From the IMG/VR virus record IMGVR_UViG_3300006163_000010, positions 1 through 40,718 of that record: a DNA stretch of 40,718 nucleotides; one strand, given 5' to 3'. A program made the position numbers and the translations under genes. The notes below the pieces were generated by a model that saw nothing but the letters and a program-made list of their open reading frames with translations, was not told where the DNA came from and made no database searches. This stretch comes from a virus. Positions 1-40,718 of the stretch are shown here, piece after piece (position 1 is the first letter of the stretch; the number at the start of each line of letters is the position of its first letter).

Positions 1-116
1 AACATCTCAGGTTTGAAGAGAGGGGCAACTCTGGCAATTGCTGTCTTTTCAAGCAGTATTGCTCCCAGTATCACACGTTCAAGCTGTTTGTCGAATAGTA
101 TCTGCGTGTCACTCAT
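1..116 (-). CDS. dnaB: Replicative DNA helicase DnaB-type, N-terminal fragment (runs off the left edge)
   Basis: Reading leftward from the ATG at 116, the 38 visible residues begin MSDTQILFDKQLERVILGAI and continue with LLEKTAIARVAPLFKPEM. This is the signature of the DnaB N-terminal helical domain (ExxVLGAILL…V…LkPexF) found in hexameric replicative helicases, which unwind DNA ahead of the fork and recruit primase. The start overlaps the stop of the upstream DnaD/O-like gene as ATGA, so the two are probably translationally coupled. Initiator followed by helicase is a standard phage replication pair. The ATPase domain lies outside the window, so the call rests on the N-terminus and gene order only. 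Confidence 0.8.
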   Translation of the reverse strand, partial: MSDTQILFDKQLERVILGAILLEKTAIARVAPLFKPEM

Positions 117-826
117 AGCCCTATTGATTTCATTACCTGATCCTGTGGGGTTGTTGGAGATGGGGAAATTACTTTTAGAGTCGTTTTGCTACCGCCAAAG
201 TCAGTATCCCTTCTGCTCCACGTAGCTAATCGTTTTGCCACCTCCCATGTTTCTTTCATTTCCCATTTCATTTTAGTGCCTGATTTGTTCCATTCTGACC
301 AGTAATCGAAAAATGATCTGACCATATCCTTACCGTACTTTTCAACATAAGGAACCAAAGAAGAATAGAAAGTTTGGGCGCGTACCTCTCTTACTTTTAT
401 TAATTCTTCTTTATTATATTCTTTTATATTGTTCGGTTGCTGTTCGGCGGGTGTTCGGTCGGTGTTCCTGTTTCTGTTCGGCTTAGGGTTATAATCGTCG
501 TATTTACATAGAGTTATGCGTCCGATTCCCTGTTCTTTATCTGTTTGGATCATCTCTTGGCTACGCAATAATTCAAGAAAGCAGAATACCTTATCAACGC
601 TCTTCCAATTCCAGCGTTGTTGTAGATACCGGACGCTTGCAATTGCCTGACCACGTCCCCATTTGACCACTCGCCCTTTAAAGAGCATTGAGTTGTTTTC
701 TTCAAATGCGCATAACTGAATTAAGTCCACCCAAGCTTCAAAACGGCTATATTCCCTTTTCTCGGTATATAGTTCGTGTTGAAACAACTTTCTACTAATT
801 GCGATATATCCACCCTTCTCGTTCAT
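113..826 (-). CDS. Phage replication initiation protein, DnaD/O-like winged-helix N-terminus
   Basis: The 237-residue protein opens with GGYIAISRKLFQHELYTEKR, then SRFEAWVDLIQLCAF, and has KWGRGQAIASVRYL followed by VDKVFCFLELLRSQEMI. This is the pattern of the winged-helix N-terminal domain shared by phage replisome organisers and O-like initiators. A hydrophilic linker rich in Asn and Pro (about residues 110-140) separates it from a short C-terminal helical part with a SFFDYWSEWN motif. Known family members bind the phage origin and load the helicase. Its stop overlaps the start of the DnaB-type gene, which fits that job. I cannot say whether the origin lies in the gene. Confidence 0.75.
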   Translation of the reverse strand: MNEKGGYIAISRKLFQHELYTEKREYSRFEAWVDLIQLCAFEENNSMLFKGRVVKWGRGQAIASVRYLQQRWNWKSVDKVFCFLELLRSQEMIQTDKEQGIGRITLCKYDDYNPKPNRNRNTDRTPAEQQPNNIKEYNKEELIKVREVRAQTFYSSLVPYVEKYGKDMVRSFFDYWSEWNKSGTKMKWEMKETWEVAKRLATWSRRDTDFGGSKTTLKVISPSPTTPQDQVMKSIGL

Positions 827-849
827 GTTATTTATATTCCGAAAGTCAC

Positions 850-1050
850 TTATAATGAATACTCTGCTATCCTCTTTCCATTACGCGTAACCATCCTGGT
901 GGTGATACCCCAGTCTTGGTTACGGAGGTCTTTTATGCGTCCGCTTAAGCGAAAGCAACCGAACTTCCGTAGCGCCTGCATAGCGGTCAGCTTATGTCCT
1001 TTGCGAAGCCAGTGCAGGATCTTTTCTGTTTGTGATTTTCTATGTGGCAT
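850..1050 (-). CDS. Small HTH_39-type DNA-binding protein
   Basis: This 66-residue basic protein matches the small phage winged-helix family often named HTH_39. A first helix (SQTEKILHWLRKG) is followed by LTAMQALRKFGCFRLSGRIKDLR, the helix-turn-helix core, and then a short beta wing (WGITTRMVTRNGKRIAEYSL). Proteins of this kind are common beside phage replication genes and are assumed to bind DNA. Their exact targets are mostly unknown. It sits 23 bases upstream of the replication initiator on the same strand, so it is probably co-transcribed with it. Confidence 0.75.
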   Translation of the reverse strand: MPHRKSQTEKILHWLRKGHKLTAMQALRKFGCFRLSGRIKDLRNQDWGITTRMVTRNGKRIAEYSL

Positions 1051-1060
1051 AGATTACGAA

Positions 1061-1306
1061 TTATGCGGTGAATGATTGTTTACTTCCGATCGTTTTGCCC
1101 TTAGCCCCTTTCTTCTTAATAGCGCCTCTATGGCTTTTGAATATCCGGTTGAATATGCTGACATAAGCACGGTGATGTACGTGTGTCACCGGGTCTAGTA
1201 ATTCATATAACGGCTCTCCTTTACCCCGGAGTAATGCCAATACTTTCCGGGTAATGCAGGTGCCTTTAATAGAGTAGGTGAATGTTTGTCCTATTAAGTT
1301 TCGCAT
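1061..1306 (-). CDS. Hypothetical small basic protein
   Basis: This 81-residue protein is not one I recognise. The first half looks like a compact beta-rich domain (IGQTFTYSIKGTCITRKVLAL … GEPLYELLDPVTHVHHRAYVSIF). The last 20 residues are strongly basic (KKKGAKGKTIGSK), which suggests nucleic-acid contact. It lies in the leftward early operon between a 134-residue unknown and the HTH_39 protein with small gaps on both sides. No signal peptide or membrane segment is present. Confidence 0.6.
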   Translation of the reverse strand: MRNLIGQTFTYSIKGTCITRKVLALLRGKGEPLYELLDPVTHVHHRAYVSIFNRIFKSHRGAIKKKGAKGKTIGSKQSFTA

Positions 1307-1324
1307 CGGTATAGGTTTAAAAGG

Positions 1325-1729
1325 TTATTGGTTAAAAGTTGCCATTTCCTGTTTACGTAAGCTGATCAGAGTACGAAGTAGTTCAATCTGATACTTGCAA
1401 TCTTTGTCCTGTTGCTCTGTAAGATTTACCAGGTAGTTAAGATCCCTACAATCGGCTTTGATTAACTCATTCATTACAGAGGCCGGAATTCCACTACGTT
1501 TGGCGTCTTTGAGTTGGGTGAGGATACTTTCCCTCATTGCCTTATCTCTCCAGTATTTTGCGTCTGCCAGCATCTTACCTGTTGTTGCCATGATAGAAGC
1601 GATGTGAGTAGCACGGTTCACCAGTGCTTCCGGATCATCTGCAGCTACCTGCATCTTAATGATTGGCTCAAATTCACGAGCCATCTTAAAGAGTTCTTCC
1701 GGAAATACAATGCCTGTTGCCTGAAACAT
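1325..1729 (-). CDS. Hypothetical helical early protein
   Basis: A 134-residue, almost entirely alpha-helical protein with no recognisable domain. It has a hydrophobic N-terminal helix (VFPEELFKMAREFEPIIKMQ), a central KYWRDKAMRESILTQLKDAKRSG stretch and a C-terminal amphipathic helix (YQIELLRTLISLRKQEM) that could form a coiled coil. There is no signal peptide or metal motif. The stop of the upstream zinc-finger gene at 1732 is only two bases from this start, so the two are probably translated from one message. Confidence 0.65.
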   Translation of the reverse strand: MFQATGIVFPEELFKMAREFEPIIKMQVAADDPEALVNRATHIASIMATTGKMLADAKYWRDKAMRESILTQLKDAKRSGIPASVMNELIKADCRDLNYLVNLTEQQDKDCKYQIELLRTLISLRKQEMATFNQ

Positions 1730-1731
1730 GA

Positions 1732-2121
1732 TTACTTATTTTGTTTGTTCAATTCGTTATTACTTATTTCAATAACTATTTTACACTGATCACAATCAAA
1801 CATACCTATGTGCGTAAGGTGCGGTGGCAAGTTCATGCGTTTTGATAGCCATTTATAAGCCTGATTTCTCCCCATCCCTTTGTTATTCCACATACGATCG
1901 AAAGATGCATGTGCTTGTTTTTTTAATTCCCGTAGTTCAGTATTTGCAATTCTCCCAAGTGATTTATCTGTTCCTTTGTGAACACCACAATACGCTCGGC
2001 AGGGTCGGCAGAGATATATCATGCCATAGGACTTTCCATATATCTCCCCGCTATCTACATATACTGTTCCTTTATTACAGTAAGGACAAACTTTCCCAGT
2101 GATAATCTGATCATATATCAC
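1732..2121 (-). CDS. Zinc-finger protein, DUF3268-like
   Basis: The 129-residue protein begins with a CPYC knuckle (residues 12-15) and a second CRPC knuckle near residues 38-41, followed by AYCGVHKGTDKSLGRIANTELRELKKQAHASFDRMW. It ends with NQAYKWLSKRMNLPPHLTHIGMFDCDQC. This pattern is the zinc-finger-containing DUF3268 family, found in phages and mobile elements. Its function is unknown. The first two cysteine pairs probably bind one zinc ion. It is sandwiched between the Gp157-like protein and a helical unknown in the early operon, suggesting a role in DNA metabolism, but that is inference. Confidence 0.75.
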   Translation of the reverse strand: MIYDQIITGKVCPYCNKGTVYVDSGEIYGKSYGMIYLCRPCRAYCGVHKGTDKSLGRIANTELRELKKQAHASFDRMWNNKGMGRNQAYKWLSKRMNLPPHLTHIGMFDCDQCKIVIEISNNELNKQNK

Positions 2122-2127
2122 TTAGGA

Positions 2128-2775
2128 CTATTTTATTTGTAGGTTCTTCCTTTCTTGCATACTTGCACCTGGTATAGTAATACCCTGCCTGATGGCATCG
2201 CCTATGCGTTTTTTGCTGACAGATGGATTAAGATCAAAGCATGCAACAAGCATATCAGAAGTCACAACAACTGGTTCTCCCGCTTCTTCAGCAGCTTTTA
2301 CCTTGCCCTCGTTAAGGGCAATTGTTACGTCAGCGAACTTCAGGATATCATCTGCAAAAGTTTCGACCAACTCCACCGGAGTAGACTTACGGTAGCTAAT
2401 CTTCAGTAGTTCGCTTTCAATCTTTTCGTGCCCGAACTGCCTCATGCCTTCATCCAGCATCTGCTTAAACAGTTCGGACTTTTTATCCGCACGTGATTTC
2501 AACGCCTGAAGTCTTTTAATTTCGCAGGAAATGACATCCGATTCAGCATCCAGCTTCTTCACTACATAAGCATAGCTGATCGCTTTCTCCTTGAACCCTT
2601 CTTCGTTTAGCTTCAACTCTTCCTGCATTTCTGGTGTCAGCTCCCCATCCGCTTCTTCAATCAATGCCAACAGGGTAAGATGTTCATGGCGGATATTGAA
2701 CAGCGATTTTTTTACAGGCACAGCGCTTTCCTGCGCTTCTCTTTCTGCTATGAATTGTTCTTTGCTTGCTCCCAT
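2128..2775 (-). CDS. Gp157-like phage protein
   Basis: This 215-residue protein has the layout of the siphovirus Gp157 family: an N-terminal helix (SLFNIRHEHLTLLALIEEADGEL), then a long charged coiled coil (roughly residues 55-120: FKEKAISYAYVVKKLDAESDVISCEIKRLQALK). A beta-rich tail follows (LLKISYRKSTPVELVETF). The last part, VTSDMLVACFDLNPSVSKKRIGDAIRQG, is the usual 'resulting value' end of the family. Gp157 members were linked long ago to phage resistance in Streptococcus thermophilus, but the biochemical role is unsettled. Its gene lies 2 bases from the P-loop ATPase gene, a pairing common in phage recombination modules. Confidence 0.75.
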   Translation of the reverse strand: MGASKEQFIAEREAQESAVPVKKSLFNIRHEHLTLLALIEEADGELTPEMQEELKLNEEGFKEKAISYAYVVKKLDAESDVISCEIKRLQALKSRADKKSELFKQMLDEGMRQFGHEKIESELLKISYRKSTPVELVETFADDILKFADVTIALNEGKVKAAEEAGEPVVVTSDMLVACFDLNPSVSKKRIGDAIRQGITIPGASMQERKNLQIK

Positions 2776-2777
2776 TG

Positions 2778-3680
2778 TTAAGCGGTTTGTGCCGGTTCGG
2801 CAGGTTTAGTAATAATTTTATATCTCTCTCCACCAGCTATTTTGAATTCATTAGAACTTGTTACATAGCTTGGCAATATCTCCTTCAGTGTTTTTAGGTC
2901 ATCAACCGTAGTGCAATTATTCAGCTTGAGAATGGCTTCTTTAATTTGTTGTTCTACATCAATTCCGGTGTCACACCAGTCGCGTAATAATTCTCCAGTT
3001 GCAATAGAAGGGATAAAAGATGCCTTATCCATAAATAGGCCGGTACGGTCTTTTGAAGCACTTGCATTGTGCGATATATCAAGTTCGAGATTAAGGGTAA
3101 GTTCATATTCCCAGCCGTCGCGGGTTATTTCCTTTAGACCAGCTTTTACTGGTTTTTGGACAGACTTTCCCGCCTTATTGACATCTTCAATGATTATGTA
3201 TTCTTGCTTTCTGCGAACGGTTGTGAATACATGGCACCGGCTTTTCAAAATCGCGTTCTTCCAAGCTTCGTGTCTTGGTGTTAAATTTTTCCAAGCGCCA
3301 CTAAATGAACCGCCAAGTTGATCTGCAAGGTTTATTACTCCGCCGTTACCTTCCCATTCATGTGAGATACTATCTATAATAAGAACCTCGATATCTTCAT
3401 TCGCTTCACATGTACAGATAGCCTCAATATATCTTTCAGGAGAATAAGGAGCTTCGAGTGGGAGCACTTGAAATTCTCCTATCACAACACCATTAGATAG
3501 TCTGTGATTAGCATAGAGATCGGCAGAATTATTTTCTGAATCTATAACTGCTATTTTATTCCAGTCACCAGTTATGCCATAAGCAACAAGTAGCGCGGAT
3601 ACTGTCTTACCTCCTCCTGATATAGAAGAAAATCCTATTCTTAACTTTGCTTTAGTTCTTTCCGCTTTTCTTAATTGCAT
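2778..3680 (-). CDS. Phage P-loop ATPase (AAA_24-like)
   Basis: The 300-residue protein has the core of phage nucleotide-binding proteins of the AAA_24 type: a P-loop at KLRIGFSSISGGGKTVSALL, a switch-like KIAVIDSENNSADLY, a Walker B VEVLIIDSISHEWEG and an EYIIIEDV segment. The P-loop is slightly unusual, because Ser stands where the first Gly is normal. I chose the ATG at 3680 rather than the upstream one at 3734. The upstream extension would run through the terminator hairpin at 3709-3727, and the family begins close to the P-loop. Related proteins act with Gp157 and single-strand annealing or RecT-like partners. ATP-dependent recombination is the likely but unproven role. Confidence 0.75.
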   Translation of the reverse strand: MQLRKAERTKAKLRIGFSSISGGGKTVSALLVAYGITGDWNKIAVIDSENNSADLYANHRLSNGVVIGEFQVLPLEAPYSPERYIEAICTCEANEDIEVLIIDSISHEWEGNGGVINLADQLGGSFSGAWKNLTPRHEAWKNAILKSRCHVFTTVRRKQEYIIIEDVNKAGKSVQKPVKAGLKEITRDGWEYELTLNLELDISHNASASKDRTGLFMDKASFIPSIATGELLRDWCDTGIDVEQQIKEAILKLNNCTTVDDLKTLKEILPSYVTSSNEFKIAGGERYKIITKPAEPAQTA

Positions 3681-3699
3681 ACATGTATATTTAAACAGT

Positions 3700-3727
3700 G
3701 AAAAATATGGCCGGCTATGAACCGGCC
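3700..3727 (-). terminator. Intrinsic terminator of the early operon
   Basis: A perfect six-base-pair GC stem (GGCCGG at 3709-3714, CCGGCC at 3722-3727) closes a 7-base loop. On the minus strand it is followed by ATATTTTTC. It lies 7 bases after the stop of the 3735-4103 gene. It would end or weaken leftward transcription before the ATPase-replication block, which suggests that block has its own promoter or needs antitermination. Confidence 0.6.
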
Positions 3728-3734
3728 CGTTCAA

Positions 3735-4103
3735 TTAATCGATAACCTTTTCCATCATTTTGGCGTACGGGTTGTAAGAATTTTGAATAAAGAATTCATA
3801 GTTACCCGCTGGCAGTTCGTGAGAATTATGGTCAGCTTTCGTGATCTCTTCGGTCTTTGTCCACGATGCGTCCGTGAAGTTGGATTCATGAACGTGCTGC
3901 AACCTTGCACCGTCATATCCCACTGCGCAGATAATTCTGCCATCCAGTTCAAACATCTGCACATCACCAGTAAGCACGTGCATATGTCCTGAATGCTCGC
4001 CTAATGCGATTGGTTTGTTAACTACCTTCTTCGCACCTGAAGGAATAGATCCGATTGCTGAAAACTGTACGTCACCCTGGTGACCGCGTAATGAATTTTT
4101 CAT
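3735..4103 (-). CDS. Conserved-looking hypothetical phage protein with HxGHxH motif
   Basis: The 122-residue form starts at ATG 4103 (MKNSLRGHQGDVQFSAIGS). The longer frame to 4154 would overlap the upstream gene, so I prefer the short one. The protein is beta-rich and contains ALGEHSGHMHVLTGDVQMF. That His-rich segment resembles small phage proteins of the 'RGDV…LGEvTGHxH' type seen in many Bacteroidota and cyanobacterial phages, which have no known function. The C-terminal half (DHNSHELPAGNYEFFIQNSY) repeats His residues. Metal binding is possible. Confidence 0.65.
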   Translation of the reverse strand: MKNSLRGHQGDVQFSAIGSIPSGAKKVVNKPIALGEHSGHMHVLTGDVQMFELDGRIICAVGYDGARLQHVHESNFTDASWTKTEEITKADHNSHELPAGNYEFFIQNSYNPYAKMMEKVID

Positions 4104-4137
4104 GTTTTTGATTTGATTTTTTTGAAATGAATTTTGT

Positions 4138-5421
4138 TTATGAGCGCAAGTCAAATGAGTATTCCTCTGGCTTGAAAGGAGAGAGTGAAGCGATGGCTTC
4201 TATGGCGTTCGTGTGATGCGGCTCGACGCCTTGCAGGTATTGGGAGCCGGTAGATGGGCAGACCATAGACACCCACGCAAACGGTTTATTATCGATCTCG
4301 GCGAATCGTTCCGTTGTCTTCAGTAGTTTCACTGTTTCCAGATCACCGTTCTTGTGGGGGATTGTGCGGCAGTCAATCTCCACAGCGCCTAACAGGTCCA
4401 TCATCTTTTTCTGGCCAAGTACTTCGTACATACCGCCCTTGATCTCACTGTTTGTTTCCTGCAGGAACATCTCCTTTGTAATCTCGCCAGCAGCCGCTTT
4501 CTCCCAGATCCATGCAGGTAATGCACGACCGTTCACATAGTATTGAGCGTAGCCATCTGCGAACTCTATAGCCGGTCCTGTAGGGTTGTGCAATCTGCCG
4601 GATGCATTACGGATGATTCTTTTGGGAAGGCTGGAAACGATGCAGTATCCATTAAGTTGAATCATATCGTAGATGCCTGAAAGAAGCACGTTCTTGAACT
4701 GATTGAATCCTTCATGGTTAATGACGCCGATCTGGGTAAAGAAATCATAGAATGATACCCAGTAGTAATCTGCGATACTGCCGCCCTGTATCCATGCGAA
4801 AGATTGATATTCCATTTTTTGATCCCCAACCTGATCCCGAACCTGAGCCCCAACCTGATCCCCAACCTGATCCCCAACCTGAGCCCCAACCTGATCCCCA
4901 ACCTGATCCCCAACCTGATCCCAAACCTGATCCCCAACCTGATCCCAAACCTGATCCCGAACCTGATCCCGAACCTGAGCCCGAACCTGATCCCGAACCT
5001 GAGCCCCAACCTGATCCCGAACCTGAGCCCAAACCTGATCCCAAACCTGAGCCCAAACCTGATCCCAAACCTGATCCCAAACCTGATCCCGAACCTGATC
5101 CCCAACCTGATCCCCAACCTGATCCCCAACCTGATCCCGAACCTGAGCCATTGACGGCTCGCTTCGCTCGCCCAGCAACTTCTCTATCACCTTCGTGTAT
5201 GCCTTCAGGTAATGGACTGCATATTGACATGCCATAGGACTGTCGACATGGATAATTACAGGTTCGTTTTTACCAGCGAGTTTGTAAAGCCAGTCGATTC
5301 CGATTTTAGCAGCTTCTTTATTCACCTGGTTCTTACAGGAGAAGATGTAGTTTAGCCAGAAGTCGCGGATCGACATCATTTTCTGTTCCTGCTCTGGTGA
5401 TAATTGTTCAAGTTTTTTCAT
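4138..5421 (-). CDS. DUF6745-like protein with 27 tandem [D/A]QV[G/R/W] tetrapeptides
   Basis: The ATG at 5421 gives [20 protein letters not shown] and a 427-residue protein. The N-terminus (about 1-90) is helical. Residues about 92-201 are a tandem array of 27 four-residue units [D/A]QV[G/R/W] plus a partial one. The C-terminal domain has [23 protein letters not shown] followed by ALPAWIWE and [24 protein letters not shown], the pattern of the DUF6745 family. Members of that family, mainly in bacteria and their phages, often carry the same QV-rich repeats. Function is unknown. The array is probably a helical or solenoid stalk, since hydrophobic Val recurs every fourth residue. No catalytic motif is visible. 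Confidence 0.75.
4819..5148. repeat. 12-bp tandem minisatellite inside the DUF6745-like gene
   Basis: About 27.5 copies of a 12-base unit, read on the plus strand as CCTGATCCCNAA or CCTGAGCCCNAA, run without interruption for 330 bases. Units ending in GATC outnumber GAGC units about 21 to 7. Because the period is a multiple of three and the unit has no stop, all six frames are open across it. That is why several spurious proline-rich or glycine-rich frames appear here. The array should change length in whole-codon steps. Confidence 0.95.
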
Positions 5422-5461
5422 TTGTATAATATTTTTAGAGGTTGATAATTGAGATTTAAAA

Positions 5462-5543
5462 AAAAGAATCAGGTGGCGGGGTGCTTTCACATTTGAGATT
5501 ATTTCGAATTAATATTGTTTATTTGGTGCCACCTGATTCTTTT
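5462..5543. repeat. 16-bp perfect inverted repeat, possible long-loop bidirectional terminator
   Basis: The segment AAAAGAATCAGGTGGC (5462-5477) is repeated exactly inverted at 5528-5543 as GCCACCTGATTCTTTT, with a 50-base A/T-rich spacer. Each arm ends in an A or T run, so an RNA from either strand would form a stem ending in U's. It lies between the 47-residue ORF (stop at 5549) and the start of the DUF6745-like gene (5421). A terminator is the simplest reading. The long loop leaves room for another role. Confidence 0.8.
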
Positions 5544-5548
5544 GATCC

Positions 5549-5692
5549 TTACTTAAGGTTGCCAATGGTTTCATCCGGATCATCATTAAGATGCGGAATG
5601 TCGCACGGCTGTAATTCGTAATACTGCATACTCAAAATTTGTGTTAAGACTGATACATCTGGCGGTACCGGCATTGACCGTCGATCAATCAT
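5549..5692 (-). CDS. Hypothetical 47-residue protein
   Basis: An ATG at 5692 opens a frame of 47 codons ending in TAA at 5549-5551. The protein (MIDRRSMPVPPDVSVLTQIL … LQPCDIPHLNDDPDETIGNLK) is acidic at its C-terminus and has no membrane segment. It lies on the same strand as its neighbours and fills an otherwise empty gap. It ends 6 bases before the 16-bp inverted repeat, as a last gene before a terminator would. No family is recognised. Support comes from position and composition only. Confidence 0.5.
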   Translation of the reverse strand: MIDRRSMPVPPDVSVLTQILSMQYYELQPCDIPHLNDDPDETIGNLK

Positions 5693-5740
5693 TTAATCCG
5701 GGTTTGTTTCTCGTTTGATATGGCTGATTTTTAAAACAAC

Positions 5741-5872
5741 TCATAATAAAGTGCCGGTCTTTCCCGGCTGCCAGATGCTTTCGATTCTTTCCATGAAGTC
5801 TGCAACCTTGTTTGTTGCCATCACGGGCCTACCATTATCCCGAAAAGAAATTGTGCCAATACCAAGCGTCAT
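5741..5872 (-). CDS. Hypothetical 43-residue protein
   Basis: ATG at 5872 to TGA at 5741-5743 encodes 43 residues: MTLGIGTISFRDNGRPVMAT, then NKVADFMERIESIWQPGKTGTLL. The composition is protein-like, with an amphipathic helix in the second half (VADFMERIESIW). It lies between the tRNA gene and the 47-residue ORF, in line with the leftward operon. I recognise no family. A chance frame remains possible because of its length. Confidence 0.45.
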   Translation of the reverse strand: MTLGIGTISFRDNGRPVMATNKVADFMERIESIWQPGKTGTLL

Positions 5873-5912
5873 GTCGCCCTACTTACATCGTTCGTTTGCT
5901 GCTGTTGGGTTG

Positions 5913-5986
5913 AGCCAAGAGCCCGATTCGAACAGGCAACCGTTTCATTACAAATGAACTGCACCACCCAATTGTGCTATCCTGGC
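5913..5986 (-). tRNA. tRNA-Thr (anticodon UGU)
   Basis: Folding the minus strand by eye gives a full cloverleaf of 74 nucleotides. The acceptor is GCCAGGA/TCTTGGC (one G-U). The D stem is GCAC/GTGC with GG in its loop, and the anticodon loop is TTTGTAA (UGU, decodes ACA). The variable loop has five bases. The T arm is GCCTG-TTCGAAT-CGGGC. The only flaw is a G-A mismatch at the base of the anticodon stem. No CCA is encoded, so the host must add it. Phage tRNAs often offset codon-use differences or replace host tRNAs cut by defence nucleases. Confidence 0.92.
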
Positions 5987-6321
5987 AATTGCCGGCAGAC
6001 CTTCCGGCTAATACTCAACTTATCAAAGGGTAAATTTTGTTAAGTCGTGGCCTGTACTTACTTATTTCATATACCTAATCGGCTTATGCCGTCCTCCTCA
6101 CAATTAATGACCAGCTGTTGAAACAGACCGGTATTTACCTATTCCACGTTATGAAAAACAAGATGATTGCTCTGCCACTATTCTAACTCTGCACGGACTC
6201 ATACAAAGGCATGAGCAATCAATATTTTAAATTCAAAGAACTTTAGTAGTAAGCCGGGAGGAAGAAACCACCCGTATGCTGTGTATCCTATGTTTCTATT
6301 TTAACCCCATCCTATGAAGGA
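5987..6321. other. 335-base noncoding stretch with a 9-bp inverted repeat
   Basis: I find no credible gene here on either strand; the longest ATG frames are about ten codons. The notable element is an inverted repeat, TGATTGCTC at 6164-6172 and GAGCAATCA at 6213-6221, closing a 40-base loop. A shorter stem, CTCAT/ATGAG (6198-6202, 6211-6215), shares bases with the right arm, so the two are exclusive. On the minus strand the repeat is followed by TCTTGTTTTTC. That would suit a terminator between the membrane-protein genes and the tRNA. A small structured RNA is an alternative. Confidence 0.4.
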
Positions 6322-6453
6322 TTACTTCTTGAGATGTAATAGCAGGTAGATCGTAATCCAAGCGGCTGCAAAGACTATCCCACCGATCAACCTTACTACT
6401 GCATCCCTGTTATTTCGTGAGCGAATCTTTCGCTCTATTAATTCCCGCTTCAT
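6322..6453 (-). CDS. Small single-span membrane protein
   Basis: The ATG at 6453 overlaps the stop of the 6450-6692 gene as ATGA and opens 43 codons ending in TAA. The protein has a very basic N-terminus (MKRELIERKIRSRNNRD) followed by one hydrophobic helix (LIGGIVFAAAWITIYLLLHL) and ends KK. This gives an N-in, single-span topology. The stop-start overlap and the clean membrane segment make it a real gene in my view. No family is known to me. Confidence 0.65.
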   Translation of the reverse strand: MKRELIERKIRSRNNRDAVVRLIGGIVFAAAWITIYLLLHLKK

Positions 6454-6692
6454 ACGAATAAGTCGTGATCATCAAATTCAACCCACCTGTCTTTCTTCTG
6501 GAATCTCTTCTTCAATGCTTTCCATCCTTCACGTAACCAAAACTCAATCGATATCCAGATTACAACCAGTGTCAGAGCAACCAACTCACATAAGAATCCC
6601 CAGGGCAAGAACATTGCAAGAAATACGACAATAGCTATAAGACCTACAAACAGCCAGAGAATGTCTATTGCGTTATTGATGATCGTTACCAT
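6450..6692 (-). CDS. Small two-span membrane protein
   Basis: The 80-residue protein has two hydrophobic helices, about residues 9-30 (IDILWLFVGLIAIVVFLAMF) and 33-50 (LCELVALTLVVIWISIEF). A charged, basic then acidic tail follows (KALKKRFQKKDRWVEFDDHD). Its stop overlaps the next small membrane gene. It is followed by that gene and, after a noncoding gap, the tRNA. A role in the cell envelope during early infection, such as superinfection exclusion, would fit but is only a guess. Confidence 0.65.
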   Translation of the reverse strand: MVTIINNAIDILWLFVGLIAIVVFLAMFLPWGFLCELVALTLVVIWISIEFWLREGWKALKKRFQKKDRWVEFDDHDLFV

Positions 6693-6703
6693 GATTAAAA
6701 GTT

Positions 6704-7222
6704 TTAAAGAGAAGAAATGAGACCACGATCAAATAGTTCCTGAGTTATTACTTTCTCGGAATAACCTATCTCTGTAAGGAACCCAGTTAATAATTCAGCT
6801 TGTAAGCGTACTGCGATATGGGCATCTTCTATTCTTTCATCAATAAGAATTTCTTTTCCGGCCATGTTATGCCAATTAGGATATATTCTTTTCGCCATCT
6901 CTATGGCAGCAATGCGGACATTCTCCATATAGTCGTTAAGAATGTCACCAGTAACCTGATCAAATGTTTTAGCAAATATGTCAGCCTTGCATGGGTAGAA
7001 CTCACCGTCTATACCTTTGATTACATAGTCACCAATAGTTGCAATATGTTTCACCTGAGACTTTGAACCATCTTCAAGAGTTGGTATGATAATCTCATCA
7101 ATCTCACATGTTTCATCCCTTACAGGAGTACAGCCCATTACAGTGATATCATTCCAGGATTGTTCTGAGCCATCCCACTGGATAGCATCAACAACTATTG
7201 GTTTCTTTCTAAACTTTGCCAT
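6704..7222 (-). CDS. Conserved phage protein of the 'FRKKPxxxDAIQW' family
   Basis: The 172-residue protein starts MAKFRKKPIVVDAIQWDGSE and has IIIPTLEDG, then TIGDYVIKGIDGEFYPCKADIFAKTFDQV at about residues 62-90. This N-terminal domain is very common in phages of many hosts (TLEG … GDWIIKGV.GEFYPCKPDIF) and has no assigned function. The second half (about 95-172) is a helical extension that many relatives lack, with KEILIDERIEDAHIAVRLQ. It is in the run of leftward early genes. Confidence 0.75.
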   Translation of the reverse strand: MAKFRKKPIVVDAIQWDGSEQSWNDITVMGCTPVRDETCEIDEIIIPTLEDGSKSQVKHIATIGDYVIKGIDGEFYPCKADIFAKTFDQVTGDILNDYMENVRIAAIEMAKRIYPNWHNMAGKEILIDERIEDAHIAVRLQAELLTGFLTEIGYSEKVITQELFDRGLISSL

Positions 7223-7255
7223 GATTCTTTGAGTGTTAAATCGTGAAATATTAAC

Positions 7256-7549
7256 CTACGCGATTGTAGGTTGAATTCGATTTGAAATATTAATCTGACA
7301 CTTTGAATAGAACGCATCAAACTCTTCTTTTGAGCATGGTTTAGTATCTTCTATTCTCAAGGTCATGTCTGAAGGTGAAGCAACAGTAACAGAGTAGTAC
7401 CCTTGAAATGCATAGAGTGATACTGCCGTCTTTTCATTCAGTATTGCGAACATTCTACCGGAAAAACGCTCCTTGTGATACGAAGGGAAAGACACTTCTG
7501 TCTTAATTATAGTTGGAACTTCGTTGATAAGCGTTAAAGTGTTTGACAT
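7256..7549 (-). CDS. Hypothetical early protein (MSNT start family)
   Basis: A 97-residue protein of unknown function, predicted beta-rich (VSLYAFQGYYSVTVASPSDMTLRIED), with no signal peptide. Its first codons, ATGTCAAACACTT, are identical to those of the genes at 8477 and 8736. With the 8736 gene it also shares the upstream sequence AATCCACTTA. The start region overlaps the end of the 51-residue membrane ORF 7534-7689. Confidence 0.6.
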   Translation of the reverse strand: MSNTLTLINEVPTIIKTEVSFPSYHKERFSGRMFAILNEKTAVSLYAFQGYYSVTVASPSDMTLRIEDTKPCSKEEFDAFYSKCQINISNRIQPTIA

Positions 7550-7689
7550 AACGAATTGATTAAGTGGATTAGAAATAAGAATAACTTAGATACTGCGATT
7601 GCGAATTGGTAAACTGCTATCATCATCATTGCACCAGAGAAAACAATCAACACAAGGCAGCAGAGTACTGGTGTAATTCCCCGGATCAT
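7534..7689 (-). CDS. Small hydrophobic membrane protein
   Basis: An ATG at 7689 overlaps the stop of the lipoprotein gene as ATGA and runs 51 codons to a TAA at 7534, 16 bases into the next gene. The protein is almost all hydrophobic: PVLCCLVLIVFSGAMMMIAV and then FAIAVSKLFLFLIHLI, two probable spans. The coupling to the lipoprotein gene and the hydrophobic profile support it. I recognise no family, though a small toxin-like or envelope role is possible. Confidence 0.6.
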   Translation of the reverse strand: MIRGITPVLCCLVLIVFSGAMMMIAVYQFAIAVSKLFLFLIHLINSLCQTL

Positions 7690-8003
7690 TTGGAAAGACC
7701 TTTGTAGTCCGCCTCACAAATAGCATCTATACCTATGATCTGGACGAGGTAATAACCTCCAATAATGTGGTTAGTAGCTTGCAGAATAAGATCTGATTGT
7801 TTAGGATAGGCATAGCGGGATGAATATGTAAAGAATCCAACCCGGCCAACACCACGGGAGTCTGCATACCGGTATGTCACATAGAAGAATCGATCACCGG
7901 ATATGTGCTCTGTTGCAGAGTAAGCCAGATTTTTTTTAGTAGTACAAGCGGTCAGCGTATTAAAACAAAAGAGTATTACGAGAAGAAGAATTGACTGTTT
8001 CAT
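7686..8003 (-). CDS. Predicted lipoprotein
   Basis: The 105-residue protein begins MKQSILLLVILFCFNTLTAC, a signal peptide ending in the lipobox LTAC, so Cys20 should be lipid-anchored. The mature part is small and beta-rich, with many Tyr and Arg (RFFYVTYRYADSRGVGRVGFF). Its stop overlaps the next small membrane ORF. Phage-encoded lipoproteins of this size in early regions are often superinfection-exclusion proteins. That is an inference from type and position, not from sequence match. Confidence 0.65.
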   Translation of the reverse strand: MKQSILLLVILFCFNTLTACTTKKNLAYSATEHISGDRFFYVTYRYADSRGVGRVGFFTYSSRYAYPKQSDLILQATNHIIGGYYLVQIIGIDAICEADYKGLSK

Positions 8004-8014
8004 TGTGAAGTGTA

Positions 8015-8194
8015 TTAGAAATTAGGAGTAAGATTTTTAATAAGTGTTTCCCTTTCAATGAATCCCTGTAACAGAAACTCACTCATTTTGATTACCTCTG
8101 ATTTCCCACTATAATAATGGTAGGTAAACTCCTTGCCTATGGAATCCTTGAGGAAGTCTATAGTGAGCTTTGATGTTTCTGTATGAGTGTTCAT
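8015..8194 (-). CDS. Hypothetical 59-residue protein
   Basis: The start at 8194 (MNTHTETSKLTIDFLKDSIG) is preferred over the in-frame ATG at 8293, which would overlap the previous gene. The product has KEFTYHYYSGKSEVIKMSEFLLQGF and no membrane segment. No family is recognised. It lies 11 bases upstream of the lipoprotein gene on the same strand. Confidence 0.5.
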   Translation of the reverse strand: MNTHTETSKLTIDFLKDSIGKEFTYHYYSGKSEVIKMSEFLLQGFIERETLIKNLTPNF

Positions 8195-8225
8195 GTTAAG
8201 TATATGAAGAGATGAATGAATAAGA

Positions 8226-8477
8226 TTACCAATACCAGTTGTTTCCTTCGATAACATGTGATTCTTCAAACTCAGGATTAGTGAAGGAAACACGCTCTTT
8301 TTCAGGCAAGGGGATTACCTCTTGTTCCGGGCGTAGTCTTGCCCATCCATGAATATGTTTATTAGTGAGTAAGCGAGCATACTTGCCACACACAATAGCA
8401 TGGGTATAACCGCGATTATCTTCAAAAACAACAGAGTTAGAAAGATATGATCCAGAAGTAACAGAAGTGTTTGACAT
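8226..8477 (-). CDS. Hypothetical 83-residue protein (MSNT start family)
   Basis: The start at 8477 (MSNTSVTSGSYLSNSVVFED) was chosen because it matches the MSNT starts of two neighbouring genes. The longer frame to 8534 overlaps the upstream gene. The protein looks like a small beta barrel (YTHAIVCGKYARLLTNKHIHGWARL) with an acidic C-terminus ending NNWYW. The function is unknown. Confidence 0.55.
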   Translation of the reverse strand: MSNTSVTSGSYLSNSVVFEDNRGYTHAIVCGKYARLLTNKHIHGWARLRPEQEVIPLPEKERVSFTNPEFEESHVIEGNNWYW

Positions 8478-8511
8478 GACCAATGAATTATAAGGAGGTG
8501 AAGAATAATTA

Positions 8512-8736
8512 TTAAAGCATCCAGATACCGACAAACTCAGTAGGTTCCCATTCGGTTACTGTCGTACCTGGGAAACGTGATTCTACTTCAGCCTTCGAGT
8601 CCGCAAAACCTTCCCAATTGAGACCGTCTGCATTCGTCGCATAGAAGTAAGTTCCCTGTGGTATCAGTTCTTCCTCACCTGTGATATCAATGATGCTATC
8701 GTCGATTAAAACTTGAGTAGTTGAAGTGTTTGACAT
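8512..8736 (-). CDS. Hypothetical 74-residue acidic protein (MSNT start family)
   Basis: A small acidic protein starting MSNTSTTQVLIDDSIIDITG with a TYFYATNADGLNWEGFADSKAEVESRFPG segment. This looks like a compact alpha-beta fold. Acidic small early proteins are sometimes DNA mimics, but nothing here proves that. It is the second gene of the leftward transcript, 19 bases after the HTH gene. Confidence 0.55.
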   Translation of the reverse strand: MSNTSTTQVLIDDSIIDITGEEELIPQGTYFYATNADGLNWEGFADSKAEVESRFPGTTVTEWEPTEFVGIWML

Positions 8737-8755
8737 AATAAGTGGATTGTGAGAT

Positions 8756-8986
8756 TTATAAAGAGTTAAGGAATGTGCGGAGTGTTTGTGCAGTCTCTGG
8801 CTTTATACACATGCCTGCTTTAGCTTTAGCGATAGTGTCTTTTGATATGCCAGTAATCCCAACCGCTTGCTTCATTTTGCCAAATCCAAGTATAGCCTTT
8901 GATAATTTCGCTCTCTCTTTAATACTCAATTTCTCAGTTACTGGTGTTGCGTTATCGTTTTTCAGTACATTTGCTTCGCTATTCAT
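8756..8986 (-). CDS. Small helix-turn-helix protein, Cro-like position
   Basis: The 76-residue basic protein has a helix-turn-helix-like C-terminal two-thirds: LSKAILGFGKMKQAVGITGISKDTIAKAKAG, then IKPETAQTLRTFLNSL. It is the first gene leftward from the divergent control region and faces the rightward repressor gene at 9100, the place of a Cro-type regulator in lambda-like layouts. Its start lies about 20 bases after the -7 element at 9009-9016. A lytic-switch role is inferred from position. Confidence 0.6.
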   Translation of the reverse strand: MNSEANVLKNDNATPVTEKLSIKERAKLSKAILGFGKMKQAVGITGISKDTIAKAKAGMCIKPETAQTLRTFLNSL

Positions 8987-9008
8987 ATCGCTATCGTGTT
9001 TGATGATT

Positions 9009-9038
9009 CAAAGATATGTTAGATAAGCTAACAAACAA
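9009..9038 (-). promoter_or_regulatory. Leftward early promoter (Bacteroidota type)
   Basis: On the minus strand a TTG (9038-9036) is followed after 19 bases by TATCTTTG (9016-9009), a full match to the Bacteroidota -7 consensus TAnnTTTG with the expected spacing. Transcription would start near 9002, a few bases before the ATG at 8986. It should drive the whole early block. The palindrome at 9018-9032 lies between the two boxes. Confidence 0.7.
9018..9032. promoter_or_regulatory. Candidate repressor operator
   Basis: GTTAGATAAGCTAAC is a hyphenated palindrome (GTTAG, 5-base centre, CTAAC) placed exactly between the -33 and -7 elements of the leftward promoter. A dimeric HTH protein bound here would block RNA polymerase. 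The repressor candidate at 9100 or the 8986 protein is the likely ligand. Only one clear copy was found in the control region. Confidence 0.5.
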
Positions 9039-9099
9039 TCAAACAATGTGTGTTTTTATGAAATTTAAATGTTGTAAAATATAACAATGCTTTTATTAG

Positions 9100-9492
9100 A
9101 TGGATTCTAAAAAAGAGTACATAAAACTCGTAGGAACAGTAAAAAACCTAGCAAAGGCGAGAGGAGAAAGATTAACCAACGAAGAAATAGCAAACAGACT
9201 GGGATACAATAGATCCTATTTTTCTACCCTAATGGGAAGTGCGGGGAAGGTTGAAAAATCTCACATTGAAGACTTTAAGCTTCGTTTTCAAAACGAATTA
9301 GCCGGCGTAATAAAACCAGTAGAGGGCGATTCGGTTAATAGGGAAAGAGCATTAATAAAGGTGCTTATGCACCGGGTGGCGAAGCTGGAGGCAGAGAGGT
9401 TGGGTATACCAGTGGAGTTAGTTCTAGCAGAACTGGAAAAAGATACCATGATAGCATGGCGGGACTTGGAACAAGGTAGTGCGAAACAATAG
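9100..9492 (+). CDS. HTH transcriptional repressor candidate
   Basis: The 130-residue protein has an N-terminal XRE-like helix-turn-helix (VKNLAKARGERLTNEEIANR then GYNRSYFSTLMGSAGKV, about residues 13-51). A C-terminal helical part (RALIKVLMHRVAKLEAERLG) could form a dimerising coiled coil. It is the only gene here read away from the early block across a divergent promoter with a palindromic operator, the classic place of a lysogeny repressor. No LexA-type protease domain is present, so release from repression would need another mechanism. Confidence 0.65.
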   Translation: MDSKKEYIKLVGTVKNLAKARGERLTNEEIANRLGYNRSYFSTLMGSAGKVEKSHIEDFKLRFQNELAGVIKPVEGDSVNRERALIKVLMHRVAKLEAERLGIPVELVLAELEKDTMIAWRDLEQGSAKQ

Positions 9493-9713
9493 CAGTTATC
9501 GGTTTCTTCTTTTTGCCTCTTTTCTTCATGTTGTGGAGTTGTATATTGAAAGTGTCCAATAGGTAAAATTAATTATACCGTACTCTGCTAATGTCCTGAT
9601 ATTGACCGCAGTCTATCTGCGTTATGAGTAGATTAACAAAACCCCTTAACAAAATAACTGATATTATACCTCATCGATATTCACGAATGTTACACCACCA
9701 AACATCACAACAC

Positions 9714-10241
9714 ATGAAGAAATTAATTATCATTCTATTTTTAGCTATCCCATTCTCAATTTGTGCACAAAAACTTAGTAATGCCTATATTGGAGCAATG
9801 CTCCATGACCTTGATCAACCAGGAATATCACTTGTAAACTCATTCGGAGTGAGCCCATATTTAGGATTGGGAGCAGGAGTAGATATTACCAGCTACAAAA
9901 GCGGCTTAATGGTTCCGATATATTTTGATGTGAGGGGGAAAATACCGGTAAATAACTGGACTCCTTTCATAAATGGGCAGTTTGGGAAGCCGCTCTATAA
10001 TCATGAAGTAGATTTGGAAGCCAACTCACCAACCGGTGATTTTAAGGCTAAGGCAAAGGGACAATACTTCTACGGTGCAGGGGGCGGGGTATCGTATAAG
10101 CATAATAAAGTAGGGGTCTTTCTTTCGTATACTCAGCGGTTTTACCAATTCAAATACGATGATATAAATGTTAATGGCCAGCAGATGAACCCAGATAAGA
10201 ATAAGTCAATGGGAATAATAACTGCGGGCTTGGTGTTTTAA
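9714..10241 (+). CDS. Outer-membrane beta-barrel-like protein with signal peptide
   Basis: I chose the ATG at 9714 because it opens a textbook signal peptide (MKKLIIILFLAIPFSICAQ, cleavage before Gln or Lys). The in-frame ATG at 9624 adds an unlikely 30-residue leader. The 175-residue product has alternating beta segments (YFDVRGKIPVNNWTPFINGQ, YFYGAGGGVSYKHNKVGVFL) and ends in ITAGLVF, a C-terminal aromatic typical of barrel proteins. It lies next to the repressor and would be expressed by a lysogen, so it may alter the host surface. The 221 bases before it hold a CGCAG/CTGCG hairpin (9607-9621) but no clear promoter. Confidence 0.7.
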   Translation: MKKLIIILFLAIPFSICAQKLSNAYIGAMLHDLDQPGISLVNSFGVSPYLGLGAGVDITSYKSGLMVPIYFDVRGKIPVNNWTPFINGQFGKPLYNHEVDLEANSPTGDFKAKAKGQYFYGAGGGVSYKHNKVGVFLSYTQRFYQFKYDDINVNGQQMNPDKNKSMGIITAGLVF

Positions 10242-10257
10242 GAACAAAAAATATAGA

Positions 10258-10785
10258 ATGAAAAAATTATTACTTATTATATTTTTATCGCCTATATACT
10301 TATTTGCGCAAGAAAAAGGGCCATATAATCACTTGAAGTTAGAGAACAATCAGGTTGTGTTTCAAGAGGTATATCAATATGACAGCTTATCAGCCCAAAA
10401 GATTAAACAAGCATTAGCTGCGTATGTTCCGACAATAAAAGGCCTTAAGGATTATCAATTAGAAGGAGATGTAATAACTGGTGTTGTTGCGGGATACATT
10501 GACTACAAAAAATATGGCGGTAAGTGGGGAAGCACCGCTACATTTATGAACCATCCTTTTACAGCCAACGTTAATTTTATCTGGAAAGATGGCCGCTATC
10601 GTGCTACCGCGACTAATATAGTCTTCCATACAGCTGGATTTGGTGATATGGACGCCACAATGATATTTGCAAAGGGTAAGAAGGTTAAAGTTTGGGATGA
10701 TAGGCAAATCATCATAAAGGCCGGGGAGTATATTGAACAGTATTTAAATGAACTATTCACGGTAAAACAATCAAATAATTGGTAA
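10258..10785 (+). CDS. Secreted DUF4468-like protein
   Basis: The 175-residue protein has a signal peptide (MKKLLLIIFLSPIYLFAQ) and a mature domain with VFQEVYQYDSLSAQKIKQAL at its start, then GDVITGVVAGYIDYKKYGG and NVNFIWKDGRYRATATNIVF. This order fits the DUF4468 TBP-like-fold family found mainly in secreted Bacteroidota proteins. Its function is unknown. It starts 16 bases after the beta-barrel gene and ends 4 bases before an HTH gene, so the three probably form one message. These two secreted proteins are unlikely to be virion parts and look like lysogenic-conversion genes. Confidence 0.65.
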   Translation: MKKLLLIIFLSPIYLFAQEKGPYNHLKLENNQVVFQEVYQYDSLSAQKIKQALAAYVPTIKGLKDYQLEGDVITGVVAGYIDYKKYGGKWGSTATFMNHPFTANVNFIWKDGRYRATATNIVFHTAGFGDMDATMIFAKGKKVKVWDDRQIIIKAGEYIEQYLNELFTVKQSNNW

Positions 10786-10789
10786 GGTA

Positions 10790-11125
10790 ATGGTAAAAGA
10801 GGCTTATAAGATAGGGTTACGTCGGCGTTACCTAGCTGTATTTGACGAGATTGTAGAGAAGAAAGGGATAACAGATAAGGAGTTATGTGCAACCATAGAT
10901 ATGTCAGCCTCCCATATATCCCAGATGAGATCTAGCAACCGGTATCCAACCACTGAGCAGGTACTTACCTTGTGTGATACCTACGGTTACGACTTGGCAT
11001 ATGTCATCCGGGGAAAGGATAAGTTAGCCAATAAGCGGCCGGCAGATGGTGCCACTTTGGAGGATATCTACAAGGAAGTGCAGGATCTGAAGCAAATGAT
11101 ATCCAGTATAAAGTCAAAGAAGTGA
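10790..11125 (+). CDS. XRE-family HTH regulator
   Basis: The 111-residue protein has a clear XRE helix-turn-helix at about residues 14-70: YLAVFDEIVEKKGITDKELC, then MSASHISQMRSSNRYPTTEQVLTLC. A short coiled coil follows (LEDIYKEVQDLKQMISSIKS). It ends at a strong terminator and stands just before the late-region promoter box at 11158. It is therefore a candidate for the activator or repressor of the three related late promoters, although the sequence does not prove this. Confidence 0.75.
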   Translation: MVKEAYKIGLRRRYLAVFDEIVEKKGITDKELCATIDMSASHISQMRSSNRYPTTEQVLTLCDTYGYDLAYVIRGKDKLANKRPADGATLEDIYKEVQDLKQMISSIKSKK

Positions 11126-11148
11126 GGGTGTTGTTGCCCTCTTTTTTT
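11124..11148 (+). terminator. Rho-independent terminator
   Basis: GAGGG (11124-11128) pairs with CCCTC (11137-11141) across an 8-base loop and is followed by seven T's. It overlaps the stop codon of the HTH gene and insulates the immunity region from the late region. Confidence 0.85.
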
Positions 11149-11157
11149 GATAATCAG

Positions 11158-11220
11158 TTGCCAAATAGTAAATAAATTGCCATACCTTAGAGTAGGTTTG
11201 ACCGGTATTCCGGGCTGTTA
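11158..11220 (+). promoter_or_regulatory. Late promoter region A (packaging block)
   Basis: The box TTGCCAAATAGTAAAT (11158-11173) matches 15 of 16 bases with the box at 20196 and 13 of 16 with the one at 23230. A second copy of its core, TTGCCATA, begins 19 bases later at 11177. A -7 element, TAGGTTTG, lies at 11193-11200. The leader motif CGGGCTGTTA (11211-11220) is repeated exactly at 23260-23269. The site sits between the terminator and the first late gene. Confidence 0.6.
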
Positions 11221-11252
11221 GGTTTCAATTTGTTAGGATTATATACGACTGA

Positions 11253-11486
11253 ATGTCAACTACACATAAGATACGTGCCTGCTATCTTCGCTGGGCCAAA
11301 TACGATCATGGCATATCTGACACAGATATTGACTTCTCCATCAAAGTAGATGAATTTATGCAGGAACTGGAAAGGGTTAAGGCATTAGGCGTGACTGACG
11401 CTAATGGATGGCTAAACCTGCGGATAGTGGAGAACGCCGCTCCGGAGGGTAAAGGGTATTCCCACAAGCTTAAGATAATCCTATAA
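11253..11486 (+). CDS. Hypothetical 77-residue protein
   Basis: First gene of the late transcript. The protein MSTTHKIRACYLRWAKYDHG … FSIKVDEFMQELERVKALG … GYSHKLKIIL is small, mixed alpha-beta, and not a family I know. It is followed after 4 bases by another small gene that overlaps the terminase small subunit, so it belongs to the packaging transcript. Confidence 0.55.
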   Translation: MSTTHKIRACYLRWAKYDHGISDTDIDFSIKVDEFMQELERVKALGVTDANGWLNLRIVENAAPEGKGYSHKLKIIL

Positions 11487-11490
11487 CACC

Positions 11491-11682
11491 ATGAAGTTAT
11501 TCGGTAAACACATGTCAGCGTCGTTTAATTTACTCATCCCGGGAGAAGATCTTCTCATCGGGATTAATATCTGTCATGGGGAGACGGAGTGCTGTGGAGA
11601 CCCTGTTGTAATTACACGGATAGGTATGGGGTTCGGGGAAATTGATGTTTTTGTTCAAGGAGATCACAGCCATGGCAAGTAA
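11491..11682 (+). CDS. Hypothetical 63-residue protein
   Basis: A small beta-rich protein (FNLLIPGEDLLIGINICHGE, then DPVVITRIGMGFGEIDVFVQ) with a CC pair and a His-rich end (GDHSHGK). Its last 11 bases overlap the start of the terminase small subunit at 11672. No family is recognised. The overlap argues that it is translated. Confidence 0.55.
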   Translation: MKLFGKHMSASFNLLIPGEDLLIGINICHGETECCGDPVVITRIGMGFGEIDVFVQGDHSHGK

Positions 11683-12325
11683 ACAAAAACCAACCACGAA
11701 ACCGAGAGGTAAAAAACCTGTTAAAAAGCAGATCAATAAAACTATGGGGGGGGGCGACCTTCCTGTTGTGGATGTGGTTGAAAACAAATATTCAAACAAA
11801 GGGGGAAGACCTGCTAAATACGATACTCCTGAAGAACTATCTGTAGAAGTGGATTCATACTTTAAATACTGCGAAGGTGAGTTTCATATTGAAAAGAAGA
11901 TAGTCTCTGGGAAAAAAACGAAGGCAAACAAGTTTAGTGAAGATAATACAGAAGATGAAAGCATTGAAACGGTTGATGTTAAGGTATGGAATAGATATCC
12001 AGAACCCTATACGGTTACTGGACTAGTATTGTACTTAGGCTTTGCTCACCGGCAAAGCCTTGACGATTATGAAGAAAGAGGCCCACAGTTTTCTGACATT
12101 ATAAAAAGGGCACGTTCCAGAGTTGAACATGGGTACGAGCTTCGGTTGTTCCATGACCGGCCTGTGGGGGCCATATTTGCGCTTACAAACATGGGGTGGA
12201 AGAACCAACAGCAGGTAGACCATACTTCAAAAGGGGAACGTTTGGGGGCAACAGATCTCTCAAAGTTGACCGACGAAGAGCTATCCAAGCTGGCAGAATT
12301 ACAACTAAAAGTACGTGGCGAATGA
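11672..12325 (+). CDS. terS: Terminase small subunit
   Basis: The start at 11672 (MASKQKPTTKPRGKKPVKKQ) gives 217 residues with a basic N-terminal tail. The DNA-binding region has GGRPAKYDTPEELSVEVDSY, then EPYTVTGLVLYLGFAHRQSL, and the conserved FSDIIKRARSRVEHGYELRL … VGAIFALTNMGWKNQQQ, typical of the small terminase subunit in Bacteroidota phages. It recognises the packaging site and controls the motor. The end overlaps the large subunit start by 11 bases. A run of nine G's (11746-11754) encodes MGGGD and is a slippage-prone tract. Confidence 0.85.
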   Translation: MASKQKPTTKPRGKKPVKKQINKTMGGGDLPVVDVVENKYSNKGGRPAKYDTPEELSVEVDSYFKYCEGEFHIEKKIVSGKKTKANKFSEDNTEDESIETVDVKVWNRYPEPYTVTGLVLYLGFAHRQSLDDYEERGPQFSDIIKRARSRVEHGYELRLFHDRPVGAIFALTNMGWKNQQQVDHTSKGERLGATDLSKLTDEELSKLAELQLKVRGE

Positions 12326-13727
12326 TTTACTTCAAATACCGCGCATAGAGATATTGGTCGAGCTCTTTAAGAGAAAGAGGTTCGACCCTTTTGTTATTAA
12401 AGACGGCCTTAAGCACGAAAAGCAGGAACAGGCGCTTCAGATACTCACTGATAACGAAACAGAGGAATTTGGGTATGGTGGAGCTGCAGGAGGAGCAAAG
12501 TCTTGGACTGGGTGTGTGTGGGAAGTGTTCATGGCAATGGCTTACCCCGGCACCAGGTGGTTTATTGGTAGGGAAGAGCTAAAGCGACTGAGGGAATCTA
12601 CTTACCAGACATTCCTGAAGGTGTGTAAGGCATATGGGATTAAAAGGGATGTTCACTGGGCGTACAATGGGCAAGATCACTTCATACAGTTTACGAACGG
12701 AAGCAGAATAGATCTTCTCGACTTGAAATATGTTCCCCGTGATCCTTTTTATGAAAGGTATGGATCAGTAGAGTATACCGGTGGGTGGATAGAAGAAGGT
12801 GGAGAGGTAAACTTTGGCGCTTTTGATACACTCAAGTCAAGGGTGGGGCGACAACTGAATGAGAAGTACGGAATACTGGGGAAGATCTTTGTTACACTGA
12901 ATCCAAAAAAGAACTGGTGTCATACAGTATTCTGGAAGCCGTTTAAGGCGAAAGCCATGCCAGCAATAAGAAAGTTTTTGCAGGCACTGGTTCAAGATAA
13001 CCCATTTATAGACGCTGGCTATATCGACAAGCTGAGATCTATAACAGATAAGGTAAAAAAACAGCGGCTACTGTTTGGGAACTTTGATTATGATGATGAC
13101 GATAATTCGCTAATAGAGTACGATGCCATTAACGACATATACACCAATACTTATGTCGTAGAGGGGAAGAAATATATCACAGCAGACGTAGCCAGGTTCG
13201 GTGCTGATAAGTCGGTTATAATGCTCTGGAATGGGATGAGGGTATTCCATATCAAGGTATTGCTAAAGCAAAGGACTACTAAAGTGGCAGATGAAATAGA
13301 GAAGCTAAGAACCAAGTACGCTATCCCACTCTCTCAGGTCATTGTAGATGAAGATGGTGTCGGTGGCGGAGTTGTAGATAAGTTGGGTTGCCAGGGGTTT
13401 GTGAATAACAGTTCACCGCTGGATAATCCCCATACAAAAGAGCAGGAGAATTACAAGAATCTGAAAAGTCAGTGCTATTACATGCTGGCAGAAAGGATAA
13501 ATGATCATAAGGTATATGTTGACTGTGAGGATTACGAGATAAAAGAAGCATTGACAGAGGAGTTGGAGCAGGTGAAAAAGAGAGATGTTGACACAGATAA
13601 AAAGCTGGAAGTTATGCCAAAGGATGCCGTAAAGGAATTGTTAGGCAGGTCCCCAGATTATTCGGATACACTGATGATGAGGATGTTCTTCGAATTAAAA
13701 CCTAAATCAAATTGGCAAATATTCTAA
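12315..13727 (+). CDS. terL: Terminase large subunit
   Basis: The frame opens with GTG at 12315 (ANDLLQIPRIEILVELF) and gives 470 residues. The P-loop GGAAGGAKS is at residues 55-63, followed by an acidic Walker B-like GGWIEEGGEV. The nuclease domain has YITADVARFGADKSVIMLW, QVIVDEDGVGGGVVDKLG and a C-terminal RSPDYSDTLMMRMFF Asp. All these are features of the packaging ATPase-nuclease that pumps and cuts phage DNA at the portal. The start overlaps terS and the end overlaps the portal by 16 bases, so the three genes are coupled. Confidence 0.92.
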   Translation: MANDLLQIPRIEILVELFKRKRFDPFVIKDGLKHEKQEQALQILTDNETEEFGYGGAAGGAKSWTGCVWEVFMAMAYPGTRWFIGREELKRLRESTYQTFLKVCKAYGIKRDVHWAYNGQDHFIQFTNGSRIDLLDLKYVPRDPFYERYGSVEYTGGWIEEGGEVNFGAFDTLKSRVGRQLNEKYGILGKIFVTLNPKKNWCHTVFWKPFKAKAMPAIRKFLQALVQDNPFIDAGYIDKLRSITDKVKKQRLLFGNFDYDDDDNSLIEYDAINDIYTNTYVVEGKKYITADVARFGADKSVIMLWNGMRVFHIKVLLKQRTTKVADEIEKLRTKYAIPLSQVIVDEDGVGGGVVDKLGCQGFVNNSSPLDNPHTKEQENYKNLKSQCYYMLAERINDHKVYVDCEDYEIKEALTEELEQVKKRDVDTDKKLEVMPKDAVKELLGRSPDYSDTLMMRMFFELKPKSNWQIF

Positions 13728-15151
13728 AGAGGTTACTGGGTCCATCTCCAAAGGAAATTCAGAGTATGATGAATTCATATGTTCAGCAATGGATTGATCA
13801 AAATGGACCTGTCTGGGCACCGGTGATGCCTATCTATCCGAAAGTAGACCAGAAAGCATCTGTTCAGAAGGGGTATTGTAGTAATGCAGATGTTTATTCC
13901 ATCATAAGCCGAAAGGCGCAAATGGCGGCCGGCATTCCATTCTATGTATACAAGGTTAAAAATGCGGAAGGGAAGAAGTGGTTGCGTGAATATAAGACAT
14001 TGACTTCTGGAGATATGTTAACACCTGCAGCCTTGGCAAAGGCTCAGATATATAAGGTCAAGGCGCTCCAAGAAGTGGAAGAGAATAACCCTGTAAATAA
14101 GCTACTTCAACGCCCAAACAAGACAGACTCACAGTCGGAATTCCTTGAGAAGTGTTATGGCTTCCTGGACATAACCGGGAATGTATATATCTGGAAAGAA
14201 GCTCTTGAAATGGGTGCAAATCAGGGCAAACCGGTAGGTCTATATACATTGCCTTCTCAATACATAACCGTTGTGCCAGACGGCACTTTTCCTGTCTCTA
14301 CAGCAGGATATATGTTCTTTCTGTGGGGTGAAATGGGGCTAAAGAAAGAAGAGATAATCCATATCAAGTACTTCAATCCAGACTATCAGCCGGACGGTTC
14401 ACATTTAGTAGGTATGCCGCCGTTGAGAGCTGGTGCAAAGACACTTACCAGGTCAGATAGTGCTGTTGATAGTTCAACTGCACAATTCCAGCATGGAGGA
14501 CCTGCCGGCATGATGTACAACGAGTCAATTACTCCGGATGAGGAAAGTATGAAGCAGGTGGGGGCCCTCAAAAAGAAGTGGGAAGCGGAGACATGGGGTA
14601 ATAAGAATCGAGGTAAGATATTATTCTCTGCCGGCAAACTGGGCTACCTACAAACTGGCTTATCACCTGCAGATCTTGAAGTGTTGGAGTCTGAGATGTA
14701 TACCTTTCGTCAGTTGTGCAGGTTATTCAAGATGCCGTCTGCTATATTCAACGATAACGACAAGGCTACCTACAACAATATGGAGCAGTTCTATAAGGCT
14801 GCTTATACTGATGGGGTGATACCAATGGTTATTAAGATGCGGGATGCTCTCAATTCGTTCCTTTTGCCCGATTTTGGGGATAATGGTGAATATTTCATAG
14901 ATGCAGACTTCTCAAACATTCCAGTACTCCAGGAAGATATGAAAACTCTCACGGAATGGCTGGATAAGTCGTGGGAGATCACTCCGAATGAACGCCGGGA
15001 GCTGAAGAAGTTTGGCCGGTCATCAGATCCAAACATGGATAAGGTGTGGATGCCATCAGGCTTGGACACCATGGATAACCTTTCTATGGAGGTTGATGAT
15101 GTGGAAGGCGCTATAACAGACCTGAATAAAAGCGGACTTAATCCGTATTGA
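13712..15151 (+). CDS. Portal protein (HK97 type)
   Basis: The frame opens with TTG at 13712 inside the end of terL and encodes 479 residues. It has the phage portal pattern: ADVYSIISRKAQMAAGIPFYVYK near residue 60, then PVNKLLQRPNKTDSQSEFLEKCYGFLDITGNVYIW. The KEEIIHIKYFNPD segment, DSAVDSSTAQFQHGGPAGMM and the C-terminal EDMKTLTEWLDKSWEITPNERRE complete the set. Twelve copies form the DNA entry ring at one capsid vertex. It is the last packaging gene before the accessory insertion, since the MuF gene that would usually follow lies 7 kb downstream. Confidence 0.9.
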   Translation: MANILKRLLGPSPKEIQSMMNSYVQQWIDQNGPVWAPVMPIYPKVDQKASVQKGYCSNADVYSIISRKAQMAAGIPFYVYKVKNAEGKKWLREYKTLTSGDMLTPAALAKAQIYKVKALQEVEENNPVNKLLQRPNKTDSQSEFLEKCYGFLDITGNVYIWKEALEMGANQGKPVGLYTLPSQYITVVPDGTFPVSTAGYMFFLWGEMGLKKEEIIHIKYFNPDYQPDGSHLVGMPPLRAGAKTLTRSDSAVDSSTAQFQHGGPAGMMYNESITPDEESMKQVGALKKKWEAETWGNKNRGKILFSAGKLGYLQTGLSPADLEVLESEMYTFRQLCRLFKMPSAIFNDNDKATYNNMEQFYKAAYTDGVIPMVIKMRDALNSFLLPDFGDNGEYFIDADFSNIPVLQEDMKTLTEWLDKSWEITPNERRELKKFGRSSDPNMDKVWMPSGLDTMDNLSMEVDDVEGAITDLNKSGLNPY

Positions 15152-15214
15152 TAATACTTTACTGTTTGTTTGTATGGTGAGTAGGTTTCATTTATTGTTT
15201 AAATAGTATTATTT

Positions 15215-16183
15215 ATGTTGAATAAGGTTGTACCAATATTAAGGCATGGGCCATCTTGCGATTACCATCGCACAATATTGCCTTTCAAATATTTGGGATT
15301 CGACATACAGCCTAAACCTATCAACTATGCAGCTGCCGAGTTAATAGTATTCAACCGGTTAGCCCATGAACCTCCAGAGCGGTTCTTCGCACAACAGAAA
15401 CTACATGGGTTCAAATACATTGTTGATATAGATGATTACTGGCACCTTTACCCACACCACCATATCTACGCTAATTGGCAGAAGGCAAAGTTTACCGAGA
15501 AGATAATGGCTTTCATTAAGGGGGCTAACGCGGTTACTACAACCAATTCAGCATTAGCGGCTAAAGTTGCGCAACTAAACAAAAACGTTGTGATCATCCC
15601 AAATGCATTGCCATTTGATCATGGACAGTTTGATAGCACAAACAATACCGATGATCAAATCAGGTTTGTATATGCCGGCGGCAGTTCCCACTATCACGAC
15701 TTCGCGCTGGTTGCTGGTGCGATCAAGGGTACAACACGGGTAAACTTCACATTGGCAGGGATAGAGAACAATCCTGCCTGGTTACAGATGCAGGCGCTTC
15801 TTCGTAATGTCAGTTACGGTAAACGAGCATGCCAACCATTGGATAGTTACATGTCCGTATACAGTAATGCTAATGTGTCATTGGCTCCATTGGAAGCAAA
15901 TGAGTTCAATTGTCTGAAAAGCAATCTTAAGATGTTGGAGGCAGGATGTAAGAACCTTGCATTTATTGCCAGCAAAACAGCACCATATTTCAATGAGCTG
16001 GATAAGCGATATGTAATGTATGCTGAAACAGAAAGTGAATGGAAGGCGTTGATGGCTGAATGTATAAAAGATCCGGCGATAGTAAAAGAGGCTGGATTGC
16101 AACTAGGGGAGCATGTGCGACAACATTATGATTTGCGGAAAGTAAACGAAATAAGAAGGCAGCTGTATGAAAGTATGCTATAG
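15215..16183 (+). CDS. Glycosyltransferase, GT-B fold (GT4-like)
   Basis: The 322-residue protein looks like a GT-B glycosyltransferase. A short N-terminal domain (VPILRHGPSCDYHRTILPFK) carries KYIVDIDDYWHL. The centre has GANAVTTTNSALAAKV, NVVIIPNALPFD, then RFVYAGGSSHYHDFALVAGA. The C-terminal sugar-nucleotide region is LDSYMSVYSNANVSLAPLEAN … NLKMLEAGCKNLAFIASKTA, ending with HVRQHYDLRKVNEIR. These are GT4-type landmarks (YAGG … DxxP … KxLE). It starts the accessory run, 63 bases after the portal, and overlaps the next gene by 17 bases. Donor and acceptor are unknown. Confidence 0.8.
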   Translation: MLNKVVPILRHGPSCDYHRTILPFKYLGFDIQPKPINYAAAELIVFNRLAHEPPERFFAQQKLHGFKYIVDIDDYWHLYPHHHIYANWQKAKFTEKIMAFIKGANAVTTTNSALAAKVAQLNKNVVIIPNALPFDHGQFDSTNNTDDQIRFVYAGGSSHYHDFALVAGAIKGTTRVNFTLAGIENNPAWLQMQALLRNVSYGKRACQPLDSYMSVYSNANVSLAPLEANEFNCLKSNLKMLEAGCKNLAFIASKTAPYFNELDKRYVMYAETESEWKALMAECIKDPAIVKEAGLQLGEHVRQHYDLRKVNEIRRQLYESML

Positions 16184-16703
16184 CAATCCATATAATCGGG
16201 AGAAGAACATAGGAAAGTCGCTAAACGAGTTTTGCGACATGGTTCCAGGTGATTCATGGATTGTGCTTCAGGATGGAGATATAATGTACCTAACAGACTA
16301 TTGGGGTACTCAGATTGAGGATATTATAGCAAAGAACGCAGACTACGACTTGATTGGGTGTATGACCAATAGACTTAAACACAATCATCAGTTATACTTG
16401 GGTAAGTTCTCTGATGATTCTGATATCCGTAATCACATTGGCGTTGCAGAACAGTTGCATAGTTCCGATTATGATACAGTGGAGCACACCGAAAAGCCAA
16501 TTGCCGGCATGTTTATGTTGTTCCCGAAAATAACATGGACTAAACATCGGTTCAAAGAGAACTCTCCAACGTTTGATACTCATTTCAGCCGGGCAATTCA
16601 AAGAACAGGAGGGAAGGTGGGAATAGCAAAGGGGTTATATGTGTTTCACAAATATCGGATGGGTAAACCTGATCCAAAAACAAATGATAAACATCTAAAA
16701 TAG
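16167..16703 (+). CDS. Short glycosyltransferase-like protein, GT-A fold
   Basis: The 178-residue protein has MKVCYSNPYNREKNIGKSLN, VPGDSWIVLQDGDIMYLTDY and a later GMFMLFPKITWTKHRFKEN … FDTHFSRAIQRTGGKVGIAKGLYVFHKYR. The DGD in a hydrophobic strand is the DXD motif that binds the metal and nucleotide sugar in GT-A enzymes. The His in VFHKYR would match the usual metal-binding His near the end. It is shorter than most GT2 enzymes and lacks a clear N-terminal P/AxYN motif, so activity is not certain. Confidence 0.7.
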   Translation: MKVCYSNPYNREKNIGKSLNEFCDMVPGDSWIVLQDGDIMYLTDYWGTQIEDIIAKNADYDLIGCMTNRLKHNHQLYLGKFSDDSDIRNHIGVAEQLHSSDYDTVEHTEKPIAGMFMLFPKITWTKHRFKENSPTFDTHFSRAIQRTGGKVGIAKGLYVFHKYRMGKPDPKTNDKHLK

Positions 16704-16707
16704 ATAT

Positions 16708-17493
16708 ATGGCTTTGATTGCAATGGCTTGCTATGACACGGTAGAAAATGGACGTACCTGGATGACTAAGGAAACACTGATTTCATTATCTGAAACGGTT
16801 GATTTCAGGAAGCATCGATTGTTTGTAATTGATAACGCCAGTTGCCAGGCAACAAAAGATTTGCTGAAAGAGTTCGCATGGATGCAATTTACGCTGATCG
16901 GTAATGATGTGAATGTAGGGACAGCAAAGGCAATTAACCAGGCATGGAGACACAGAACACCGGGTGAAAACCTGATCAAGATGGATAATGATGTGGTTAT
17001 CCGTGCTGCTGGATGGGTGGAGTTGTTGGAAGAGTTGATTACCAGAATGGGGAAGACTGACATTCCCGCCGGTATTGTAGGGCTGAAACGGAAAGACTGC
17101 ATAGAATCACCTAACCTACCAGAAGAGGATTTCTACCGGAGCGAATTGGTAATGTCACCAGCGCCATTAGGCCATAAGTGGATAGTTGCAGAAAGGGTAA
17201 ACCATGTAATGGGTACCTGCCAAATGTATAACCATCAGTTAATAGATCGCATAGGGGGGTTATACCAGATGGATGGGTTATATGGATTTGATGATACGTT
17301 GGCGGCTATTAGATGCCAGGTTGCCGGCTTCCATAGTTATTTCCTGCCAGAGATTGTCATTGACCACATAGATCCGGGAGGCACCAACTACCAGAAATGG
17401 AAAGAAGGGTATGCTGGGGAGAGGATGAGAAAATTCAACGAACTACGCGAACAATATATTAACGGACAAACATCAATTTTCTATCAATTATGA
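16708..17493 (+). CDS. Glycosyltransferase family 2-like protein
   Basis: The 261-residue protein has the GT2 order: N-terminal ALIAMACYDTVENGRTWMTK, HRLFVIDNASCQATKDLLKE, GNDVNVGTAKAINQAWRHRT, then LIKMDNDVVIRAAGWVELLE with a DND metal motif. The acceptor-side motif is GGLYQMDGLYGFDDTLAAIR, followed by IDHIDPGG. This is a full GT-A catalytic domain without membrane helices, so the enzyme is soluble. It starts 4 bases after the previous transferase and overlaps the methyltransferase as ATGA. Confidence 0.85.
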   Translation: MALIAMACYDTVENGRTWMTKETLISLSETVDFRKHRLFVIDNASCQATKDLLKEFAWMQFTLIGNDVNVGTAKAINQAWRHRTPGENLIKMDNDVVIRAAGWVELLEELITRMGKTDIPAGIVGLKRKDCIESPNLPEEDFYRSELVMSPAPLGHKWIVAERVNHVMGTCQMYNHQLIDRIGGLYQMDGLYGFDDTLAAIRCQVAGFHSYFLPEIVIDHIDPGGTNYQKWKEGYAGERMRKFNELREQYINGQTSIFYQL

Positions 17494-18107
17494 AGCAAGT
17501 AAACACATTGCCTGGGGATAGTTCAGACTATCATCTACTAACCAAAGGAGTAGAGTTAAGTAAGGATGTAGTAGGTATGACCTGCGAGATAGGGCTACGG
17601 TTAGGGGGCGGCACCAAGTACATTGTGGATGCCATATCGGCAAATTGTCCCGGTAAGGTGCATATCGCCATTGATCCATATGGGCACATCGAGTATAACA
17701 ATAAAGAAGGTAGCATCTGCCGGCTGGATTATACTAATGAAATGCGTGATACTTGTTTGGGTAACCTGTATCCATATGTGGCATCAAAGGGAGTTCAATT
17801 CCTATTCTTCAATCTGGAAGATACTGAGTTCTTCAACCGCTATGCAGATGGGGTACCTGTATACAGGTTAGAGAAGACGCTGGAAACAAAGTACTCTTTC
17901 ATTCATTTTGATGGCCCTCATGCAGTTGATCCATTAAAGGAAGAACTGGATTTCTTTATTCCCCGTGCATCTAAAGGCGCTATTTTCGCATTCGATGATA
18001 TCACGGACTACTATGATCATAGTGAGATAGAAGCCATCCTTTTCAATGCAGGCTTTGTTTTGATTGAAAAGACATTTCATAAGGGAATATATCGGTATGA
18101 AAACTAA
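17490..18107 (+). CDS. Class I SAM-dependent methyltransferase-like protein
   Basis: The 205-residue protein has motif I as MTCEIGLRLGGGTKYIVDAI, a post-I acidic strand HIAIDPYGHIEYN, motif II-like YSFIHFDGPHAVDPLKEELD and GAIFAFDDITDYYD. These match the Methyltransf_24-type Rossmann methyltransferases often found in sugar and glycopeptide clusters. SAM is the expected donor. Its ATG overlaps the GT2 stop, and its last 11 bases overlap the next glycosyltransferase, so it is part of one coupled pathway. Confidence 0.75.
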   Translation: MKQVNTLPGDSSDYHLLTKGVELSKDVVGMTCEIGLRLGGGTKYIVDAISANCPGKVHIAIDPYGHIEYNNKEGSICRLDYTNEMRDTCLGNLYPYVASKGVQFLFFNLEDTEFFNRYADGVPVYRLEKTLETKYSFIHFDGPHAVDPLKEELDFFIPRASKGAIFAFDDITDYYDHSEIEAILFNAGFVLIEKTFHKGIYRYEN

Positions 18108-18756
18108 GATTGTTACAGTAGCGACACGACCAGACCCGGGGCTTACTATGCTTATTGAAAGTATGGAAAAGTTTGGGCTGGATTATGTCGTGTTGGGACA
18201 GGATCAGCAATGGAAAGGTTTTGGGACTAAAATAATATTGCTGGAGAAATACCTAAAGAGTATTGACCCGGAATATACCCATGTCGTTTTTGTTGATGCT
18301 TATGATGTGGCACTCCTGTCAGGTATGGATGAAATAGAAAAACAGTACACTGATAGCTGGCCCGGTAAAATAGTGTTCAGTGCTGAGTTGAACTGTTGGC
18401 CCTGTGCAGAGTTATCTGAGCGGTATCCAGCCTGTGACAGCTTGTGGCGGTATCTCAATTCGGGTAGCTACATGGCTCCAATCAGTGGGTTATTAAGCCT
18501 GTTCAGTGCATATCCTCCGGTGTTTGAAATGGATGATCAACTGTACTTCACAAAGATGCTACTTGGCGGGGAATCTCCTATAGTGTTGGACACTAATTGC
18601 AGCCTGTTTCAAACCACTGCATTCTGTTACAATAACGAATATAGGGCAGATGGTGCACGCCTGGTAAATAACTTGACAGGTACCATGCCGGTTGTAATAC
18701 ATGGAAACGGCAGAACCCCAATGGATTCCATATACGAATTATTAAAACATAACTAA
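18097..18756 (+). CDS. Glycosyltransferase, PLOD/procollagen galactosyltransferase-like
   Basis: The ATG at 18097 (MKTKIVTVATRPDPGLTMLI) gives 219 residues. Landmarks are KIILLEKYLKSIDPEYTHVVFVDAYDVALLSGMDE, with a D-A-Y-D metal motif, then KIVFSAELNCWPC and LWRYLNSGSYMAPISGLLSL. DDQLYFTKML … VLDTNCSLFQTT and VVIHGNGR end it. This is the arrangement of the PLOD-type glycosyltransferase domain (lysyl-hydroxylase-linked sugar transfer and bacterial or viral relatives). Related enzymes transfer sugars to proteins or sugars. This raises the chance that the pathway acts on a protein. Confidence 0.75.
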   Translation: MKTKIVTVATRPDPGLTMLIESMEKFGLDYVVLGQDQQWKGFGTKIILLEKYLKSIDPEYTHVVFVDAYDVALLSGMDEIEKQYTDSWPGKIVFSAELNCWPCAELSERYPACDSLWRYLNSGSYMAPISGLLSLFSAYPPVFEMDDQLYFTKMLLGGESPIVLDTNCSLFQTTAFCYNNEYRADGARLVNNLTGTMPVVIHGNGRTPMDSIYELLKHN

Positions 18757-19463
18757 TGTCATTAACAGACGTACAGAAAAGCTGGAAGAATTCACCCGCT
18801 CACCATAAAATGGTGAATGAGTCATTTGCATCTTCAGTTAATGCAGATCCAAGCCTAAAGGCACATAGAGATTTTGTTGAGCAGAATGTTTTTGGATTCG
18901 GGGAACGGTCTTTCCAGTGGTTACATAAGCTAATCGTTGACGATATGCCGGATAACTTCGCTTTCATGGAAATAGGCGTATTCAAAGGGCAAATCCTTTC
19001 ACTGTATAAGATGTTGGCAGACGTAACCGGGAAAAGTGTAACACGGTATGGAGTGACCCCGCTGTCAACTGCAGGTGGCGTGTGGGAGTCTGACTATAAG
19101 AGGGATATTGAGTTCATTCATGACACGTTCATGCTGGATAAAGATTATCAGCTGCTGGTAGGTTTAAGTACTGATCCAGCGATCATACAGGAGGCTCAAT
19201 CACTCTCTGTAGATGTCCTATATATTGATGGGGGACATGATCATGCAACGGTGGTCAGCGACATTGTGAATTATATTCCTATCATTAAACCTGGCGGATA
19301 CCTGATAATTGACGATTGCGCAAATGATATGAGCATGCCATGGGGCTATTTCACCGGGATTCAGGAAGTAACTGACGCTACCGGTAGTATAATGAATACC
19401 CATCCAGATTATGAGTTCCTGTTCAATGTAGTGCACAATAAGGTTTGGAGGAAAATAAGATAA
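18756..19463 (+). CDS. Class I SAM-dependent methyltransferase (Methyltransf_24-like)
   Basis: The 235-residue protein has motif I FAFMEIGVFKGQILSLYKML, then VTRYGVTPLSTAGGVWESD, a central VDVLYIDGGHDHATVVSDIVNYIPIIKPGGYLIIDDCAN and the NTHPDYEFLFNVVHNKVW end. This is a complete methyltransferase fold with the DGGH motif common in Methyltransf_24 enzymes. Its ATG shares the final base of the upstream glycosyltransferase stop. It is the second methyltransferase in the cassette. The likely target is a sugar hydroxyl, but no acceptor can be read from sequence. Confidence 0.8.
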   Translation: MSLTDVQKSWKNSPAHHKMVNESFASSVNADPSLKAHRDFVEQNVFGFGERSFQWLHKLIVDDMPDNFAFMEIGVFKGQILSLYKMLADVTGKSVTRYGVTPLSTAGGVWESDYKRDIEFIHDTFMLDKDYQLLVGLSTDPAIIQEAQSLSVDVLYIDGGHDHATVVSDIVNYIPIIKPGGYLIIDDCANDMSMPWGYFTGIQEVTDATGSIMNTHPDYEFLFNVVHNKVWRKIR

Positions 19464-19466
19464 AGT

Positions 19467-20006
19467 ATGAAATCATTCCTTGTTCCTGCATTAGGCGGCT
19501 GTCCAATAATATCCAGTGGAATTTATAGTCACGTTAATGACAGGTACATAACAGGTGAGGTGCTCAATTGTATTCACAATAAAGTGCATATAGGCCGCCA
19601 GTATAAGCTTAATATAAATACTCCAATATTCGATATTATTGGCATCCTGTCTGGATACGAATGTATTACAGAGGCTAAGGGTGCCGGTGGCTATTGTGAT
19701 TTCAATAACAGGGTAATAGCAATAGATAATAAGCAAAGTGGTGGGCTTCATACTGTGTGTCACGAAATTAGCCATTCTATACAGGCTGAGTTAGGAATAT
19801 TCAATGATGATGGTAGTGTTTTGTCCTGGCAGGTTAAGATGGAACACCAATGTGAAACAATGGCATATTATCTATATAATGGGTTGTTCCCAGAAGCTCC
19901 CAAACCATGGGGTCAATTTACATCCTATTTCAATAAGGAATCTATTCTGTGGTTGGCCGATTGGTATAAAGGATACGTAGAAAATGATTTGATCTTTAAA
20001 TCATAA
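19467..20006 (+). CDS. Predicted zinc metallopeptidase (HExxH)
   Basis: The 179-residue protein has VCHEISHSIQAELG, an HExxH motif (His99, Glu100, His103), inside a helix after GLHTV. A glutamate-rich segment MEHQCETMAYYLY (Glu126, Glu130) 23-27 residues further on could give the third zinc ligand. Phages encode such compact gluzincin-like proteins to cut repressors or other proteins, but no family is certain. There is no signal peptide, so it acts in the cytoplasm. It follows the methyltransferase by 3 bases and is followed by a 55-residue ORF. Confidence 0.65.
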   Translation: MKSFLVPALGGCPIISSGIYSHVNDRYITGEVLNCIHNKVHIGRQYKLNINTPIFDIIGILSGYECITEAKGAGGYCDFNNRVIAIDNKQSGGLHTVCHEISHSIQAELGIFNDDGSVLSWQVKMEHQCETMAYYLYNGLFPEAPKPWGQFTSYFNKESILWLADWYKGYVENDLIFKS

Positions 20007-20009
20007 TAA

Positions 20010-20177
20010 ATGAACCTTGACGACATAGTAAACAGGGCCATCCCCATTGATCCAAAGGACTGTAAGATAAAAAAAGCCTACAAGGAAGGCTTACGTCTTC
20101 AAACCAAACAAGATATTATCAAGTTAATTACTCATAACTTTACGCCCAAACCGAAAGAGGAATCAAAACAAGGGTAA
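20010..20177 (+). CDS. Hypothetical 55-residue protein
   Basis: ATG at 20010, four bases after the stop of the metallopeptidase gene, opens 55 codons to a TAA. The product MNLDDIVNRAIPIDPKDCKI continues with a helical, basic end (KKAYKEGLRLQTKQDIIKLITHNF). The short spacing and hydrophilic helical composition suggest it is real. It is the last gene before promoter region B. No family is known to me. Confidence 0.6.
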   Translation: MNLDDIVNRAIPIDPKDCKIKKAYKEGLRLQTKQDIIKLITHNFTPKPKEESKQG

Positions 20178-20195
20178 ATATATTTCGTAAACTAA

Positions 20196-20214
20196 TTACC
20201 AAATAGTAAATTTG
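20196..20214 (+). promoter_or_regulatory. Late promoter region B (accessory block)
   Basis: The box TTACCAAATAGTAAAT (20196-20211) is 15/16 identical to the box at 11158. It merges with a full -7 element, TAAATTTG (20207-20214). The -33 element is weak. Transcription should start near 20221, just before the structured leader of the small-gene cluster. Confidence 0.6.
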
Positions 20215-20225
20215 TAAAGATTGAC

Positions 20226-20308
20226 CTTGCATTTAAGGGCGGATAAGACGGGATAAACAGACATGCAGCTGCAAGGGATCAATTCACCTTTGCGGCTTTT
20301 CTATTTTA
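20226..20308 (+). promoter_or_regulatory. Attenuator-like leader with competing hairpins
   Basis: A stem AGCTGCAAGG (20267-20276) pairs with CCTTTGCGGCT (20287-20297) over a 10-base loop, with one bulged T and one G-U pair. TTTTCTATTTT follows, as in an intrinsic terminator. Upstream, CCTTGCA (20226-20232) is the exact complement of TGCAAGG (20270-20276), the left arm of that terminator. The two folds exclude each other, as in transcription attenuation. It also decides the start of the next gene, because the ATG at 20263 would place coding sequence over the hairpin. Confidence 0.5.
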
Positions 20309-20328
20309 TACCGATTAAAAATAATTAT

Positions 20329-20538
20329 ATGGCTTTATTCATGGGAAAGATATATGCCTCAAAAAACAAAATACAATTACCGTCAGATTTCTTGCTTATA
20401 GATGCAACGAGTGCCTCGGAGGCCTGGAATAAGATAAATAAACATGCGATAGCTAAAACAGGGGAGTATAAGAATCACGAAAACAAGGCAGTTAGAGGAA
20501 TTTTATTTGAAGGGATAGTTCAACATACTTTAAGATAA
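20329..20538 (+). CDS. Hypothetical 69-residue protein
   Basis: The ATG at 20329 (MALFMGKIYASKNKIQLPSD) is preferred over the in-frame ATG at 20263, because the longer frame crosses the leader hairpin. The product has FLLIDATSASEAWNKINKHA and ends VRGILFEGIVQHTLR. It is mostly alpha-beta with no signal. Its stop overlaps the start of the next small gene by one base (TAATG). It is the first gene controlled by the attenuator-like leader. Confidence 0.55.
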   Translation: MALFMGKIYASKNKIQLPSDFLLIDATSASEAWNKINKHAIAKTGEYKNHENKAVRGILFEGIVQHTLR

Positions 20539-20645
20539 TGGATAAATATCATATCCTTAATCAGTTCGTATCATCATTCGTAATCCTATGCATTATAGTA
20601 TGGGCAATCCAAAAGGGAACAACAAAATCCAATAAACATGAGTGA
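20538..20645 (+). CDS. 35-residue single-span membrane protein
   Basis: ATG at 20538 shares a base with the previous stop. The 35-codon frame (MDKYHILNQFVSSFVILCII then VWAIQKGTTKSNKHE) has one hydrophobic helix of about 17 residues flanked by charged ends. It overlaps the start of the next gene at 20638. The double overlap, with neighbours on both sides, supports a real small protein. Confidence 0.6.
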   Translation: MDKYHILNQFVSSFVILCIIVWAIQKGTTKSNKHE

Positions 20646-20874
20646 ATTATCAAGAGGCGAATCTCGTGTTCGCACTTCCTTCAATCCGTCTAATACATCA
20701 ATTGTGGATCAGATTAAGCAGAAGAGTGCAGAGTTGATCAACTTGGTTGATGACATGCCTGCAAAATCTTCTCTTGCAGATAAGGAGTTAGGTGAATTTG
20801 TAAGGGTTAAAGCATTGGCTATGACAGCCTATGAAGAAGCTGCGATGTGGGCTGTAAAGGCTGCAACATTTTAA
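20638..20874 (+). CDS. Acb2/Tad1 hairpin-domain protein candidate (anti-CBASS/anti-Thoeris)
   Basis: The 78-residue protein is two helices: SIVDQIKQKSAELINLVDDM, and EFVRVKALAMTAYEEAAMWA followed by VKAATF, after a SRGESRVRTSFNPSN leader. The RVRTxFNPS start and the 'TAYEEAAMWAVKAAT' end are, in my memory, the hallmarks of the Acb2/Tad1 hairpin family. Acb2 and Tad1 are phage proteins that bind the cyclic-nucleotide or cyclic ADP-ribose signals of CBASS and Thoeris and so block abortive defence. Whether this copy binds such ligands is untested. It overlaps the small membrane gene upstream and ends before a perfect terminator. Confidence 0.6.
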   Translation: MSELSRGESRVRTSFNPSNTSIVDQIKQKSAELINLVDDMPAKSSLADKELGEFVRVKALAMTAYEEAAMWAVKAATF

Positions 20875-20880
20875 CTAACC

Positions 20881-20912
20881 GGCCCGACAATTGTCGGGCC
20901 TTAATTCTTTTT
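20881..20912 (+). terminator. Intrinsic terminator
   Basis: GGCCCGACAATTGTCGGGCC (20881-20900) is a perfect 20-base palindrome and is followed by TTAATTCTTTTT. It lies six bases after the stop of the Acb2/Tad1-like gene and just before the ATG at 20913. It would split the promoter-B transcript from the next small genes, or let only part of it through. Confidence 0.85.
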
Positions 20913-21191
20913 ATGAATAAGGAACAACTCACTGATGATAAGGTAAGGGAGATTGATAAAATTGCTTATCAACTTACTAAAATTGGGGATGATAAAGCAA
21001 TCATTAAGGAGCCATTAAAACACGACTTATATAATGGCAATACTCCAATGAGTCAATATAATGATATAATACAAAGAAATGGTCTAAGTGATTTATATGA
21101 GACCTTCCGGTTGCTTCTATTTGCAGCCCTGTGTAAACAGGAGAACGAGTTAAAGGATAAACTGACTTATACTATAAACGAGAAAGTATGA
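20913..21191 (+). CDS. Hypothetical 92-residue helical protein
   Basis: The ATG at 20913 directly follows the terminator T-tract. A longer frame to 20847 would run through the hairpin. The product, MNKEQLTDDKVREIDKIAYQ … LIKEPLKHDLYN-like … LYETFRLLLFAALCKQENELKDK, is acidic and helical. Its stop overlaps the next ATG as ATGA. I recognise no family. Confidence 0.6.
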   Translation: MNKEQLTDDKVREIDKIAYQLTKIGDDKAIIKEPLKHDLYNGNTPMSQYNDIIQRNGLSDLYETFRLLLFAALCKQENELKDKLTYTINEKV

Positions 21192-21586
21192 TCAAGTCAT
21201 CTGAACTAAGAATAGGGAATTTACTTACAGGGGTTCTTACAGGCGAGTTAGTTATTGTTGATTGGCTGGTGATGAAGCACGTGCAAGACAACGGGAACAT
21301 ACAAGCTCCTCCTTATGATATGAGTGCGGTATATGAACCTATTACCCTAACTGAAGAGTGGATAAATAGGTTTGGATTGGCTAATGGTAAAGAAATCTAC
21401 AGAGGCCTTACCATATGGCAGAACAGGATTAGGGATGGATCGGGTAATTATGATGGGTATACATTCTCAACTACGCGGGCTGATGTGGAATGCCGGTTTG
21501 TACTTAGACTCTCAGTCAAAACTGTTCATCATCTGCAGAACCTGTACTATGTACTCACCGGTCAAGAACTAACCTTAAAACAGTAA
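21188..21586 (+). CDS. Conserved Bacteroidota phage protein (MIKSSELRIGN type)
   Basis: The 132-residue protein starts MIKSSELRIGNLLTGVLTGE and has VYEPITLTEEWINRFGL and a C-terminal VKTVHHLQNLYYVLTGQELTL. The pattern RIGN … PIxLTEEWLxxFGF … VHxLQNLYFALTGEEL is very common in Bacteroidota phages and mobile elements, usually as a hypothetical protein. The function is unknown. It is coupled (ATGA) to the preceding gene. Confidence 0.7.
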   Translation: MIKSSELRIGNLLTGVLTGELVIVDWLVMKHVQDNGNIQAPPYDMSAVYEPITLTEEWINRFGLANGKEIYRGLTIWQNRIRDGSGNYDGYTFSTTRADVECRFVLRLSVKTVHHLQNLYYVLTGQELTLKQ

Positions 21587-21591
21587 GTTAT

Positions 21592-21759
21592 ATGAAAAAC
21601 ACAGGTAATGTTTATTATTGTTACGCTGATGGGACTTGTCAATGGGGTGGGACTTTCGACAATGATAAATACTATACTACCAGGGGCAATACCTTGATTG
21701 AAGGAAAGCATGGTGAAATAATTGCGAGGTGGAAAGTAAAGAGTAAAATAAATGCGTAA
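21592..21759 (+). CDS. Hypothetical 55-residue protein
   Basis: The ATG at 21592 opens 55 codons to TAA at 21759, overlapping the next gene's ATG at 21752. The protein (MKNTGNVYYCYADGTCQWGG then TFDNDKYYTTRGNTLIEGKH) is rich in aromatic residues, with two cysteines, and ends in a basic strand (EIIARWKVKSKINA). It looks like a small beta sheet. The overlap supports translation. No family is recognised. Confidence 0.6.
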   Translation: MKNTGNVYYCYADGTCQWGGTFDNDKYYTTRGNTLIEGKHGEIIARWKVKSKINA

Positions 21760-22132
21760 CGAATCGTGCCGACAACTTGTAACCCTGGTTGAAGCCAGAC
21801 AAGAACAACCCTTCATTTGGCAGGTGGATATAACCGGGCTTAATATTCATGAATCCGTTAAACAACTGATTATTAATTGCTACCTGCAAAAGACACCGTT
21901 TGCCCTGTCAACTGATGAAGGGGATAATATTGTGTACTTTCTGCCGGCAAATGGCTGTGCTGTTTGGGTAGATAATGGAGGTGTAACACTTAATACGTTT
22001 TCTGATCACAACCAGTTTCAAGACTGTTTTAAGATAGTATTGGTAGGACACAGGAAGTTTGTAGGAGTTCGGGAAATAGAATGGCATGAAGTATACAAAG
22101 AGATTGTAGAACAAATAAAGTCACTGGAATGA
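21752..22132 (+). CDS. Hypothetical 126-residue protein
   Basis: The protein (MRNESCRQLVTLVEARQEQP … FALSTDEGDNIVYFLPANGCAVWVDNGGVTL … HEVYKEIVEQIKSLE) is a mixed alpha-beta fold with no signal or metal motif. Both ends overlap neighbouring genes: it starts inside the 55-residue ORF, and its stop overlaps the MuF gene start at 22129. It is the last accessory gene before head morphogenesis resumes. I recognise no family. Confidence 0.55.
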   Translation: MRNESCRQLVTLVEARQEQPFIWQVDITGLNIHESVKQLIINCYLQKTPFALSTDEGDNIVYFLPANGCAVWVDNGGVTLNTFSDHNQFQDCFKIVLVGHRKFVGVREIEWHEVYKEIVEQIKSLE

Positions 22133-23211
22133 GCAATAAAGAGAATAACGAATATGCTAGGCGTCATGCGGTCTGGGTGGCTAAGCAAGAAAAGAAATGG
22201 GTTAAAAGGGTATATAAAGCCCTTCAGGTCAATAATCTTTCCTTTGCCAACTATGCAAAGATAAATGGACTTACCCCTGCTATCAAGGTGATTGATACTG
22301 TAGTAGAAATGAAGCCAATCGTGGAGGTTCTACGGGCTTTGTATTTGTCTGTGGGCATTGAACGTGCTAATATTGTGAGGCGAGAGATACAGTTGGATAG
22401 TAAGAAAGGGGTAAGTGATTTTTTGGATATTATTACCGATGCCATATTGAACTTTTTTTCGGCTTATGCAATATCCATTTCTGTTATGTCGATCTTAAGG
22501 ACACAGAAGAAAACCATACTTGCCTACATTCTTAAGGCCCGAAATTCTGGCATGAGTGATGAACAGATTATTAATTCAATTGACAACATTCTACCCGCGA
22601 TCACACCTCCAGTTATTCCTCCGCCTGTTATTGCACCAAATGCACCTATTGTGGTTCCAGAACCTATAGCGCAAATAACCCCAATTGAAACACCTATAAT
22701 AACGGCCGGCAATCTTGATCAGATAGCTGTGCAAGGAAATACAAATAGAGACACTGACATCATTAGGGGGATTGAAGAATTACCAGCAAGTAAAAATCAG
22801 GCACGAGTTATTACTCAGACTGAAATTACAAGGGTAAAAAACTATGCTGCATATGTGGGGGCAGATGTAACAAATATATTGCTGGATAAAATATGGATTT
22901 GCCGATTGGACAATTTGGTTAGAAGGAAAGGTAAAAAATATCCCTGGGATCATTTCGCACCGCATGGGCAGACAGTGCCGCTTGAATTACCTTTCACTGT
23001 TTCAGGAGAGGCACTTATGTATCCGGGAGATCCCACTGCGAGTAAGGGGAATATTGAAGGGTGCAGATGTGTCATGAAGTTTAAGCCTCGCAGAGGTGCA
23101 AATGGGCTGGTTCTACCAAAACCGATAGTTGAATCAAGAGGGATTACAGTTATACAGCCAGGTCCCAGCAATATAACTCAAATCATTACAATAGGATTTA
23201 ATGGCCAATAA
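22129..23211 (+). CDS. Minor head protein, MuF-like
   Basis: The 360-residue protein has a helical N-terminus, a Pro-rich linker (about residues 160-200, PPVIPPPVIAPNAPIVVPEP) and a C-terminal MuF-type domain. That domain has QARVITQTEITRVKNYAAYV, DKIWICRLDNLVRRKGK, HGQTVPLELPFTVSGEALMYPGDP and IEGCRCVMKFKPR (the CRC end). Such proteins enter the capsid with the portal in HK97/Mu-like phages. In most genomes the gene follows the portal directly, but here the accessory run separates them. It ends in the peptide ITVIQPGPSNIT, also found at the end of the gp10-like protein. Confidence 0.75.
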   Translation: MSNKENNEYARRHAVWVAKQEKKWVKRVYKALQVNNLSFANYAKINGLTPAIKVIDTVVEMKPIVEVLRALYLSVGIERANIVRREIQLDSKKGVSDFLDIITDAILNFFSAYAISISVMSILRTQKKTILAYILKARNSGMSDEQIINSIDNILPAITPPVIPPPVIAPNAPIVVPEPIAQITPIETPIITAGNLDQIAVQGNTNRDTDIIRGIEELPASKNQARVITQTEITRVKNYAAYVGADVTNILLDKIWICRLDNLVRRKGKKYPWDHFAPHGQTVPLELPFTVSGEALMYPGDPTASKGNIEGCRCVMKFKPRRGANGLVLPKPIVESRGITVIQPGPSNITQIITIGFNGQ

Positions 23212-23218
23212 ATAAATA

Positions 23219-23269
23219 TTGGTAATTAATTGCCATATCGTACATTTGTTACCAAATAGCGGGCTGTTA
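23219..23269 (+). promoter_or_regulatory. Late promoter region C (capsid block)
   Basis: A TTG (23219-23221) is followed after 19 bases by TACATTTG (23241-23248), a perfect Bacteroidota -7 element. The box TTGCCATATCGTACAT covers 23230-23245. A second core, TTACCAAATAG, begins 19 bases downstream at 23249. The leader motif CGGGCTGTTA at 23260-23269 is identical to that after promoter A. It lies between the MuF stop and the prohead protease ATG at 23327. Confidence 0.7.
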
Positions 23270-23326
23270 TTCAGATACTTTCTTACTTGCTTTTCGCTTC
23301 GACCGCTAATAAGTCACTGACAGCCC

Positions 23327-24073
23327 ATGCAGGCGGCATTAGAGCGTAAAGTCTTCGATCTCAAAACACTTGATGTAGATAAGGCGACAAAGAGCGTCAA
23401 GATCGCTATAGCCGAACTTGAAAGCGTTGATCGTGATCGTGATATCTTCTCAAATACTGCATTCGACAAAACTATTAAGGAGCGTGGCCCACTTGGTACC
23501 AATGAAGTGTGGCACATGGCAGATCATGGCTACTCCCTCAATTCTGCATTAAGCAAATTCAAAGAACTATATAAAGAAGGTAAGTATATCGTCGGTATTT
23601 CAGAATACCGGGATACAAAACTGTGGCGTGATACCATCTGGCCTTTGTATGAAGCAGGAGACATTAACCAGCATTCAGTAGGCTTCCGGACGGTAAAGTC
23701 TGGGCAGTACTCTGAGGATGTACGCGAGATTACAGAAGCTGCATTGTGGGAAGGCAGCGCCGTCTTGTGGGGCGCAAACCCATATACCCCAACTCTTGGC
23801 ATAACCAAATCCCTGATAAAACCGGAGCAGATTGAGGCGGAAGTAAAACGCTTCGATCTGCTTATTAAATCTATCAAAACAGGCCGTTTCGAAGATGATA
23901 ATAGCCTGTTATTATTGGAACTCAAAAGGCTCCAGCAATTCACGATTGACCTTTCAAAAATTACCACTGAGCCGGAAGAAAAGTCCACTCAGCCGGATAG
24001 TGCAAAGGACCTGATAGCATTGATTCAAATGGAATCAGAAATCAAAAACACTGTCTCTGGACTTTTCAACTAA
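23327..24073 (+). CDS. Prohead maturation protease (HK97 family, S78-like)
   Basis: The 248-residue protein has the HK97-type protease order: IAELESVDRDRDIFSNTAFD, then the catalytic-His segment GTNEVWHMADHGYSL (His63/His67), VGISEYRDTKLWRDTIWPLY, and the serine motif NQHSVGF (Ser117). EITEAALWEGSAVLWGANP follows. It cleaves the scaffold domain of the capsid protein in the prohead and then itself. The gene lies five bases before the major capsid gene. A C-terminal helical extension (about residues 165-248) may act as scaffold. Confidence 0.85.
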   Translation: MQAALERKVFDLKTLDVDKATKSVKIAIAELESVDRDRDIFSNTAFDKTIKERGPLGTNEVWHMADHGYSLNSALSKFKELYKEGKYIVGISEYRDTKLWRDTIWPLYEAGDINQHSVGFRTVKSGQYSEDVREITEAALWEGSAVLWGANPYTPTLGITKSLIKPEQIEAEVKRFDLLIKSIKTGRFEDDNSLLLLELKRLQQFTIDLSKITTEPEEKSTQPDSAKDLIALIQMESEIKNTVSGLFN

Positions 24074-24078
24074 CACAG

Positions 24079-25344
24079 ATGGATATTAAAGAAATTAAAG
24101 GCGCGGTACAGGAAGTAATTGCTCCCGTTGCTGAACAGGTTAAAGAAGTAAAAACGGCTGCCGATGCCGCTAAGACGGCCGCTGAAGATGCCGGTAAAAA
24201 GGCGGAAACGGTAGAAACAGAAGTTAAAAAGGTGAATGATGAAGTGAAGGGCCTGAATGACTGGAAGGTTAAGAAGGACGAATCTGATCAGAAGAACCAG
24301 GAAGCGCTTGACAAACTTATTCTGGACAACCAGAAGGGAAGAGTTGTTGTAGGAACTGAACAAAAGCATTTTAAAACACTGTTGGCAGAATCCATCCAGG
24401 AGAATAAAGACAGCATTGCAAAGTTCGCAAAGAAAGAAACCCGTGAGGCTTCCTTTCAAATGAAGGCTGTAGGTGACATGACACTTATTAGCCCAACAAC
24501 TTTCCCAACCGCTGATGTATCGGTTACTGATCTACGTCCTGGTATTATTGAACGCCCAAGACGCCGGCTTCATATTCGCCAGTTATTGAGTGGTGGTAGC
24601 ATGAGTGGATCTCACTATGCATATGTCAAGGAAATAACCGGTGAAGGCGCAATTGCGCCTGTTGCTGAAGGTGCTCTGAAGCCTCGCCTTGATCTGCGTT
24701 TGCAGGAAGTAAGCGTTGCGGCTGAAACCATTGCGGGTATCGTGAAGGTATCTCGTAAGATGCTAAACGATGTTCCTGGCTTAACCACTTTCCTGCAATC
24801 TCGCCTTCCTGAAAAGTTGCTTCGTGTAGAAGACGATCAGCTGTTGAATGGTAATGGTAACACGCCAAATATTTCCGGTATCACTGATGCTGGTAATTAT
24901 ACAGCTGCTACCGGTACATCAACTGTGTGGATTGAACAACTGGTAGATGCAGTTACACAGCTGGAAGAAGCCGACCGTGATGTTAATGGCATCTTGGTAA
25001 GACCTTCTGATTATGCAACCTTGCTACTGAATCGTGCTGCAGGTGGTGCAGGTACTTACGATCTACCACGTGAACTGGTTACCTATACCAATGGGCAGCT
25101 GTATGTTGCTGGTGTTCCGGTATTCAAATCTACCGCAGCAAATGCTGGTCAATTCATCGTTGGTGATTGGGTAATGGGAGCCAACCTGATAATCCAGGAA
25201 CCTCCAATCCTTCAGTTCTTCGAACAGGATGAAGACAACGTTCAGAAGAATATGATTACCGTTCGTATTGAGGAAACAATTGCTTTCCCAATCTATGGTA
25301 ATGATTACTTCATCGTTGGTGAATTCGATATACCAACTACTTGA
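24079..25344 (+). CDS. Major capsid protein (HK97 fold)
   Basis: The 421-residue protein has an N-terminal coiled-coil delta domain (about residues 1-105: VQEVIAPVAEQVKEVKTAAD … KKAETVETEVKKVNDEV) that would be removed on maturation. The capsid domain then has TLISPTTFPTADVSVTDLRP, GIIERPRRRLHIRQLLSGGS, EGAIAPVAEGALKPRLDLRL, AETIAGIVKVSRKMLNDVP, and ends VRIEETIAFPIYGNDYFIVG. This is the standard HK97 pattern. The protease gene just upstream is its expected partner. Both ends are normal for the family. Confidence 0.92.
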   Translation: MDIKEIKGAVQEVIAPVAEQVKEVKTAADAAKTAAEDAGKKAETVETEVKKVNDEVKGLNDWKVKKDESDQKNQEALDKLILDNQKGRVVVGTEQKHFKTLLAESIQENKDSIAKFAKKETREASFQMKAVGDMTLISPTTFPTADVSVTDLRPGIIERPRRRLHIRQLLSGGSMSGSHYAYVKEITGEGAIAPVAEGALKPRLDLRLQEVSVAAETIAGIVKVSRKMLNDVPGLTTFLQSRLPEKLLRVEDDQLLNGNGNTPNISGITDAGNYTAATGTSTVWIEQLVDAVTQLEEADRDVNGILVRPSDYATLLLNRAAGGAGTYDLPRELVTYTNGQLYVAGVPVFKSTAANAGQFIVGDWVMGANLIIQEPPILQFFEQDEDNVQKNMITVRIEETIAFPIYGNDYFIVGEFDIPTT

Positions 25345-25365
25345 TTTTGGGTTAAGTAATAAACT

Positions 25366-25411
25366 GGGCGGTAATATGAAACTTTGACTGTTGTCGTAGG
25401 CAGTGCCGCCC
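25366..25411 (+). repeat. Imperfect hairpin after the capsid gene
   Basis: GGGCGG (25366-25371) pairs with CCGCCC (25406-25411) across 34 bases. An inner ACTG/CAGT pair and a GGCA/TGCC hairpin can also form. No T-run follows, so it is not a typical terminator. A processing site or partial stop that lowers expression after the abundant capsid message is possible. Confidence 0.4.
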
Positions 25412-25424
25412 GCAAAATCTGAAT

Positions 25425-25730
25425 ATGAAAGTCAGAATAAAAAAGAGATTTCGGGATATAAATACGCGTAAAATAATGTTCATCGGAGAGTTTGCTGAGT
25501 ATGATAATGATCGTGCTCTCCAACTTGCACAAGGTGGATTCGTCTTTATAGAAGAAAATGGGGAGGCTTTGGCCCCAAATGATGACCCCTCCGAATCTTC
25601 TGATGTTAATGACGAAGATCCCGAGAAGGATGAGCACAAGGAGAATATAAGTGAGAAGGTGGAATCTGAACATGTGCCCAAAAGCGAGACACCTACACCG
25701 AATCAAAGAGGTAGAAAAAAGAGATCATAA
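25425..25730 (+). CDS. Hypothetical head-region protein with acidic then basic tail
   Basis: The 101-residue protein starts MKVRIKKRFRDINTRKIMFI, then GEFAEYDNDRALQLAQGGFVFIE. This is a small fold that looks like the short proteins often found after phage capsid genes. Residues about 50-90 are a disordered acidic run (SSDVNDEDPEKDEHKENISE), and the last few are basic (GRKKRS). Its stop overlaps the connector gene as TAATG. A head-completion or decoration role is plausible. The family is not firmly recognised. Confidence 0.6.
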   Translation: MKVRIKKRFRDINTRKIMFIGEFAEYDNDRALQLAQGGFVFIEENGEALAPNDDPSESSDVNDEDPEKDEHKENISEKVESEHVPKSETPTPNQRGRKKRS

Positions 25731-26260
25731 TGTGCAGTAATAAGCTGTTAGATAAGAAAATTGTCACCGGTCCAGCAGTGGAGCCTGTTTCTTTGGCTGA
25801 TGCAAAGCTGTATATGAACGTTGACTATACTGAGAAAGATTCTCTTATTACTTCTCTTATTACAGCAGCCAGACAATTACTGGAAGATAAGTATGATATC
25901 GGAATAGTGGAAAAAGATCTCGTGGTGGTTGTAGATAACAGTTGTGGCGGAATTGATTTGCCTGGCGCTCCAATAGGCGCAATTACCGGCGTAGACACTG
26001 AAGGTGTAACGGTAACATTAACAACAATTGGTGAGAGTGACAAGTATGTTGAATCGCCATGCAGCTGTTATCTGAAGTTGTCTTATAAGAGTGGGTATCC
26101 TCTTGCCAATATACCAGAGGTTTATAAAACGGCAATTAAAGAGCAAGTTCTATGGATGTTTGAAAATCTCGGAGATGTAGAAACAATTGATAAGATATGC
26201 CCAATGTCCGCTGCATGTTTGAAGCCTTATCGTCGTAACGGATATGGGGTATTCATATGA
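25730..26260 (+). CDS. Head-tail connector protein (gp6-like)
   Basis: The 176-residue protein has PVSLADAKLYMNVDYTEKDSLITSLITAARQLLEDKYDIGI, then IDLPGAPIGAITGVDTEG and the C-terminal LKLSYKSGYPLANIPEVYKTAIKEQVLWMFENLGD. This is the pattern of the HK97 gp6 or phage_connect_1 family, which forms the ring below the portal. It sits just before the head-closure gene with a short ATGA-like overlap. Confidence 0.85.
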   Translation: MCSNKLLDKKIVTGPAVEPVSLADAKLYMNVDYTEKDSLITSLITAARQLLEDKYDIGIVEKDLVVVVDNSCGGIDLPGAPIGAITGVDTEGVTVTLTTIGESDKYVESPCSCYLKLSYKSGYPLANIPEVYKTAIKEQVLWMFENLGDVETIDKICPMSAACLKPYRRNGYGVFI

Positions 26261-26595
26261 GTAAGTTACAGCCACAAGGGCAGTTTAATCGGCGTTTAGA
26301 AGCGCAAAAGTTAAGCCGGGTACAGAACGATTCTGGCGGATTTACAGAAACGTGGACAACTGTTTATACGACTTGGGCTTACGTGGGGCCGGTTAAATCG
26401 TGGAGAGAAATACAATTGCTACAAAACGTACAAAACGCTTCATACGAAGTGCAAATAAGACACACTGCCAGTCATGAGGTGAGCAAGGATATACGGTTCA
26501 TTTACGAGGGTAAAGTTCTCATAGTGAATAGTATAACAGAGATGACAGAAGGTAGAAAAAGGTTCTATTCGTTGATTCTAATTGAGCAGGGTTAA
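26257..26595 (+). CDS. Head closure protein (phage H-T join family)
   Basis: The 112-residue protein starts QFNRRLEAQKLSRVQNDSGGFTETWTTVYTTWAYVGPVKSWRE, then ASYEVQIRHTASHEVSKDIRFIYEGKVLIVNSI. This order (R.R.…qn..Gg…W.…v.a.v…g.e) is typical of SPP1 gp16-like head-closure proteins. It overlaps both the connector and the gp10-like genes by a few bases, in the usual order. Confidence 0.85.
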   Translation: MSKLQPQGQFNRRLEAQKLSRVQNDSGGFTETWTTVYTTWAYVGPVKSWREIQLLQNVQNASYEVQIRHTASHEVSKDIRFIYEGKVLIVNSITEMTEGRKRFYSLILIEQG

Positions 26596-27074
26596 TGGCA
26601 CGGCCTTACATAGGATTCAGCTTCACCGGGATAGATAAACTGGTGAAAGAAATCAATACTTATAAAAAGGAGATTCAGGATAAGATAGATAATGAGATGC
26701 AGGCATCTGTTATTACTATCTCGGAAGATGCAAAAGCGGCGGCTCCACGTGAATCAGGGGAACTGATAAATTCAATAGGATGGAACAGGTTGGGGGATCA
26801 TAGTTATAATGTAGTTGCGAGAAAGTATTATTCACCTTATGTGGAGTTTGGGACCGGAGGATTGGTAGATGTGCCAACAGGGCTTGAAGAGTATGCGATG
26901 CAGTTTTATGTTGGACCTGGTGTAAACTTACCAGCACATCCATTCCTGTTTCCGGCATATGAGGCAGAGAAGAAAGAGCTTATTAAAAGGATAAGGCAAA
27001 TACTGAACCTTGGTGGGAATATTACGGTAATCAGACCCGGACCATCAAACATAACCAGTGTGACAACAATATGA
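26595..27074 (+). CDS. HK97 gp10-like tail component
   Basis: The 159-residue protein has FTGIDKLVKEINTYKKEIQDKIDNEM, ISEDAKAAAPRESGELINSIG, YNVVARKYYSPYVEFGTGG and NLPAHPFLFPAYEAEKKELIKRIRQIL. These are the marks of the HK97 gp10-like tail-terminator or neck family. The C-terminus adds GNITVIRPGPSNITSVTTI, a peptide also present at the end of the MuF-like protein 4 kb upstream. It overlaps the next gene by 4 bases. Confidence 0.8.
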   Translation: MARPYIGFSFTGIDKLVKEINTYKKEIQDKIDNEMQASVITISEDAKAAAPRESGELINSIGWNRLGDHSYNVVARKYYSPYVEFGTGGLVDVPTGLEEYAMQFYVGPGVNLPAHPFLFPAYEAEKKELIKRIRQILNLGGNITVIRPGPSNITSVTTI

Positions 27075-27514
27075 TCAGTGCTAACTATTACATAAGGAAA
27101 GGGTACTTCCAGAAACTTAATGGGGCTGTGTTCAGTAATGGTCAGCCAGTCAAGGTATATGATGGTATGGTACCTAATAATGCGGTCTATCCCTATATAA
27201 TATTATCCACTCAGACAGCATCAGATACAAGCGTGAAGAGATGTCAGGGACAAGAGGCAACAATGCTTGTAGATGTGGTGACCGGTTATACTGGTGAGGT
27301 AGAAAGAGAAACGATAGATGATATAGCAAACCAAATATTTCAACTTATTAACCCTGTAGATTCGTCCGGATTTATTGATGCCGGGACTGATTTACAGGTG
27401 ATATCAACGAGATTAATTTCTGATACGACAATGGAGGCGCAAAACGATGTATATAAGGTTCTCCGGCGGCTGATAAGGTTTACACACAGAGTACAAGAAC
27501 AAGTAAACATCTAA
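27071..27514 (+). CDS. Tail completion protein (DUF3168-like)
   Basis: The 147-residue protein has YYIRKGYFQKLNGAVFSNGQPVKVYDGMVPNNAVYPYIIL, then EATMLVDVVTGYTGEVERETIDDIANQIFQLI and the VYKVLRRLIRFTHRVQEQ end. This matches the DUF3168 or gp17-like tail-completion family. It starts inside the gp10-like gene and is followed after 2 bases by the major tail protein, the usual order. Confidence 0.75.
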   Translation: MISANYYIRKGYFQKLNGAVFSNGQPVKVYDGMVPNNAVYPYIILSTQTASDTSVKRCQGQEATMLVDVVTGYTGEVERETIDDIANQIFQLINPVDSSGFIDAGTDLQVISTRLISDTTMEAQNDVYKVLRRLIRFTHRVQEQVNI

Positions 27515-27516
27515 TT

Positions 27517-27975
27517 ATGGCCACAAGATTACCGGCTGCCGGAAGTATCGGGGTATTCATTAAAACGGGTTTAAACTTCCTTGTTTTAGTATGCCAAACA
27601 GACCTCACATTTGACCGCTCCAGGGATACCATTGATGCAAACAGCAAATGCGGCCCTAATCAGGTTCCTTCTAACAATCCTACTTACGAAATCACAGGTA
27701 CTGCACAGGTATTATTATCAGATGATGATGATCCTGAGTTTGATAGCCAGGCATCTGAGGCACTGGTTGATCAGTTGTTCCGTGCAAAAACAGAATATGA
27801 CTGGAAGATTGGCCCATTGAGCGGCATTGCTGTTCCTGGTGATGTAATCTATGAAGGGGTTGGCTTCTTCTCCAATCTGTCAACATCTTACCCGAATGAA
27901 GACGTTGCAACTTTTGATTTCACTATCACTGTTAAGGGTGAATACACTCAGGATATAGAACCTGCTACAACATAA
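27517..27975 (+). CDS. Major tail protein
   Basis: The 152-residue protein has GSIGVFIKTGLNFLVLVCQTDLTFDRSRDTIDANSKCGPNQVP, then ITGTAQVLLSDDDDPEF, and a C-terminal ATFDFTITVKGEYTQ. This beta-sandwich pattern is typical of siphovirus tube proteins of the TP901-1 type (a conserved D-x-S-x-D…N-x-K segment and a final T-x-x-G). It lies between the completion protein and the chaperones, the expected place. Confidence 0.8.
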   Translation: MATRLPAAGSIGVFIKTGLNFLVLVCQTDLTFDRSRDTIDANSKCGPNQVPSNNPTYEITGTAQVLLSDDDDPEFDSQASEALVDQLFRAKTEYDWKIGPLSGIAVPGDVIYEGVGFFSNLSTSYPNEDVATFDFTITVKGEYTQDIEPATT

Positions 27976-27988
27976 TAAGCTACGATAT

Positions 27989-28393
27989 ATGAATGGTCGG
28001 ATTGAGATAACATTGGGCGGTAAACTCCGCTCGTTACGGTTCAATAATTACGCTAAGGAAGAATTGGGTAAGGTGTTCAAGGGCGATCCTTTGGACGCAA
28101 CAAAGACTTTCATAGATAAGTTATCAGATAGTCCTCTCTCTGCAATGAAAACACTAGTGTATTGCGGCATGGTAGGCCATTATGAGGCAAGAGAATTGGA
28201 AAGAGACTTCATTCGTGCAGATGTAGCGGAGTGGGTGGGGGATGCTGATGATAATGATTTGGCCTCTGTTTTCAACTGCTGGCTTGATACTACGCAATTG
28301 AGAAGCCTTTTACCAGAGAATAAGCAAGAAGAAGTTCCTGCAGAGGAGCCAAAAAAAAAGCAACCTGGGAGGAAGTCAAAGACTTCGCAATAG
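27989..28393 (+). CDS. Tail assembly chaperone, short form (gpG-like)
   Basis: The 134-residue protein (MNGRIEITLGGKLRSLRFNN … FIDKLSDSPLSAMKTLVYCGMVGHYEARELERD … DDNDLASVFNCWLDTTQL) matches the helical first part of siphovirus tail chaperones encoded between the tube and tape-measure genes. The zero-frame ends at a TAG at 28391-28393 after an A9 run. A slip at that run joins it to the next frame, giving a longer second product. Known members (lambda gpG/gpGT) use the same arrangement. Confidence 0.8.
   Translation: MNGRIEITLGGKLRSLRFNNYAKEELGKVFKGDPLDATKTFIDKLSDSPLSAMKTLVYCGMVGHYEARELERDFIRADVAEWVGDADDNDLASVFNCWLDTTQLRSLLPENKQEEVPAEEPKKKQPGRKSKTSQ
28354..28386 (+). other. Programmed -1 frameshift signal (slippery AAAAAAG plus hairpin)
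   Basis: In the zero frame the codons CCA AAA AAA AAG contain the heptamer A AAA AAG (28354-28360). Slipping one base back gives GCA ACC TGG GAG … in the open -1 frame. A hairpin GAAGTC-AAA-GACTTC (28372-28386) begins 11 bases after the slip site. Together these are a standard stimulatory signal. The -1 frame has no stop until 28674 and includes EEVKDFAIGEM before the first ATG. Confidence 0.8.
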
Positions 28394-28674
28394 GAGAAAT
28401 GGGGTTGATGCCTCATGATTTCTATTGCATGACCTGGAAAGACTATTCCAGAGCTGCTCAAGGTTATTGGTTAAGGCATTCAAGATATATGGAGGGAGTA
28501 CGCCGGTTAGCTTATTTCACAGTGATATCCAATGCTGATCCAAAGAAAAGCAGATCTATCAAGGAAGATAAATTATTCAGGCTTATTACGGATCAAATTA
28601 AAGAACAACCAAAGGCAAAGCGTCTTTCTTCTACGGAAATTAAGGCGCTTTTGAATAGGTATAAAAAGGGATAG
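28360..28674 (+). CDS. Tail assembly chaperone, frameshift extension (gpT-like)
   Basis: This -1 frame follows on from the slip site and encodes ATWEEVKDFAIGEMGLMPHD … MTWKDYSRAAQGYWLRHSRY, a pattern typical of the second chaperone domain. The protein would be about 228 residues when fused to the short form (124 plus 104 residues). An ATG inside it (28399) could start a 91-residue product, but 13 codons of family-like sequence lie upstream of it, so the frameshift product is more likely the functional form. It ends directly at the tape-measure start. Confidence 0.75.
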   Translation, partial: ATWEEVKDFAIGEMGLMPHDFYCMTWKDYSRAAQGYWLRHSRYMEGVRRLAYFTVISNADPKKSRSIKEDKLFRLITDQIKEQPKAKRLSSTEIKALLNRYKKG

Positions 28675-31278
28675 ATGGCTAGTAATGAAGGATTAAATCT
28701 TGCTATAGGGGCAAATTTAAGCGGCTTAACAACTGGCTTAGATAGGGCTGTGAATAGTCTAAATCAAACTTCAAATACTATAGAGTCAATAGCTGCTAAT
28801 TTAGTCGCAGCCTTTAATTCCTTACAACCAGCTGTAAACAATACTGTTTCAATTGTTAATAACCTTTCTCCTGTTACCGCTGCCGCTGCTGCGGGGATAA
28901 CAAATTTATCAGCCGCAATTACTTCAGGGCAAGCATCTTTCACTGGATTAGGTGTAGCAAGCACCCAAGCGTCTACCGGAATAAATACTATAGCCGCATC
29001 AGCTACAAATGCGGCTAATTCAATTAACAACTTATCGCCCTCTTCAGGAGCAAGTGCAGCAGGAATAACTAACCTTGCAAATGCTATTCAGTCCGGACAG
29101 GCTTCATTTACCGGATTGGGCACAGCCACCACACAGGCATCTGCAGGGTTAAATAATGTTACAGCATCAGCAACTAATACTAGATCTTCAATTAATAGAC
29201 TATCCCCTGTATCAGGGGCAGCAGCTGCTGGCATAACAAACTTATCCAGATCCGTAACCGCTGGTCAGGTTTCATTGAATGGAGCAACCTTAAATGCGAA
29301 TAGGTTGGCTCCAGCATTAAATAATATAAATAGACCATCTAACACTGCAGCCAATAGTTTACAAAACTTAGGACGAATTGCATCCGATTCGCCATTTGGA
29401 TTTATAGCGATTCAAAATAATTTAGATCCATTATTTGAATCTTTCAGGAGGCTTCAGGCTGAGACAGGAAGCACTGGAGGTGCATTAAAAGCGTTGGGTA
29501 AATCTTTAATGGGGGCAGGAGGTATCGCATTGGCATTCACTGTAGTATCAGCGTTAATAACTGCGGCCATACAGAAATATGGGTCATTAGGAAATGCTTA
29601 TGATGCCCTGATGGGTAAATTAAGTGCCGCCAAACAATTACAAGACGAATATAACAAAGCTATATCTTCCACAGTAGGTGCCGTGGCTGGTGAAATGTCC
29701 AAATTGGAAGGGTGGCTTGCAGTAGCAAGGGATGAAAATATTTCACGCGAACAGCGGTTAAGAGCTGTTAAATTAATACAAAAAGAATATCCAGATTATC
29801 TTAAAAATATCTCGTTAGAGAATATAAACAGTAAACAAACCGCTGAATCTATTGACTTGATGACAGCGGCACTGATAAGACAGGCCCGGGTTAAAGGAGC
29901 GCAAGATCTTATATCGAAAGAACAAGCAAAAATATTTACAGCACAAAATAAGCCATTAAAAGAACAGGCTTCCTTACTCGCTACCGCGCAAGGTGCCTTA
30001 GTTCAGTTTTTTGATATAAGCGGCACGTCGGGTCAAGTGCTGGCAAATGCTTTGCAAGCTGGATCGGGCTGGAAAGCTCAAAGCAAAGTTGTCAATGATG
30101 CTGATAGTAATATTAAAAGGTTACAAAATACAATTAATGAACTACTTAAAACCGATGCAGTTGCAGGAACGCTTGGTATCGGAGAGCATTTAGATGAAAC
30201 AGCAAAATCTGGTAAAACTGTAGCTGACATCCTTAAAGAATTAGGACTTGAGTTATCTGCAATAGATGCTCAGGCATCACTTACCGGGGCAACATTTGAT
30301 TCAATTGCGAACAATAAAATCACCGCCCTGCAAAAAGCATTTGAAGATCTTGTGAAACTGGGATTGAAACCAACATCTCCAGAGATACAAAAGATTGCTA
30401 CACAGATTAATTCATTATCAGATAAAATAATAGGTAAGTCAGAACTTAAAGGTATTCAGTTATTCCAATTTGATGGTAAATCAATTGTCACTGCTGAAGC
30501 TCAGCTTATACACTTAAGAAGTGAAATTCAAAGACTAACGGATACTGGATTTGATCCAGCATCCGAATCTGTTGCAAATCTTCAGAGTAAATATGACATT
30601 CTTTCGGCTGCAATAGGGAATAAACCACTATTTGATGTAGATAACTTTGTAGAGGTTGATAGCAAACTTAAATCATTGTCCTCTGGATTGATTAATGTAT
30701 CGAAGGCACAAGGCATTTTCAATGCGAAAATAGAAGAAGGGATTACAAGATCAGCAATATTAAAACTAAGATTAACTGACCTAGTTAATTATTTAAATAG
30801 CTCTTTACAACAGGCCGCTTTAGATGCAGGAGTTGCCCTTACTGAGGGTATAGTCAATGCTGCTTCCGGGAAGGGGATACAATCTGCAATGGCAGGATTT
30901 GCTAATATTTTCGGTGGATATCTTACAAATCTGGGTAAACAACTGATTATATATAGTGGAATATTGGATGCAATTAAGGTTTCAATACAATCATTAAACC
31001 CGGGGGTTGCTGTTGCGGCTGGCATTGCCGCAATTGCAGCGGGGCAAGCATTAAAGAATTATGCATCTAAAGTTCCCTCTTTTGCAACCGGTGGACTCGT
31101 GACAGAGCCAACTCTCGCAATGGTAGGAGATAACCCTGGCAAGAAAGAGGCGATTATCCCGTCAGAGTTGTGGGATAAGATAGGAGGTGGAGGAACTGGA
31201 TTCATCGCAGAAACACGGGTTGGATTGACTGAATTAATTATTGGACTTCGTAGAGCAGAAAGGGAGGGTAGGAGATAA
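28675..31278 (+). CDS. Tape measure protein
   Basis: The 867-residue protein lies after the chaperone pair. It has low-complexity Ala/Ser/Thr/Asn N-terminal repeats (three 56-residue units from residue 63) and a hydrophobic segment (KSLMGAGGIALAFTVVSALI, about residues 278-297). Long helices follow, then a C-terminal ATGGLVTEPTLAMVGDNPGKKEAIIPSELW segment common at the end of tape measures. Its length would set a tail of roughly 130 nm by the usual 1.5 Å per residue rule. Overlaps the next gene by one base. Confidence 0.88.
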   Translation: MASNEGLNLAIGANLSGLTTGLDRAVNSLNQTSNTIESIAANLVAAFNSLQPAVNNTVSIVNNLSPVTAAAAAGITNLSAAITSGQASFTGLGVASTQASTGINTIAASATNAANSINNLSPSSGASAAGITNLANAIQSGQASFTGLGTATTQASAGLNNVTASATNTRSSINRLSPVSGAAAAGITNLSRSVTAGQVSLNGATLNANRLAPALNNINRPSNTAANSLQNLGRIASDSPFGFIAIQNNLDPLFESFRRLQAETGSTGGALKALGKSLMGAGGIALAFTVVSALITAAIQKYGSLGNAYDALMGKLSAAKQLQDEYNKAISSTVGAVAGEMSKLEGWLAVARDENISREQRLRAVKLIQKEYPDYLKNISLENINSKQTAESIDLMTAALIRQARVKGAQDLISKEQAKIFTAQNKPLKEQASLLATAQGALVQFFDISGTSGQVLANALQAGSGWKAQSKVVNDADSNIKRLQNTINELLKTDAVAGTLGIGEHLDETAKSGKTVADILKELGLELSAIDAQASLTGATFDSIANNKITALQKAFEDLVKLGLKPTSPEIQKIATQINSLSDKIIGKSELKGIQLFQFDGKSIVTAEAQLIHLRSEIQRLTDTGFDPASESVANLQSKYDILSAAIGNKPLFDVDNFVEVDSKLKSLSSGLINVSKAQGIFNAKIEEGITRSAILKLRLTDLVNYLNSSLQQAALDAGVALTEGIVNAASGKGIQSAMAGFANIFGGYLTNLGKQLIIYSGILDAIKVSIQSLNPGVAVAAGIAAIAAGQALKNYASKVPSFATGGLVTEPTLAMVGDNPGKKEAIIPSELWDKIGGGGTGFIAETRVGLTELIIGLRRAEREGRR
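28861..29300 (+). repeat. Three 168-bp in-frame repeats in the tape measure gene
   Basis: Units begin exactly at 28861, 29029 and 29197 (period 168 bases, 56 residues). The last is partial. Each starts with NLSP or RLSP and then has a GITNL core and a GQASFTGLG or GQVSLNG segment. Amino acids are conserved better than codons, so the copies are old. In-frame units of this kind could change tail length by steps. Confidence 0.85.
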
Positions 31279-33215
31279 TGGCTACATACGGGACAATATA
31301 TAGAATGCAGTTCAGGGATAAGAAAGACCTCTTATGGAGGGTTGATTTTCGACTTAAAAATGCTGGCGATACTGACACTCCACTCGTGTTGCAATATGGC
31401 GGTGGAGAGCCGGTAGTGATTAACTGGAATAATTCTGATGAAGACCAATTCGCAACTATAATTGGAAGTAAAGCAAGCATAACCTATTACAAGAGTAATG
31501 ATACAGACCCCTCTCCTGAAACGTTTATTAATATTGAAGAGGATGAATGGTTGATAGATATAAGCAAACTGTCAGATAATACAACTCCTGTTTTGTTTTG
31601 GCGCGGTTTTATTAAGCCAGATAGTAATCAATATCCATGGTTGCCTATGCCATATAGCTTTACAATCAATGCTGTTGATTTTACGTTTTCAAAGGGCACA
31701 ACAATTGATCTTAACGATACGAATTTATTCCTATACGACTTTGTAACAGTAGGAGATTTTATTAAGAGGTCGTTATTTAATTCTATAGGATATGAAGACA
31801 GTATTGCTAAAATATTATTTAGCATCAAACCGGATTCTATTGGGTCAGATTTGATAACAGAATCATTATGGGTGCACACTGATGCATTCTATGATTTCAA
31901 GGACGGAGCTAAGTTTGCGTATGATGCATTAGAACAGTTTTTCGAATCGGTTGATTCAAGGGTATTTTACTCTAACGGCTCATATTGGATTCAGAGAGTA
32001 CAAGATATCGGGAGTAGTAATCAATCATTAATAGTAATCACTCCAGAAGATACAGGTGGGATGATTACTATTAATTATGATATCTCTCAGCCATTAGGCA
32101 ATTCTCCTGCTGACACCGTTGTATATCTTAACAAGACACAAATGTTAACGGTTAATGCCGCTATTAAAAAGCAACGCGTTAATTATCCATTACAAGGGAT
32201 TAACCAAATAAGGAACTTTGATTGGAGGTCAAGTACTCAATCACCATTCCTAGATTGGGAAGGAGATATTACCGGATTCTACACGCGTCAGGGGGTAGGT
32301 AATCTGGAAGATCAATTCAGAATACGGATTGGAGACGCTACGGGTAGTACATTCAGAAGTATTTGGTCAAGAATATCTGTGGCAGTGAATCAATTGGTAA
32401 GACTAGAGTTGAAAAACAAAAGCTACTTAACATTGCCTGCAGTAGATGCTGTTACATATGGAGTGTTTACTAAGGCAGTAGTCGTATTGGTAGAATCAGG
32501 AACGATTGATCCATTAAAATGGTTAGGTACTGATGGTAAGTGGAATAATGTCACAGGCGGAAATGTAGGGGAGGACGAATATTATCACATATCATCCAAT
32601 CCGAAAAACAACGCCAATACAGGAACTATTGAAATACTAAGTGAGCCTATCCCTGTTATTTCGGGTATTGCTTCTTATGAGGTTCTTGTTGTAGTTGTTG
32701 ATAGCGGCATCAGTCCAGCGCCTCCTTCCGGTAGTTCATTCTATACAGAATTATACCCGGCCTTTTTGCGTGTTTACAATGATCCATACGTGAAAATACA
32801 AGAGGACATTGTTAACTCAAAGAAATATTCTTTGATCCCAAGTGATAAGGAGAAATTCTTCTTAGATATACAGGATACAGGGTTGTCCAATACAATCTTC
32901 TATGATGATGCAGGAGTAAAGAAAGCTATTCCGTTCAATGATTGGGATGGGAAAACCATTGACGAAACCGTATTGAGAGGAGAGTTGGATCAGCAGAATA
33001 AACCGGGATATAGTTTTGATGGTGATGTATTCAGCAATGAACTTTCATTCCACCATGCTATTACCTTGACGGATTTAGACAACAAGACCATGATGTTACT
33101 TAGAGATAAGTACAGTGTAATGTCTTGTGTCCATTCAATATATGCTACTGAGATAATGCCTATTGGCGCTGGGATTGGAACTTATACAGTCACACCGCTA
33201 ACACAGGACGAGTAA
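31278..33215 (+). CDS. Baseplate/distal tail protein candidate
   Basis: The 645-residue protein is beta-rich (LLWRVDFRLKNAGDTDTPLVLQYGGGEP … FRGFIKPD-like WRGFIKPDSNQYPWLPMPYS). It contains a central AYDALEQFFESVDSRVFYSNGSYWI segment and ends with AITLTDLDNKTMMLLRDKYSVMS. Gene order (tape measure, then this) matches the place of the distal tail or hub protein in siphoviruses. I do not recognise a lysozyme or glycosidase motif, so only a structural role is proposed. Confidence 0.65.
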   Translation: MATYGTIYRMQFRDKKDLLWRVDFRLKNAGDTDTPLVLQYGGGEPVVINWNNSDEDQFATIIGSKASITYYKSNDTDPSPETFINIEEDEWLIDISKLSDNTTPVLFWRGFIKPDSNQYPWLPMPYSFTINAVDFTFSKGTTIDLNDTNLFLYDFVTVGDFIKRSLFNSIGYEDSIAKILFSIKPDSIGSDLITESLWVHTDAFYDFKDGAKFAYDALEQFFESVDSRVFYSNGSYWIQRVQDIGSSNQSLIVITPEDTGGMITINYDISQPLGNSPADTVVYLNKTQMLTVNAAIKKQRVNYPLQGINQIRNFDWRSSTQSPFLDWEGDITGFYTRQGVGNLEDQFRIRIGDATGSTFRSIWSRISVAVNQLVRLELKNKSYLTLPAVDAVTYGVFTKAVVVLVESGTIDPLKWLGTDGKWNNVTGGNVGEDEYYHISSNPKNNANTGTIEILSEPIPVISGIASYEVLVVVVDSGISPAPPSGSSFYTELYPAFLRVYNDPYVKIQEDIVNSKKYSLIPSDKEKFFLDIQDTGLSNTIFYDDAGVKKAIPFNDWDGKTIDETVLRGELDQQNKPGYSFDGDVFSNELSFHHAITLTDLDNKTMMLLRDKYSVMSCVHSIYATEIMPIGAGIGTYTVTPLTQDE

Positions 33216-33979
33216 TGTTTATAAGAGGATCAGATTTCAATTTCTATATACTTCGTGATGGTGTGCCGGTGGCCATCTGCCACTCGGTTGATTGTGTGAT
33301 AGAAACAACTACTGAAGAATTGGATACAACTGGACCGACAAACGGCAAGTGGGCATCCTTCATACCAGGTATTAATTCCTATACGATCAGTGCTCCTGGG
33401 ATTTCTGTGTATCAGGATGATATGAATATTGTCGATTTGAGGGAGTACCAGGGCGTAGGTAATGTACTGGAATGGAGGGCCGGTATTGATGCTGATGGAG
33501 GATTGCAATATCGTGGGAGCATGTTCATTACATCGCTATCACAAAGCAGCCCACATACGGATATCCTGCGGTATGAAATGTCGGCACGAGGGACAGGTCC
33601 ACTACAGATCGTTAAGAATCCATTAATCAGAACTGTATATCTATCTGATCTTTTCGGCATCCGGCTGGCAGGTTGCCCTGACCCATATCCAGTATCAGTG
33701 TTGTGGTATGATGGCAGTCTTATAGGGTTGGCTAATAATCCGGATGATGTAATAACTCAATTCAATGGATATGCTGGCAATGAGTATTATGTATTAAGTA
33801 GCCCGGACAACAGTTGCAATTTCACAATGAGTATAGCTTGGGATGCTCCGGACAACCCAGAATGGGTACCTGCAGAACCAGGTGGATTAACAGGATTATG
33901 GACCGGTGAAGGAGATGGCGGTATTAGCCCAACAGAAGATGGAGATGAATTAATAACACCAATAGAAGTAGAACCATGA
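33215..33979 (+). CDS. Hypothetical tail protein
   Basis: The 254-residue protein is beta-rich (SDFNFYILRDGVPVAICHSV … EWRAGIDADGGLQYRGSMFI). The first 150 residues look like a tail-tube or baseplate beta domain (TNGKWASFIPGINSYTISAP; ETTTEELDTTG is a tube-like loop). The C-terminal third is acidic and Pro/Gly-rich. It overlaps neighbours on both sides by 1-4 bases. A baseplate-associated role follows from position only. Confidence 0.6.
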   Translation: MFIRGSDFNFYILRDGVPVAICHSVDCVIETTTEELDTTGPTNGKWASFIPGINSYTISAPGISVYQDDMNIVDLREYQGVGNVLEWRAGIDADGGLQYRGSMFITSLSQSSPHTDILRYEMSARGTGPLQIVKNPLIRTVYLSDLFGIRLAGCPDPYPVSVLWYDGSLIGLANNPDDVITQFNGYAGNEYYVLSSPDNSCNFTMSIAWDAPDNPEWVPAEPGGLTGLWTGEGDGGISPTEDGDELITPIEVEP

Positions 33980-35268
33980 GGCCAGATGTAACAGAAGTAG
34001 ATCTCTATAGTACTCGGGAACTTCCCGATGCTACGCCACTTGTGCCTGATGAGACATGGTATGTTCCATTATGTGATCCTCTAACTGGGATTTCATATAG
34101 AGCAAATCAAGAACTTATAGGTGGAATAATAAGTAATTATGTAGGTGGTGGGATTGTAATCCCAGATCGGGTATATAGGATTGGAATAAGTCTACCTGTC
34201 GGTGCAACTGTAACTGTTGAAGATGGGAAAGGAGTAATAACTGATCCATATCTTGACGGAAAGGTCTATTCCGTGAATAGGCGTGGCACTGAGTTGATGA
34301 TGAAAGGGGTTGAGTGGGATAATCTTTCAGGAGACGAAATAAGACTATTGCAAACTGATGATATATTCAGTGATGACGAGGTGGTTATTGTTCAATTTCA
34401 GCCACAAATAAGTTCTATAATCAGTGCTCCGAACTCTATAGCACGATTCACGAATGGCGTTCAATTAATAAACTCAAACATCACATTAACAGCATCTACT
34501 TATCGTAAGCTTCTTGTATTGGCTGGCGGATATCTGGTTACTCTTGGGGTTGATTACCCTGAGAATGTGATATGTGCATTCACTCAGAATAGTACCGGTA
34601 ACGGGCAGTCAACTATATCGGCTCCTGTAGGACAGACAATCGCCTATAATGGAACGAATGTATCATCTGTATGGATTGGAAAGAATGAGCGCATCAGCTT
34701 CATTCGATTAGATATTACATGGTATGTTGTGTTCGATACTCTTGGCTATGATCGCATAGGACAGATTGTACCTGGAAGACTTGTGGGTGCAAACCAGATT
34801 ATAGCACAGGGGCAAACAGTTCTACGTTCAGAATATCCACGGGTATTGGATTATCTGAATAGGCTTAATACAGCATATCCAGGTGTAGTGCTTAGTGCAG
34901 GAAGTTGGCCTTCTGCTAAAACGTATTGGGGCTTCGGTAATGGGACTACTACAATACAGGTGCCGGATTTACGAGGATATTTCCCTCGCTGGTTAGATCT
35001 TGGTGCTGGTATCGATGCTGATCGAGTATCAAGTTCATTAGAAAACAAGCCAGGAAGTCCTGAAGGCATGAAGGTTGAGTCTCATGCGCATCCAGCGTCT
35101 AATTCAGACGGCACCGCAAAGTTTGTGAAAAGAAAAGGGACTAAAACACCCGGTATAGCAACCAATCCAGTTAACGGATTTGAATACCAGGAACAAAACA
35201 CAGGAACATATGGCGGCAATGAAACGCGACCAATTAACGCAGGTGAATTACCATTAATTTTTGTATGA
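33976..35268 (+). CDS. Tail fibre with phage-collar domain
   Basis: The 430-residue protein has a beta-rich N-terminal part. From about residue 260 it has a phage tail-collar domain: GQIVPGRLVGANQIIAQGQTVLRSEYPRVLDYLNR, then TTIQVPDLRGYFPRWLDLGAGID and the terminal EGMKVESHAHPASNSDGTAK. The collar motif (G..v..a.YP.L … F.lPDlRG.F.R) and the SHxHP end are typical for trimeric fibre tips that bind metal ions. It starts inside the previous gene. No signal peptide, unlike the next two proteins. Confidence 0.8.
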   Translation: MRPDVTEVDLYSTRELPDATPLVPDETWYVPLCDPLTGISYRANQELIGGIISNYVGGGIVIPDRVYRIGISLPVGATVTVEDGKGVITDPYLDGKVYSVNRRGTELMMKGVEWDNLSGDEIRLLQTDDIFSDDEVVIVQFQPQISSIISAPNSIARFTNGVQLINSNITLTASTYRKLLVLAGGYLVTLGVDYPENVICAFTQNSTGNGQSTISAPVGQTIAYNGTNVSSVWIGKNERISFIRLDITWYVVFDTLGYDRIGQIVPGRLVGANQIIAQGQTVLRSEYPRVLDYLNRLNTAYPGVVLSAGSWPSAKTYWGFGNGTTTIQVPDLRGYFPRWLDLGAGIDADRVSSSLENKPGSPEGMKVESHAHPASNSDGTAKFVKRKGTKTPGIATNPVNGFEYQEQNTGTYGGNETRPINAGELPLIFV

Positions 35269-38200
35269 TGAGAAGGATAATAATTATATCGCTGATTTTA
35301 ATATCAGCATTCGCGCATGGCCAGGTTTATGTTAATAATCCGGCTTATGGAACCAACTTTAAAAGGGGGAATTTTATTACTGTTTTGCAAATACCATCAG
35401 ATACAACACTGGATGGGACTACAAATCCGTGTGCACAGATTGCCAAGATTGATAATGTTATCTATACCTATAATTGCGATAGTGTGAAATGGGTCCAAAT
35501 AGTAGTGGCAGATACAGGTATTCAGTTGGCTCTTGATTCAGCCCGTCGCTCCAACGATACACTCTTCTTCCGGATTACTACTGGAGGCGAGTTGGCTATT
35601 AAGATGGATTACTACACAAAGCATGAAAGTGATTCAGTCTTTAATATCACAGCTTCACATGGACTAAATAAAACCGGGAACGATATTCAATTAGGAGGTA
35701 CATTTGGTGATGATGGGGAGGATGTAACTGTATTGGGAAATGAAAATCAATCATTACGTCTTCGAGGCACTTATAATACCGACTACAGCTCTGATGACTA
35801 CACTTCTGAAGCCAGAATATTAGGAAGCGGAATAATACTACAATCCATCAACCGTGTGAATGGAGGCAATACCTCATTAAGCATAGGTAGTACAACTGGA
35901 ATTGTAGCAAGTAGTGTTAAAGGAGGGTCTATTACAAGCACGAACGGTGATGCTACAGCTTCAATTGCTATCCCTGCCAATTCATCTGGTGTTCAAATTA
36001 ATAGTGATATAAGCAGTACAGGCGGTTCAAGTTCGTTAAATATAAGTTCTTCAGGTAATTCACAGTTAACAGCAAACAATTCACTAACAATATCTACTCC
36101 ATTAATGACATTACAGGCCGGAACGGTACTGGACATTGATGGACTTAAAAATAATGTAGGTATTGACAGTACATTATACACTGACGAAAATGGAATAGTC
36201 AAACAAAGAGTTCTGGCAATGTCTGATGTGCCCGGATTGGTAGATACGTTGAACGCGAGAAAAGATAGTACTTTCTGGACAAAAGTATATGGTAGCCTAC
36301 GACCGAAAACCATATCTGATAGCGTAGGCATTGGCAAGAAAGCAACTGTACCATTTGATGTTGCCGGTAAGTCTAATTTTGATGACACCACAAAAATGCA
36401 TTCATTAGTTTTAGGCGGAGCGCAGCCCGCTATCCCCAGTGTATACAGGATGTATGTATACGGGAATAATGCATTCACAGGTACTACTGCCTGGAACGGC
36501 GGAATATACAGCAGCAGGAATAGTATAGCAATATCTAATAGGACAATATCCCCTTGGTCGGCTTTCAATTCATCTGGAACTAATGATATATCTCCGGTGG
36601 CTACAATTGGGTGGTATAGATTTCAGGCATCTGGTTTAGGGAAAGCCCTTTATGGGGACTATTTGGGTAGGCTATTTTTTGGTGCTTATACAGGATCGGC
36701 GTTAAACTCAGGGCTGAAGGTAATGGCTGAAATGCGAGTGCAGACTACACAGCATATTGACACTACCAGATATGGAGCCAAAATTTATTTCATGACCACA
36801 AAAAACGGTTCTGTTCCAGTTGGTCCTACTGATAGTGCTACGCTGAATCCAAGAACAGCGCTGTTACTTGAAAACAATCAAAATGTAGCAGTTGGAGTAA
36901 GTGCGATTAACGACAGTGCATATTTGGGTAGATTTCAGGTAAGGGCCGATAGTGCAAATAGCGTTACACAACCATTGATATATACAGATTCATATCTAAA
37001 GGCTTTTAGATGGGCCATATTAGGCACCGGACAGGAAAAAAACTCCTTTCTTGCAACCACGTCATCAGGAATAGCATTGAACGTATTATATGTTGATCCT
37101 GCGGATAGTCTGGTTAAAAAAGGTATACTTCCTTCTACCGGATCTACTCCGCCTGTTGTTAATCTTATTATTCCCAATGATGTATATGCGGTTGAAGGAG
37201 CAGAGTTCAATGTTTATAATGACAATATTGTGCTGTCGGATTATGGAAAATCTGATTTTCAATATGACTATGTATGTACGAAAGGAATTCAGTATAATAA
37301 TCGTTTCTCTTATACTCCGACACAGGCAGATAGTGGGACCACTACGCTGGCAATTAACGTATTATACAAAGGAGGTGTCATAGCGACAAAGACTGTCAAT
37401 CTGCATTCTACGACCAGACGTGCCGGTACCTCCACGCGCAACGTAATCATGGGCGGTGATTCGCAAGTGAATGCTGGTACTATTACAGACACTGCGAAGG
37501 CAAATTATAGTTCTGATGTGATGGTTATTAACTATAAAGGAACGCAGCCAACACCAGGAGGTAATTTCATGGAGGCTCGTGGAGGATGGCAATGGTCAGA
37601 CTTTACCACTGTAGGAAGAACATTCTACAAGTTCATAGTATCTGGTATTACTATTCCTCCTGCACTGAACGCCGCCTATACAAATAACTCCAGCACATTT
37701 GCAGCAAGGGAAATAAACCTTTCGGGAGGTTCTGGATATATATCTTATGAAAGAACAGTAGGTGTTAATGCCCCATTGTCATCAGGAACTCTTACAAAAA
37801 GTACTGGAGTCGGTGATGCAACAATAACTTATAGTTCTGTCACTACGGTACCGGGTAATCCGCTCTGGAATGGAACATTAAGCAGAATGGATGTTGCAGG
37901 TTATCTAACTACATATAGTATAACAATGACTACGGGCGATTGGTGGACATGGCAATTAGGAACTAATGACGTGTTCAGTTATACCGATACCGCAACATTG
38001 AACACAAAAATAGCAGCTGTTCTGGTAAGTATTGATACGATGATCAATGCTATACAGGCAGGAGCACCCGGAACGAAAATAGCCCTGGTTCTCCCTAATC
38101 CGCCAGCAGATCAAGATGCGGCCGGCTCTAATTATACAGCAGGACAAACTGCATGGAGGTTCGACGATAATATTAAGCGGTATATGAAGGCGGTGCTGGC

Positions 38201-38417
38201 AAAGTACGATAACTCTACTTATCAAGGTAATGGGGTGTATGTGCTTGGGGGTAATACCAACATAGATACCAAGAATAATATGCAATTCAGTGTGCAACGT
38301 GTTAACGCGCGTTCGACTGAAACGTATGTCCGACAGATTAATCTCGTGCATCCAGATGTATCTGGATATTCACAATTCTCAGATAGTTATTACGCATTAT
38401 TCAAATGGTTCAAATAA
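35265..38417 (+). CDS. Signal-peptide-bearing fibre-like protein with C-terminal SGNH/GDSL hydrolase
   Basis: The 1,050-residue protein begins with a signal peptide (MRRIIIISLILISAFAHGQ). The long middle (about 20-640) is Ser/Thr/Asn-rich, low complexity and likely beta-helical or fibrous. A beta domain (about 640-715) precedes a C-terminal SGNH hydrolase: block I MGGDSQVNAG near residue 731, block III LGTNDV near 900, block V LVHPDVSGY near 1029. The usual Asp three residues before the His is Asn here. The protein has about 18 D(S/T)(A/I/L/M/T/V) sequons. Such esterases usually remove acyl groups from surface glycans. It overlaps the fibre gene by four bases. Confidence 0.75.
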   Translation: MMRRIIIISLILISAFAHGQVYVNNPAYGTNFKRGNFITVLQIPSDTTLDGTTNPCAQIAKIDNVIYTYNCDSVKWVQIVVADTGIQLALDSARRSNDTLFFRITTGGELAIKMDYYTKHESDSVFNITASHGLNKTGNDIQLGGTFGDDGEDVTVLGNENQSLRLRGTYNTDYSSDDYTSEARILGSGIILQSINRVNGGNTSLSIGSTTGIVASSVKGGSITSTNGDATASIAIPANSSGVQINSDISSTGGSSSLNISSSGNSQLTANNSLTISTPLMTLQAGTVLDIDGLKNNVGIDSTLYTDENGIVKQRVLAMSDVPGLVDTLNARKDSTFWTKVYGSLRPKTISDSVGIGKKATVPFDVAGKSNFDDTTKMHSLVLGGAQPAIPSVYRMYVYGNNAFTGTTAWNGGIYSSRNSIAISNRTISPWSAFNSSGTNDISPVATIGWYRFQASGLGKALYGDYLGRLFFGAYTGSALNSGLKVMAEMRVQTTQHIDTTRYGAKIYFMTTKNGSVPVGPTDSATLNPRTALLLENNQNVAVGVSAINDSAYLGRFQVRADSANSVTQPLIYTDSYLKAFRWAILGTGQEKNSFLATTSSGIALNVLYVDPADSLVKKGILPSTGSTPPVVNLIIPNDVYAVEGAEFNVYNDNIVLSDYGKSDFQYDYVCTKGIQYNNRFSYTPTQADSGTTTLAINVLYKGGVIATKTVNLHSTTRRAGTSTRNVIMGGDSQVNAGTITDTAKANYSSDVMVINYKGTQPTPGGNFMEARGGWQWSDFTTVGRTFYKFIVSGITIPPALNAAYTNNSSTFAAREINLSGGSGYISYERTVGVNAPLSSGTLTKSTGVGDATITYSSVTTVPGNPLWNGTLSRMDVAGYLTTYSITMTTGDWWTWQLGTNDVFSYTDTATLNTKIAAVLVSIDTMINAIQAGAPGTKIALVLPNPPADQDAAGSNYTAGQTAWRFDDNIKRYMKAVLAKYDNSTYQGNGVYVLGGNTNIDTKNNMQFSVQRVNARSTETYVRQINLVHPDVSGYSQFSDSYYALFKWFK

Positions 38418-39250
38418 TGAAAAACATTTTACTATTAGCCTGCTTCACTATTTCTATTTCAACTCAGGCTCAACAGAAAAACATTAGAATCACTGACTTA
38501 GGTGGTATTATTAGTGCTGTTCCGACGAGGGATAATTATGGCACATTGAATTACTCCAACCAGTCCGCAAATCGTGTAGTTGCATCGCCCAACGGCACTA
38601 CAGGCCCCATGTCCGTTAGGTTACTGGTATCTGGGGATATTCCTGCATTAGATGTTGCAAAGATAACAACCGGAACATTGCCCGTAACAAGAGGTGGAAC
38701 AGGATTGGCGTCATTGGGATCTGCATTGCAGCAATTGCGTGTTAATGCAGGAGCAACTGCATTGGAGTATTTTACTCCATCTGCTACTGTTCAAACATCC
38801 GGCCCAGTGAAAGATTTCTATGCTAATGCAACTGCCGCGGATTCACTATATGCTTATACTGTTCCTTCTTCATTTCTTGCTGTTAATGGCGATAAGGTGT
38901 CGTTTACTTATGCTGGTTTTTTCGCTCCTGCCGGGGCAACAGCCAGGGGGGTCGGAGTTGCTGTTAATGGCACTAATATGGCGTCACTATCAAATGGAGT
39001 TACGTTGGGCGGAAAATGGAAAATACATGGAACAATAATAAGGGTAAGCAATACTGTAATAAGATATGTGGCAGATATTTCATTCGATAATTCTGGCGTG
39101 GGATCTAACCTAACTTTATTGTCAAATGATGAAATAACAGGACAAAATCTTTCTGCAAATGGAGCAAGGATTGCGTTAACTGTAGTATCGCCAAATACAA
39201 ATGTTACAGCTATTCTTGGATCACTTACATATATTTCAGCAGCACCTTAA
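38417..39250 (+). CDS. Secreted tail-fibre-like protein
   Basis: The ATG at 38417 overlaps the previous stop. The 277-residue protein has a signal peptide (MKNILLLACFTISISTQAQ), then GGIISAVPTRDNYGTL, and a phage fibre linker KITTGTLPVTRGGTGLASLG (about residues 82-101). A C-terminal beta-sandwich (FLAVNGDKVSFTYAGFFAPA … WKIHGTIIRVSNTVIRYVAD … TAILGSLTYISAAP) looks like a receptor-binding head. The fibre linker makes a virion link likely, while the signal peptide makes export likely. The two together are unusual. Confidence 0.7.
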   Translation: MKNILLLACFTISISTQAQQKNIRITDLGGIISAVPTRDNYGTLNYSNQSANRVVASPNGTTGPMSVRLLVSGDIPALDVAKITTGTLPVTRGGTGLASLGSALQQLRVNAGATALEYFTPSATVQTSGPVKDFYANATAADSLYAYTVPSSFLAVNGDKVSFTYAGFFAPAGATARGVGVAVNGTNMASLSNGVTLGGKWKIHGTIIRVSNTVIRYVADISFDNSGVGSNLTLLSNDEITGQNLSANGARIALTVVSPNTNVTAILGSLTYISAAP

Positions 39251-39264
39251 TTAAATCTTACACC

Positions 39265-39504
39265 ATGCCTGAAACAAAGTTCGGCCCCGGCCAGATTACA
39301 ACACAGACCCCTATGTGGGCAAAATGGATGTTCCGCATCACGTTCATTCTTACGACAGCTGTCACCGGATGGGTTGCAGCCACAAATATTTTCCCACAGG
39401 AAACAAAATATGAGATCACACTTCTACTGAAGCTACTTATAGATCCCATTGTATATGGAGTTAGTAAGATGTTCGGTGTGCAAGTAAAAGATGATGAGCA
39501 ATGA
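39265..39504 (+). CDS. Holin-like small membrane protein
   Basis: The 79-residue protein has a strong hydrophobic helix (MFRITFILTTAVTGWVAA, about residues 22-39) and a second amphipathic or hydrophobic part (LLLKLLIDPIVYGVSKMFGV, about 54-73). A charged tail ends it (KDDEQ). This profile and position (after the fibres, before a serine hydrolase) suit a holin that opens the inner membrane at lysis. I recall similar proteins in Bacteroidota phages but none is experimentally tested to my knowledge. The next gene overlaps as ATGA. Confidence 0.55.
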   Translation: MPETKFGPGQITTQTPMWAKWMFRITFILTTAVTGWVAATNIFPQETKYEITLLLKLLIDPIVYGVSKMFGVQVKDDEQ

Positions 39505-39785
39505 ACTGGGATAATATTCGATTCACTGCACGGGATATGCTCATGATTATTGTGAATGTTGTGACTGCAACATCATTCATTCTAATAATGAAGGGAGATA
39601 TTCGCACGCTGGTAAACGGGCAGCAACGCATGGAAGCAAAGCAGGATAAGTCAGAAGATGACAATACCTCTTTTCGAGCCAAATGCCAGGTAGAATTAAC
39701 TGAGTTGAAAGTTCGTATCAGTATCGTAGAACAAAAAGTAAACAATATTGAAATAGAACAAAACGCAATCAAATCAATCAAATGA
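39501..39785 (+). CDS. Membrane-anchored coiled-coil protein (spanin or holin partner candidate)
   Basis: The 94-residue protein has one membrane helix (MLMIIVNVVTATSFILIMKG, about residues 13-32) followed by a charged coiled coil (about 40-90, ending VEQKVNNIEIEQNAIKSIK). Small proteins of this form in lysis cassettes can be inner-membrane spanins. Its start overlaps the holin-like stop and its stop overlaps the hydrolase start, so all three are coupled. A lipoprotein partner may be the truncated gene at 40599. Confidence 0.55.
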   Translation: MNWDNIRFTARDMLMIIVNVVTATSFILIMKGDIRTLVNGQQRMEAKQDKSEDDNTSFRAKCQVELTELKVRISIVEQKVNNIEIEQNAIKSIK

Positions 39786-40621
39786 AGAAGTTCTTTTTTT
39801 TATCCCTGTTCCTACCAGTATTTGTTTCGGGACAGATGAAGCAAATTAGCTATGATGCAAACGCCGGTACCGGTATAAGGATTGATCAGGATGGACATAT
39901 TGAAAGTGCAGTAGTATTCTTGCCTGAACGATATGAAACGAAGGATACTTGGCCAACAATACTATATTTTCATGGTGCTGGGGAAAGCTCAAAAGATAGG
40001 GTATATTCAAAGGTATTGGGCAATGGTCTTCCTAAAAACATTGTACAAGGCTTTAAGATACCTTATATCGTAATTTCGGTGCAGGACCAGTGGAGTACAC
40101 CAACACCTGCGGTCATAGATTATGTGTTGAAAAATACATTCCTCAAGGCTTACAACATTGACACTACACGTATTTATACTACAGGGTTGTCATATGGTGG
40201 TGGAGGTGCAGTGGCGATGGCAATAGCGCATCCTGAATATATATCTGCAGTAGTCAGTGCAAGCCCTTCTGCATTACAACCGGGAGAGGTAACCAACCTT
40301 CCGGTATTGGCCAAAAACAATATACCAGTGTGGTTCTGGTACGGGACGAAAGATACCGGGCCATTTGGTGACAATGCAAAAAACTACTCTGCAAAAATCA
40401 CATCAGCCGGCGGAAGTTCCTGGATAACTACGGAGGCGGTAGGACATGGTCCTTGGGAGGCCCTGTATAAGGGCGCTTCTAAATTAAGCGGGAAAACAAT
40501 GTACGATTTCTTCGCTCAATATGGGAAAGTCGCAGTCCTTCCACCTGTCATTGATACACCAATGAAAAAGCTATTGTTCACCCTGAAAGTATACAGTGAT
40601 GGAAGCGTTGAAAAGTTGTAG
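39782..40621 (+). CDS. Secreted alpha/beta serine hydrolase (esterase/lipase-like)
   Basis: The 279-residue protein has a signal peptide (MKKFFFLSLFLPVFVSGQ). It is an alpha/beta hydrolase: LPERYETKDTWPTILYFHGAGES (oxyanion HG at 64-65), IDTTRIYTTGLSYGGGGAVAMA with the G-x-S-x-G nucleophile Ser137, VWFWYGTKDTG (acid, about residue 190) and a VGHGPWEALY His. This looks like the PHB-depolymerase or phospholipase/carboxylesterase group. Its place after two membrane proteins makes it a candidate lysis enzyme that attacks lipids or esters in the envelope, like LysB of actinophages in principle. Confidence 0.7.
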   Translation: MKKFFFLSLFLPVFVSGQMKQISYDANAGTGIRIDQDGHIESAVVFLPERYETKDTWPTILYFHGAGESSKDRVYSKVLGNGLPKNIVQGFKIPYIVISVQDQWSTPTPAVIDYVLKNTFLKAYNIDTTRIYTTGLSYGGGGAVAMAIAHPEYISAVVSASPSALQPGEVTNLPVLAKNNIPVWFWYGTKDTGPFGDNAKNYSAKITSAGGSSWITTEAVGHGPWEALYKGASKLSGKTMYDFFAQYGKVAVLPPVIDTPMKKLLFTLKVYSDGSVEKL

Positions 40622-40718
40622 CATTCTGCTGATGATCGTTCTGTCGTCATGTGCAACTATGCGCAAGGATAGTTCATCCAAAGTTGATGAACAGAAGAAT
40701 ATCGACACTAGTTCACAA
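40599..40718 (+). CDS. Lipoprotein, 5' fragment (runs off the right edge)
   Basis: An ATG at 40599, inside the end of the hydrolase gene, opens MEALKSCSILLMIVLSSC, then ATMRKDSSSKVDEQKNID to the window end. LSSC is a lipobox, so the mature protein would begin at Cys18 and be lipid-anchored. An inner ATG at 40632 would leave too short a signal. With a membrane-anchored coiled-coil protein nearby, this could be the outer-membrane spanin. The rest of the gene is outside the window. Confidence 0.55.
   Translation, partial: MEALKSCSILLMIVLSSCATMRKDSSSKVDEQKNIDTSSQ

Follow-up and report, generated by a model that had tools for sequence, protein, structure and literature searches.

Phage-encoded glycosyltransferases with the particle as their proposed target have been described for mycobacteriophages (Freeman et al. 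2023, as cited in PMC12619734). The locus reported here is similar in both respects, but it combines four glycosyltransferases with two methyltransferases in one late-operon block, belongs to Bacteroidota phages, and its virion glycan is a prediction. Cellulophaga phage phi12:1 and its relatives (Helsingorvirus) resemble it in setting glycan genes between the MuF and protease/capsid genes, namely an MT24-type methyltransferase and a glycosyltransferase whose C-terminal part is homologous to g2 of our locus (44%); these are annotated as a DNA methyltransferase and a glycosyltransferase. However, that set has only two genes, lies to the right of MuF and lacks a PLOD-type enzyme. In phAPEC8-type phages, homologs of g1 and g2 occur together in a four-glycosyltransferase cluster (gp071–gp074; glycosyltransferases of phAPEC8-like phages are ~40% identical to g1), but this cluster sits between endolysin and primase genes, and no methyltransferase or PLOD-type enzyme is annotated in it. 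Among single enzymes, g5 keeps each of the ten active-site residues published for mimivirus R699 (PMC11838735), which was compared along with the glycosyltransferase domain of human LH3; unlike these, g5 is a single glycosyltransferase domain without an accessory or hydroxylase domain, and the window phage encodes no collagen-like protein. The sugar O-methyltransferases SpnH, MycF, NovP and MeT1 share the fold (Z 18–19) and the Asp/His pattern of g6, although identity is only 16–19%. Nothing on this cassette was found among open-licence papers.

Gene content and borders of the block

The window, i.e., the whole 40,718-nucleotide stretch that was analyzed (IMG/VR record IMGVR_UViG_3300006163_000010), comes from a temperate Chitinophaga-type siphovirus and carries seven tightly coupled genes at 15215–20006, in the head module after the portal gene (Table 1). 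As the initial annotation had described, all seven reading frames (g1–g7) are present; at four junctions they overlap, by 17, 4, 11 and 1 bp, and the other two junctions leave 4 and 3 bp between genes. The motifs it had named were recovered in g2 (DGD), g3 (DND), g5 (DAYD) and g7 (HEISH); those of g2 and g3 are conserved in relatives and that of g5 in comparison with R699. Its placement of the cassette between portal and MuF held as an insertion at this junction in the late structural operon, but g7 does not touch MuF, as a conserved 55-aa gene and further small ORFs separate the two. Small genes judged similar to the 55-aa gene by eye occupy the portal–MuF interval of relatives without the cassette (L195, L196 and L120); in L118 and L035, such genes lie on the cassette's right-hand side. 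The start of g5 was placed at ATG 18097 (219 aa) and not at TTG 18064 of the program-made ORF, because homologs such as that of L025 begin with the same MKxK..TVA. PADLOC gave no match for g1–g7, and a role in anti-phage defence was consequently rejected. NCBIfam returned no specific function, only sub-threshold glycosyltransferase matches for g3.

Table 1. Features of the cassette and its borders in the window.
Feature	Position	Strand	Evidence
Portal protein gene, left cassette border	13712..15151	+	PF04860 6.6e-48; C. eiseniae prophage portal 78% identity
g1, GT-B type glycosyltransferase	15215..16183	+	phrog_7162 glycosyltransferase 1.2e-80
g2, short GT-A type glycosyltransferase (DGD)	16167..16703	+	phrog_14179 8.9e-50
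g3, GT2-family GT-A glycosyltransferase (DND)	16708..17493	+	PF00535 7.3e-7, over cut-off
g4, class I methyltransferase	17490..18107	+	PF13578 over cut-off
g5, PLOD-type UDP-glucose glucosyltransferase domain	18097..18756	+	PF25342 3.1e-43
g6, metal-dependent sugar-type O-methyltransferase (predicted)	18756..19463	+	PF13578 2.6e-10
g7, putative metallopeptidase (HEISH)	19467..20006	+	DUF6782 4.5e-4 and phrog_1233 7.2e-5, both weak
Conserved 55-aa gene, right cassette border	20010..20177	+	similar small genes in relatives, by eye
MuF-type head morphogenesis gene	22129..23211	+	phrog_2468 5.8e-22

Enzyme families and catalytic residues

Genes g1–g6 encode glycan enzymes: a GT-B and two GT-A glycosyltransferases, a PLOD-type glucosyltransferase and two O-methyltransferases, one of which (g6) is clearly of the sugar-methylating type. 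The constant member of the slot in the window's clade is g2, which is present in L035, L116/L114, L118 and Cellulophaga phi12:1 and has D36, D38 and H161 invariant in six phages. Sequence-profile searches for solved structures found none for g2 or g4. The hallmark gene of the core cassette, g3, has D93, D95 and H220 invariant in 40 sequences. Its structure model (pLDDT 94) matched the mannosyltransferase PcManGT (Z 18.9) and GalNAc-T2 (Z 18.5), and there was a marginal match to phrog_841 (GtrB-like, E 0.11). No relatives of g3 were confirmed in a non-exhaustive pattern search of 85,000 bacterial genomes. INPHARED, a cultured-phage collection, gave no match to g3, which leaves the full set without a known cultured carrier.

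The PLOD-type enzyme g5 matched PF25342 with 148 bits, against a curated cut-off of 27, and its sequence profile matched R699 (9dyt, 6.2e-26) and human LH3. The R699 active-site residues kept in g5 are W48, K62, Y85, E114, W118, N138, D162, D163, Q164 and H216. The initial annotation regarded PLOD-type transferases as acting on proteins. However, free glucose is a further acceptor of R699 (PMC11838735); g5 therefore need not target a protein and most likely extends a sugar here. Collagen-like Gly-X-Y runs of ≥7 were found neither in the window, nor in the rest of the record, nor in the compared loci, and a collagen-like fibre was rejected as the g5 substrate. Host chromosomal PLOD-type enzymes were rejected as a close source of g5, as just 3 of 296 host-family genomes contained GT_PLOD and those chromosomal enzymes are 23–30% identical to it.

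The structure model of g6 (pLDDT 92) matched SpnH (Z 19.3), MycF (19.2), NovP (18.4) and MeT1 (18.3), the first two being the best among 1000 chains compared. D158, D186 and D187 are invariant in 28 sequences and, judging from the family, would bind the metal. On this model, g6 is predicted to be a sugar O-methyltransferase of the TylF/MycF/SpnH type that methylates a sugar hydroxyl. The other methyltransferase, g4, is an optional cassette member, with homologs 50–62% identical at the same position in L025, L045, L083 and L113. The fold comparison proposed at the outset led to glycosyltransferases for g3 and sugar O-methyltransferases for g6, with catalytic residues kept in g2, g3, g5 and g6. 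The HExxH protein g7, originally counted as part of the cassette pathway, was dropped from it. Homologs of g7 in viral contigs or phages were found only in the same virus, and its GC3 is 0.34, vs. 0.42–0.46 for g1–g6; on these grounds, it is probably a late addition outside the glycan pathway.

Recurrence, genomic address and exchange

Surveying relatives for the same block, as had been suggested, showed that dozens of contigs of uncultured phages, representing three or more terminase lineages, share the core order GTB-GT2-PLOD-MT, and this repetition excludes chance. PLOD lies downstream of GT2 in 47 of the 52 loci with room for it, often spaced by 3–12 bp, and PLOD and MT (g5–g6) are fused in five phages (L025, L045, L063, L083 and L113). 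The core enzymes are genuine and have their catalytic residues intact; they also co-occur and are in part fused. This supports a single pathway, i.e., the multi-enzyme line for a methylated oligosaccharide that was first proposed from the window.

In 34 of 34 records, the cassette and terL share a strand and are no more than about 4 kb apart; the association spans three unrelated terL groups. In contigs >24 kb, the cassette was near terL in 16 of 16, vs. 5.7 expected by chance. The portal gene of L035 ends at 8529, whereas g1, the first gene of its cassette, already begins at 8519; this overlap implies cotranscription. The cassette is a widespread virus set with a fixed genomic address, not peculiar to the window prophage. 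Its position beside the terminase is one point in favor of the cassette hypermodifying phage DNA with a methylated oligosaccharide, as are the known base-glycosylating phage glycosyltransferases (Pyle et al. 2024, as cited in PMC12619734) and a sub-threshold match of the C. eiseniae GT2 to a TET-associated glycosyltransferase (E 0.014). We disfavor DNA modification and consider it quite improbable. A thymidylate-synthase-type enzyme, which would make a hydroxymethyl base, was absent from 49 of 50 records (9 of 14 controls were detected), a TET/JBP dioxygenase was seen in 0 of 50, though 0 positive controls were detected either, and no gene of these kinds was recognized among the ORFs of the window's 52.9-kb record. 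Furthermore, the enzymes most closely related to g5 and g6 have sugars, peptides or small molecules as substrates.

An integrase was found in only 2 of 36 records carrying the cassette, an alternative slot cassette or its GTB. This bears on the possibility that the target of the enzymes is a glycan or protein of the host surface, for superinfection exclusion or, in lysogens, conversion, a reading in line with the temperate nature of both the window phage and the C. eiseniae prophage and with the LPS-altering phage glycosyltransferases cited in PMC11946311. Besides the scarcity of integrases, the late-operon location, as opposed to a separately expressed region, and the rarity of GT2 and GT_PLOD relatives in the bacterial genomes searched make it unlikely, and lysogenic conversion is disfavored. 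No membrane segments were predicted in g1–g7 (no hydrophobic segment above KD19 1.24), so the membrane glycosyltransferases of such systems, including the membrane-bound GtrA/GtrB/GtrC of Gtr-type O-antigen conversion, are absent from the block. Soluble phage-encoded glycosyltransferases in a structural module, which characterize phage virion glycosylation systems, are what the window contains.

That portal and MuF are normally adjacent, as initially stated, was borne out: the two genes lie 4–93 bp apart in L024 and in almost every more distant relative where both were found (397–717 bp in three others), vs. 5084, 6080, 6978 and 10378 bp in the window's clade. The portals of L114/L116, L118 and L035 are 65–78% identical to that of the window, and their glycan sets differ in the same slot. 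That related phages have different sets at one site suggests a sugar coat on the particles that can be exchanged. The same exchange of sets at one address among phages with closely related head genes, like the late-operon address, argues against the cassette glycosylating an intracellular host protein or making a small glycoside for host takeover during infection. We regard this as very unlikely, even with enzymes that are soluble and cytosolic and with chromosomal PLOD-type glycosyltransferases of C. eiseniae and a relative lying in apparent natural-product clusters. It is possible, at somewhat below even odds, that the slot is a virion serotype locus, where whole glycan sets are switched at one address among near-identical capsid genes, and that uncultured phages commonly have a virion coat of methyl-capped oligosaccharide, made via a PLOD-type glucosyltransferase and a sugar O-methyltransferase.

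Proposed function and acceptor

Our preferred reading, to which we assign a probability of roughly 0.55, is that the enzymes of an exchangeable late-operon cassette attach a short oligosaccharide with a methyl cap to a virion protein. The cassette chemistry is well supported, and the virion acceptor is what we infer. The cassette would be expressed with the portal, protease and capsid genes in the late (particle-assembly) operon. Two to three transferases would assemble a short oligosaccharide from host nucleotide sugars, with g1, g2 or g3 presumably forming the first bond to protein. Next, g5 would transfer glucose from UDP-glucose onto a sugar of the chain, and g6 (plus g4 in some phages) would then methylate a sugar hydroxyl, most simply on the just-added sugar, capping the chain. 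The acceptor would most likely be an abundant virion protein such as the capsid, tail tube or fibre, and the glycan may help the particle by hiding it from host surface factors or by matching it to them.

Counting against a virion acceptor, the classical PLOD substrate, a collagen-like protein, is not encoded in the compared loci, and proximity to head genes could reflect late transcription alone, without a head target. The published proteomics of Cellulophaga phi18:1, which is related to phi12:1, was weighed against the virion glycan reading as well; K/R methylation was reported, and protein glycans are unmentioned in the main text (PMC13288928). The virion glycan reading is testable now in cultured Cellulophaga phages (phi12:1 with its reduced version, and phi18:1) and in the C. 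eiseniae prophage. If it is true, genes now called 'moron' or mislabelled 'DNA methyltransferase' would gain a function. It would also mean that an entire class of uncultured phages synthesizes a methylated glycan of its own, which relatives change by cassette swap, like bacterial O-antigens, and would matter for the ways in which particles escape or exploit host or environmental lectins, enzymes and competitors.

The portal-MuF slot

The window is a virus record of 40,718 bp, and a longer record of 52,944 bp matched it at 100% over the compared parts while adding 12 kb. An integrase (PF00589) was present in the longer record, as were, from ORF reading, a lysozyme and a DnaB-like helicase, which makes a temperate lifestyle most likely. 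Its late module ran in the order terS, terL, portal, seven genes (g1 to g7), small genes, MuF, protease, capsid and tail genes. The seven frames were coupled, as the initial annotation had claimed, with spacings of -17, +4, -4, -11, -1 and +3 bp. Near the right end of the window, the GDSL-like tail-end protein and the esterase farther along possibly form a deacetylating receptor module.

Features and slot contents in the window and compared loci (GTB, GTA, GT2 and PLOD, glycosyltransferase types; GT, glycosyltransferase; MT, methyltransferase)
Sequence	Feature	Coordinates	Content or remark
Window	tRNA-Thr (TGT)	5912-5986	Surroundings otherwise gene-poor
Window	Portal	13712-15151	
Window	Seven-gene cassette (slot)	15215-20006	GTB-GTA-GT2-MT-PLOD-MT-HExxH
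Window	g5 start codon	18097	ATG
Window	MuF	22129-23211	
Window	Major tail protein family, two genes	27517-27975; 33215-33979	phrog_1407 matches
Window	1050-aa tail-end protein	35265-38417	C-terminal part GDSL-lipase-like (E 2e-5, below cut-off)
Window	Esterase	39782-40621	Related to PHB depolymerases
L035	Slot		GTB-GTA-GT2-PLOD-MT
L035	RNA ligase 1-like gene, portal-MuF stretch	16676-17338	Similarity by reading
L114/L116 (C. eiseniae DSM 22224 prophage)	Slot		MT, GT2, small probable membrane protein, GTA
L114	SPFH/Band 7 protein gene in slot	14971-15756	
L118	Slot		494-aa GT2 + GTA
L118	RNA ligase 1-like gene, portal-MuF stretch	14091-14939	PF17720 above cut-off
L025	ORF reading like GIY-YIG homing endonuclease	12555-13343	Between g4-like MT and fused PLOD-MT gene
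L208 (C. eiseniae chromosome)	PLOD-type GT region	3323-11136	GT adjoins 1986-aa protein and probable cupin-type protein (by reading)

Portal and MuF had been described as normally adjacent, and this held: MuF lay 4-93 bp downstream in nearly all distant portal relatives, and in three the gap was 397-717 bp with small genes only. In the clade whose portals share 65-78% identity with that of the window, 5-10 kb separated the two genes. Slot contents varied within this clade, g2 being the sole constant member and a conserved 55-aa gene the right border. Genes similar to the latter were seen by eye between portal and MuF, without the cassette, in L195, L196 and L120. The GTB, GTA and GT2 of phage locus L035 were 70-73% identical to those of the window, and its PLOD just 34%; the C. 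eiseniae prophage was 80% identical in terL, 78% in portal and 76% in capsid. In phage locus L024, portal adjoined MuF, directly followed by acyltransferase, MT, GT2 and GTB genes, and in Cellulophaga phage phi12:1 the interval from MuF to the protease contained an MT24 and a GT whose C-terminus resembled g2. Given these arrangements, glycan genes occupy nearly one address in the head modules of several Bacteroidota phages.

Recurrence across viruses

A profile search confirmed 170 relatives of g3 in IMG/VR, 80 of which were kept; none was confirmed in a pattern search of ~85,000 prokaryote genomes or found in 50,697 phage records searched. Among loci chosen without regard to neighbours, save a few drawn by g1, a GTB lay within 6.5 kb of g3 in 27/30 with room on both sides, and, of 52 with room downstream, a PLOD-type GT followed in 47 and an MT in 28. 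PLOD and MT were fused into a single polypeptide in five phages. All 34 records with detectable terL had g3 on the same strand, at most ~4.1 kb away, including all 16 on contigs >24 kb (5.7 expected by chance), the carriers often being related (three terL groups at 30% identity, with 19, 8 and 3 members; seven at 40%). Yet g3 was 40-88% identical (mean 51%) between phages without terL similarity; the cassette thus moves between lineages with its address kept.

The enzymes and their proposed product

g1 was a GT-B enzyme (phrog_7162, 1e-80), g2 a short GT-A (phrog_14179, 9e-50) and g3 a GT2 enzyme (Pfam match above cut-off), and in both g2 and g3 the Asp and His at catalytic positions were invariant among phages. 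The predicted g3 structure (GT-A fold, pLDDT 94) was nearest to a mannosyltransferase and polypeptide GalNAc-transferases, with chondroitin/heparosan synthases tied within Z 1, and its fold is therefore uninformative on the acceptor. g5 was a PLOD-type GT (148 bits vs. a cut-off of 27) with PDB matches to mimivirus R699 and human LH3. It was identical to R699 at 10/10 residues placed at UDP, donor or acceptor sugar by a structural study (W48, K62, Y85, E114, W118, N138, D162, D163, Q164 and H216; PDB chain numbering is the paper's + 3; PMC11838735). R699 glucosylates galactosyl-hydroxylysine and also free glucose (PMC11838735), so a sugar acceptor is enough.

Both g4 and g6 were methyltransferases (PF13578, above cut-off). 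The confident g6 model (pLDDT 92) best matched SpnH (Z 19.3, 2.7 A, 182 residues), then MycF, NovP and MeT1, all of which act on sugars or glycosides. g7, which the initial annotation counted in the glycan cassette, was excluded from the pathway: its HExxH motif came with weak metallopeptidase matches, homolog searches found no relatives, and its GC3 was below that of g1-g6. The remaining enzymes would make a short oligosaccharide bearing a methylated sugar, and the PLOD-MT fusion suggests that methylation falls on the residue that g5 adds or on the one next to it.

Candidate acceptors

Conversion of the host surface in lysogens is unlikely as a general role, since, of 36 records that had the cassette, its GTB or an alternative slot cassette, just two contained an integrase (fragmentary records; serine integrases outside the test). 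Gtr systems also differ in having membrane proteins, whereas no membrane segment was predicted in any of g1-g7. With regard to DNA, a thymidylate-synthase-type enzyme was missing from 49/50 records, with working controls; a TET/JBP search of carrier records gave no match, nor did its controls. GT_PLOD occurred in 3/296 host-family genomes, away from phage genes, and the chromosomal C. eiseniae region looks like a natural-product cluster. In Synechococcus phage S-8S56 (L204), a PLOD-type GT has a tail-fibre gene and 2OG-Fe(II) oxygenases as neighbours, an arrangement that may represent a hydroxylate-then-glucosylate pair.

The structural module of phage phi18:1, of the same genus as phi12:1, reportedly includes gp41, a GT, together with one of the phage's four 'DNA methyltransferases' (PMC11946311), and proteomics found K/R methylation on its virion proteins (PMC13288928). 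The latter paper states that no methyltransferases were predicted, yet its Table 2 lists a 'DNA methylase', gp40. Judged from phi12:1 gene order, gp40 is most likely the MT24-type enzyme, and its substrate may therefore be a sugar. Mycobacteriophages are known to have glycosylated virions (Freeman et al. 2023, as cited in PMC12619734).

The cassette is real and widespread, undescribed as a unit as far as the searchable literature goes, and of a kind, phage-encoded glycosylation, that is already known. The strongest case for its cotranscription with the head genes comes from L035, because g1 there overlaps the portal gene, and a virion protein would be the simplest putative acceptor.

Follow-up and report, generated by a model that had tools for sequence, protein, structure and literature searches.

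The gene at 35265-38417 (+) of the window (the whole 40,718-nucleotide stretch analysed here, IMG/VR record IMGVR_UViG_3300006163_000010, from a virus of Bacteroidota) encodes a 1,050-residue protein that is probably the exported distal fibre of a split tail fibre, joined late to an adaptor that is put on the tail in the cytoplasm. Since tailed phages are thought to be assembled entirely inside the cell, an exported tail fibre is unexpected.

A heuristic script called the N-terminus of the protein as MMRRIIIISLILISAFAHG followed by QVYVN, with a charged n-region, a hydrophobic h-region, a small residue at -1 and Gln at +1, in agreement with the Q-rule for Bacteroidota Sec/SPI leaders, by which SPI cleaves with Gln at +1 (excerpted text of PMC5837995). 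The stop of the preceding tail gene and the start codon share an ATGA, which makes the leader translationally coupled rather than an annotation extension. The clear signal peptide described in an earlier note on this DNA is upheld as a Bacteroidota-type Sec leader. Near the mature N-terminus lies a [YF]G motif common to other fibres with signal peptides. Both signal-peptide proteins encoded downstream also carry leaders with Gln at +1; the start of the first of them, a second fibre-like gene, is probably at 38417. The small membrane protein between them, which we take to be holin-like from its position and hydrophobic segment, had no significant Pfam or PHROG match.

Table. Features of the fibre region and of the glycosyltransferase cassette in the window.
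Feature	Coordinates	Strand	Evidence
Cassette of genes resembling glycosyltransferases and sugar methyltransferases, within the structural operon	15215..19463	+	GT2 PF00535 7e-7; GT_PLOD PF25342 3e-43; Methyltransf_24 twice
Phage_tail_2-like distal tail protein; survey anchor	33215..33979	+	PF06199 E 2.4e-6; phrog_1407 E 3.9e-18
Collar/attachment fibre protein without signal peptide	33976..35268	+	Collar domain (E 2.1e-4, sub-threshold); phrog_1858 tail fiber E 4e-13
Sec signal peptide, residues 1-19, predicted cleavage before Gln20	35265..35321	+	script heuristic; ATGA overlap; Q-rule (PMC5837995, excerpt)
Mature N-terminus (QVYVNNPAYGTN...) and stalk, residues 20-623, 15 of 18 sequons	35322..37133	+	shuffles; [YF]G motif
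Beta-domain and SGNH-like head, residues 624-1050, 3 sequons	37134..38414	+	homology; motif blocks
Second fibre-like protein with signal peptide (MKNILLLACFTISISTQA followed by QQKN)	38405..39250	+	ORF; script
Small membrane protein	39265..39504	+	ORF
Alpha/beta-hydrolase (esterase-like) with signal peptide (MKKFFFLSLFLPVFVSG followed by QMKQ)	39782..40621	+	Abhydrolase_1 E 4.3e-5, below cut-off; phrog_789 esterase/lipase E 6e-4

Bacteroidota phages repeatedly carry signal peptides on their tail fibres. For Cellulophaga phages phi10:1, phi19:1, phi18:3 and phi39:1, 13 GenBank CDSs with signal-peptide N-termini, 12 of them with Gln at +1, are noted as virion proteins detected by MS/MS, in notes that are silent on removal of the leader. 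As in the window, the fibre modules of these phages (structural protein, pectate lyase and tail fiber CDSs) occupy the operon slot ahead of the lysis genes, and their products combine a Sec signal peptide and Gln at +1 with an enzymatic or adhesive head. However, these heads are of the pectate-lyase type and the proteins are depleted in sequons, whereas the window fibre has an SGNH-type head and a sequon excess; we found no convincing sequence similarity between them. The export proposed in the earlier note is supported by the Q-rule leader and by the same feature on fibres that MS/MS notes place in virions of other Bacteroidota phages, and the paradox it saw in an exported virion fibre is real but recurrent across Bacteroidota phages, not unique to this one. 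Signal peptides were absent from the tail proteins of 11b, P12002L, Versailles, BS-TP3, phi18:1, phi38:1, phi4:1, phi17:2 and Fpv5. Among terminase relatives (80 loci kept, 17 taken forward), the 16 read downstream had no ORF of at least 200 aa with a Q+1 signal peptide, several of these regions stopping short of the fibre gene; two ORFs of one relative (L152) have other leader-like starts. Among the papers listed by our literature search, none appeared to describe signal peptides on phage tail fibres; the text of Holmfeldt 2013, which lay outside its scope, may mention them.

In Flavobacterium phage 11b, gp46 follows the Phage_tail_2-like gene, as the fibre genes do in the window and in other phages with fused fibres; the distal part of these fused fibres is homologous to fibres with signal peptides (32-34% identity for residues 146-529 of the 11b protein) but, unlike the window fibre, they begin with the adaptor as part of the same protein and lack a signal peptide. 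Likewise, gp047 and gp048 of phi4:1, without signal peptides, are homologous to gp101 and gp104 of phi19:1, which have them. We surveyed this relationship in IMG/VR using as anchor the upstream Phage_tail_2-like tail gene, whose product in the window aligned with its homologues of phi10:1 and 11b. The 112 loci examined (a first set of 38, from which the window's own copy was left out, and 74 new ones) gave 68 that could be classified and 54 after deduplication at 90%. Loci were dropped where the adaptor gave no hit, where its ORF was open-ended or where the sequence ended too soon downstream; one dropped locus without an adaptor hit (L055) carries fibres with signal peptides. With the border between separate and fused adaptors at 405 aa, chosen after lengths of 402 and 419 had been seen, a Q+1 signal peptide was present on the fibre in 15/15 loci with a separate adaptor and in 0/39 with a fused one; a border of 350 aa gave 13/13 versus 2/41 (P = 9e-11). 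A single metagenome contributed 10 of these 15 split loci, and exclusion of the signal-peptide loci of metagenome 3300020045 left 5/5 versus 0/39 (P = 9e-7). The distal fibres are homologous across the split and fused forms. In the first 38 loci, 39 long ORFs lay downstream of the anchor, and 14 of these had a hydrophobic N-terminus with [AGS]Q, as against none of 166 ORFs upstream, with Gln after a small residue behind the hydrophobic core in 14/14 cases. Moreover, the mature N-terminus is conserved in 16 of 19 fibres with signal peptides, against a background of 75 in 800 windows.

In the window itself, the product of 33976-35268 is presumed to be the cytoplasmic partner of the exported fibre. 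Its first reading by eye as an adaptor gained no support from profile comparison, hhalign against adaptor family A6 showing no significant similarity, and the window hence fits the split pattern by gene order only. When IMG/VR was searched by tblastn and by pattern for the fibre, the esterase and the tail protein of 645 aa at 31278-33215, only the same phage was recovered (IMGVR_UViG_3300025905_000004, 52,944 bp, 100% identity), and the genome contigs searched yielded one anchor relative and no fibre relative. Among 395 Bacteroidota genomes, the anchor profile matched two, the fibre three (short matches) and the adaptor profile one, and hence prophages were too few for a survey. We rejected two matches as fibre loci: one (G293) has a stop in frame and no fibre gene, and the other (G040) is an ordinary chromosomal region of a secreted protein.

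The head of the window fibre points to receptor binding. It matches phrog_26878 (E 1.8e-21) and the baseplate/receptor-binding protein of Lactococcus phage 98202 (E 6e-17); the proteins of phages 98202-98204 share its beta-domain and SGNH-like head at 29-31% identity, but have an N-terminus without signal peptide, a Gram-positive host and no similarity in the stalk. SGNH blocks are present as GDS731, GTND899 and H1029, with Asn at -3 where the Asp three residues ahead of the catalytic His is absent; the match to Pfam Lipase_GDSL_2 (E 2e-5) was below cut-off, at 25.6 bits against a PF13472 gathering score of 32.9. A PDB sequence search gave no relevant match. As in receptor-binding fibres, the gene lies at the end of the tail operon, ahead of the lysis genes.

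Were the protein exported but not part of the virion, it could serve late in infection as a surface or periplasmic esterase or adhesin that clears receptors, frees progeny from debris or excludes other phages. Such a role would suit a signal peptide on an esterase-like protein and the further signal-peptide hydrolase within the same operon, but is unlikely given the MS/MS annotation of such fibres as virion proteins in four Cellulophaga phages, homologues that are ordinary fused tail fibres and a head that matches a receptor-binding protein. Less probable again is a leader that remains uncleaved as a hydrophobic peptide and serves, still in the cytoplasm, to dock or trimerise the fibre in place of the fused adaptor: this would account for the exact link between splitting and signal peptides while keeping assembly cytoplasmic, but it sits poorly with the invariant Gln behind a small residue, which is the Bacteroidota SPI rule, and with an avoidance of sequons that is stronger in signal-peptide fibres and would be needless for a cytoplasmic protein. 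The resemblance of the sequon pattern to that of host exported proteins could also mean that a fragment of a host secreted protein was captured, its signal peptide and sequons being left over; the shared operon slot, the ATGA overlap, the kinship of the head to a phage receptor-binding protein and the recurrence of such fibres in unrelated phages make this very unlikely.

The roughly 18 sequons that the earlier note had placed far above chance proved to be 18 D[ST][AILMTV] sites against a shuffle mean of 5.3, a count reached in none of 3,000 shuffles (Poisson P = 1e-5). Among control motifs, reversed phi[ST]D (4 observed, 5.4 expected) and D[ST]-not-phi (6 observed, 7.5 expected) were not raised, nor were E[ST]-phi and N[ST]-phi; D preceded [ST]phi in 18 of 99 cases and [ST]-not-phi in 6 of 120. 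The excess lies in the stalk, where 3.28 sites were expected and 0 of 5,000 shuffles reached the observed count, and not in the head, where 2.1 were expected. None of the window's other tail or signal-peptide proteins had a comparable excess; among the 50 ORFs scored, the sole further nominal p < 0.01 was for a 130-aa ORF at 9100 with two sites, and the second fibre-like protein has one site against 0.98 expected. By contrast, other fibres with signal peptides are depleted in the sequon (observed/expected 0.29-0.39), to a lower density than fibres without, and the window fibre runs opposite to this trend. The 18 sites are therefore peculiar to the window phage, and glycosylation as a rule for exported fibres is unsupported: orthologue counts no higher than chance, which the earlier note would have held against its reading, are what we found for the class, though not for the 35265-38417 protein.

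The excess may instead be a sequence habit of the stalk, such as turn or capping motifs, with no glycan added. This is a serious possibility, somewhat short of an even chance, in view of the depletion in other exported fibres, by which the excess is no class property, and of its confinement to the stalk; against it stand the rise of D[ST]-phi but of none of the control motifs, as in host exported proteins (observed/expected 1.70, versus 1.20 in others), and excerpts of PMC12871550, which describe motifs of this kind as almost fully occupied when the protein is non-cytoplasmic. Under these published rules, an exported protein with such sites would be glycosylated, and glycosylation of the window fibre is plausible from its sequence: like substrates of Bacteroidota general O-glycosylation, it joins an excess of D[ST][ALVIMT] to a signal peptide, although, unlike them, it is a phage tail fibre of a kind that otherwise avoids the motif. 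The phage's own transferases, named in the earlier note as possible agents, have a candidate source in the cassette inside the structural operon, but nothing ties this cassette to the fibre.

For the window fibre we infer export, late joining, docking and a glycan as follows. The distal part of the split fibre, receptor-binding and esterase-like, would be translated from the tail operon, exported by a leader working as a Sec/SPI signal peptide, cleaved before Gln20 and probably cyclised at its N-terminus. The proximal attachment protein, which lacks a signal peptide, would be added to the tail while this is still cytoplasmic. Joining of the exported part to the tail-bound adaptor would follow in the periplasm or the lysate, and the conserved mature N-terminus may mediate it. 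Because the exported part crosses the inner membrane, it would encounter the host O-glycosylation machinery. Most exported fibres would have lost the sequon, whereas this one bears some 15 in the stalk, where it is probably glycosylated.

Whether Bacteroidota tailed phages more widely use such a two-compartment assembly is, in our view, evenly balanced: the particle and a short adaptor would form in the cytoplasm, and the distal fibre would leave through Sec, mature as host envelope proteins do (with pyroglutamate and, here, an O-glycan on the stalk) and be attached to the adaptor in the periplasm or when the cell lyses. The loss of the sequon from most such fibres would then be an evolutionary scar of their passage through the host glycosylation machinery. 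Lack of a signal peptide has served as a criterion for regarding variable proteins as phage-borne and not surface-displayed (excerpted text of PMC6199706). A direct test is feasible, as cultured phages with virion proteomes already exist. If distal fibres are indeed secreted, the proteins that set the host range of a major phage group would mature in another compartment, could carry host glycans, and completion of the virion would need a new step.

The window fibre, the 1,050-aa product of 35265-38417, occupies the operon slot of the distal tail fibre, its ATG overlapping the stop codon (TGA) of the tail gene before it, and begins with the leader MMRRIIIISLILISAFAHG, after whose predicted cleavage site comes QVYVN, with Gln at the first position (Q+1). 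A signal peptide and about 18 Bacteroidota O-glycosylation sequons (D[ST][AILMTV]) above chance had been proposed in the earlier note, and both hold: 18 sequons are present versus a shuffle mean of 5.3, none of 3,000 shuffles reached 18, and control motifs showed no rise. The stalk (residues 20-623) carries the excess (15 versus 3.28 expected), with none in residues 624-1050 (3 versus 2.08). This head is 29-31% identical to the Lactococcus phage 98202 baseplate/receptor-binding protein, which, unlike the window fibre, lacks a signal peptide. The head also contains the GDS, GTND and HP blocks of SGNH hydrolases. As Asn stands where an Asp should precede the catalytic His, and its Pfam score falls short of the cut-off, we call the head SGNH-like.

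The 40,718-base IMG/VR record contains genes for terminase, portal and capsid as well as tape-measure-like and tail-tube-like genes. With its counterparts in the closest phages, which infect Bacteroides, Flavobacterium, Polaribacter and Cellulophaga, the terminase shares 42-53% identity; hence the virus is a siphovirus-like phage, probably temperate, that infects a member of the Bacteroidota. A second IMG/VR record of the same phage (IMGVR_UViG_3300025905_000004; 52,944 bases), identical across the fibre, additionally encodes, by our own reading of its ORFs, a lipoprotein whose C-terminus has a membrane segment, along with proteins resembling lysozyme and integrase.

Coordinates of features in the window and in two other phage records
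Record	Position	Strand	Feature
Window	9624-10241		Small protein adjacent to the next, Q+1 signal peptide, near the early region (other end of the window)
Window	10258-10785		Small protein, Q+1 signal peptide; matches phrog_4002, unknown function
Window	15215-19463		Glycosyltransferase-like (GT2; GT_PLOD E 3e-43) and Methyltransf_24/CmcI-like genes, grouped in a cassette that separates the portal gene from those for head morphogenesis; possible targets are virion, DNA or host glycans
Window	33215-33979	+	Phage_tail_2-like gene just upstream, survey anchor
Window	33976-35268	+	Gene between anchor and fibre
Window	35265-38417	+	Window fibre
Window	38405		Downstream protein, Q+1 signal peptide, no sequon excess
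Window	39782-40621		Alpha/beta-hydrolase inside the lysis region, Q+1 signal peptide, no sequon excess; could be a further exported surface enzyme
phi10:1 (L006)	38183-45214		Five-gene leader run, including two annotated pectate lyases
Bacteroides phage BS-TP3 (L008)	5-1264		RagB/SusD-like protein (GenBank annotation) bordering the head gene block

Such leaders recur. In an initial set of 38 IMG/VR loci around the anchor, 14 of 39 downstream ORFs of at least 330 aa start with a hydrophobic stretch and then [AGS]Q, as do 1 of 80 shorter downstream ORFs and 0 of 166 upstream ORFs of at least 150 aa. A 90-aa adaptor domain (alignment A6) is in some loci fused to the front of a long fibre and in others a separate protein; among 54 non-redundant loci (112 surveyed, 68 classifiable), a Q+1 signal-peptide fibre followed the adaptor in 15/15 stand-alone and 0/39 fused cases (10 of the 15 from one metagenome, 5/5 versus 0/39 once these are removed; 13/13 versus 2/41 with a 350-aa border). 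Residues 146-529 of the fused, leaderless fibre of phage 11b are 32-34% identical to signal-peptide fibres, and leaderless phi4:1 gp047 and gp048 are homologous to signal-peptide-bearing phi19:1 gp101 and gp104 and phi39:1 gp25; thus, judging by homology, one distal fibre occurs in both forms, the leader appearing where the adaptor is unfused. The position of 33976-35268 fits a stand-alone attachment protein, but profile comparison does not put it in the adaptor family.

In Cellulophaga phage phi10:1, a terminase relative, five consecutive tail genes (gp091-gp095) all have leader peptides, and gp091-gp094 carry virion MS/MS attributions in GenBank notes, the annotation from which virion presence was taken. 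Likewise phi19:1 gp101-gp104, phi18:3 gp085-gp087 and phi39:1 gp25-gp26 combine leader and MS/MS note, giving 13 such CDSs, 12 with Q+1 (phi19:1 gp104 has Lys); the leaders of phi19:1 gp104, phi10:1 gp095 and phi39:1 gp25 were missed by our script and read by eye. The four phages represent Assiduviridae, Pachyviridae and one unclassified lineage. Signal peptides were not found on tail proteins of 11b, P12002L, Versailles, BS-TP3, phi4:1, phi17:2, phi18:1, Fpv5 or phi38:1. Leader modules homologous to those of phi10:1 are shared with Pachyviridae phages, and so the module apparently passes from one family of viruses to another. Within mature residues 4-20, [YF]G occurs in 16 of 19 mature N-termini, that of the window fibre included, versus 75 of 800 background windows; since many of the 19 are related sequences, a docking peptide here is a lead, not proof.

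With near-duplicates removed, sequons occurred at 0.39 times expectation in signal-peptide fibres from IMG/VR (15 versus 38.1, n=12) and 0.29 times in those of Cellulophaga phages (10 versus 35.0, n=12), compared to 0.66 (33 versus 50.0, n=13) and 0.82 (27 versus 33.1, n=11) in the respective leaderless fibres (pooled rate ratio 0.47, P = 0.0015). For these IMG/VR fibres alone the difference was not significant (P = 0.11); in a larger IMG/VR set P was 0.02 (19 versus 53.2 in 17 signal-peptide fibres; 99 versus 154.6 in 39 fused ones). The reversed-motif control in signal-peptide fibres was ~1. Across 42 Bacteroidota genome stretches, observed/expected was 1.70 in 83 signal-peptide proteins, 1.20 in 442 without and 1.44 in 46 ambiguous ones. 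At 3.37, the window fibre lies above the maxima of 1.09 in the 17 signal-peptide and 1.6 in the 39 fused fibres of the larger set; an excess is borne out for it but not for the other signal-peptide fibres. Leaderless fibres are somewhat depleted too, and so part of the depletion is compositional; on our reading, exported fibres meet O-glycosylation and mostly avoid it.

According to passages of PMC12871550, O-glycan transfer occurs in the periplasm at D-S/T-A/L/V/I/M/T, motif sites in non-cytoplasmic proteins have near-full occupancy, and introducing a motif leads to glycosylation; stalk glycosylation would be expected, provided that export of the window fibre takes place in a host of this kind. 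That its excess is a sequence habit carrying no glycan, favoured by the depletion in other signal-peptide fibres and disfavoured by the flat control motifs, is a serious possibility somewhat short of even. Given the SGNH-like head behind a leader on one side, and the head's match to a receptor-binding protein and the MS/MS notes on Cellulophaga signal-peptide fibres on the other, an exported enzyme outside the virion seems unlikely. Less probable still is a leader retained uncleaved as a docking peptide, a reading that would explain the split/fused link but has Q+1 against it.

In our proposal, somewhat likelier than not, the window fibre would instead be exported and processed, and joined to the tail after export, docking through its mature N-terminus and bearing glycan on its stalk. 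Our literature search did not find signal peptides described on virion fibres of Bacteroidota phages, and a passage of one paper (PMC6199706) takes absence of a signal peptide as a mark of phage proteins. To the bolder proposal, that tailed phages of Bacteroidota follow such an assembly route, we give about even chances.
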